Below, piece by piece: positions 1 through 32,641 of a stretch of 32,641 bases of DNA. The position numbers were made by a program, and so were the translations under genes. Where the stretch lies: IMG/VR virus record IMGVR_UViG_3300046821_000458, positions 1-32,641 of that record; one strand, 5' to 3'. This DNA comes from a virus. Below the pieces are notes generated by a model. The model saw nothing but the letters and a program-made list of their open reading frames with translations. It was not told where the DNA came from and did no database searches. Within the stretch, counting starts at the first letter, position 1, and each line of letters begins with the position of its first letter.

Positions 1-747
1 CTACAACCCACCCATGACTATAAAGCTACCGCCAGAATACACAACATTAACCACCGCGCCGGACGGAATTGATGTTACGGCAACGTAACTACTACCAACC
101 AGTTTTTTGAGCGGTATCGCCGCCAAACCGCTAACCGCCAGTGTTACGGCGGCACTTGCGGCGGCGTGAAACCGCAGCGTGTAACGTAACCCATCGTAGT
201 AGCTCGTGACGGGTAGCTGCGGGGTGGCAGTAAAAGCAGGTGTTGTACCGGTCGTAACCATGTAAGACTGCGTATCCGCGTCGAACTTTGTCTGCACGCA
301 CGGCAACCATGCGCCCCATGTGCCAGCATTGCAGTCACGCCGCCACAACCTTGACTCGCCATTTGCACCGTCAGCAACAAAAGCGTGTAGAATCTGCGTC
401 AGATATGATGCAGTGTGAGCCTGAACAAAGCCCATATACCAGCCGGTAGCGGTTGGCGCATTGGCGGCGGCATTACCGCGCCAGGCACCGTTTGCAACGG
501 CACTATTCCAATCAGTAATGGTTGTTGTCGCCGCGACCTGAAAAGCTGAAGAATCCAGCCCGTCTAGCAAATCAGCATCCAAACCGCTCCCAGAACCATC
601 GCCGCCCGAATACCAAAGAAAGTGCCAAGTAGAACCATCACTGAAAACGGGTACATTATTATATACCGCGAAACAGCGCGGGTAGCCTGAAGCGACCGGC
701 AACGTCGCTAGGTTAGGAAGCTGCCGTAAATCCTTATCGATCAGCAT
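1..747 (-). CDS. Tail fibre protein with pyocin-knob-like region
   Basis: Probable distal tail-fibre or receptor-binding protein of 248 residues. The segment around residues 55-70 (LDADLLDGLDSSAF) is a motif common in phage tail fibres. Residues about 78-150, with a GAWRG...GWYMGF...GTWGAW pattern, resemble the pyocin-knob repeats of fibre tips. The C-terminal third is rich in Ala, Val, Ser and Gly, consistent with a beta-structured trimeric tip. The ATG at 747 is preferred over the upstream TTG at 750 because AAGGAG lies six bases before it and overlaps the stop of the preceding fibre gene. It is the last gene of the leftward late operon inside the window; further fibre or chaperone genes may lie beyond position 1. 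The general role is secure, but the receptor is unknown. Confidence 0.75.
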   Translation of the reverse strand: MLIDKDLRQLPNLATLPVASGYPRCFAVYNNVPVFSDGSTWHFLWYSGGDGSGSGLDADLLDGLDSSAFQVAATTTITDWNSAVANGAWRGNAAANAPTATGWYMGFVQAHTASYLTQILHAFVADGANGESRLWRRDCNAGTWGAWLPCVQTKFDADTQSYMVTTGTTPAFTATPQLPVTSYYDGLRYTLRFHAAASAAVTLAVSGLAAIPLKKLVGSSYVAVTSIPSGAVVNVVYSGGSFIVMGGL

Positions 748-757
748 CAATCGCTCC

Positions 758-1885
758 TTATACTACGCCTTGGTAAATCACCCGCGCCGCCAACGTACCA
801 GCAGCAATACCCGCCCCAAAGCTAAAAGCCATCTGTCCAGTAGTTGGGTTATGGCTAAAGCCGCAGTTAACTTGATTGCCGCTCGCAATCTCATAAACAT
901 ACACGCCGATCGGCAATGCTTGGACCGGCAGTGATGAATTAAATGATGTAATAGTGCCCGCGCCGGAAACCCCAATATCAAAATACGTGGCCTGCTGGAT
1001 CTTGTTGTTAGCCGTGTCAAGCTCTAGCTTGCCGCCAGCGAAGCGCAATCCGCTGTTACTTGCCGCCAAATCAACTGCAATTGATGACCCGCTGACTGCG
1101 ACACCATTACCACCACTATAAGTAGTGCCAAGCTGTGCCTTGACAAACGTCAGTGCTGTTGTGCCCAGTGTAATCGTACCAGTGTTGGTTAGCCGCCAGG
1201 TTGAACCAGCATTTGCAGCAGTACCCTGCTCAACAATCCAAAATGACCCCGGCGTTATCTCACCAGTCGCATCTTCGCTACTGCGGCGCGACCAAGCACC
1301 TGCCGCCACCACATAAGTGCCATTTGCTGAAGCTGTTGTTTGCGCGGTAACTAGCACCTCATCACCAGCCACCAGTGCTACGCCATCAATTGTCTGAGTG
1401 CCAGACAGTGTGATATTTGCCGTGGACACAACCTTGACTGATGGCTTTGAATCAGTGTTATTGCGCACCGCCTCCAGATCGGACAAACGCACGGCATCAG
1501 AGCCAGCGGTTGGTTGCGCGACATTGATAATACGTTGATTGTTTGCATTTAGCGATGCCGCTGGTGCAGACATCTGGTCTAGCCGCGAAGCGCGAACCTG
1601 TGCGTCGAAGTTGCTAATGGTTGCTGCTGTTTGCGTGCCAGTATGATTTGCCCGCGCCAGCGGGTTGGTCGCCAAATTTGAAATGGGAATATCTGTCCGC
1701 TGGCGGGCATCTGTCGAGTAGTACTCAAGCCCGTTCCATACCTTCAATGAATACTCGGTTGTGTTGAAGTGCACACAGCCGTGGCTTGATACACCTGCCG
1801 ACGGGTCGACTGCGAGGTTTTCAAATCGCAACTGGAGCAGTTGCTGGCGCGTCAGGTTAACATTGTCTACAAAAACAATTGTCAT
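758..1885 (-). CDS. Tail fibre / tail appendage protein
   Basis: A 375-residue probable side or tip fibre protein. Near residues 75-95 it carries ARANHTGTQTAATI, a tail-fibre motif that often precedes the shaft. The middle (about 150-250) contains the pattern VALVAGDEVLVT...ANGTYVVAAGAW, found in many phage fibre proteins. The rest is low in charge and rich in Gly, Ala, Ser and Thr. The start codon overlaps the stop of the J-like gene (ATGA), so translation is likely coupled. The next gene's ribosome-binding site overlaps its TAA stop. The position after the J-like tip protein fits a fibre attached to the tail tip. Which fibre binds the receptor cannot be told. Confidence 0.7.
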   Translation of the reverse strand: MTIVFVDNVNLTRQQLLQLRFENLAVDPSAGVSSHGCVHFNTTEYSLKVWNGLEYYSTDARQRTDIPISNLATNPLARANHTGTQTAATISNFDAQVRASRLDQMSAPAASLNANNQRIINVAQPTAGSDAVRLSDLEAVRNNTDSKPSVKVVSTANITLSGTQTIDGVALVAGDEVLVTAQTTASANGTYVVAAGAWSRRSSEDATGEITPGSFWIVEQGTAANAGSTWRLTNTGTITLGTTALTFVKAQLGTTYSGGNGVAVSGSSIAVDLAASNSGLRFAGGKLELDTANNKIQQATYFDIGVSGAGTITSFNSSLPVQALPIGVYVYEIASGNQVNCGFSHNPTTGQMAFSFGAGIAAGTLAARVIYQGVV

Positions 1886-4566
1886 CTTAAGTATGCCTTG
1901 CCCGCAAATGGGGCTGTAAAAGTAATGGTTAACGTATTGGCATCGAGGTACTCGATGCCACCAATGATTGTACTACCGGCTGTGTCAATAACCGTGACAG
2001 CCGGATATGCATTGCGATTGTGATTGATTTGCCACGCCACTGATGGCGAGCCGAATATGTATTCACCGCAAATAGCAGTGGAAGATGCCGCCGATGGCGC
2101 GAATGGCGATGTAACACCTGTAGATGGTGCGCAAGCGATGCAATTAGACTGTAGCACCGCAGGCATTGAGCTTGCCGAATCATCATACATTGCATCACTA
2201 TCAATCACGCACGAAAGCCGAGCGTGATACATATCCTGAGCCGTCGCCGAAATAACCAATGCGTCGCGCACTATTTCGCCGCTATTGCTACCAAAGATAA
2301 CCCGCGTTGGCACTGGATTACCAATACCGCGCAAAGAGATGGCTGGCACTGAACTCAACACCAATACGTTATCAGCAGAGCCGCGAGAGGCGGGATATAA
2401 CGAGCTAAATGCGCCAGTACTCGTTGAAAATCCAACGTAGTGTTGCAACGGCATCTCCCAGCGCATCGCAGTCGTTAAACTGATAGTCACTTGTCCACCA
2501 GTTAGCGAAACACTTTCAATATCAGCTTGCTGTCCCCACCTAACACGGGTTAGCGCAACAGCAACGCGATCCCCCGGATTAACACTAAATCCTTCCATTT
2601 CATGCAAGGTCTCAATGAACACTCGGCGATATGCATTATTCTTTGCCTTGTACATCGCCAATCGGGATGCGTGCAACACAGATGTCACACCCTCCAGGCG
2701 AATATTGGCGGGCTTCGACGGGTTGGTGTACGGACTAATGACAGGGGTTGTTGCCCAGGTATTTGTTTTGTTATCCCAGTACTCAGCGACGATACTGTCC
2801 GTAGTATCGTCCGTGGCAGTTATGTACTTAATCGACAAGCTGCCAGCAACTGTGTTGCCGTCGTGTATGGCTAGCGTATAGCTGCTTTTTAATTCGTCGC
2901 GGTTGAATCGTATCTTGCCCGCGCGCTGATACCATACTGCTTTCGTCACCTCCAAGCATGTTGACAACGCACTGCCGAGCGGCATCGTTTGCTCATGTAT
3001 GTAATCAAACCACTCCGCATCGTAACTGGCTCTTGCAGCGCAACCAGCCATTTGCTGCAAGTTAATCTGGTCATCACGCAACTTGCCGCCATATCCAGCC
3101 TTCAACATGTCGAGTGCAGCCCACAAAGGGTTGCGATTTTCGCGATACTCCCAGAGATTCGTCCACACATAATCCCAGCCAGTCACAAGACTACTAATTT
3201 TGCGGTTTGCCGTACCATACAACTTATCCGTTGCCTGCATTTGCACATACAGCATTGTCAAGCCACTAGTCTTGGTGGTTTTATTGCCGATGAACGCCTT
3301 TAGCGCAACCCATTTGATCTGATGCCCGCCGCGCACACTCATATCTTTGGCATCAGTGCGGCGCATACGCACCTCGTGCCGACCCGACTGCTTAGTCATG
3401 AATGCATACGTATAACGCTGAAGCTTATTTGTTGCCTCGGTTAACGTTAAATGCCCATTAACAATGTACGGCTCATCCCAACCAGTTAGCGCGTTACCAT
3501 CATCATCAACGGTGCGGAACTGTATTTCGATATTGACGCTGCGCGCCGCGAATGATGAGTCATCATTCGTATAAAACAGCAATGCCTCCAGGTCAATTTC
3601 ATACGTATTTGCCGTCACACCCGCCTTTTGCACAATGAAGCCACCAACCCAGCCATCAACCGGATAGCCATCTTCGTTACTAGCCAATAGTTCCTGACCC
3701 GAAACCTCGCCGCTATAAACGACATTGTACGGCGATGTGATTGGACCGGGTGCGGGGCGACCAGCCAGCCCTTGCGGGTATGGCGACCTGACCATATTCC
3801 CACTATTGTATTGCAATAGCACTTCATCGCCAGTTGGAGCGTGATAAACATAGCAATAACGCACAGCTTCGGCAAAGCCATCAACATTAGATTCGCCTAT
3901 CATGGTTTTGTGAATCGTGTGTTTGCCGTGACCAATAATCAGAGCCATATTGAGAATCTGCTCATCATTATCGGAATCATAAAACGAGTAAACGCTTGCA
4001 ATATCGCCATAAACCTTGCACCTGCCGTAGACTTTGCGGTACGGGCTACCAATGCGCACAGCATTGCCTTGAGCCTGAATATTGTACGTCGGCGATGCCT
4101 GCTTAATATCGACAGCCTGCTGAGCAGAAGACTTTGGCATTGGGGCGATAGATTGAATCAGTTTTGAGCCGCCAATCATCACTGCACCCATGATGAACTG
4201 CCCCGCCATTGTCAACCCGCCACCCGCAGCAACGGTTGCAACCCCTAGTGCGCCACCAATCGCCCCAACCGCATATGGCGCAACGACCAATAGCGCGATG
4301 GATAACACTGTTGCCAGTGGGTTTTTGCTATCACCGCCACCGCCTTGAAGCTGCGGAACAAACAGCACCGCATCATCATCACTCAGTGGCAAGCCCCAGT
4401 CTTTGCGCAAGACGGGACGCGTTTCGCCGCCACGCACCAACACCGCTATCGTCGGCAGTGGAAATTCGCCCGTCACAAACGCCGCCTTGCCAACAGCAAT
4501 GCTTGAGGCTACCGCGCACCGAGCATCACTACCGTCAATTGACAATAAATAGCTAAATCTTGCCAT
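1882..4566 (-). CDS. Tail tip attachment protein, lambda gpJ-like
   Basis: An 894-residue tail-tip (central fibre / host specificity) protein. Evidence is its size, its position after the NlpC/P60 gene as in lambda K-I-J, and sequence patterns near residues 165-240 (NAVRIGSPYRKVYGR, then IIGHGKHTIHK) typical of J-type hub proteins. Residues about 84-135 form a hydrophobic Gly/Ala-rich stretch, also seen in J-type proteins. The C-terminal ~65 residues look like a separate small beta domain. It overlaps the upstream peptidase gene by 14 bases and the downstream fibre gene by four, so it sits in a coupled tail-tip cassette. No lambda I-like gene is recognised between peptidase and J. Confidence 0.85.
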   Translation of the reverse strand: MARFSYLLSIDGSDARCAVASSIAVGKAAFVTGEFPLPTIAVLVRGGETRPVLRKDWGLPLSDDDAVLFVPQLQGGGGDSKNPLATVLSIALLVVAPYAVGAIGGALGVATVAAGGGLTMAGQFIMGAVMIGGSKLIQSIAPMPKSSAQQAVDIKQASPTYNIQAQGNAVRIGSPYRKVYGRCKVYGDIASVYSFYDSDNDEQILNMALIIGHGKHTIHKTMIGESNVDGFAEAVRYCYVYHAPTGDEVLLQYNSGNMVRSPYPQGLAGRPAPGPITSPYNVVYSGEVSGQELLASNEDGYPVDGWVGGFIVQKAGVTANTYEIDLEALLFYTNDDSSFAARSVNIEIQFRTVDDDGNALTGWDEPYIVNGHLTLTEATNKLQRYTYAFMTKQSGRHEVRMRRTDAKDMSVRGGHQIKWVALKAFIGNKTTKTSGLTMLYVQMQATDKLYGTANRKISSLVTGWDYVWTNLWEYRENRNPLWAALDMLKAGYGGKLRDDQINLQQMAGCAARASYDAEWFDYIHEQTMPLGSALSTCLEVTKAVWYQRAGKIRFNRDELKSSYTLAIHDGNTVAGSLSIKYITATDDTTDSIVAEYWDNKTNTWATTPVISPYTNPSKPANIRLEGVTSVLHASRLAMYKAKNNAYRRVFIETLHEMEGFSVNPGDRVAVALTRVRWGQQADIESVSLTGGQVTISLTTAMRWEMPLQHYVGFSTSTGAFSSLYPASRGSADNVLVLSSVPAISLRGIGNPVPTRVIFGSNSGEIVRDALVISATAQDMYHARLSCVIDSDAMYDDSASSMPAVLQSNCIACAPSTGVTSPFAPSAASSTAICGEYIFGSPSVAWQINHNRNAYPAVTVIDTAGSTIIGGIEYLDANTLTITFTAPFAGKAYLR

Positions 4567-4969
4567 AATGCCGCCACACCTTTAGTACGCGATAACCTTG
4601 CAACCGGAGGGTTTCCTCGTCTGCCACCATAGGAGAGAACCCCTGCGACGCATGAAGCCAGTGACCATCCGCCCCACCCAGACAAATCGCGTAATGCTGC
4701 GGTCGAGTTGCCAGTGTTAGCTGTGCCACATCGCCAAACCATTTCTCACCCGCCACCAAATGCCAGTTTTTCAGCTCTGGCGCATGTTCAGAATTGCGCA
4801 TAATCTCGCGCACATCGGACGCTGAAATCTGAAACTCAGGCAGAACCTCGGCAAATTCACGGTGGTAGAACTCACGAACCAACCCCCAGCAATTTACGCC
4901 AGAACTGTTATCAGCACTCCAGCGCAATAGCAGGTAGTGACGCAAATCAAACACAGGGACAGGTATCAT
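4553..4969 (-). CDS. NlpC/P60 family tail peptidase (gpK-like)
   Basis: A 138-residue NlpC/P60-type cysteine peptidase of the tail tip, expected to cut cell-wall peptides during genome entry or act in tip assembly. The visible catalytic residues are Cys27 in NCWGLVREFY, His92 in QHYAICLG and a third polar residue, probably His106 in HWLHASQG. It lacks the N-terminal JAB/MPN domain of lambda gpK and is close to a bare NlpC domain in length. It overlaps the preceding gene by 23 bases and gpJ by 14. The order DUF1833-like, NlpC/P60, J matches known siphovirus tail-tip cassettes. Confidence 0.85.
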   Translation of the reverse strand: MIPVPVFDLRHYLLLRWSADNSSGVNCWGLVREFYHREFAEVLPEFQISASDVREIMRNSEHAPELKNWHLVAGEKWFGDVAQLTLATRPQHYAICLGGADGHWLHASQGFSPMVADEETLRLQGYRVLKVWRHYGKI

Positions 4970-5459
4970 TGGTCATCATCTCGGTCAGATAGTTCTTTTG
5001 CATAATATCGGGAACGGTTAGCACGGCCTCCACGGTTCTGTCGGTGGCGACCGGCGCGGTTACTGTCATATCACACGGAGATACTTGCAAAGGCACTGCC
5101 AAGTTATCATCGCGATATGAGCGCACAACAGCATAAACCGGGGTGCGACTCAGGGCAGCCAGCTCAAGCGGGGCGGTTAATTCACCCGTAACGTTATCAA
5201 TGCGGATTCGCACTGATGGTGTAGCAGCAATCTCAATTCCGCCCTCGACGATTTCAAGCGGCAGTCCGATGCACAGTACATCTTGCCCAGCATGACGCGA
5301 CGCGGTGGATTCGATCCGCACCGTCACATCCGCCCAATTTGCGACACAAAATACCGATGAATCCCAATCCGCGTGCCACAACTCCAGCACGTACAGCACC
5401 ACGCCGCCAGCGCACGCGGCGTGCGCCTCCAACGCTGCTTGCGTCCAGACATCACTCAT
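4947..5459 (-). CDS. Tail-tip protein, DUF1833-like (gpL position)
   Basis: A 170-residue protein at the place where lambda has gpL, between the gpM-position gene and the NlpC/P60 peptidase. The N-terminal half, with YVLELWHADWDSSVFCVANW, recalls the DUF1833 family of phage tail-tip proteins. The remainder alternates beta-type segments. A CPC motif lies at the extreme C-terminus; whether it binds metal, as the iron-sulfur cluster of gpL does, cannot be judged from two cysteines. The ATG overlaps the preceding stop by four bases and has a GGGGG-type ribosome-binding site. Family assignment is from memory of the pattern, not from a search. Confidence 0.6.
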   Translation of the reverse strand: MSDVWTQAALEAHAACAGGVVLYVLELWHADWDSSVFCVANWADVTVRIESTASRHAGQDVLCIGLPLEIVEGGIEIAATPSVRIRIDNVTGELTAPLELAALSRTPVYAVVRSYRDDNLAVPLQVSPCDMTVTAPVATDRTVEAVLTVPDIMQKNYLTEMMTNDTCPCV

Positions 5460-5857
5460 AATCGCCCCCTATAAACCACTTCTGCCAGCCCTGTCGACTC
5501 CAATGACATCAGTCGCGCCGACACCTTAACCATGTCTCCGCTAATCGCCTCGTGCTGTGGGTCGGGTAATATGCGCACTAATCGCGATTTACTAACACCA
5601 TCCAACCCCAGTACGGGTATTGACACTGGCTGCTCGCCACAGAGTGCGTCGAACTCATAGAACCCGAAAAACAGAGCGGCTTGTGCTCTACTCATGGTTG
5701 TTTCAACCGATAGCACACTACTGATCACGGTGCGCGTGCGGCGAATCCGCACCGCCCCAGATTCCATTTCTGATTGTATCGCCCCCGACTTCGGCTGAAT
5801 GGTTTGCGGCGTAGTGTGCCAACACGGCAGCGATGAAGGATAGATGGGGGCAGTCAT
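5456..5857 (-). CDS. Minor tail protein (gpM position)
   Basis: A 133-residue protein immediately after the tape measure gene, the position of lambda gpM. It is soluble and beta-rich with no signal or membrane segment. The stretch SGAIQSEMESGAVRIRRTRT resembles the start of minor tail proteins in B3/D3112-like phages. Its ATG overlaps the tape-measure stop (ATGA), with AAGGTGG upstream, and its own stop overlaps the next gene by four bases. The function, a baseplate or distal-tail component, is inferred from position only. Confidence 0.55.
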   Translation of the reverse strand: MTAPIYPSSLPCWHTTPQTIQPKSGAIQSEMESGAVRIRRTRTVISSVLSVETTMSRAQAALFFGFYEFDALCGEQPVSIPVLGLDGVSKSRLVRILPDPQHEAISGDMVKVSARLMSLESTGLAEVVYRGRL

Positions 5858-8800
5858 GCGTAGTTACCACCTTGTGTTGTGCGCAATGCATTGTAAACAG
5901 CACCGCGCCGATTGCTTATTTCGCCAGCGATGTCAGATTTCACCGCTGATTTCACCTGCTCCAACCAAACGCGCATGACCGCATTGCCATCGCCGTCCGT
6001 AGCTTGCTCTTGCTTTGATACTGCAACATTCGACCCTGTATTATTGATAATCTCAATGCGTGGGGCGACCGATACAGAAACACCAACTGAATTGCCGTTA
6101 GCTGTGGGAACTTGCGCCGATGTTGGCGCATATTGGAAAGTACCACCATTAGCATAGGCATTGATGCCGCCGAGCTGGCGTGCATCCACTGCCAATTGAC
6201 CGCTTGCTACACGCGTTACCGGCAGATCAATAATGCCAGTGGGGGTTTGTGCCAAAATGCCGCCGCGCGGCATGGGCATAACCGCTTCGGGATAGCCAGC
6301 TTCAGCAGCGACCGCCAACTGACGGTCTGGCGTGTGAAAGAAGGTCGGACTAGACAGTACTTGGTTATGAAACGTATCGCCAGCCGCGTAAGCACGAATA
6401 CCAGATGAATCAAAATGCCCACCATCGCGAAACCCAAAAAGCGATAGCAGCCCACCACTAGCGCCGGATAACCCACCCCCGATGGAATTGAAAATACCGG
6501 AGAATTGCTGACTCGTCGTGATTGACTCAATCAACTTATCCAGCACCTTATCCAGCAGCGGGATGCCGGTATCAGCCATGTTCTGGAACGCGGATGTCGC
6601 ATCTGAACGTATTATATTGGCGTAGCCTTGCGCCGCTTCCTTATTGGCTTTCAAGTGCTCCAATTCGCGCTCTTGCTGCAACTGCAATTGCGCTAGTGCG
6701 GGCGTTAGACCATCTTGAACAGTCAATTGCCACAAGCGATATCGATCAGTCGTCAGCACAACCTCTTGTCGTGCAACGAACGTATCGTGCTGCAACTGTT
6801 CAAATACATTACCAATCTTTATATTTGTCAGTATGTCGACTTGGGGCTGATCCAGCACCTGGTCTTGCAGACCGGAGCGGTATTGCTGCACCGGATTTGC
6901 GCCAATACCTGCCCGCTCTTTTTGTAATGCCGCTTGCTGCTCTGCGAAATTCGCGGCAGCCTCCTCTTGAAGAATATTCGCCGCTCTCGCACTACCCAAA
7001 TCCATTGCTGCGACTTCGGCAGCGCGGTAAGCGTAGGCAGTTTGAGTAACAGCAGCGGCGTGATCCTTTGCGGACTGGATTAACTTGTCGGACTCAAGTT
7101 GAAGTTTACCCTCAAGTAAATCACCAATCTGCTGTGTCGTGACACGGGTCTTATCGAACTCGCCACCATACGCAATGACTGCCTGCTTTGTCGCCACGGT
7201 CTTTACATTAATCTGGTCTAGAGCAGGTATGGATTTTGCGTGTGAATCTGCGACACTGACCGATGCCACTGCCGTGCCTTTAGTTGCCGCCTCAATCTGT
7301 GCAGCAATCGCAGCGCGTTCACGCATTTCGCCGAGCTTATTGGCGGGGCGTTCGTAGTATTGCGATACCGCCGCAGCCTTAGCTTGTACGGTATCAGCCG
7401 CATCCAACTGCCTACCCGCACCTCGCTCGTTACCGCGCCGTAGTTCGTAAACAACAAACCTAAGCTGCTCCTCCAATGAGGATGACTTAATGTCTTTGCC
7501 AAATACATCAGCAAAAACAGCCTGTCTGTCACCATGCCACTGCGCAACCCCGTAGGCCTTCCCGCTGTCACCAATCGCGCCTGCCCGAAACTCACTCTCT
7601 TTTTTAAGGTTAGCGGCAATTGCTATGGCGTTTTGGTAGCTCTCGCCGAGCTTTTGCAGGATGCCAACAACCTGTTGTGCATTGCCAGCTTCCGCACCAC
7701 CCAATGGCTTGGCCGAAATACTGCTAGATGGAACATTAATCTTGGATGCGGCAGTTGCAACGTTAGTAGCGGATTGACTGGCGGCATCCATAGCCGCTTG
7801 CAGGTCTCGCGCCGCCTTCACTGCTTTTTCGGTTTCCGGGGAAATCTGCTTGATGCCATCCAATGCGCTTGGCGACACGCCCGCCTTATCCAATTCCATG
7901 AGGTATTGCGCCGCGATGGACTTGGTTTGCGCAGCTTGGTCATCCATCAGTTTTTGGCGTGCTTCGAGATAGCTATTGGTTTGCTTTCCGGCGGCATTCA
8001 GTTCGGCTTCGGATTTACTCAAACCTTTTAGGCGGTCGTCAAAGTAACCTGCCGCCAACTCACCCTGCTCAATCGCAATGCGCTGGCGCATCAAGCCTTC
8101 AATAACGCCTTGCAATGCCTGGGTGTGAACCTTCGATGCTTCGACCGCTTTAGTCTCTGCCTCGGTTGTCTGCGTCAATGCCTTGGTGACGGCTTCTTGG
8201 TTGAAGTACTGCTCTTTTGTCGCAGTAGCTTCATCAGCATAAACCTTACCGAGATTTGCCGATACAGTGGCTGATTCCACCTTCTGCTTTTTTAGCTCAG
8301 CTATCTTTTTAACTTGCTCGTCGATAGCCTTGCTGTGCGACTGCAAGACGGTGGTTCCGGCTTGGGCGTATGTGTATTCCCCGCCAATGTACTCACCATT
8401 TGAATCGTATTCGGACTGGATTGACTGGTTTTTGAATGATGATTGAGCGCGTTCTAACTCGGCTTTGAGTTGCGTTAGTTTGGCTTCAGCGTTTTTTAAT
8501 GCCTCGGTCGTGTTAGATTGCAACGACTTGGTTTCAGCCTCGATTTCCTTGCGCCGATCCGCACTAGCGGTGGCGTATTCGGCGCTTAACTTCTTTGCTT
8601 CGGCGGTGATTTCATTATTTTTGACCCACTCACCAGATGAAAGCCGGATTGCGTCTTTGCTTTTTTCTTGCTCATCCTGAAGCTGCTTCAGAAAATACAC
8701 CGAGCCAGCTATTGCAATGGCGAGCGCACCAAATGGACCACCGACAAACGCCAGTGCAGCACCAAGTCCACGCGCCGCACCCGCCGCAACACTACTGGCA

Positions 8801-9984
8801 GATGCCTGCGCACTCAATGCAACTGTTTGCGCGGATAATGCCGCAGTGGCTTCAGCCGCCGCAATTGTTGCCGCTTGTTGCGCTGGCAGCAGGGTAGTTT
8901 GCACCGCGCGCAACCTTGCCATTCCAGTCGCCGCCGCAACCGCCGCTTCAGCTTCGCGCAGCAACATCGCGGCGTGGATTGCGCGGGCATCTGCCGCAAC
9001 CGCCTCAGCTTGTGCCGTTTGCACTGCCGCCGCCATTTCCGCCGTCGCACGGGCGCGAGTGGAAGCTGTCGCCGCAAGGTTCGCGCCTGCATAACTTGCC
9101 AGCGCACCAACCCCACGACCCGCATACAATGTAAATACCGTGCCCGCCGCAACCTCCAGCACTTGCATGTTGTTTGCCAACACTTGCACGCCGGATAACA
9201 CACCACCACCAAAAGCATTAACCAGTTCAGCTCCCGCTACCGCCGCTTGATTTTTAACACCCGTCAGTGCAGACTGAATATCAGATAGATTTTTTGCGGC
9301 ATCGGAAAGAACCTTGTTTTGGTCATCCGTAATGTATGCGCCGGACGCTTTGGCAATGCGGTCAATCTCTTTGAGTTTCGCCGCATTGTTGTCGAGGTAT
9401 GGCAACAGCTTTGATGCGTCATCCGCCAAACCTTCAAGGAGGAATATTTTTTCGCCCTGAGTGATACCTTTGATGTTATTGAGGGCTTCGCCGACCTTGA
9501 GGATTTGGTTTGCGGGGTCAAGCGCGGCAATCTCTTTGATTTGGTCGGGCGAAAGACCTGCCCGATTAAAAAAATCAAGGGCTTCACCGCCGCCAGTCGT
9601 CGCGAACTCAGCGATTTTTTCGGCGAGATCCTTGAATTGGTCGGCGACCTCGACGCCAGCCTGCTTGCCAACCAATCCCCATAGCTGTAGGTTGCCGCGC
9701 GATACCAGCAGTGATTGATTGAGCTGATTGATCTCTGTGTTGTACTGGATTACGTCATTAGTTGCGGTCGCCCACACACCCGCAGTGAGCGCACCGGCAA
9801 CGCCAGCAATGACCTCTTTAACCGAGCCAAAAGACCGCCCCAACCCCTCATTAGCATCTTCAAGGTTACGATCAACCTCAACACCTGCCGCGCCAAAGCG
9901 ACGAATACCACCTTCCGCATCAGCAATGCTGGTGCGGAATTGTTGTGAATTGAGCTGGAGAAGAGCCTCAAGTCGCATTGTCAT
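5854..9984 (-). CDS. Tail tape measure protein with internal lysozyme domain
   Basis: At 1376 residues this is the longest gene in the window and sets tail length. It has long Ala/Glu/Lys/Gln-rich helical stretches (about 310-400, 450-620, 960-1100), Gly/Ala-rich hydrophobic segments near 270-300 and 400-430, and the C-terminal hallmark EAGYPEAVMPMPRGG of lambda-type tape measures. Residues about 770-895 form an embedded phage-tail-lysozyme-like domain: ANLKKESEF with a candidate catalytic Glu, GAIGDSGKAYGVAQWHGDRQ and QYYERPANK. That domain would open the cell wall as the tail tube penetrates. The ATG at 9984 follows AGGAGG at good spacing. The gene follows the frameshifted chaperone, as in lambda. 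Confidence 0.95.
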   Translation of the reverse strand: MTMRLEALLQLNSQQFRTSIADAEGGIRRFGAAGVEVDRNLEDANEGLGRSFGSVKEVIAGVAGALTAGVWATATNDVIQYNTEINQLNQSLLVSRGNLQLWGLVGKQAGVEVADQFKDLAEKIAEFATTGGGEALDFFNRAGLSPDQIKEIAALDPANQILKVGEALNNIKGITQGEKIFLLEGLADDASKLLPYLDNNAAKLKEIDRIAKASGAYITDDQNKVLSDAAKNLSDIQSALTGVKNQAAVAGAELVNAFGGGVLSGVQVLANNMQVLEVAAGTVFTLYAGRGVGALASYAGANLAATASTRARATAEMAAAVQTAQAEAVAADARAIHAAMLLREAEAAVAAATGMARLRAVQTTLLPAQQAATIAAAEATAALSAQTVALSAQASASSVAAGAARGLGAALAFVGGPFGALAIAIAGSVYFLKQLQDEQEKSKDAIRLSSGEWVKNNEITAEAKKLSAEYATASADRRKEIEAETKSLQSNTTEALKNAEAKLTQLKAELERAQSSFKNQSIQSEYDSNGEYIGGEYTYAQAGTTVLQSHSKAIDEQVKKIAELKKQKVESATVSANLGKVYADEATATKEQYFNQEAVTKALTQTTEAETKAVEASKVHTQALQGVIEGLMRQRIAIEQGELAAGYFDDRLKGLSKSEAELNAAGKQTNSYLEARQKLMDDQAAQTKSIAAQYLMELDKAGVSPSALDGIKQISPETEKAVKAARDLQAAMDAASQSATNVATAASKINVPSSSISAKPLGGAEAGNAQQVVGILQKLGESYQNAIAIAANLKKESEFRAGAIGDSGKAYGVAQWHGDRQAVFADVFGKDIKSSSLEEQLRFVVYELRRGNERGAGRQLDAADTVQAKAAAVSQYYERPANKLGEMRERAAIAAQIEAATKGTAVASVSVADSHAKSIPALDQINVKTVATKQAVIAYGGEFDKTRVTTQQIGDLLEGKLQLESDKLIQSAKDHAAAVTQTAYAYRAAEVAAMDLGSARAANILQEEAAANFAEQQAALQKERAGIGANPVQQYRSGLQDQVLDQPQVDILTNIKIGNVFEQLQHDTFVARQEVVLTTDRYRLWQLTVQDGLTPALAQLQLQQERELEHLKANKEAAQGYANIIRSDATSAFQNMADTGIPLLDKVLDKLIESITTSQQFSGIFNSIGGGLSGASGGLLSLFGFRDGGHFDSSGIRAYAAGDTFHNQVLSSPTFFHTPDRQLAVAAEAGYPEAVMPMPRGGILAQTPTGIIDLPVTRVASGQLAVDARQLGGINAYANGGTFQYAPTSAQVPTANGNSVGVSVSVAPRIEIINNTGSNVAVSKQEQATDGDGNAVMRVWLEQVKSAVKSDIAGEISNRRGAVYNALRTTQGGNYA

Positions 9985-9995
9985 TACTTCTCCTC

Positions 9996-10343
9996 CTATT
10001 GTCTTGCTTGGGTGGCCCCATCCGCAAACTGCCTGAACTCTCTGTACCTGAGCCTGAACTCGTGCGAATCAAAGATGTGTGCAATGTAATTAATGGCAGT
10101 AGCAGCGGAAAAATCCCCGCATAACTCATTGGCAATACGCCAATATTCGACGTTATACGGGTGGAGCTTGAAAACCTCAGGACGTGATTCAACGATCCGC
10201 CCCGTGATGCGCGCCCAATACGCCGCCTTTTCGGGGCTTAAGCTGGGGATTCCACTGTTTGCGCCGCCGGGTGCGCGTCCTGTTGCCCAGACTCGTCCGG
10301 CTTCAATGCGTTTTTTTCGATAACCGCCACGCCAACGCCGCAC
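9996..10343 (-). CDS. Tail assembly chaperone extension, made by -1 frameshift
   Basis: This open frame is read as the C-terminal part of a longer tail chaperone, the equivalent of lambda gpGT, rather than as an independent gene. Only the part after the slippery site, from 10310, is used. It adds 104 residues, starting RIEAGRVWATG, to the first 130 residues of the upstream chaperone and gives a fusion of about 234 residues. The region contains an aromatic segment (AAYWARITGRIVES, YNVEYWRIANELCG) typical of T domains that bind the tail tube subunit. No ribosome-binding site suits an independent start at 10343. The stop lies just before the tape-measure ribosome-binding site. Confidence 0.8.
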   Translation of the reverse strand: MRRWRGGYRKKRIEAGRVWATGRAPGGANSGIPSLSPEKAAYWARITGRIVESRPEVFKLHPYNVEYWRIANELCGDFSAATAINYIAHIFDSHEFRLRYREFRQFADGATQARQ

Positions 10344-10699
10344 AGCGAATAGAACAATGCGAACAAATAGTGGTTATGCTTCAGTAGCAGCACGGCATCG
10401 CCATCCGTCCACCCCGTCTTGTCTGTTGAGACAAGGAACTTATGCACAGCAACCTTCATGCTTTCACGAAGGCTGGACCACGCCTGACGCGCAGCCAATG
10501 CCGTGTCAAAGACAGCATTGTTACGGCGAGCAAGATAATCATCAATTTCACAACGCAGTGTTTCCAGCATATCCAGCTCATCATCATCTGGCGTGCGCCA
10601 CGTTGCTGTAAATGCATCAATAATCTGCTTATTGAGGCCACGAACTTCCACTTGCAGATCAATTTCAGCAGGGGATTCAATTACGATTTCAATAGCCAT
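10238..10699 (-). CDS. Tail assembly chaperone (gpG-like)
   Basis: A 153-residue protein between the tail tube and tape measure genes, the position of lambda gpG. It begins MAIEIVIESPAEIDLQVEVR, and a helical core follows. Such chaperones coat the tape measure during tail assembly and are absent from virions. The ATG at 10699 is chosen over the upstream in-frame GTG at 10714 because it makes a TAATG stop/start overlap with the tube gene, as at several other junctions here, and has GGTGG seven bases upstream. Ribosomes that slip back one base at 10310-10316 continue into the second frame. Confidence 0.8.
   Translation of the reverse strand: MAIEIVIESPAEIDLQVEVRGLNKQIIDAFTATWRTPDDDELDMLETLRCEIDDYLARRNNAVFDTALAARQAWSSLRESMKVAVHKFLVSTDKTGWTDGDAVLLLKHNHYLFALFYSLCGVGVAVIEKNALKPDESGQQDAHPAAQTVESPA
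10310..10316 (-). other. Programmed -1 ribosomal frameshift site (A AAA AAC)
   Basis: On the minus strand the chaperone frame reads GAA AAA AAC GCA. This is the classical slippery heptamer A AAA AAC in the correct phase (codons 128-130). A slip of one base backward continues as CGC ATT GAA GCC, which is exactly the frame open down to 9996. About 10 bases downstream a GCCGG/CCGGC pair could form a stimulatory hairpin. The location, between tube and tape measure genes, is where nearly all long-tailed phages have this device. Confidence 0.88.
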
Positions 10700-11712
10700 T
10701 ATTTTTCCACCCACGAGAATCCATCAACGATGTCGCACTTGAGCTTCATACCAACCAGCTTATTCGGCAGTACAGCTGGTGTCGGCTCATACAGTTGCGC
10801 CTCGTTAACGCCAATAACAACCTTCGACCCCGCGCTCGTGCCAATCTCAAACTCTAACGCAACAGTTGGTGTATTGGCGGAACGATCACCAGCGATGTAC
10901 GGGTTGAAACCATTCGCCGCATCCATCCAATCTGGCATGGCAATGAACAACTCTAAAGTGCCGGATGCATCGGTATCCATCGGCTCGGCGCGATCAGGTA
11001 ACGCGCTACAGCCGGTTTGCATGTACTTAACATCCCAACCAAAGCAATTACTACCTGTCAGTGATTGCAAGCAAACTGAACGAGCGCCTATCTTCTTGAT
11101 AGAGATGGCGTTAGCCTTAACAATGTCAAACAGGTTTGTTAATTGCGCCCCATAACCCGGAGCTAAGCGTGCTACACGATCAGGATGCGCATACCGACCC
11201 ACACCCTTGAAGCTAACGGTAAACTCCTTGCCAATTTCTACGCTAAACCCAAACTGCCCCCGACAGCCGACGGCAAGGTGTCGATAATCATAACTACCGC
11301 CACTAACCGGCTGACGCATCTCCATTGTTAACGCATCAAATGCATCACGAGTGTCGCGCATGTACGTAACAGACGTATCTGCCACTGTTACTTTTTTTGC
11401 ACCACAACCGAGCAATATTGCAGATAGCGGACTTGGGCTACCAGCAGCACCGGAGCTTGAGTACGGGAATTCCGCAGCAACATCCCAGTACACCAACGCC
11501 TGCCGGTTAATAACATCATTCGGGCGCAATGCAGTGCGACGATCCAGCTTTACAACCTCCTCCACTTTTTTAAAGGCGACCGAGCTGGCGAACAATGCCG
11601 CCGTCGATGGGAGGGCAACAGCGGCTTGCTCCGTAGCTTCAACACCCACAAAAATAGACTCGCCATAGTCCGACACCTCAACCGTAGCTGGCGTATTAGG
11701 TGGTATTGGCAT
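10699..11712 (-). CDS. Major tail tube protein
   Basis: A 337-residue tail tube subunit. Support comes from its place between the small head-tail genes and the frameshifted chaperones, its beta-rich composition, and similarity in style to tail proteins of B3-type Mu-like siphophages. Residues about 95-105 (LSAILLGCGAKKV) match the '...LL.acG' pattern seen in tube proteins of this group. The C-terminal part (after ~290) could be an extra surface domain. The ATG overlaps the preceding stop as TAATG, with AGGAG eight bases upstream. No sheath gene is present, so the tail is non-contractile. Confidence 0.8.
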   Translation of the reverse strand: MPIPPNTPATVEVSDYGESIFVGVEATEQAAVALPSTAALFASSVAFKKVEEVVKLDRRTALRPNDVINRQALVYWDVAAEFPYSSSGAAGSPSPLSAILLGCGAKKVTVADTSVTYMRDTRDAFDALTMEMRQPVSGGSYDYRHLAVGCRGQFGFSVEIGKEFTVSFKGVGRYAHPDRVARLAPGYGAQLTNLFDIVKANAISIKKIGARSVCLQSLTGSNCFGWDVKYMQTGCSALPDRAEPMDTDASGTLELFIAMPDWMDAANGFNPYIAGDRSANTPTVALEFEIGTSAGSKVVIGVNEAQLYEPTPAVLPNKLVGMKLKCDIVDGFSWVEK

Positions 11713-11876
11713 TATTTACTCTCCTGATTTTTAGTAGCTTGCGCACCATCCGTTGACGGTGGCGCAACAGGCGACGGGGCAGGCATGGACGCGGGCACAG
11801 GGATGGGCGTAGTTGGGCGTTCGGTTTTTGCAACCAGCACCTCAACTCCCTTTTTATCAACTTGCCACTGGGACAT
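11712..11876 (-). CDS. Small Pro/Ala-rich tail-region protein
   Basis: A 54-residue protein: an N-terminal part MSQWQVDKKGVEVLVAKTER, then a low-complexity Pro/Ala/Ser/Thr tail. It occupies the gp38 position of Mu-like phages, where small poorly conserved genes are common. GAGG followed by seven bases precedes the ATG at 11876, and the TAA overlaps the tube gene start as TAATG. Both junctions support a translated gene. The function is unknown. Confidence 0.75.
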   Translation of the reverse strand: MSQWQVDKKGVEVLVAKTERPTTPIPVPASMPAPSPVAPPSTDGAQATKNQESK

Positions 11877-11885
11877 GGGAACTCC

Positions 11886-12314
11886 TCATCTGTTTGAACA
11901 TGCTCCGTAATTCGAGATGACGCGCGATGTTGTTTCAAAAATAACGTCGAACTGCCAAAGACCAGACTCTTGGCTCACAAACGAGTCACCAACAACCCAC
12001 AGCTCAGTCCACTTTTCTCCGGGGCAGAACCCATTGATGGCATCAACAATGGCATCCTTGTAGTCGTAACTCACGTGCTGACTGCTAAGGTTGCGCAAAT
12101 AAAGTCGCACCCCAACCACTGCGGCGCGCCGCGCCACACCACCACATGCGGGCGTATAGCGACTGGACGGGTGATACACCAGCATTGCCCCAACGGGATG
12201 ATTCAGTCGGTACGAGTCGGGATTTGCAGGAAACCGCTCACTATGCAGCCCTGGGATTAATGTCGCCAGTTGTGTGACGCACGCATCAATCACATCATCG
12301 GTTGCTGGCTGCAT
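11886..12314 (-). CDS. Mu gp37-like head-tail protein (DUF1834)
   Basis: A 142-residue protein of the DUF1834/gp37 type, probably a head-tail completion or tail terminator component. The pattern fits: an N-terminal helix (DDVIDACVTQLATLIPGL), a central beta segment VGVRLYLRNL, and a C-terminal VSQESGLWQFDVIFETTSRV as in this family. It follows the DUF1320 gene, the usual order. A 101-base gap holding two palindromes separates it from that gene, the only sizeable gap among the head-tail connector genes. Initiation at 12314 lies after GATTGAGGTGTT (GAGGTG, spacing about four). Confidence 0.75.
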   Translation of the reverse strand: MQPATDDVIDACVTQLATLIPGLHSERFPANPDSYRLNHPVGAMLVYHPSSRYTPACGGVARRAAVVGVRLYLRNLSSQHVSYDYKDAIVDAINGFCPGEKWTELWVVGDSFVSQESGLWQFDVIFETTSRVISNYGACSNR

Positions 12315-12336
12315 AACACCTCAATCCTGTGGTTTG

Positions 12337-12359
12337 AAATCCCCGCCAGGCGGGGATTT
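12337..12359. repeat. Palindromic element A, intergenic copy
   Basis: A perfect inverted repeat with 11-base arms (AAATCCCCGCC / GGCGGGGATTT) around one central base. Read on the minus strand it is identical, centre included, to the copy at 21352-21374 inside the DUF3102 gene. It lies in the 101-base gap between the DUF1320 and DUF1834 genes, next to palindrome B. It could act as a transcript hairpin or terminator, or be a small mobile palindrome. Confidence 0.85.
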
Positions 12360-12369
12360 GCTGGCTCTG

Positions 12370-12392
12370 AAAAAACCGTCATGACGGTTTTA
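12370..12392. repeat. Palindromic element B, intergenic copy (terminator-like)
   Basis: The core 12372-12391 is a perfect 20-base palindrome, AAAACCGTCATGACGGTTTT. On the minus strand it is followed by further T residues and then CAGA, as is the related copy at 21543-21566. An A-run, a GC stem and a T-run look like a bidirectional intrinsic terminator, yet the element lies inside the late operon. A third small dyad, TACGCC/GGCGTA, is at 12398-12411. Confidence 0.8.
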
Positions 12393-12415
12393 TTGGTTAC
12401 GCCACGGCGTAGTCG

Positions 12416-12853
12416 TCAGTATTGGCCCAATGTGTCACCGCCAAATAGTCGAGTGCGGGCATTGGTGCGGATAGGTGACTCTCCAATATTGACCGCACTA
12501 GTTGCAGCAATATCGAGATTCTCCTTGCCGTCACGTATATCCGTGAGCGTTTTCAATGCATTGCCGTAAGTGCGTGTAACAGCCTCCGGCAATTCCTGCC
12601 CCTCCGGTCGCCGCGCATACAAATAATGACGCGCAATGGCAACTGCAATATCAACCAAGGCATCCGTTGCATCCTGCAACGGTAATTCGTAACGCCCGGA
12701 AATTTTTCGATTAATTTCCCGCGCGGCGTATGCAATCGCATCATTCACGACGGTTGCATTAATCGCCGTTGCTGCTGGGTCATCATTGCTCAACCAAATC
12801 AGCGTTTGACCGGGCATGGCACGTTGCAGATCAGTGACGGTGCAATAAGCCAT
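12416..12853 (-). CDS. Mu gp36-like head-tail connector (DUF1320)
   Basis: A 145-residue DUF1320 protein, the Mu gp36 type, thought to be a head-tail adaptor. The N-terminus MAYCTVTDLQRAMPGQTLIWLSND matches the family start ('MaY.t..dL...'), and the middle AREINRKISGRYELPL and AIARHYLYARR are the conserved helices of this connector fold. The ATG overlaps the stop of the preceding small gene as TAATG. It follows capsid and small-gene order as in Mu-like phages. Confidence 0.88.
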   Translation of the reverse strand: MAYCTVTDLQRAMPGQTLIWLSNDDPAATAINATVVNDAIAYAAREINRKISGRYELPLQDATDALVDIAVAIARHYLYARRPEGQELPEAVTRTYGNALKTLTDIRDGKENLDIAATSAVNIGESPIRTNARTRLFGGDTLGQY

Positions 12854-12996
12854 TACTTAACTTCCTTGACTACCTCAATCAAGCCAGCATCCACCAGCTC
12901 CTGAGCATCACTTTCTTTCAATTCAATGACATCGCCAGGTTTCGCAATAACGCCGGGTTTAACCGAAATCGGCGTATCTTTTACTTGGTATTTCAT
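12853..12996 (-). CDS. Small head-region protein
   Basis: A 47-residue protein (MKYQVKDTPISVKPGVIAK..., ending in EVVKEVK) between the major capsid and DUF1320 genes. Small genes of this kind (Mu gp35 position) are common in Mu-like phages, and 'PGDVIEL...AQELVDAGLIE' is the typical pattern, which suggests a small capsid- or connector-associated protein. The ATG at 12996 has AGGTG just upstream, and the TAA overlaps the next ATG. Reality is well supported; the role is not. Confidence 0.75.
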   Translation of the reverse strand: MKYQVKDTPISVKPGVIAKPGDVIELKESDAQELVDAGLIEVVKEVK

Positions 12997-13003
12997 GGTG
13001 CAC

Positions 13004-13942
13004 CTACACTGGGGTTTGGATTAAATAGCCAGCAACAATACCCGTCAGATTGGGTTTGCGCTCATAAGTAACGGGGTAGATCCATGATTTTGTTGGATTA
13101 TCGTAATAGGGCATTTCAGCAATCGGGTTGCCTTCCATTACATAGGTATAACCAAATGATGGATTGCCCACCTCACGATCACCTACTTGATCCTGCGGAA
13201 CGTAAGCCATCACACAGTTATTACCCCAGATGTCAGTAGCGACACCAGCATCCGTCCAGTAGACAGCCCTCCCAACCTTAACCTTTTCAATACTAAAAAA
13301 TACCGCCAACAGATCTTCCGTGATCGAACCACCGTTAGTGTATTTGAACTGATCACGCACGAAGGGGTTTTGGCGCAAAGCATTAAAAACGCCCGGTGAG
13401 ATAATCATGGTATTTGGGTATGCGCCGCACTGCGACCGCACCGCTTCGCGCCCAGCATCCACTGCGATGCGCGGATCAACCGTTCCCACACTCCAGCGTG
13501 CGCCAGCCGCCAATGCAACCTTATTAGTTGCTGGATAGCTATTGGTGTCCAATGCGGTTGCTGCCTGATCCACTTCCAGCTTCAACTGTAATGCACGCAT
13601 GGTTTTCGTCACAGCACCACGACCTAGGTCAATACCGGGCATGGTTTCGGCTGCATCACGCTGATGCTCACGCGGTACAACACCTTCCAGGGAGTGCGCT
13701 TCGAGCGCATAAGGAACACCCAAATAACCATACTGGACACGTCGAGTGGTGCTACCGGGCGAGCGAGCGGACGAGTACAGCTGAAACGCTTCACGACCAA
13801 ACTGCACTACCTTGCCGCCACTGACACGCACTGGAACAAGTGGAAACAAGTTATTACCAACAAACTCTTGATTAGAGTAACCCTGCACCACCGTTGTTAA
13901 GATGGGATCGACAACGCGAGCACCTGCATTCGAGATAGACAT
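13004..13942 (-). CDS. Major capsid protein
   Basis: A 312-residue major head subunit. It starts MSISNAGARVVDPILTTVVQGYSN, includes NNLFPLVPVRVSGGKVVQFG and ends with a WIYPVTYERKPNLTG region. This pattern belongs to the capsid proteins of transposable and other siphophages with the HK97-type fold. It lies downstream of the protease/scaffold and decoration-like genes and upstream of the connectors, the normal order. AAGGA lies seven bases before the ATG. No long N-terminal scaffold extension is present, fitting separate scaffold sequence in the protease gene. Confidence 0.88.
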   Translation of the reverse strand: MSISNAGARVVDPILTTVVQGYSNQEFVGNNLFPLVPVRVSGGKVVQFGREAFQLYSSARSPGSTTRRVQYGYLGVPYALEAHSLEGVVPREHQRDAAETMPGIDLGRGAVTKTMRALQLKLEVDQAATALDTNSYPATNKVALAAGARWSVGTVDPRIAVDAGREAVRSQCGAYPNTMIISPGVFNALRQNPFVRDQFKYTNGGSITEDLLAVFFSIEKVKVGRAVYWTDAGVATDIWGNNCVMAYVPQDQVGDREVGNPSFGYTYVMEGNPIAEMPYYDNPTKSWIYPVTYERKPNLTGIVAGYLIQTPV

Positions 13943-13962
13943 GACAATTCCTTATTAACGTA

Positions 13963-14304
13963 TTAACGCTTATTCAGCAGTACTTCAATGATGTCACCTG
14001 CTGCCGTTGCCGCTTGTAGCGCACGCCCAACCGGATTGGTTGTGCCGGTTGTTGATACCCGCCCAGACGCGTCGGAATAAACCAAAACCCCCGTCGCAAT
14101 CGCACCACCAACTTCAATCGCTTCCGTACCTTCGGTGGAGATATCTACATACTCACCGACAGGGGCACTACGACGCGCAACCCCAAGCCACACTGCATCA
14201 GCGGCGGCAACTTGCGCACCAGTAAAATCAACCAACCGATATTCAGTGATTGCAGATGTCGCCTTGACTGGTAAAATCAACAAAGGGACTGATTGCTTAC
14301 TCAT
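13963..14304 (-). CDS. Capsid decoration-like protein (DUF2190-like)
   Basis: A 113-residue beta-rich protein between protease and major capsid genes, a common place for head-decoration proteins. Repeated Gly/Val turns (VGVARRSAPVGEYVDIST..., AIATGVLVYSDASGRVSTTG..., GRALQAATAAGDIIEVLL) match the DUF2190 small beta fold. Such proteins bind the capsid surface and stabilise it. The ATG overlaps the protease stop as TAATG, with GGAG upstream. The family name is a pattern judgement. Confidence 0.72.
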   Translation of the reverse strand: MSKQSVPLLILPVKATSAITEYRLVDFTGAQVAAADAVWLGVARRSAPVGEYVDISTEGTEAIEVGGAIATGVLVYSDASGRVSTTGTTNPVGRALQAATAAGDIIEVLLNKR

Positions 14305-15404
14305 TACTTCTCCACGGCTTTCACAGCCTGCTCATACGTAACACCATTGGCTTTTTGATACGCCAATGCCTGTGCATGTACCGCATTACGCGATTGATCA
14401 ATGACATACCCAATTGGGGCGGAAAAATCAGCCGTACCAATGTCGCCGTGCGCCTTACCCTTGGTAGCGTACTCGCCAAATTCAATCACCACGGGATGGT
14501 CTTTGAGGTAGTCGCGGAATGCGCTACCCAGGGATTGCTTAGCATCACCCTCGCCAAATTCCAAACTCGTATCGGCTTCAGAGAAGCTTAAAAAGGCCAG
14601 CACAACAGGTTTATGCTTGGGTAGTAAACGCCCCTCAGCAACCAAACCGTCGGCAAAATCACTGTGCTCTTTTGCGCGAGCAACGGCCTTGGCTGCCAGC
14701 TCGGCCTGCTTTGCTTGCGCCAATTGTTGTTTGAGTTGCTGATTTTCAGCCACCAATGCCGCTTCTTGTTCTGGCTTCACTGTCTTCTCCGCATAATTAA
14801 CAGGGGGTAATTCGTCCGGCGGTTCTTCGCGCATAGCGGACTGCATCAAACCATCCACTGTATAACTGGGAATAACCTGATCCGCCGCTTCTTTGCCGAA
14901 CTTGGTCAATAACCATTCCCGCAGGTTGCGCCACAACCCGGCCTGCTGCATATCGTCATAATCCGCAAAATCCAGCGTAACGATTTGCTCACCATCAGTA
15001 TCGGCAAATTCAACCGGGAGTAAGCCTTTAACAGCGGGCGGTTGCGCACCAAGAAAACCAACATGGCGCAAATAATAAGTGCCTGGTACAGGATTTGACG
15101 GTGAGGATGGCAAGTAAAATGATGCAGACACCTTCTTCCATTGCCCTGCATCCACACCCTCTGCAAATGCCGGATTGATTTGAGTGGGTGTTACATACAG
15201 ATCACCATCACTAAAGAAGATGGATTTAACCCAGCCATACGCGGGCGAATCGTGTTTTGGATGCCCGATAACCAGCGGGGCTTCATGCCTAGCAGGATCA
15301 TAAACGGCGGCTGTTGCAGCAAGATCGACATCGGTAATTGTCACCATTGCACCAGAAGAATCTTGGCGCGTGCCGGATTTGAAAATATGTATCTTTTTGC
15401 TCAT
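14304..15404 (-). CDS. Phage protease / scaffold protein (Mu gpI-like)
   Basis: A 366-residue head maturation protease with a C-terminal scaffold part, as in Mu genes I and Z. The N-terminal ~150 residues contain YDPARHEAPLVIGHPKHDSPAYGWV and YYLRHVGFLGAQPPAVKGL, both characteristic of the Mu-like protease family. After about residue 205 the sequence turns into a charged coiled coil (EQEAALVAENQQLKQQLAQAK...), then a tail likely to contact the capsid protein. In Mu the scaffold is also made separately from an internal start. No internal Met here has a convincing ribosome-binding site. Confidence 0.88.
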   Translation of the reverse strand: MSKKIHIFKSGTRQDSSGAMVTITDVDLAATAAVYDPARHEAPLVIGHPKHDSPAYGWVKSIFFSDGDLYVTPTQINPAFAEGVDAGQWKKVSASFYLPSSPSNPVPGTYYLRHVGFLGAQPPAVKGLLPVEFADTDGEQIVTLDFADYDDMQQAGLWRNLREWLLTKFGKEAADQVIPSYTVDGLMQSAMREEPPDELPPVNYAEKTVKPEQEAALVAENQQLKQQLAQAKQAELAAKAVARAKEHSDFADGLVAEGRLLPKHKPVVLAFLSFSEADTSLEFGEGDAKQSLGSAFRDYLKDHPVVIEFGEYATKGKAHGDIGTADFSAPIGYVIDQSRNAVHAQALAYQKANGVTYEQAVKAVEK

Positions 15405-15509
15405 GCAACACCAGTACTAACTTGATGTTCACATCATAAAATGCGGAAAGAAGGATGCGGTGAATGAGAAAAATCAGAGATGGTTAAATCAACCAAAGAA
15501 GCACTTGAA
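15405..15509. other. Gap inside head operon
   Basis: A 105-base gap between virion morphogenesis and protease genes, long for this compact operon. It has no credible ORF. Two weak dyads are visible: GATGTTCACATC near 15424-15435 and TGGTT-AAATC-AACCA at 15481-15495. On the minus strand the second is followed by TCTCTGATTTTT, so it might be a weak terminator or processing hairpin. No promoter is evident. Confidence 0.4.
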
Positions 15510-15983
15510 TCAGACCTGCATTATATCGGAAACATAATCATCTAGAAGATCGTTAATGGATGCGATGGCGACAGGTGTTAATTCCCCACTAGGCAAGATT
15601 GGCATGTATGGACGCGCCGGAATAGCGACCAATCCACCGCGCCCCGCCTTGCCACCAAATTGATGAATGGCGGCATACGGCACACCAGCAACACCAATAT
15701 CCATAAAGCCATTGCCTGCACGCACCGTCACACCTCGCGCCAACGCGCCGGATATTTGCAGGATTTTACCAGGCCAAGTACCCGCCTTGGTGCGCTGCTT
15801 AATGGTTGATTGGGACAATACAGGCCACTCAGGCTGACCTTCGCGAGCAAAGTTACCCTCAGTTAATGCTAGTAATTCCATGCCAATGCCGCGCATTAAC
15901 GGCGTAGTATCAGCCAGCTCCTGCCCAATGCGCAACAGCTTAGCCTGCACTGCCGCACTGTCAATCTTTACAATATCACTCAT
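15510..15983 (-). CDS. Virion morphogenesis protein (Mu gpG-like)
   Basis: A 157-residue protein of the phage virion morphogenesis family (Mu gpG / P2 gpS type), needed for head-tail completion. Signature parts are LLALTEGNFAREGQPEWPVLSQSTIKQR near residues 38-65, LQISGALARGVTVRAG, and VPYAAIHQFGGKAGRGGLVAIPARPYMPI at about 100-130. It follows the Mu F-like gene with a TAATG overlap, the standard order in Mu-like phages. Confidence 0.93.
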   Translation of the reverse strand: MSDIVKIDSAAVQAKLLRIGQELADTTPLMRGIGMELLALTEGNFAREGQPEWPVLSQSTIKQRTKAGTWPGKILQISGALARGVTVRAGNGFMDIGVAGVPYAAIHQFGGKAGRGGLVAIPARPYMPILPSGELTPVAIASINDLLDDYVSDIMQV

Positions 15984-16921
15984 TAGCTACCCACCTGCTT
16001 AGCCGCAGCACGCGATAAGTAATCAGCCAATGCCGATAAATCCGTAATACCACTGGTTGCATCAATACCGCGCGATTTTAGCAGGCGGTTAGCAGATCGT
16101 TCGCCCAATAGGCGTTTTGCCCGCACTACCAGCACATCATGTATCCATCCCACACCTATTGGTGCAGCATTAAAGCCTGCATCCGGCGCGAAGAAGACCG
16201 TCTTTCCAGATTCACCCACAACCTTCATGCCGGTGCGCTTGGCAGTCAGCACCTCGCCTGTGCGCTTATCCACACCAGACTCAACCGTTATGGTCTTGAG
16301 CTTGCCCGCGCTTGATTCCACGTCCACACCGCTGCGTCGCACTGCCGATCTCGATAATGGCTTGACGCGACAACGACAATTGAATCCATTGGGTGGGAAT
16401 CCCGTGATCCAAAACGGATCAGTTGCCAGCAATACCCTGCCGTTCATAGCGCGATGACTAGGGCGCGTGCGCCCATCCATGACCGCCACATATTCCCAAT
16501 AAGGGTGTGTTGCAGTGCTATCCTGCATCTCTTGCATTCGCGCCGCCATGTACGCGGACTGCATGTTGGTTTGAAAAATAGTGCGCAGCCTCTGCAAGCT
16601 ACCTTCCTGCACCACTTCCGCGCCACCATCACCCCCCACCACAACCTTCTTCCCCCACCACCCCTTGCTTTGCAAGATGGGGGTTAGTTCATCAGCAAAT
16701 TGCTTGAATGCTTTCCCCTCTTGCTTCGCACTCAGAAGTGCATCCTTTATATCTTGCAGTACATCCAAGCGCACCACCTTGGCAACTGTAAACGCGCGCT
16801 GATGCGCATCATCCAGCATCTCCTGCCAATTCCACGTTATCGCGAAACCCTTTGATTTCGCATAAGCGATTGCTGCCTCAGGCTTCATGCCAAAAATAAT
16901 AGATAAATCATCAGGCAGCAT
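15983..16921 (-). CDS. Head morphogenesis protein (Mu gpF-like)
   Basis: A 312-residue minor head protein of the Mu F family. The conserved C-terminal half of the domain is clear: THPYWEYVAVMDGRTRPSHRAMNG (about residues 137-160) and WITGFPPNGFNCRCRV (about 172-187), with the CRC motif typical of this family. The N-terminal region is helical. The family is thought to act inside the head near the portal and may be ejected with DNA. It overlaps the portal gene by 11 bases; GGGTG lies about eight bases before the ATG. Confidence 0.93.
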   Translation of the reverse strand: MLPDDLSIIFGMKPEAAIAYAKSKGFAITWNWQEMLDDAHQRAFTVAKVVRLDVLQDIKDALLSAKQEGKAFKQFADELTPILQSKGWWGKKVVVGGDGGAEVVQEGSLQRLRTIFQTNMQSAYMAARMQEMQDSTATHPYWEYVAVMDGRTRPSHRAMNGRVLLATDPFWITGFPPNGFNCRCRVKPLSRSAVRRSGVDVESSAGKLKTITVESGVDKRTGEVLTAKRTGMKVVGESGKTVFFAPDAGFNAAPIGVGWIHDVLVVRAKRLLGERSANRLLKSRGIDATSGITDLSALADYLSRAAAKQVGS

Positions 16922-18341
16922 CTAATTCACCCTTTGCCGTCAGCCGACCAATCACCCCCGCCGCAAACAGCATGTCACCCAGCTTCTCAGCAAGTGACTG
17001 CATATCAAGGTTTGGGTAAGCGTCAGCCAACAACCCCAACATCACTTCATAGCTATCGGCCCGTGATAGCTGTGACAGTAAATCCATCAGCATGACATCA
17101 GCCTGTTTTTGCAAATTAATACCCTCTACCGCACCATCAATAGCCGACTGATCCGCAAATTCGGCAGGATCAGCTTCGCTAAAATTGGCGGGGGAAGAGA
17201 GTGTATCTTGCGGTAGTAAATCCCCTTCGCGCAAACCATACGCAGACATAAAATACTGATTACTGAGCTTTGCACCAGCGTTAGAGAGTCGCTCATCACG
17301 ACCAGCCTGCATGGCATCAACCGATTCCTGATCCCATAGCTCATACACTGGACGCACTGGTACATCAAAGTTCAGATTGCAAATCCAGTCAATCACGGTA
17401 TTGATTGCCTTAGTCGCAATCTGCGCGTCACCATCACGTATGTCGCCCGCTACTGACAAGCCCGCCTGCGCACTGGCATTGGTCGAACTGGATTCAGTGG
17501 TCAAGTTACTACCCAGTAATGCCGTACTGACTTCGGCACGGCAAAACATCAGCAACCGCTCGTAATTATCAGCACTACTTGCCGTGCCGCCGGATTGCAT
17601 AATATCGATTGACGCATCGTCCGGTATGACTGCAACCGCATCCTGCACCATGTTTTCCAACTGATCTAGCAGCCGATCCGTATCACCAACCGTGGCGTGG
17701 CGGGGTTGCTTGCCGACCACGAACGGCATACCGTATTTCTCTGCAAATGTCACCCAGAACTTCAAACCACCCTTTTTGAAGGCGGTAGGCCAGAAACACA
17801 TGGACAGATCAGGGAAGCCGTAGGGATTTGCATACGTCGCATCCTGTGTCAGCAGCAGGAATTTACGATCCGGCAATGCCTCGCCCACCAAAGGGGCAGA
17901 CTTGGAGCGAAAGCGCAATTGATTATCCGCATCAAACACAAACCACTCTGGTGGTTTAGCTATGGCGGCGGTCGGCACAATAAACGAACCCACCTTGCCC
18001 CACACCAGCTCGACAGGCTGATAACCATACAAGCACGCATCCATTGCAGACTGGATGATGGATGCAATATCACAGTCATTTAAGATTGCCCGGATATTAT
18101 TAGTGATTCGACCGGACGCAGCACTGTTGCGAATGCCGCGCTCCAAACCCAATACGGCAGCGCGGCGACGGCGAATTGCACCACCGATAAGCGGGTCGGA
18201 GCGAAGATCACGATAAGTCGTTATATCCCGCCCCATCGCCTTCAGCACTGGATCGGGGTTTGGTAGCCACCCCATGTACGACCATGCGTCTAAAAGTGCT
18301 CGTGGGCGAGTAGCAATGTGCTGCGATAAATTTGCATCCAT
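16911..18341 (-). CDS. Portal protein (DUF935, Mu gp29-like)
   Basis: A 476-residue portal protein forming the ring through which DNA enters and leaves the head. Family features are DPVLKAMGRDITTYRDLRSDPLIGGAIRRRRAAVLGLERGI (residues 30-72), GYQPVELVWGKVG (about 110-122) and GMPFVVGKQP (about 205-215). AGGA lies eight bases before the ATG. In typical Mu-like phages the large terminase gene is directly upstream. Here the upstream neighbours are a small ORF, a lipoprotein and the repressor, and the terminase is on the other strand at the far end of the window. Confidence 0.95.
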   Translation of the reverse strand: MDANLSQHIATRPRALLDAWSYMGWLPNPDPVLKAMGRDITTYRDLRSDPLIGGAIRRRRAAVLGLERGIRNSAASGRITNNIRAILNDCDIASIIQSAMDACLYGYQPVELVWGKVGSFIVPTAAIAKPPEWFVFDADNQLRFRSKSAPLVGEALPDRKFLLLTQDATYANPYGFPDLSMCFWPTAFKKGGLKFWVTFAEKYGMPFVVGKQPRHATVGDTDRLLDQLENMVQDAVAVIPDDASIDIMQSGGTASSADNYERLLMFCRAEVSTALLGSNLTTESSSTNASAQAGLSVAGDIRDGDAQIATKAINTVIDWICNLNFDVPVRPVYELWDQESVDAMQAGRDERLSNAGAKLSNQYFMSAYGLREGDLLPQDTLSSPANFSEADPAEFADQSAIDGAVEGINLQKQADVMLMDLLSQLSRADSYEVMLGLLADAYPNLDMQSLAEKLGDMLFAAGVIGRLTAKGELDAA

Positions 18342-18520
18342 AAGTGTATCCTGCCAATATTCAGGGCAACTCTACGCGCACGCGCGACCCAATAGCGGCA
18401 TTATTTAAATCAGATGCACCACAATACAAGTCAGCGTTTAATGCAAAACAAACTCATCTTGAAACCGATTCAAGATCGTCATTATCAATTCAACTTTTTT
18501 TAAGAGTGGCGTTGTAGCCA
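18342..18520 (-). promoter_or_regulatory. Probable leader and late promoter region of head-tail operon
   Basis: A 179-base gap without a credible ORF, upstream of the portal gene. It must hold or pass the signal for about 17 kb of late genes. On the minus strand a GATAAT hexamer (18481-18486) without a good -35 box would suit an activator-dependent promoter such as those used by Mor or C. Just downstream is a perfect dyad, ATCTTGAA-ACCGA-TTCAAGAT (18456-18476), that could be an operator or leader hairpin. The promoter assignment is inference. Confidence 0.4.
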
Positions 18521-18721
18521 CTAACAAGAACACGCCTTACAGACGCTTATACGCAGGATTTTGGCAACTATCGCAAACAGCAGCGAACGATGCAGGCATA
18601 GCCTTGTAGCACACGGATAAAATACCATCTTGCCACCGTTGGCAAAATGGTGCGTAACATAGATATTCACATCACCCACCACATTCACCGTCGCGCCCGT
18701 GTTGTTGTAATCCTGCTTCAC
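18521..18721 (-). CDS. Small hypothetical protein with Cys-rich end
   Basis: A 66-residue ORF with a GTG start and a well-placed GAGGG six bases upstream. The first 30 residues are hydrophilic (NVVGDVNIYVTHHF), the middle is hydrophobic (SLLFAIVAKIL), and the end holds several cysteines (VCKACSC). It could be a small membrane-associated protein. No family is recognised. It lies between the repressor/lipoprotein genes and the portal operon. A false ORF cannot be excluded. Confidence 0.45.
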   Translation of the reverse strand: MKQDYNNTGATVNVVGDVNIYVTHHFANGGKMVFYPCATRLCLHRSLLFAIVAKILRISVCKACSC

Positions 18722-18809
18722 AAACTACCCTCTATGATTTTCATTATTGTAGTAATGGCAACGTGAATACTAACTGACGGAATAATTACCTAGCGGATGA
18801 CGAGCACAC
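18722..18809 (-). promoter_or_regulatory. Possible leftward promoter with a short dyad
   Basis: On the minus strand TTAGTA (18768-18773) and TACAAT (18746-18751) are 16 bases apart and face the small ORF and portal operon. The -10-like box lies in an inverted repeat CATTA-N6-TAATG (18742-18757), a spacing reminiscent of dyads bound by Mor/C-family activators. A good -10 with a poor -35 is typical of such promoters. This is an alternative to 18342-18520 as the start of late leftward transcription. Confidence 0.3.
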
Positions 18810-19202
18810 CTACTTATCTTTATGCTCAGATACAAGAATTGCATTCTTGTCAGTTATATCCAACACGCGAATCCGCGTCGTAATCCCTGAAAAGTCACCA
18901 GACAGCTTGTACTTATGCTGAGACTTAAACCCCTCCTTGACGCGCATGATCGCGGTGCGCCCATCACCCTGCATTGACACACCAATCTCATGCATACCTG
19001 GAGATACAAGAAAAGGCGCAGCACCTGATGTGCGAATACCATCTATTTCTGCAATTTGCACATGCGCCTGACCCCCTACAAAACGGAACAGCCCAACAAT
19101 ATCACCATCAACTGATGCCGCCTGAGGGGATGTTGAATTAATGTAAGCAGGACCTACTGCACAACCAGACAGTAAAGCCACTAAAACCAAATACTTTTTC
19201 AT
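18810..19202 (-). CDS. Putative lipoprotein next to repressor
   Basis: A 130-residue secreted lipoprotein. The N-terminus MKKYLVLVALLSGC is a short lipoprotein signal with lipobox LSGC and Cys14 as the lipidated residue. Position +2 is Ala, so outer-membrane sorting is expected. The mature part looks beta-rich (SPGMHEIGVSMQGDGRTAIMRVKEG). It is the only predicted surface gene in the lysogeny region and is on the repressor strand 51 bases after it, so it is probably expressed in the lysogen. Phage lipoproteins in this setting can block superinfection or change the host surface; that role is inferred. Confidence 0.75.
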   Translation of the reverse strand: MKKYLVLVALLSGCAVGPAYINSTSPQAASVDGDIVGLFRFVGGQAHVQIAEIDGIRTSGAAPFLVSPGMHEIGVSMQGDGRTAIMRVKEGFKSQHKYKLSGDFSGITTRIRVLDITDKNAILVSEHKDK

Positions 19203-19253
19203 CTTTAATCACCATGCTAAAAGGCATTTCGTAAGCTCAATATCGCGCGATTG

Positions 19254-19676
19254 CTATTTCCGCCCCCTCCCGCCGCCACTCATGTCAATGCTAACATCAC
19301 CATGATGATCCCCTTGATATACCCCACCAACCGACCCAAAGGTCTGTGAGAGCACAGACTTCGACTGCCCAATCCCAGCCAATATTGCCATTGCCTCTTT
19401 CTGCGTGGATGCACTGGCTTGATGCCAAGCACTCAATACCATTTGCTCTTGCGGATTCATGCCACGACTGTAACTTTTTCCAGTCAGGACATATTGAATA
19501 TCCATATTCAGATTAGCCAAGGCCAGCAGAACCTCACCGCTAGGCATTGTTAGGCCGCGCTCATATTTACCCCACGACTCTCTACTGATACCACAAGCAT
19601 CGGCAATTTCATCCTGCTTCTTATATCCAAGACGCTTTCTTTCTTCTTTTATTCTCTCAGAGATTTGAGAACTCAT
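19254..19676 (-). CDS. Cro/CI-type HTH repressor
   Basis: A 140-residue predicted lysogeny repressor. Residues about 5-65 form an XRE/Cro-type helix-turn-helix domain (KKQDEIADACGISRESWGKYERG, then MPSGEVLLALANLNMDIQYVLTG). There is no S24-type self-cleavage domain, so induction by RecA-driven autocleavage is unlikely. The C-terminus is flexible and Gly-rich (MSGGGRGRK). It faces away from the early operon across an operator-bearing gap, exactly the position of the Mu c gene. The 20-base palindrome at 19696-19715 is its most likely binding site. Confidence 0.85.
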   Translation of the reverse strand: MSSQISERIKEERKRLGYKKQDEIADACGISRESWGKYERGLTMPSGEVLLALANLNMDIQYVLTGKSYSRGMNPQEQMVLSAWHQASASTQKEAMAILAGIGQSKSVLSQTFGSVGGVYQGDHHGDVSIDMSGGGRGRK

Positions 19677-19689
19677 ATTCTTTTTTCCG

Positions 19690-19718
19690 TTGACAATGAG
19701 AACTTAAGTTCTCATAAT
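19690..19718 (+). promoter_or_regulatory. Early promoter with palindromic operator in the spacer
   Basis: TTGACA at 19690-19695 and CATAAT at 19713-19718 are separated by exactly 17 bases, a near-consensus sigma-70 promoter aimed at the early operon. The spacer and the first half of the -10 box form a perfect 20-base palindrome, ATGAGAACTTAAGTTCTCAT (19696-19715). A dimeric regulator bound there would occlude RNA polymerase. The repressor is the obvious candidate and Ner another. Confidence 0.85.
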
Positions 19719-19817
19719 TAACCCAAGCTTAAGAAATTAAGCCAGCAACGCGAAAGACAGCCATCCAAGTCTACTTTCGCCGTTACAACCCATTGCGCGT
19801 GACACAAGGAAACAACC
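19719..19817 (+). promoter_or_regulatory. Early leader with two inverted repeats
   Basis: The leader between early promoter and first gene contains GCTTAA-GAAA-TTAAGC (19727-19742) and a longer-range pair GCGAAAG / CTTTCGC (19750-19756 and 19774-19780). The first is A/T-rich and shares CTTAAG with the main operator, so it may be a weaker operator half or a Ner site. The second may fold as an RNA stem. No T-run follows either, so neither is an intrinsic terminator. Confidence 0.45.
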
Positions 19818-20021
19818 ATGCCAAAACCCATAGCAATGCAACAGGCGGCAATCCCAAAGCACAGCCTGCCGTATTGGTACAGCAACACCAAACCCATCAC
19901 TTGGCAGGCACTTGCACTGCCAGTGGTGCGCAAGAAATGCCTCGAATGGCGGCTTACTGTCATGTACCTAAAAAACAGTTTAAAGCTGTTTTGGCTGCAC
20001 ATTAAAAGCCTAACAGGTTAA
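19818..20021 (+). CDS. Small basic early protein
   Basis: A 67-residue first gene of the early operon, basic and aromatic (PYWYSNTKPITWQALALPVVRKKCLEW) with no recognised family. AAGGA with good spacing precedes the ATG, and the 15-base start context is identical to that of the MuB gene. Its stop is adjacent to the next gene. Being first after the regulated promoter, it should be among the earliest proteins made and may act on the host or in control. An in-frame ATG at 19836 exists but lacks a ribosome-binding site. Confidence 0.65.
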   Translation: MPKPIAMQQAAIPKHSLPYWYSNTKPITWQALALPVVRKKCLEWRLTVMYLKNSLKLFWLHIKSLTG

Positions 20022-20027
20022 GTGATT

Positions 20028-20306
20028 ATGAACAATGCACGACCAATCAAAAAACGCCGTAAGCAAGCGGCAACGCCTGAAATCACGACCGTGGAACGCC
20101 GCTTTGCACTGTATCGAGCGGGCAAGACCCAGCGTGATTTAGCCCGCGAGTTAAATGTATCACCCGCCGCCGTAAGTGGTGTGATAAGCGGCTTATACAC
20201 ATCTGCGCAAATTGCAAAGAGGTTGTCGGAGATAACCGGGATTGAATTAACCCAACTATACCCAGACGGTCGTTACAACATTACTAAGAAAGGCACGAAA
20301 CAATGA
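20028..20306 (+). CDS. Ner-like HTH regulator
   Basis: A 92-residue DNA-binding protein. A Lys/Arg-rich start is followed by a helix-turn-helix at about residues 33-56 (AGKTQRDLARELNVSPAAVSGVISG) and a GIELTQLYPDGRY end, a pattern of Ner/Nlp-like and related small phage regulators. In Mu, Ner lowers early and repressor transcription after induction. The ATG at 20028 is preferred to an upstream GTG at 20022 because AGG lies ten bases before it. The stop overlaps the LytTR gene by four bases (ATGA). Confidence 0.75.
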   Translation: MNNARPIKKRRKQAATPEITTVERRFALYRAGKTQRDLARELNVSPAAVSGVISGLYTSAQIAKRLSEITGIELTQLYPDGRYNITKKGTKQ

Positions 20307-20743
20307 GCAATAACATTATCGTTATTTGCCGCCGCATGGTGCGCGGCAAAAGCGAAGAGACCCGCCATTGGCTGCAAGACGTGGAAGCGTTTTATGCCGA
20401 ATCAAAATACGTCTTACTGAGAACCATCGGCGGCACGGAGCATTACCCAACAACGCTATTTAGCGAATCCCTCAAGTTATCCAATCCCAATCTGGCAGTT
20501 AAGGATATTCAGCAATTCCTTGATAGAGAAATAAAGCATGGGGCATTTATTTGCATCCATCGTGGCGTATTAATCAACCCGCGATACATGGCAAAGCTGC
20601 GGAAAAATGCGGTGGGGCGATTAATACTAACCCTAATGAGCGGGCAGCAATACCCAGTTGGACGGCGACACGCGAAAATGGTGCGCAAGCTGTTTAAGGA
20701 GCGCGTTCCAAGCGAAGTGGAGACAGAGGAGTTAGTCGCGTGA
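20303..20743 (+). CDS. Stand-alone LytTR DNA-binding protein
   Basis: A 146-residue protein made almost wholly of a LytTR domain: DVEAFYAESKYVLLRTIGG (26-44), LKLSNPN, AFICIHRGVLINPRYMAKL (81-99) and LILTLMSGQQYPVGRRHAKMVRKLF (107-131). LytTR domains bind paired direct repeats and are usually the output part of two-component regulators. Here there is no receiver or membrane domain, so activity must be set by its amount or by another ligand. It is translationally coupled to Ner. Targets could be phage promoters or host genes. The final residues are acidic. Confidence 0.88.
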   Translation: MSNNIIVICRRMVRGKSEETRHWLQDVEAFYAESKYVLLRTIGGTEHYPTTLFSESLKLSNPNLAVKDIQQFLDREIKHGAFICIHRGVLINPRYMAKLRKNAVGRLILTLMSGQQYPVGRRHAKMVRKLFKERVPSEVETEELVA

Positions 20744-20907
20744 ATGCAAAACACAAACCAAGCCCCAAACCGCGCACACCAAAAAGCCCAACGCCAACCA
20801 TTGATTACATGGATGCCATTGACAAGGCAAGCAAACCAAAAACCAAACAGGTGGAAAAACCAGAGCCTATTACCGTTTACGCTGATTGGAGATTAATTAT
20901 TCCATGA
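20740..20907 (+). CDS. Small Lys/Pro-rich early protein
   Basis: A 55-residue protein with GTG start, overlapping the LytTR stop (GTGA) and carrying AGGAG eight bases upstream. The N-terminal half is a Lys/Pro/Thr-rich unstructured tract, and the end is DWRLIIP. Its stop overlaps the next ATG (ATGA). Two coupling overlaps and the clear ribosome-binding site argue for a real gene despite its size. The function is unknown. Confidence 0.65.
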   Translation: MNAKHKPSPKPRTPKSPTPTIDYMDAIDKASKPKTKQVEKPEPITVYADWRLIIP

Positions 20908-21125
20908 GCAATACCAATCAACACCCGGCTTTAAATCAGCACATCGGCAGCGAATTGCAATTCAATGCTGAAACTGTCGCCGAGGCATTAACAAATACCG
21001 CCATTAGCTACAACACGGCACATGCGGCCATTGAAGAATGCTTGGCATTACTGGAAATCGCGCAGCAACGCTTAATGCAAATGCAAATGCAAATGCAAAT
21101 GCATAACGTAAATAAAGGGGAATAA
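20904..21125 (+). CDS. Small early protein with Met-Gln repeat tail
   Basis: A 73-residue, mostly helical acidic protein (NTAISYNTAHAAIEECLALLEIAQQRL) ending in a run of Met-Gln pairs encoded by a hexanucleotide repeat. No family is recognised, though small helical proteins of this type are common before the transposase in Mu-like phages. The start at 20904 overlaps the previous stop; a TTG at 20886 is less likely because GGAG lies directly after it. Confidence 0.6.
   Translation: MSNTNQHPALNQHIGSELQFNAETVAEALTNTAISYNTAHAAIEECLALLEIAQQRLMQMQMQMQMHNVNKGE
21075..21103 (+). repeat. Hexanucleotide tandem repeat (ATGCAA)
   Basis: Four perfect ATGCAA units followed by a partial fifth encode alternating Met and Gln at the end of the preceding small gene. 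Because the unit is six bases, changes in copy number would lengthen or shorten the protein without a frameshift. Confidence 0.9.
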
Positions 21126-21127
21126 CC

Positions 21128-22510
21128 ATGATTGACCCAACCGATAAACTCACCATCAACATAGCCATGAAAAATAAACCGCCAATTGATGATTTCATCA
21201 TTGACCTGAGCAACCCAGTCACACCAAGCACTAGCGGCCTCGACATGGCGCACGCCAAACGCCCATTCACACCCGTCACTCAAGCGGACATCTCCGAAGT
21301 GGCAAACTTGCGTGAAGCCACATTTTCCAAGATGGTAATGCCCGAAAATCCAAATCCCCGCCTGGCGGGGATTTCAGAAAACATGCTAAGCCTTGCTGTT
21401 GATCTTGGCGTTGATGCCTCATTGTCAGCCAAGGATATGATCAAAGAAGCGGCGCATGACATGGCGCACGCCAAACGCCCATTCACACCCGTCAAGGAAC
21501 TCGACACCGCCAAACAAGAACTCGCCACCACCGACGAAATCCAAAAAACCGCCATGACGGTTTTTTCAGAAAGCGAAACTGATCTCGCTATTGAACTTGG
21601 GGTGAACCTTGCTCAAGACGCTCTTGAGCTGGTTCAAGACGCGGCATTAAGTATAGGCAAGGCGGCGACACTACTGGTAAAGGCAGGGCTTGAGCTGATA
21701 GCAGCAAAGTCATTATGCCAGCACGGAGAATTCAAGACATGGTGCGAAAAGGTTGGAATACAACATAACCGCGCCACCGAAGCTATGAGTTATGCGCGAT
21801 TCGCATCACAGCTAGACCCGAAGGAGCGCGGCAAGTACCTACTACTTCCAAAGCGTAGCGCGGTATTACTGGCGAATGCTGAACCCGCCTTGGTGGAGTT
21901 CTTGCTGGAAGACGGCAACGAAGAGTTGGCGCGTAAGTTGCGCAAGCGTTCCGAGCTAGTCGAGCTTGCTCGCGAACTCACTGAAACCGAAGACGCACTC
22001 GGCAAAACCGCCAAGGAAAACGAAGCCCTCCACAAAGAGCTAAAAGCGCTCAAAGAAGCACAATACGCGACAGTTGCCGGTAGCGAATACCCTGCCAGCG
22101 TTATTCAATTGCGTAAAGAAGCTGCTGTGCTGGCTGATGAAGCAATTGCATCACTCAGCAGTATTCGCTACCACGCCAGTAACTTTGATTACCTAGGCAT
22201 TACTGGTTGCGCAGATCAAGACGAGCGCAACATGCACGCCGCTATGTTCCCTTGCCTTAACAACATTGCCAGCATCATCTCGACTGCCACCAAATTGATG
22301 AATGACCTGTGCGACAGCTACGGCATTAACCCCGCCGACATTGCTGGACGCACCCATGCACCACTGAACGAAAGCGAGTTGGCAGTCATTGAAGCAGCGC
22401 GTGACGTAATGCTGGCACGTAAAAAAGGCAAAGCTGCCGCACGTCAGGGCGACTACAGCAAAAATGGTGATCTTACCCGTGACCGTGGCAGACCACGGAA
22501 AGGCGAGTAA
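21128..22510 (+). CDS. DUF3102 protein with duplicated palindrome-bearing N-terminal module
   Basis: A 460-residue protein. Residues about 170-245 match DUF3102 (AATLLVKAGLELIAAKSLCQHGEFKTWCEKVG), a family found in phages and plasmids near replication genes. A coiled coil follows at about 265-315, and the C-terminus is basic (DRGRPRKGE), suggesting nucleic-acid binding. The first 175 residues contain two related modules starting at residues 39 and 111. Both begin DMAHAKRPFTPV and end in LA-V/I-D/E-LGV, and in each a DNA palindrome is read in frame just before the SE motif. GGGG precedes the ATG. It lies directly before the transposase, so a role in transposition or early replication is plausible but not shown. 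Confidence 0.75.
   Translation: MIDPTDKLTINIAMKNKPPIDDFIIDLSNPVTPSTSGLDMAHAKRPFTPVTQADISEVANLREATFSKMVMPENPNPRLAGISENMLSLAVDLGVDASLSAKDMIKEAAHDMAHAKRPFTPVKELDTAKQELATTDEIQKTAMTVFSESETDLAIELGVNLAQDALELVQDAALSIGKAATLLVKAGLELIAAKSLCQHGEFKTWCEKVGIQHNRATEAMSYARFASQLDPKERGKYLLLPKRSAVLLANAEPALVEFLLEDGNEELARKLRKRSELVELARELTETEDALGKTAKENEALHKELKALKEAQYATVAGSEYPASVIQLRKEAAVLADEAIASLSSIRYHASNFDYLGITGCADQDERNMHAAMFPCLNNIASIISTATKLMNDLCDSYGINPADIAGRTHAPLNESELAVIEAARDVMLARKKGKAAARQGDYSKNGDLTRDRGRPRKGE
21242..21278 (+). repeat. 37-base direct repeat, copy 1
   Basis: Identical over 37 bases to 21458-21494, exactly 216 bases (72 codons) away. It encodes DMAHAKRPFTPV and marks the start of module 1 of the DUF3102 protein. 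Identity at the DNA level, third positions included, indicates a recent duplication or ongoing gene conversion, since the rest of the modules has diverged. Confidence 0.92.
21352..21374. repeat. Palindromic element A, in-frame coding copy
   Basis: An 11-base-arm palindrome (AAATCCCCGCC / GGCGGGGATTT, central T) inside module 1 of the DUF3102 gene. It is read as roughly NPRLAGI. It is identical to the minus-strand reading of 12337-12359. The following bases CAGAAA are shared with the end of palindrome B at 21543-21566. Confidence 0.88.
21458..21494 (+). repeat. 37-base direct repeat, copy 2
   Basis: Second copy of the repeat at 21242-21278, opening module 2 of the DUF3102 protein. Recombination between the two copies would delete exactly 72 codons and leave the frame intact. 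Confidence 0.92.
21543..21566. repeat. Palindromic element B, in-frame coding copy
   Basis: A 24-base inverted repeat with one mismatched pair (A6-CCG...CGG-T6 around CATG), read in frame as about KTAMTVF. It differs from the intergenic copy at 12370-12392 by one base in the core (CCGCCATGACGG against CCGTCATGACGG) and shares the downstream CAGA. It occupies the same place in module 2 that element A occupies in module 1. Confidence 0.85.
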
Positions 22511-22521
22511 GGAGCAAGCCC

Positions 22522-24183
22522 ATGTCAAACATTGTCACCCCACTCAAAGCACGCACCACACAACTAAGCATAACCACCGCCGCACCTCAGCAATCGACTG
22601 AGAAGCTGGCGGATGCGCAAGGGCGGTTGCAGTTCGTGCAAGCTGTGAAGGAAAAGATGGATGGCATGGGCTGGACGCTGAATCGTGCTTGCGAGCATAT
22701 CTACCACCTTGCAAGCACAGCCAGTAACCCACTGCATGTACTAGCCATGCAGTACGGCAAGGGCGGGAAAACGGTTAGTAAGGCGCAAATCGCCCGATGG
22801 GTAGATGCTTACCAACGCAAGGGCATGGATGGATTAATCGATAGCCGCAATGGTAAGCAGCGCGGCGAATACGGCTGGGAACTACGCGCCATGCAACTGT
22901 ATGCACGCCCACAAAAACCCAGCATCAGCGTAGTAACGGATGCCTTAGTGCGAGAAGGATTTGAAGAAGTAGTGTACTCCCGTGTGCGCCGCTATCTCGA
23001 ATCCTTGCCGACTGACGCAACTACACACAGCACGGGAAGATTGGGCGCAAAAGAAGCGCGACTCAACCATCGCAGTTATACCCATCGCACCACGACAAAC
23101 CTACCAGTAGGTCATACCTACCAGTTAGATGGTCACACCATTGACGTGTATCTATCACACCCGCAAACCGGAAAATTATGGCGACCCGAACTTACTGTGG
23201 TGATGGATGTCGCCAGTCGATACATCGTCAGCTACTGGATTGGTGAGGCGGAAAACGCACAAAACACCCTGTTTGCGCTGGCAGATGGCTTTGTACGCCA
23301 TGACCATGTGCCCGCCGCACTGCATTTGGATAATGGCTCAGGCTTCAAAGGCAAACTGATGAATGCCGAATCAACCGGCTACTACGACCGCTTTGGGCTG
23401 TCGGTCATGTTTGCGCTACCCGGCAATGCTAAAGCCAAGGGGCAGATTGAACGCTGGTTTGGCACGATGGAACGCAGTTTCGGCAAGCAATGGGACACTT
23501 ATTGCGGTGCTGATATGGCGCAAAGCGTCTTGCGCGACATTGTGCGCAATACTAATCGCGACAAATACAGACCGCCAAGTCTAGCGCAATACATGGATGG
23601 TTTGCGGGCTTGGATCGATGATTACCATCACAAACCTCATCGCGGGCTGGATGGAAAAACCCCCACTGAAATGTGGGTGCAACTGGTGCAAGTGCCGCTC
23701 GAATACCGCCCTGCCGCCATCGTATTGCCACGCGAAGCCCGCAAGGTACAACGCGGCATCATCACGTTACATGGGCGCAAATACACCCATCCAGCACTCT
23801 TCCACTTTGACGGCAAGCCCATGCTAGTCGAGTACTCCGTACACGATGACGGTGTAGTGCGCGTACTGAAGGAAAACGAAGCATGGGTTTGTGACGCAAA
23901 ACTGATTGAAAAAGAAGATTACAAGCCAGTCAGTCGCATTGAGGAAGAAACACAAAAACGCCTGAAACACCAAATCAAGCGCAAAGAATTGCACATCGAG
24001 GAAGCCAAGCGACGTGCTGGTATGACACTCGATCATGAGCCAGCAACGCAAGACTTGCTGGATATAGAGCAAAAGCAAGGCGAGACAAATGCCTCGCCTA
24101 AACATCCCCTTAATCACGATGAAATTGTCATTGACTTAACGCTTTGGCAATCACGTCGTGACGAAGGAAACAACCACCTGTAA
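22522..24183 (+). CDS. Mu-type transposase (MuA-like DDE)
   Basis: A 553-residue DDE transposase that cuts and joins the phage ends during integration and replicative transposition. An N-terminal helix-turn-helix region (about 75-110) precedes the catalytic core. The catalytic residues are Asp203 (TYQLDGHTIDVY), Asp270 (ALHLDNGSGFKG) and Glu310 (AKGQIERWFGTME). The first two are 67 residues apart, as in MuA. A Mu-transposase C-terminal beta domain follows (about 390-450), then a charged helical tail (KRLKHQIKRKELHIEEAKRR) that should contact MuB. AAGGAG lies before the ATG. It is about 110 residues shorter than MuA and seems to lack part of the N-terminal enhancer-binding region. Confidence 0.96.
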   Translation: MSNIVTPLKARTTQLSITTAAPQQSTEKLADAQGRLQFVQAVKEKMDGMGWTLNRACEHIYHLASTASNPLHVLAMQYGKGGKTVSKAQIARWVDAYQRKGMDGLIDSRNGKQRGEYGWELRAMQLYARPQKPSISVVTDALVREGFEEVVYSRVRRYLESLPTDATTHSTGRLGAKEARLNHRSYTHRTTTNLPVGHTYQLDGHTIDVYLSHPQTGKLWRPELTVVMDVASRYIVSYWIGEAENAQNTLFALADGFVRHDHVPAALHLDNGSGFKGKLMNAESTGYYDRFGLSVMFALPGNAKAKGQIERWFGTMERSFGKQWDTYCGADMAQSVLRDIVRNTNRDKYRPPSLAQYMDGLRAWIDDYHHKPHRGLDGKTPTEMWVQLVQVPLEYRPAAIVLPREARKVQRGIITLHGRKYTHPALFHFDGKPMLVEYSVHDDGVVRVLKENEAWVCDAKLIEKEDYKPVSRIEEETQKRLKHQIKRKELHIEEAKRRAGMTLDHEPATQDLLDIEQKQGETNASPKHPLNHDEIVIDLTLWQSRRDEGNNHL

Positions 24184-24203
24184 TTATGAAGGAAACAACC
24201 ATG
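24163..24203 (+). repeat. Duplicated ribosome-binding segment
   Basis: GAAGGAAACAACCA occurs at 24163-24176, inside the last transposase codons, and again at 24188-24201, where it forms the ribosome-binding site and first base of the MuB start. The 25-base offset suggests a local duplication. AAGGAAACAACCATG also starts the gene at 19818. Confidence 0.7.
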
Positions 24204-25199
24204 AGTAACAACACTGAGTCTCAAACCCCGCGCTACCCCGCGCCAACCGAGTACATGGAAACATACAGCGAAGCCAACCGTGTGGCTGTTGGTCACATCT
24301 ACCAATGGCTGAATAACACCATGGGAATCTCCAAGCAGTGGCTATCAACCACCACTGGATTACCAAACGGTACGATTGCCAGCGTACTGAGCGGCAAATA
24401 CAACGCAAACCCAACCATGCAACTCAATGCCATGATTGATGCAATTCAGCGCCATGGTGAGCGTGTCGAAAAAGGCATTGATGGCGATGTATTCGCGGAA
24501 ACCAGCATCTACAAGCTGGCGGTTACAGTCTGTAATCGCGCCCGCACTTACCGCAATTTTGGAGTATTAAGCGGGTACGTTGGAACGGGAAAAACCACCG
24601 CACTGAAACGTTATGCTGCCGATAACAGCGGGGTAATTCTGGTGGAGGCTGACCCCGACATGACCAGCACCAACCTGCTGGACGATATTATCGAACAAAT
24701 TGGCATTGCTAACCCCGGGCAAAGCATTAACGCAAAATTCCGCGCCATCACTAAGGCAATGAAAGGCACTGATCGCCTGATTATTGTCGACGAAGCTGAG
24801 AAGACCAAAACCGCTGCATTGGAATACCTGCGTCGCATCCGCGATAAGGCGGGGATCGGGATTGTGCTGGCTGGCACGGAACGCCTGCACGCCATCATTG
24901 CCCGTGAACACGGCGTATTTGACCAAATCCGTAGCCGCGCCCCATTTGTTCCACCCATTCAGCGCAGTATTACCAAGGAAGATGCCACGCAACTCATTCG
25001 CAATGCCCTGCCACAGGCAGATGACGATAGCGCAAAAGCATTTTGGAGTCTGTGTAAGGGCAGCGCGCGAATGTTGTGCGAGGGGCTAATCCCAACAGTT
25101 AAGGATTATGGCCTAGGTCAGGGTCACGAACTCAGTGCAAAACTGGTATTGGCGGTCGCCAAGCAAGCCATGTCCCTCACCCCAGCGCAGGAGTCATAA
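24201..25199 (+). CDS. MuB-type AAA+ ATPase, target-DNA activator
   Basis: A 332-residue ATPase that selects target DNA and stimulates the transposase. An N-terminal helix-turn-helix (about 40-65, ISKQWLSTTTGLPNGTIASVLSG) matches MuB. Walker A is GYVGTGKTT (125-133, Lys131) and Walker B is RLIIVDEAEK (192-201). The later AGTERL and RSRAPFV segments are typical AAA+ sensor and arginine-finger regions. The ATG at 24201 is chosen over 24186 because AAGGA is seven bases upstream of it and would lie inside the coding sequence otherwise. It directly follows the transposase as in Mu. Confidence 0.94.
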   Translation: MSNNTESQTPRYPAPTEYMETYSEANRVAVGHIYQWLNNTMGISKQWLSTTTGLPNGTIASVLSGKYNANPTMQLNAMIDAIQRHGERVEKGIDGDVFAETSIYKLAVTVCNRARTYRNFGVLSGYVGTGKTTALKRYAADNSGVILVEADPDMTSTNLLDDIIEQIGIANPGQSINAKFRAITKAMKGTDRLIIVDEAEKTKTAALEYLRRIRDKAGIGIVLAGTERLHAIIAREHGVFDQIRSRAPFVPPIQRSITKEDATQLIRNALPQADDDSAKAFWSLCKGSARMLCEGLIPTVKDYGLGQGHELSAKLVLAVAKQAMSLTPAQES

Positions 25200-25200
25200 A

Positions 25201-25497
25201 ATGCGCAAAAACAGTAAATACAAATGCACCTCAGTGGATGCCGAAGAGTGCATTGGGTCGGCATTAAGTCGTGTCATCACCACTCAACACCGCGCAAAAA
25301 AAAGCATTGACCAGGACGGTATACATCTGGAGAACATTCGACTGCTGTCACGGGTGCGCAAAACAAAAACTGGGATGGAGTTACGCGACCGCTTCATCTG
25401 GAGCATGACTAACCTCTACCGGCAAATCAGTAACACCACCATCGCAAAACAAGCAGCTTTAATCATCAATACAGCACGCAACGGAGATCAACCATGA
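25201..25497 (+). CDS. Hypothetical early protein
   Basis: A 98-residue basic helical protein (MRKNSKYKCTSVDAEECIGSALSR...) with no family recognised. CAGGAG seven bases before the ATG at 25201 decides the start against a longer frame from 25135 that would overlap the MuB gene. Its stop overlaps the next ATG by four bases. It belongs to the block between MuB and Gam, which in Mu-like phages holds accessory early genes. Confidence 0.6.
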   Translation: MRKNSKYKCTSVDAEECIGSALSRVITTQHRAKKSIDQDGIHLENIRLLSRVRKTKTGMELRDRFIWSMTNLYRQISNTTIAKQAALIINTARNGDQP

Positions 25498-25844
25498 CCG
25501 ATCAACAACTACTAAACGGGCGCGATGTAAGCCTACTGAACACTATTAGCGAGGTTTACGGCACAACTAAAGCACTCTTAACGTTGGGCTTTGACATCAC
25601 TGACATCATCGTAGAGCGCAATACAGCTCCGGTAATCTGGGTTAAGAAACCTTCGCCTGCGCAATGTGACCTGTTCGCGCACATCACCTTTGAGCGACTG
25701 GCAGGGCTAAAAGACAAAGATGTCGACCCTGTGGCCTGGGGGGAGTTTCGCGGGGCGAAGGTGATGTGGGACTTTAGTAGCGACCAGCAGAATGGCGACT
25801 ATCGCTTAGTGGAGGTGGTCGATCTCCGCAAGGCGGCAGCATGA
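25494..25844 (+). CDS. Hypothetical early protein
   Basis: A 116-residue acidic soluble protein, coupled by ATGA overlaps at both ends. It has a helical N-terminus (VSLLNTISEVYGTTKALLTLGF) followed by beta-like segments, including two Trp-containing stretches (VIWVKKPSP, PVAWGEFRGAKVMWDF). No signal peptide, membrane segment or known motif is visible. The role is unknown. Confidence 0.6.
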   Translation: MTDQQLLNGRDVSLLNTISEVYGTTKALLTLGFDITDIIVERNTAPVIWVKKPSPAQCDLFAHITFERLAGLKDKDVDPVAWGEFRGAKVMWDFSSDQQNGDYRLVEVVDLRKAAA

Positions 25845-26026
25845 ACTGCAAAATACCAAATGCGGTGCGCGGCGATGTCGTTGGTAGCGTGGCGTGGTTG
25901 CTGGGTTGCAAATACGGTTCAGACCGTCGCCAATTCAAATTTGCCACACGCCGAATGGAATCTAGCCACTTGCGCCATTTCCTGGCGGGTTATGTGACAG
26001 GCTATTGCGGAAGAGGGTGGAAGTAA
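25841..26026 (+). CDS. Small hypothetical early protein
   Basis: A 61-residue basic protein (CKYGSDRRQFKFATRRMESSHLRHFLAGYVTGYCG) with no recognised family. It overlaps the preceding gene by four bases and the following gene by one (TAATG). Arg and aromatic content could suit nucleic-acid binding, but nothing specific is visible. Confidence 0.55.
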   Translation: MNCKIPNAVRGDVVGSVAWLLGCKYGSDRRQFKFATRRMESSHLRHFLAGYVTGYCGRGWK

Positions 26027-26640
26027 TGCAAATCCAATGCCCACATTGCGGCGAAGGGTTTGATTTGCGCGAGGCGCGTAACGATCAGGACTGGCGGGCA
26101 TTCTGCCAGCTCCTGACTCAAGTACCGCAGGGTGTGCAGGACTCGTTGCTGAAGTACCTGGAGTTATTCCGGCCAGCTAAGCAACCAAACCTACGCAGCG
26201 GGACAATGCTAAGGCTGGCGACCGAGTTGCTGCCTATGATATTGGCGCAATCCATTAGCCGCAAACACAACACCTACACCATCACTCACGCATCATGGGC
26301 GGGTGCGATGACACACCTGTACAACACCCGTAATAACCTAATCCTGCCACTCAAGGGGAACGGCTACCTGCTCGAAACACTGGCTAATCACGCTGAAAAA
26401 GTTGCGGCAAAGCGTGAGGCGGCTGTTATTGAAGAGCAACGCTATGAAGTTAAGCGTGAAGGCGGGATGCGTAAAGCCAGTGAGGTAATAGCGACTCAAG
26501 CACAACCATTACAACCAACTACCGATACACACAAGCCCTACGAAAAGCTGCCGGAAATCAGCGAAGAGCAGGCGCAAAAGAACCGGGAGCGCATACAGCG
26601 CATGTTAGCGGGCGATTTCACGTTCATTGAGGAAAATTAA
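26026..26640 (+). CDS. Hypothetical protein with N-terminal CxxC
   Basis: A 204-residue protein. It starts MQIQCPHCGEGFDLREA, with one CxxC pair that might form half of a zinc site. The middle (QDSLLKYLELFRPAKQPNLRSGTMLRLATELLPMI) is a helical segment I recall from other phage early proteins without an assigned function. The C-terminal third is charged and helical. The start at 26026 uses GAGGG and a TAATG overlap. It directly precedes gam. Confidence 0.6.
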   Translation: MQIQCPHCGEGFDLREARNDQDWRAFCQLLTQVPQGVQDSLLKYLELFRPAKQPNLRSGTMLRLATELLPMILAQSISRKHNTYTITHASWAGAMTHLYNTRNNLILPLKGNGYLLETLANHAEKVAAKREAAVIEEQRYEVKREGGMRKASEVIATQAQPLQPTTDTHKPYEKLPEISEEQAQKNRERIQRMLAGDFTFIEEN

Positions 26641-26641
26641 T

Positions 26642-27163
26642 ATGGCACGCACAAAAGCAAAAGCGGTCGCAGCAGCGACCAACCAAGAACAGGCAGAGCA
26701 AATGATTGGGCGACTTGGTGAAGTCCAGCGCGAAATCAGCCGTATCGAGCATGACATGAATGACCAACTGAATCCCATCAAGCATCACTTTGAGGGTTTA
26801 GCAAAGCCACTTAAAGAAGAGTTGGTGGAACTACAAGCAGGAGTGCAGGCATGGGCAGAAACCAACAAACCCAGCCTACTCACGGGGAAATTAAAAACCG
26901 CCAAGGTGGCGACTGGCGATGTTGGCTGGCGCACATCAACACCATCAGTGCGTATTACAGGTGGCATAGCCGTCGTCATCGAACGACTCAAACAGCTTGG
27001 CTTGCATCAATTCATACGTGCAAAAGAGGAAATCAATAAGGAAGCAATTCTGTCAAATCCGACGGAAGCCGAGGGTGTAAAAGGCATCAGCATTACACAA
27101 ACAGAAAGCTTCTGGATTAAGCCATTCGGCTCAACCATCGAAATCGAAGGAGCATCCAAATGA
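26642..27163 (+). CDS. gam: Mu Gam-like DNA end-protection protein
   Basis: A 173-residue Gam-family protein, the phage relative of Ku that binds double-strand ends and blocks exonucleases such as RecBCD. Family patterns are the long helical N-terminal part (QMIGRLGEVQREISRIEHDMNDQLNPIKHH..., about 18-60) and GDVGWRTSTPSVRI (about 90-104), followed by LKQLGLHQFIRAKEEINKEAIL. The ATG at 26642 has GAGG about nine bases upstream. It belongs to the early operon, as in Mu, and its stop overlaps the next gene. Confidence 0.93.
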   Translation: MARTKAKAVAAATNQEQAEQMIGRLGEVQREISRIEHDMNDQLNPIKHHFEGLAKPLKEELVELQAGVQAWAETNKPSLLTGKLKTAKVATGDVGWRTSTPSVRITGGIAVVIERLKQLGLHQFIRAKEEINKEAILSNPTEAEGVKGISITQTESFWIKPFGSTIEIEGASK

Positions 27164-27594
27164 GCGCGGAATCGCATACCCTAACCGCAAATGAATGGAA
27201 ACTCATCATAGATGCATTATCCGGTCTCTTTGGGATGGTAGAACTAGAAATAGATGGGTTTAATGTCACCTATCAGCGAGTAAGAGTTAGTCGAGATACA
27301 TTGGGCATCATGACATATGTTAATAGGGTCTTCATTAGTAAATGGATGGACTGCAAAGATGGGCAACCTGAACATGCAGAAGGGAGAAGATTCCTGCGAT
27401 TAATCTCAAAACGCGCATACAAACCCAGTGCAATAAAGGACTTTGCCAGAATCGCAGGCAAGAAAGAGGCAGCAAGACTTGAAAAGCTCAGAATTTGTAT
27501 CGCCAGCCCAGAATGGAAATCACCCAGATCATTAAAAAAGCACTTACTGAACAATAACTGCAACATCAAGCTAGTAAAGGTCACTGAAGTATGA
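27160..27594 (+). CDS. Hypothetical early protein
   Basis: A 144-residue basic protein between Gam and GemA. The N-terminal half alternates beta segments (MVELEIDGFNVTYQRVRVSRDTLGIMTYVNRVFISKWM), and the C-terminal half is Lys-rich and helical. The pattern ...FISKWMDCKDGQPEHAEGRRFLRLISKRAYKP recalls small proteins found near gam in several phages, but no named family is claimed. It is coupled to both neighbours by ATGA overlaps. Confidence 0.6.
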   Translation: MSAESHTLTANEWKLIIDALSGLFGMVELEIDGFNVTYQRVRVSRDTLGIMTYVNRVFISKWMDCKDGQPEHAEGRRFLRLISKRAYKPSAIKDFARIAGKKEAARLEKLRICIASPEWKSPRSLKKHLLNNNCNIKLVKVTEV

Positions 27595-27695
27595 GCGATG
27601 TATTTTGGTTTTTTGCATTGGTATTCGCCCTAGCACTATTGGATTACGGCTCAAAGCTGCTAATGACAATGAGTGTATCGGGATGCCAAATCTAA
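27591..27695 (+). CDS. Tiny single-pass membrane protein
   Basis: A 34-residue protein, MSDVFWFFALVFALALLDYG then a short polar end. Residues 5-18 form a strongly hydrophobic helix. The ATG overlaps the previous stop (ATGA). Small membrane proteins occur in this part of several Mu-like early operons. The function is unknown; it could be a membrane-acting accessory factor. Confidence 0.5.
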   Translation: MSDVFWFFALVFALALLDYGSKLLMTMSVSGCQI

Positions 27696-27719
27696 CCACC
27701 ACCCCTTAACCCATTCACC

Positions 27720-27739
27720 GGGAGTGCTGATGCACTCCC
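27720..27739 (+). terminator. Hairpin upstream of gemA, possible weak terminator
   Basis: GGGAGTGC-TGAT-GCACTCCC is a perfect 8-base-pair stem with a four-base loop, followed by TTTCGCGTTT. The broken T-run suggests a partial terminator or attenuator that could lower expression of gemA and mor relative to the earlier genes. Confidence 0.55.
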
Positions 27740-27764
27740 TTTCGCGTTTACGGAGATAGCAAAT

Positions 27765-28193
27765 ATGGCTGACAAACTACGATCTAGCGACCTTGCTAAA
27801 ATACACATGGCGAAAGCCGCACTCAGCATGGATGATGAAACATACAAGTCTCTACTGGTGCGATTAACTGGGCATGAAAGCGCATCCAAGCTCGACCTTG
27901 GTGAGCGCACTACCGTGCTAAATGAGTTTCAGCGGCTGGGCTGGGCACCCAAGATGCCCAAGGTGGTAAAAACTGACTGGCGTGCGCCGCGCATTCGGCT
28001 AATCCAGTCGCTATGGCGACAACTGTGCACCAAAGGGATCGTGAAAGAACAAACGGAAGATGCCCTGCTTGCATTCTGCAAGACGCTCACAGGCGTTGAG
28101 CGGCTAGAATGGACTGATAGCAAAGGTTTAAATGACTGCATTGAGGCGCTAAAATCATGGCAATACCGCACCATGAAGAGAGGTAAAGCATGA
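27765..28193 (+). CDS. gemA: GemA-like protein (DUF1018)
   Basis: A 142-residue protein of the GemA family. In Mu, GemA modulates host gene expression and DNA topology. Family signs are KLRSSDLAKIHMAKAALSMDDETYKSLLVRLTG near the start and FQRLGWAP near residue 58, with a C-terminal helical LEWTDSKGLNDCIEALKSWQ. A GGAG site precedes the ATG, and the stop overlaps the next start. The gemA-mor order matches Mu. Confidence 0.92.
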   Translation: MADKLRSSDLAKIHMAKAALSMDDETYKSLLVRLTGHESASKLDLGERTTVLNEFQRLGWAPKMPKVVKTDWRAPRIRLIQSLWRQLCTKGIVKEQTEDALLAFCKTLTGVERLEWTDSKGLNDCIEALKSWQYRTMKRGKA

Positions 28194-28582
28194 CAGCATA
28201 CAACCACCTACCACGCACCGCACGCGAGCTGGCAGACTGCATCGGACTGAGCGACACACTTGAAATCATGCGCGTATACGGCGGGCAACCACTAAGAATT
28301 CCGCGCAAACCCAGCTCAAAACTGATGCTAGCAAAGGTTATTAGCAGCGATGCCCTGTATAAGCTGTGCATGACGTATGGCGGCGAATACATTTCGCACA
28401 TTCCGCAACTGGACAAGATTGATAAACATCGCCGCAACCATGCGATATTTACTGATCACGAAAACGGCAAGCCCATTTCGGCGTTGGCGCGAGAATACAA
28501 GTTATGCACCGGTCGCATTTGCGCGATACTCGCAACGGTGCGGCGGGATAAAATAACCACAAATCAATTCAGGTTGCCATAA
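28190..28582 (+). CDS. mor: Mor-type middle transcription activator
   Basis: A 130-residue Mor/C-family activator. It matches the family pattern: LPRTARELADCIGLSDTLEIMRVYGGQPLRIPRK (7-40), LYKLCMTYGGEYISHIP and a C-terminal helix-turn-helix (RNHAIFTDHENGKPISALAREYKLCTGRICAIL). In Mu, Mor made at the end of the early operon activates the middle promoter. No separate C-like gene is found in this window, so this protein may drive all later genes, including the leftward head-tail operon. A strong terminator follows 42 bases after its stop. Confidence 0.9.
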   Translation: MTAYNHLPRTARELADCIGLSDTLEIMRVYGGQPLRIPRKPSSKLMLAKVISSDALYKLCMTYGGEYISHIPQLDKIDKHRRNHAIFTDHENGKPISALAREYKLCTGRICAILATVRRDKITTNQFRLP

Positions 28583-28623
28583 CCTGACAACAAGCAAGCG
28601 CTCACACAAGATATTCACACCCT

Positions 28624-28652
28624 AAGCCAGCCCTGTGCTGGCTTTATTATTT
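28624..28652 (+). terminator. Intrinsic terminator of early operon
   Basis: AAGCCAG-CCCTGTG-CTGGCTT forms a 7-base-pair stem, followed by TATTATTTT. Its place after the mor gene and before the lysis genes separates early transcription from the next unit. Confidence 0.82.
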
Positions 28653-28718
28653 TAATCAGTGGCAAATCAAAACATAAAACTAGCGACAATAGCCAAAACA
28701 CTGACTGACAGGTGACTT
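28653..28718 (+). promoter_or_regulatory. Presumed activator-dependent promoter for lysis/packaging genes
   Basis: This A/T-rich 66-base stretch lies between the early terminator and the endolysin ATG, so a promoter is expected here. CATAAA (28672-28677) and GACAAT (28685-28690) are possible -10 boxes; no good -35 is visible, which would fit control by the Mor-type activator. This is inferred mainly from context. Confidence 0.4.
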
Positions 28719-29549
28719 ATGTCCCACAAAGCCTTCTTCGATGTTGTCCGCCACAAGTTCTACCCTGACGGACTAACCCAACAACAGGTTGACAACATCA
28801 ACCTGATCATTGATGCATTCGCACCATTCGACAACCCATACTGGACAGCCTACGCACTGGCGACCGCATATCACGAGACTGCCGCCACATTTGAGTCAAT
28901 TGAAGAGCACGGGAAGGGTCGTGGGCGAGCGTATGGCAAACCGGAAAACGGTAAGGTTTACTATGGACGCGGCTTCGTGCAATTGACTTGGCTGGACAAT
29001 TACGCAACCTTCGCCCGTCGCCTAAGTATTGACTTGATCAAACAGCCAGAATTGGCACTGCAAGCAGATATTGCCGTACAGATTATGGTACTGGGCATGA
29101 CTAAAGGGTTGTTCACAGGTGTTGGATTAGACGACTTCTCCCATACTGACGGCACTCTGGATTACCTGCACGCGCGGAAGGTTATCAATGGCATGGACAA
29201 GGCGGCACTGATTGCTGGATATGCTGAGCAGTTCTACGCCGCACTGACCGCACCCGATGCCACACCAGAGCCGCAACCAACGGTAGTATTACCCGTCAAC
29301 ACCCCCGCACTAACCGCACCAGAACCACAACCCGCCGCAACATTGCTACCCAACCCTTTGGTGACTGCATTCACCTCAAAGATCGTATGGGTTCAACTCG
29401 TAGGTCTGGCATCAACCATTACATCATTCTATGGCGTGGAATTAACCGCCGAACAACAAGCCACCCTTGTCAAACTAACCCTCATCATCATGACGATAGC
29501 TACAACAATCCTGCGAACCTTCTTCAACCAAGGTAAAAACCACCAATGA
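28719..29549 (+). CDS. GH19-like endolysin with C-terminal holin-like membrane domain
   Basis: A 276-residue lysis protein. Residues about 1-178 form a lysozyme/chitinase-like (GH19-type) domain: AYALATAYHETAATFE with Glu53 as candidate catalytic acid, and YYGRGFVQLTWLDNYATF (81-98). A Pro-rich linker (178-212) leads to a C-terminal segment with two hydrophobic helices (about 222-241 and 250-268), ending ILRTFFNQG. This segment looks like the small phage holin-type proteins that usually stand alone. There is no signal peptide. A typical phage endolysin of this type stops before the linker. It is the first gene after the early terminator, probably under Mor control. The stop overlaps the next ATG. 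Confidence 0.85.
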   Translation: MSHKAFFDVVRHKFYPDGLTQQQVDNINLIIDAFAPFDNPYWTAYALATAYHETAATFESIEEHGKGRGRAYGKPENGKVYYGRGFVQLTWLDNYATFARRLSIDLIKQPELALQADIAVQIMVLGMTKGLFTGVGLDDFSHTDGTLDYLHARKVINGMDKAALIAGYAEQFYAALTAPDATPEPQPTVVLPVNTPALTAPEPQPAATLLPNPLVTAFTSKIVWVQLVGLASTITSFYGVELTAEQQATLVKLTLIIMTIATTILRTFFNQGKNHQ

Positions 29550-29716
29550 GCACCACTATTCCGCAAGCATTACAGCCCGTTATGCAGCAATTACTGGATA
29601 GCGCGAAAGCGCAGTACGAAGCACAACTCGACGCACTCCAAAAGGAGTACGCACGCCACATTACCGAAATCAAAAACGCCTTCGGCGCAACCCAAGGAAG
29701 CCAAGCCAATGACTAA
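29546..29716 (+). CDS. Small helical protein after endolysin
   Basis: A 56-residue protein (MSTTIPQALQPVMQQLLDSAKAQYEAQL...), almost wholly helical and probably a coiled coil. The ATG overlaps the endolysin stop and its end overlaps the next gene by eight bases. It has no signal or membrane segment, so it is not an obvious spanin. The function is unknown; a lysis-cassette role is suggested only by position. Confidence 0.6.
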   Translation: MSTTIPQALQPVMQQLLDSAKAQYEAQLDALQKEYARHITEIKNAFGATQGSQAND

Positions 29717-30059
29717 CCACAGAGCCGAGTTACAAGCCGAATGCGATAAGCGTGAATTAAATGCACCGCGCATTACCCAGAACCATGTCGATAGTTGCAT
29801 TACCGATGAGCAATATCATCAATTCCCTGGTACGACAGTAACGATTTGTCTACTGACGCTAAGAAATGGATTCACTTGCATTGGCGATAGTGCTTGCGCC
29901 AGTCCAGAAAATTTTGACCCGCGCATTGGTGCTGACTTAGCACGTAAAGATGCGGCTAATAAAATCTGGAAGCTGGAAGGCTACTTACTGAAAGAGCGAC
30001 TGCATCAGTGGGTAGCGCAAGGTCATGACAAGCTGACAGACATGGACTTTTACAACTGA
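29709..30059 (+). CDS. Gp49-like phage protein
   Basis: A 116-residue member of the phage Gp49/Gp66-like family, whose function is unknown. The recognisable pattern is APRITQNHVDSCITDEQYHQFPGTTVTICLLTLRNGFTCIGDSACASPENFDPRIGADLARKDAANKIWKLEGYLL given here by its key parts: RIT at the start, CLLTLRNGF, GDSACASPENFD, and the terminal W-LEGYLL. Members commonly sit near lysis or structural genes in many phages. AGGA lies about ten bases before the ATG. Confidence 0.82.
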   Translation: MTNHRAELQAECDKRELNAPRITQNHVDSCITDEQYHQFPGTTVTICLLTLRNGFTCIGDSACASPENFDPRIGADLARKDAANKIWKLEGYLLKERLHQWVAQGHDKLTDMDFYN

Positions 30060-30074
30060 ACTGGATGATCAAAG

Positions 30075-30299
30075 TTGGATGATATTGATAGAGCGCAAGC
30101 AATCGAAGAAATGCAGCGCGAACAAGCAATCAAGGCAAACCACAAACCAAGCGAAGCCCCTGAATACGATGGCAGCGGCAACCGTATTTGCATTGAGTGC
30201 GGAACAATCATTCCGCCACGACGGATTGACGCAATAAATGCTGTGCGGTGCGTGGACTGCCAGCAGGCACTGGAGCAAAAACAGAGGGTGTATGCATGA
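30075..30299 (+). CDS. TraR/DksA-type zinc-finger protein
   Basis: A 74-residue protein with a four-cysteine zinc finger, CIECGTIIPPRRIDAINAVRCVDC, spacing CxxC-N17-CxxC, typical of small phage TraR/DksA-like proteins. Relatives bind the RNA polymerase secondary channel and change promoter choice. The start is TTG at 30075, with GGAT a few bases upstream; no in-frame ATG lies near. The first half is a charged helix (RAQAIEEMQREQAIKA), as in TraR. It could help shift transcription to phage promoters. Confidence 0.82.
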   Translation: MDDIDRAQAIEEMQREQAIKANHKPSEAPEYDGSGNRICIECGTIIPPRRIDAINAVRCVDCQQALEQKQRVYA

Positions 30300-30517
30300 G
30301 CGATGAAGTATTGCGAGCAATCGGCAAGCTGGAAGGCAAAGTCGATATGCTACTAGAGCAACAAAAATCAGTAAGTTCAAAGCTGGACGATCAAGACGCG
30401 CGACTGCGCGGCGTGGAAACCAAAGGGGCTGTATACGGCACAATTGGCGGTAGCGTGGTAAGCATTGGCATATCACTACTGATAGCCAGTCTCAAATCAA
30501 AAGCAGGTATGCCGTAA
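30296..30517 (+). CDS. Small coiled-coil membrane protein
   Basis: A 73-residue protein with an N-terminal coiled coil (LEGKVDMLLEQQKSVSSKLDDQDARLRGVET) and one C-terminal membrane helix (about 45-65, VYGTIGGSVVSIGISLLIASL). The layout resembles XhlA-type or DUF2730-like phage membrane proteins found in lysis or pre-terminase regions. It could be an accessory holin. The ATG overlaps the zinc-finger gene stop. Confidence 0.65.
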   Translation: MSDEVLRAIGKLEGKVDMLLEQQKSVSSKLDDQDARLRGVETKGAVYGTIGGSVVSIGISLLIASLKSKAGMP

Positions 30518-30525
30518 GGATTGAC

Positions 30526-31026
30526 ATGGCACATCCAGACGAGACCAGATTAAAGGTGAAAACCGCTTATGTGCGCGGGCGCATGACGATTGCTGACGCA
30601 GCCGCACACGCAGGCATCGCTGAGGCCACCGCCAAGGCGTGGAAGATTGCCGCCAAGAAGCTAGGGGATGACTGGGATGTTGCCCGCAATGCCGCTCGCC
30701 TTGCCGCCGGTGGATTAGGCGACATGACAATGGAAGTCATGGAAGACTTCATCCTGCAATTCAAACGCAGCATGGAAGAGTTACGCAAGGCAGACGGCAT
30801 CAGCCCAATGGATCGAGCAGAGATACTGGCGCGTCTCTCAGATTCCTACGTCAAAACCATGAAAGCCGCGTCATCCAGTAACAACAATCTGGCGCGTTTG
30901 AGTGTGGCACTGGAAGTGCTGGAGCTATTCGGGCAATTCATTCAGACCAAATACCCGCACCACGCCCCTGCATTTGTCGAGGCACTGGAGCCATTCGGGG
31001 CGGAATTGGGTAAGCACTATGGCTAA
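30526..31026 (+). CDS. DUF1804 protein, probable small terminase subunit
   Basis: A 166-residue DUF1804 protein. In Mu-like phages it lies directly before the large terminase and is taken as the small, DNA-recognising subunit. The N-terminal part has a helix-turn-helix (VRGRMTIADAAAHAGIAEATAKAWKIAAKKLGDDWD, about 15-50). The rest is helical, with the conserved DFILQFKRSMEELRK and GQFIQTKYP. The last codons overlap the large terminase start by eight bases. Confidence 0.88.
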   Translation: MAHPDETRLKVKTAYVRGRMTIADAAAHAGIAEATAKAWKIAAKKLGDDWDVARNAARLAAGGLGDMTMEVMEDFILQFKRSMEELRKADGISPMDRAEILARLSDSYVKTMKAASSSNNNLARLSVALEVLELFGQFIQTKYPHHAPAFVEALEPFGAELGKHYG

Positions 31027-32641
31027 TCGCGACATCAATCAGGACAAGTTCCAGCGCCAACTGGCACAGATGGCGGAAGGTTTCCGGCGCATCATTGAAG
31101 CGGAAGTAGACGGCTTCGCCCCCGACTCAAGCGCCCGTCAAAGCCGTATTGAACAGTGTTCAACGAGCCTTCAAGCGTTTGCCAAACTGTACTTCCCACA
31201 TTATATAAAGTATGCGCCATCTGAGTTGCACACCTATTTGTTTGAGCGCTTGCCCAAACTGGTAGACGCCCCCAAAGGCCGCCATCTGGCATTAGCCGCG
31301 CCACGGGGTGAAGCCAAGTCCACCATCGCCAGTTTGATCTTTGTGATTTGGTGCATGGTCTACGCCAAAAAGCACTACATCTGTCTGGTCATGGATAGCT
31401 TCGACCAAGCATCCGCGATGATGGAAGCGGTAAAAGCCGAACTGGAAGCCAACCCACGCTTACAGATGGACTTCCCCAAAGCCACTGGGGCGGGGCGACT
31501 GTGGCAGCAAGGCGTCATCGTCAGCGCCAATGACATCAAGCTACAGGCTTTCGGCTCCGGCAAGCGGATGCGCGGCTTACGTCACGGTCCACATCGCCCC
31601 GACCTGGTGATTGGTGACGACCTGGAAAACGACGAGAACGTCCGCAAGCCAGAGCAACGCGACAAGCTGGAAAGCTGGCTGAAAAAAGCCGTGTTACAAC
31701 TGGGTTCTGCGGATGGATCAATGGATGTAGTCATCATCGGCACGGTGCTGCATTACGATTCCCTGCTATCCCGCCTATTGCAAAACCCATTGTGGGAACA
31801 CGCCAAGTTCCAAGCCATTACGCAGTGGCCTGACAATATGTACTTATGGGACAAGTTTGAGGGCGTGCTGCTGGATCAGGGCGAAGAAGCCGCTTTGGAT
31901 TTTTACGCCAGTCGGAAAAATGAAATGGATGCCGGGGCAAGGGTGTCATGGGTAGCCGCCCGCCCACTGGTGCGACTGATGATTATCCGCGCCCGTGACG
32001 GTCATGGCGCGTTCGACTCAGAACATCAGAATGACCCTGTGTCAGGGGAAGATGCCCCCTTTGCCAACTGTATCCAGTTCTGGGTAAACCGACTGCATGA
32101 GTGGGCGTTCTTTGGGGCGTGCGACCCATCGCTAGGGAAAAACGGCAGCAGGCGCGATCCATCCGCCTTGCTGGTTGGCGGGTTCAACCGTGCGACAGGC
32201 GTGCTGGATGTGGTCGAGGCGCAAATCAAAAAGCGGGTTCCCGACCGCATCATCGAAGACATCATCAGCTTGCAGATGGAGTACATGTGTCTGGTATGGG
32301 GCGTTGAATCCGTGCAGTTTCAGGAGTTTCTACGCACCGAGCTGATCAAGTGTAGCGCTGCACGCGGCATCCCCATTCCTGCCCGTGGCATCACCCCGAA
32401 TACCGATAAGGTGTTGCGCATCGAAAGCCTACAGCCGCATGTTTCCAATGGCCTGATCCGCTTGCACCCATCACAAACCACATTACTGTCGCAGTTGCGG
32501 CACTTCCCTAAGGCCGACCATGACGATGGCCCCGATGCACTGCACATGCTATGGATGCTGGCAGTATCTGGCTCTGGGGCAATCGCAAGTCTTGCGTCAC
32601 GCCCCCGTCGCAACAGAGGTATTAATCTGGGCGGGTTCTAA
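31019..32641 (+). CDS. Terminase large subunit
   Basis: A 540-residue DNA-packaging motor. The ATPase domain has Walker A-like APRGEAKST (94-102, Lys100) and Walker B DLVIGDD (195-201). The nuclease domain has FGACDPSLG with Asp369 and DHDDGPDALHM (about 500-510) as metal-binding acidic residues. The family is the Mu gp28-type/phage terminase large subunit of about 540 residues, so the gene is complete. The start at 31019 is in the last codons of DUF1804. The usual next gene, the portal, is absent; it is on the other strand near 18341. Confidence 0.95.
   Translation: MANRDINQDKFQRQLAQMAEGFRRIIEAEVDGFAPDSSARQSRIEQCSTSLQAFAKLYFPHYIKYAPSELHTYLFERLPKLVDAPKGRHLALAAPRGEAKSTIASLIFVIWCMVYAKKHYICLVMDSFDQASAMMEAVKAELEANPRLQMDFPKATGAGRLWQQGVIVSANDIKLQAFGSGKRMRGLRHGPHRPDLVIGDDLENDENVRKPEQRDKLESWLKKAVLQLGSADGSMDVVIIGTVLHYDSLLSRLLQNPLWEHAKFQAITQWPDNMYLWDKFEGVLLDQGEEAALDFYASRKNEMDAGARVSWVAARPLVRLMIIRARDGHGAFDSEHQNDPVSGEDAPFANCIQFWVNRLHEWAFFGACDPSLGKNGSRRDPSALLVGGFNRATGVLDVVEAQIKKRVPDRIIEDIISLQMEYMCLVWGVESVQFQEFLRTELIKCSAARGIPIPARGITPNTDKVLRIESLQPHVSNGLIRLHPSQTTLLSQLRHFPKADHDDGPDALHMLWMLAVSGSGAIASLASRPRRNRGINLGGF

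Follow-up and report, generated by a model that had tools for sequence, protein, structure and literature searches.

A GH19-type endolysin of a Mu-like phage carrying a C-terminal two-helix membrane module with stand-alone holin-like relatives: a probable natural endolysin-holin fusion

The passage of a folded endolysin across the inner membrane is normally studied with the holin and the endolysin as separate proteins. As a fusion of the two fixes their ratio at 1:1 and ties the cargo to the channel, one such gene can tell large-hole from drag-through models. Does a single open reading frame of a Mu-like phage encode such a fusion? The phage is the 32,641-base virus record IMGVR_UViG_3300046821_000458, analysed over its whole length and called the window here, and its Mu-like gene content comprises a transposase region, GemA, Mor, a DUF1804 gene, TerL and a portal gene. 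A sequence-only reading had described, in the frame between Mor (28190) and the DUF1804 gene (30526), a GH19-like catalytic domain joined through a Pro-rich linker to a two-helix region resembling small stand-alone phage holins (Table 1).

Table 1. Features of the candidate fusion gene and of the genes that follow it, in window positions
Feature	Position	Strand	Remarks
Candidate endolysin-holin-module fusion gene, 276 aa	28719..29549	+	ATG start, TGA stop; one ORF
GH19-type catalytic domain, residues 1-177	28719..29249	+	Assigned by PHROG 181, profile and fold
Pro/Ala-rich linker, residues 178-211	29250..29351	+	Low-confidence coil in the model
Predicted two-helix membrane module, residues 212-276	29352..29546	+	Acidic loop, basic flanks on both sides
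Small soluble coiled-coil protein, 56 aa	29546..29716	+	ATG overlaps the lysin stop (ATGA)
One-helix protein, phrog_1103	30296..30517	+	Coil, then C-terminal TM; directly upstream of the DUF1804 gene

The layout of the window itself is split between strands, with a portal-to-tail block on the minus strand (1-18341) and TerL closing the window on the plus strand (30902-32641), and both ends fall exactly on stop codons. Two relatives (L337 and L328) have TerL, portal and MuF in that order on one strand, and a third locus (L189) has a large gene, portal and MuF on one strand; the layout of the window may reflect an inversion, an assembly join or trimming.

The catalytic part is matched by the PHROG 181 endolysin family with an E value of 2.7e-27, and the Pfam GH19 model scores the single window sequence below threshold (22.2 bits, cutoff 25.5). 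When a profile of 65 lysin sequences was run against the PDB it retrieved GH19 chitinases and phage GH19 endolysins (best E 4e-13), the SPN1S endolysin 4ok7 being matched at E 6e-10, and the phage endolysin 9eoi is also among the PDB matches of this domain. Foldseek gave 37 matches at E <= 0.001 which are GH19 chitinases or endolysins nearly throughout, the PWe2 endolysin 9ms7 reaching a TMt of 0.71 against the window model (mean pLDDT 87.4 overall and mostly 94-98 in the catalytic part). Residues E53 and E63, which we take to be the acidic catalytic residues from their role in GH19 enzymes, are invariant in 65/65 aligned lysins. In sequence, modelled fold and acidic residues the gene therefore agrees with a GH19-type phage endolysin (PHROG 181). 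Its first 100 residues hold no 19-residue segment with a hydropathy of 1.0 or more; lacking an N-terminal TM, it is not a SAR endolysin.

The C-terminal region has hydropathy peaks at residues 222-240 (1.50) and 247-265 (1.68), and AlphaFold places helices at 221-238 and 244-274, in agreement with the two membrane helices of the sequence-only reading. A wall-binding domain, which would have told against that reading, is rejected: no such match was found, and the tail is a hydrophobic hairpin instead. Across 21 copies of the module the loop is net negative in 21/21, the N-terminal flank net positive in 20/21 and the C-terminal tail in 19/21, a pattern that predicts both ends inside (N-in/C-in) and hence an enzyme that would face the cytoplasm until the membrane is breached. 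Hydropathy, model and charges together give the tail the predicted features of a class II-like holin, namely two TM helices with N-in/C-in topology. The tail belongs to no Pfam family.

As the unusual arrangement might have been produced by a sequencing error in a split gene, we looked for it in relatives. Lysins are present in 12 of the 63 Thiothrix-order genomes searched, and in four of these genomes (L168, L182, L177 and L178) a C-terminal two-helix tail lies in one frame with the lysin. The L168 protein aligns with residues 1-273 of the window protein at 43% identity, and its gene lies within a Mu-like prophage in the order Mor, fusion lysin, small coiled-coil gene, membrane and coil genes, Gp27, lipoprotein, large gene, portal, MuF. 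One further lysin, from an IMG/VR viral contig (L197), carries the same type of tail in one open frame. Because the fusion is kept in one frame in all five, an error in the window is ruled out, even though the module is indeed a separate gene in some relatives; the fusion is real and stable, and its product is one 276-aa protein.

To place this tail among others, we took 256 distinct lysins read from loci and counted hydrophobic segments by a crude hydropathy measure. A C-terminal extension with such a segment occurs in 31/256, at least one of which (L235) is a parsing error, and the module in question is on 5/256, the same five lysins named above. The tail of L231 matches the module weakly (19.9 bits), and the remaining tailed lysins have other single-helix or hairpin tails. 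Two side observations come from these loci: one genome (G003, L180/L186) encodes a 387-aa protein in which one GH19-like domain directly follows another, and short repeats that yield recurring peptides, resembling a CRISPR array, lie at L190 11048-12391, about 1.3 kb from the L182 lysin.

On profile evidence the tail is a member of a family of about 65 residues that occurs both fused to endolysins and as stand-alone genes. A profile built from six lysin tails was compared with 37,410 six-frame ORFs taken from 394 sequences; its sole non-seed match above noise (38.3 bits, E 1.9e-9; next 14.3 bits) was a separate gene, L199, located 0.8 kb 3' of a GH19 lysin that has no tail. After inclusion of this gene the search was extended to whole genomes, and 13/63 from the Thiothrix order match at E <= 0.01: four have GH19 fusions, five a GH24 lysozyme with the module, two a GH108 enzyme with the module, and two are noise (L425, L426). 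The GH24 assignment rests on L418 (Pfam PF00959, E 1e-35), to which the others are 70-100% identical in the lysozyme part; these loci (L418-L422, L428-L431) come from five Thiothrix-order genomes. For GH108 it rests on L423 (Pfam E 5e-22), with L424 assigned by similarity and its module matched at E 0.001. In alphaproteobacteria 19/385 genomes match, in 20 places, of which nine are stand-alone-like genes of about 55-90 aa (L394-L402) and one is a GH108 fusion (L404); the rest are noise (L405, L407, L409, L410, L412), a place with no ORF (L411) or unclassed (L403, L406, L408, L413). The module thus appears to be portable, being found by sequence at the C-terminus of three endolysin classes, GH19, GH24 and GH108. 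Two stand-alone proteins are longer, with an extra N-terminal part before the module (L199 5464-5841, 125 aa; L212 4769-5131, 120 aa), and both genes lie downstream of GH19 lysins.

The relationship was examined with controls. A profile of eight stand-alone genes scores the window tail at 31.4 bits, against 11.0 for the best of 200 shuffles and at most 7.2 bits for other lysin hairpins. Because these genes had been found by a profile that contained the window, a second round left it out: this windowless profile matches the window tail at 29.8 bits (E 2.4e-6 for 100,000 sequences), and a new profile made from the stand-alone genes that it recovers still does so at 25.5 bits (E 5e-5). In the opposite direction, a profile of 13 lysin tails matches the separate genes L438, L368, L337 and L212 at 21-30 bits and L328 and L378 weakly (14.6-16.3 bits), with five controls at or below 1.2 bits; the L378 gene, initially placed with the controls, reaches 33.0 bits with the stand-alone-gene profile and is counted as a member. 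Comparison of the two tail groups by hhalign (probability 92.7, E 4.4e-7) is treated as a lead only, because TM hairpins align easily, and it is the leave-out and shuffle controls that carry the claim. Module profiles support neither the phrog_1322 gene of L325 (0.8-1.1 bits) nor the tails of M4Lys and Ruegeria phage V16 as members. Among isolated phages, tblastn found no match to the window tail at E up to 10 and none to the other tails at a useful E. An initial three-sequence tail profile gave two partial matches to long frames in 369 gammaproteobacterial genomes, which were not used, and phrog_34682 stayed at noise level in the 63 Thiothrix-order genomes, touching the L182 tail at E 0.07.

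Are the stand-alone relatives holins? Several match families annotated as such: L400 (E 6e-10), L399 (E 1.4e-6) and L395 (E 2.4e-5) match phrog_34682, and L398 matches phrog_4712 (E 3.9e-6). The likeness to small holins drawn from the window alone is thereby sustained for the stand-alone members; the window tail itself finds only phrog_29088, of unknown function, as its weak best PHROG match (E 0.039), the same family that the L199 gene matches at E 1.6e-10. This weakness, like the lack of a Pfam family, counts against the holin reading of the window tail. The PHROG 34682 and 4712 proteins are, like the window tail, of about 50-65 aa with two hydrophobic helices, and share with it a pattern of SK(T/I)xW, loop and basic tail. 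They are tied to it through intermediates, "holin" is an annotation there, and they are separate genes, whereas in the window the module forms the C-terminal end of an enzyme. Being fused with an endolysin in one ORF, the window tail is not itself a stand-alone holin, although it may work like one. Genomic position speaks on both sides. Module genes follow a GH108 gene by 12 bp (L400), a Hydrolase_2 gene by 11 bp (L395) and a Peptidase_M15_3 gene by 50 bp (L397), and the phage record MW202608 has a module gene of 64 aa with an XhlA gene and a PlyB-like endolysin downstream of it. Others adjoin DnaA and AsmA genes (L398) or an FAA hydrolase gene (L399), and these non-lysin neighbours count against the holin reading.

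The window TerL was then used to compare the same slot among Mu-like phages; it retrieves 80 viral loci at 56-70% identity, 72 of them with a TerL ORF and 44 of these reaching 3.5 kb upstream. Their lysis genes vary, from a lysozyme with an Rz-like gene (L314) or an amidase (L325, L328) to a PHA02564-type enzyme with a 3-TM protein (L366) or a GH108 lysin (L368). GH19 lysins of 214 aa occur at six of the loci, with the tail in 0/6. The module stands as a gene of its own in four relatives (L368, L337, L378 and, weakly, L328), in keeping with the resemblance to stand-alone genes proposed earlier. In L368, whose TerL is 61% identical, the module ATG at 870 and the stop of the GH108 lysin at 873 form a four-base overlap, and a homologue of the 30296 protein, TerS and TerL follow. 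In L328 the module GTG at 1742 overlaps the amidase stop at 1745 (weak profile match, E 0.002-0.014), and in L337 and L378 the module gene lies between Mor and TerS. As relatives carry the module as a separate gene beside the lysin, the window gene has the look of two such neighbours merged into one.

We consider it probable (roughly 0.6) that the window gene is a natural fusion of endolysin and holin whose membrane part assists the attached enzyme in crossing the inner membrane. For membrane insertion, assembly, lesion, timing, enzyme activity and enzyme passage we infer the following course. The GH19 domain would be made in the cytoplasm and remain anchored on the inner side of the cytoplasmic membrane through the C-terminal hairpin, inserted with both ends inside. 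The protein would accumulate late in infection until its hairpins assemble in the manner of a two-helix (class II-like) holin, and this assembly would breach the membrane or destabilise it, giving the attached enzyme access to the peptidoglycan; a separate holin would be unnecessary. One difficulty for the fusion-holin reading is that an enzyme fastened to the edge of the hole it has made would not obviously get to the wall.

In line with the sequence-only reading, which saw no obvious classical holin nearby other than the one-helix protein at 30296, the 30296 ORF encodes the sole other TM protein between Mor and TerL, a stretch in which no same-strand small multi-helix membrane ORF was found. 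Across loci, the missing separate holin fails as a test of the fusion: among the 207 loci kept after simple ORF calls (those without 1.5 kb on both sides being dropped), a small neighbour with at least two TM segments occurs beside 2/10 hairpin-tailed and 52/184 tail-less lysins, which is no clear difference. The 30296 protein is a possible accessory only. Its homologues occur in 11 of the 72 loci with a TerL ORF, and as these include Mu-like relatives with other lysins it is rejected as a partner specific to the fusion. It has no PF10805 (DUF2730) match at E <= 1, and its TM is C-terminal, not N-terminal. The protein at 29546 is 60% identical over 47 aa to the product of the gene directly 3' of the fusion lysin in the L168 prophage (L189).

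A serious though distinctly less probable alternative is that the hairpin is a tether only, restraining and concentrating the endolysin at the inner face until the membrane is permeabilised by another protein, be it the 30296 protein or an unrecognised one, which would make the hairpin a C-terminal counterpart of SAR regulation. Tailed lysins do lie beside separate holin candidates, in L192 (which carries the module and has a neighbouring 3-TM protein with a sub-threshold holin match), V16 and L041 (with DUF2730), the first two of which also count against the fusion-holin reading. Phage Mu, in the available text of its report, has no holin and uses gp25 (PMC9239132), whose position the 30296 protein matches. 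Against a tether stand the relationship of the module to stand-alone genes that match holin families, the 30296 protein's lack of a DUF2730 match and its occurrence whatever the lysin type, and the failure to see a multi-TM gene in either the window or the L189 cassette. The tailed endolysin M4Lys, moreover, is described in the part of its report available as lysing E. coli without added phage proteins (PMC7143992).

It is improbable that the tail is an amphipathic or cationic extension that aids the released enzyme across the outer membrane, as in other Gram-negative endolysins: many GH19 lysins here do end in a Pro-rich linker and a short amphipathic or single hydrophobic helix, and no spanin was recognised in the window cassette, but two membrane-length hydrophobic helices with an acidic loop and homology to stand-alone membrane proteins speak against it. 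Slightly less probable still is a non-lytic secretion or domesticated wall-opening device of the kind known from holin/endolysin secretion systems, a use possibly made of the GH24 fusions, as no Mu-like neighbours were recognised in the four larger regions from their five genomes, but one at odds with a window gene that sits in a Mu-like phage between Mor and terminase genes.

Returning to the fusion reading, we tentatively extend it, as a doubtful generalisation, to a recurring self-exporting endolysin: phages would have joined a holin gene to an overlapped or adjoining endolysin gene separately for GH19, GH24 and GH108, each hairpin carrying one attached enzyme through a locally weakened membrane. 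If true, export by holins need not use a large open hole. In addition, the module provides a family to which many small phage genes lacking annotation can be assigned.

How do known systems compare? In the passages of their reports available, Siskin, Enc34 ORF39 and M4Lys share with the window an N-terminal catalytic domain, a linker and a C-terminal two-helix membrane domain, the two TMDs of Siskin being predicted N-in/C-in (PMC6498227). Hydropathy is close (M4Lys 1.33/1.57, window 1.50/1.68). However, their catalytic domain is PHA02564 (phrog_873 in M4Lys) and that of the window is GH19/PHROG 181, the M4Lys tail scores 0.9-2.2 bits with the module profiles, which does not support homology, and the passages available from the three papers do not trace the TMD to stand-alone holins (PMC6498227, PMC8943055, PMC7143992). 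According to its report, as far as available, full-length M4Lys alone lyses E. coli, removal of the TMD abolishes lysis, and the TMD alone is bacteriostatic and does not lyse (PMC7143992). The first two results are a precedent in favour of the function proposed here; by analogy the last would count against the window tail as a holin.

A natural translational holin-endolysin fusion, TpeE of Clostridium sporogenes, is described in the available part of its report with an N-terminal holin of one TM and an amphipathic helix, in a Gram-positive host and with one endolysin type (PMC9527704). By comparison with that description the holin-like part here differs in being C-terminal, of two helices and joined to three endolysin classes. 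Phage Mu, from what is available of its report, lyses with the SAR endolysin gp22 and the releasin gp25, which has one TM and whose gene lies no more than five genes from that of the endolysin (PMC9239132). Like the window, it has no recognised holin and encodes, a few genes after the endolysin, a protein with one TM; unlike it, Mu has an N-terminal SAR domain and a DUF2730 protein, whereas the window lysin has no N-terminal TM and the 30296 protein is not DUF2730. LysAP of Acidovorax phage AP1 resembles the window in its C-terminal TM, which is needed for lysis there, and differs in its GH24 domain, its single TM and the presence of a separate holin (PMC8879335, as available in part).

Other two-helix tails were seen in our searches. 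Ruegeria phage V16 (Casjensviridae, chi-like by family) encodes a GH19 lysin with two C-terminal TM helices (L007 1992-3096); its tail is outside the module family, and a Pfam Phage_holin_10 gene lies just downstream. At L041 3909-4691 a GH19 lysin bears a two-helix tail of a different type; the stretch downstream (about 1.3 kb) encodes a 2-TM protein and then, with a score above the Pfam cutoff, a member of the DUF2730 releasin family. The literature covered, mostly outside subscription journals, yielded no report of a C-terminal endolysin fusion to a module traced to stand-alone holins. C-terminal two-helix endolysins and an N-terminal holin fusion are thus known; for the fusion described here the structure is well supported, and we infer its function. 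The Enc34 authors, in the available text, thought the C-terminal TMD arrangement limited to Chivirus and its relatives (PMC8943055), whereas the fusions reported here indicate that endolysins of phages other than the chi-like ones and their relatives also bear C-terminal membrane tails.
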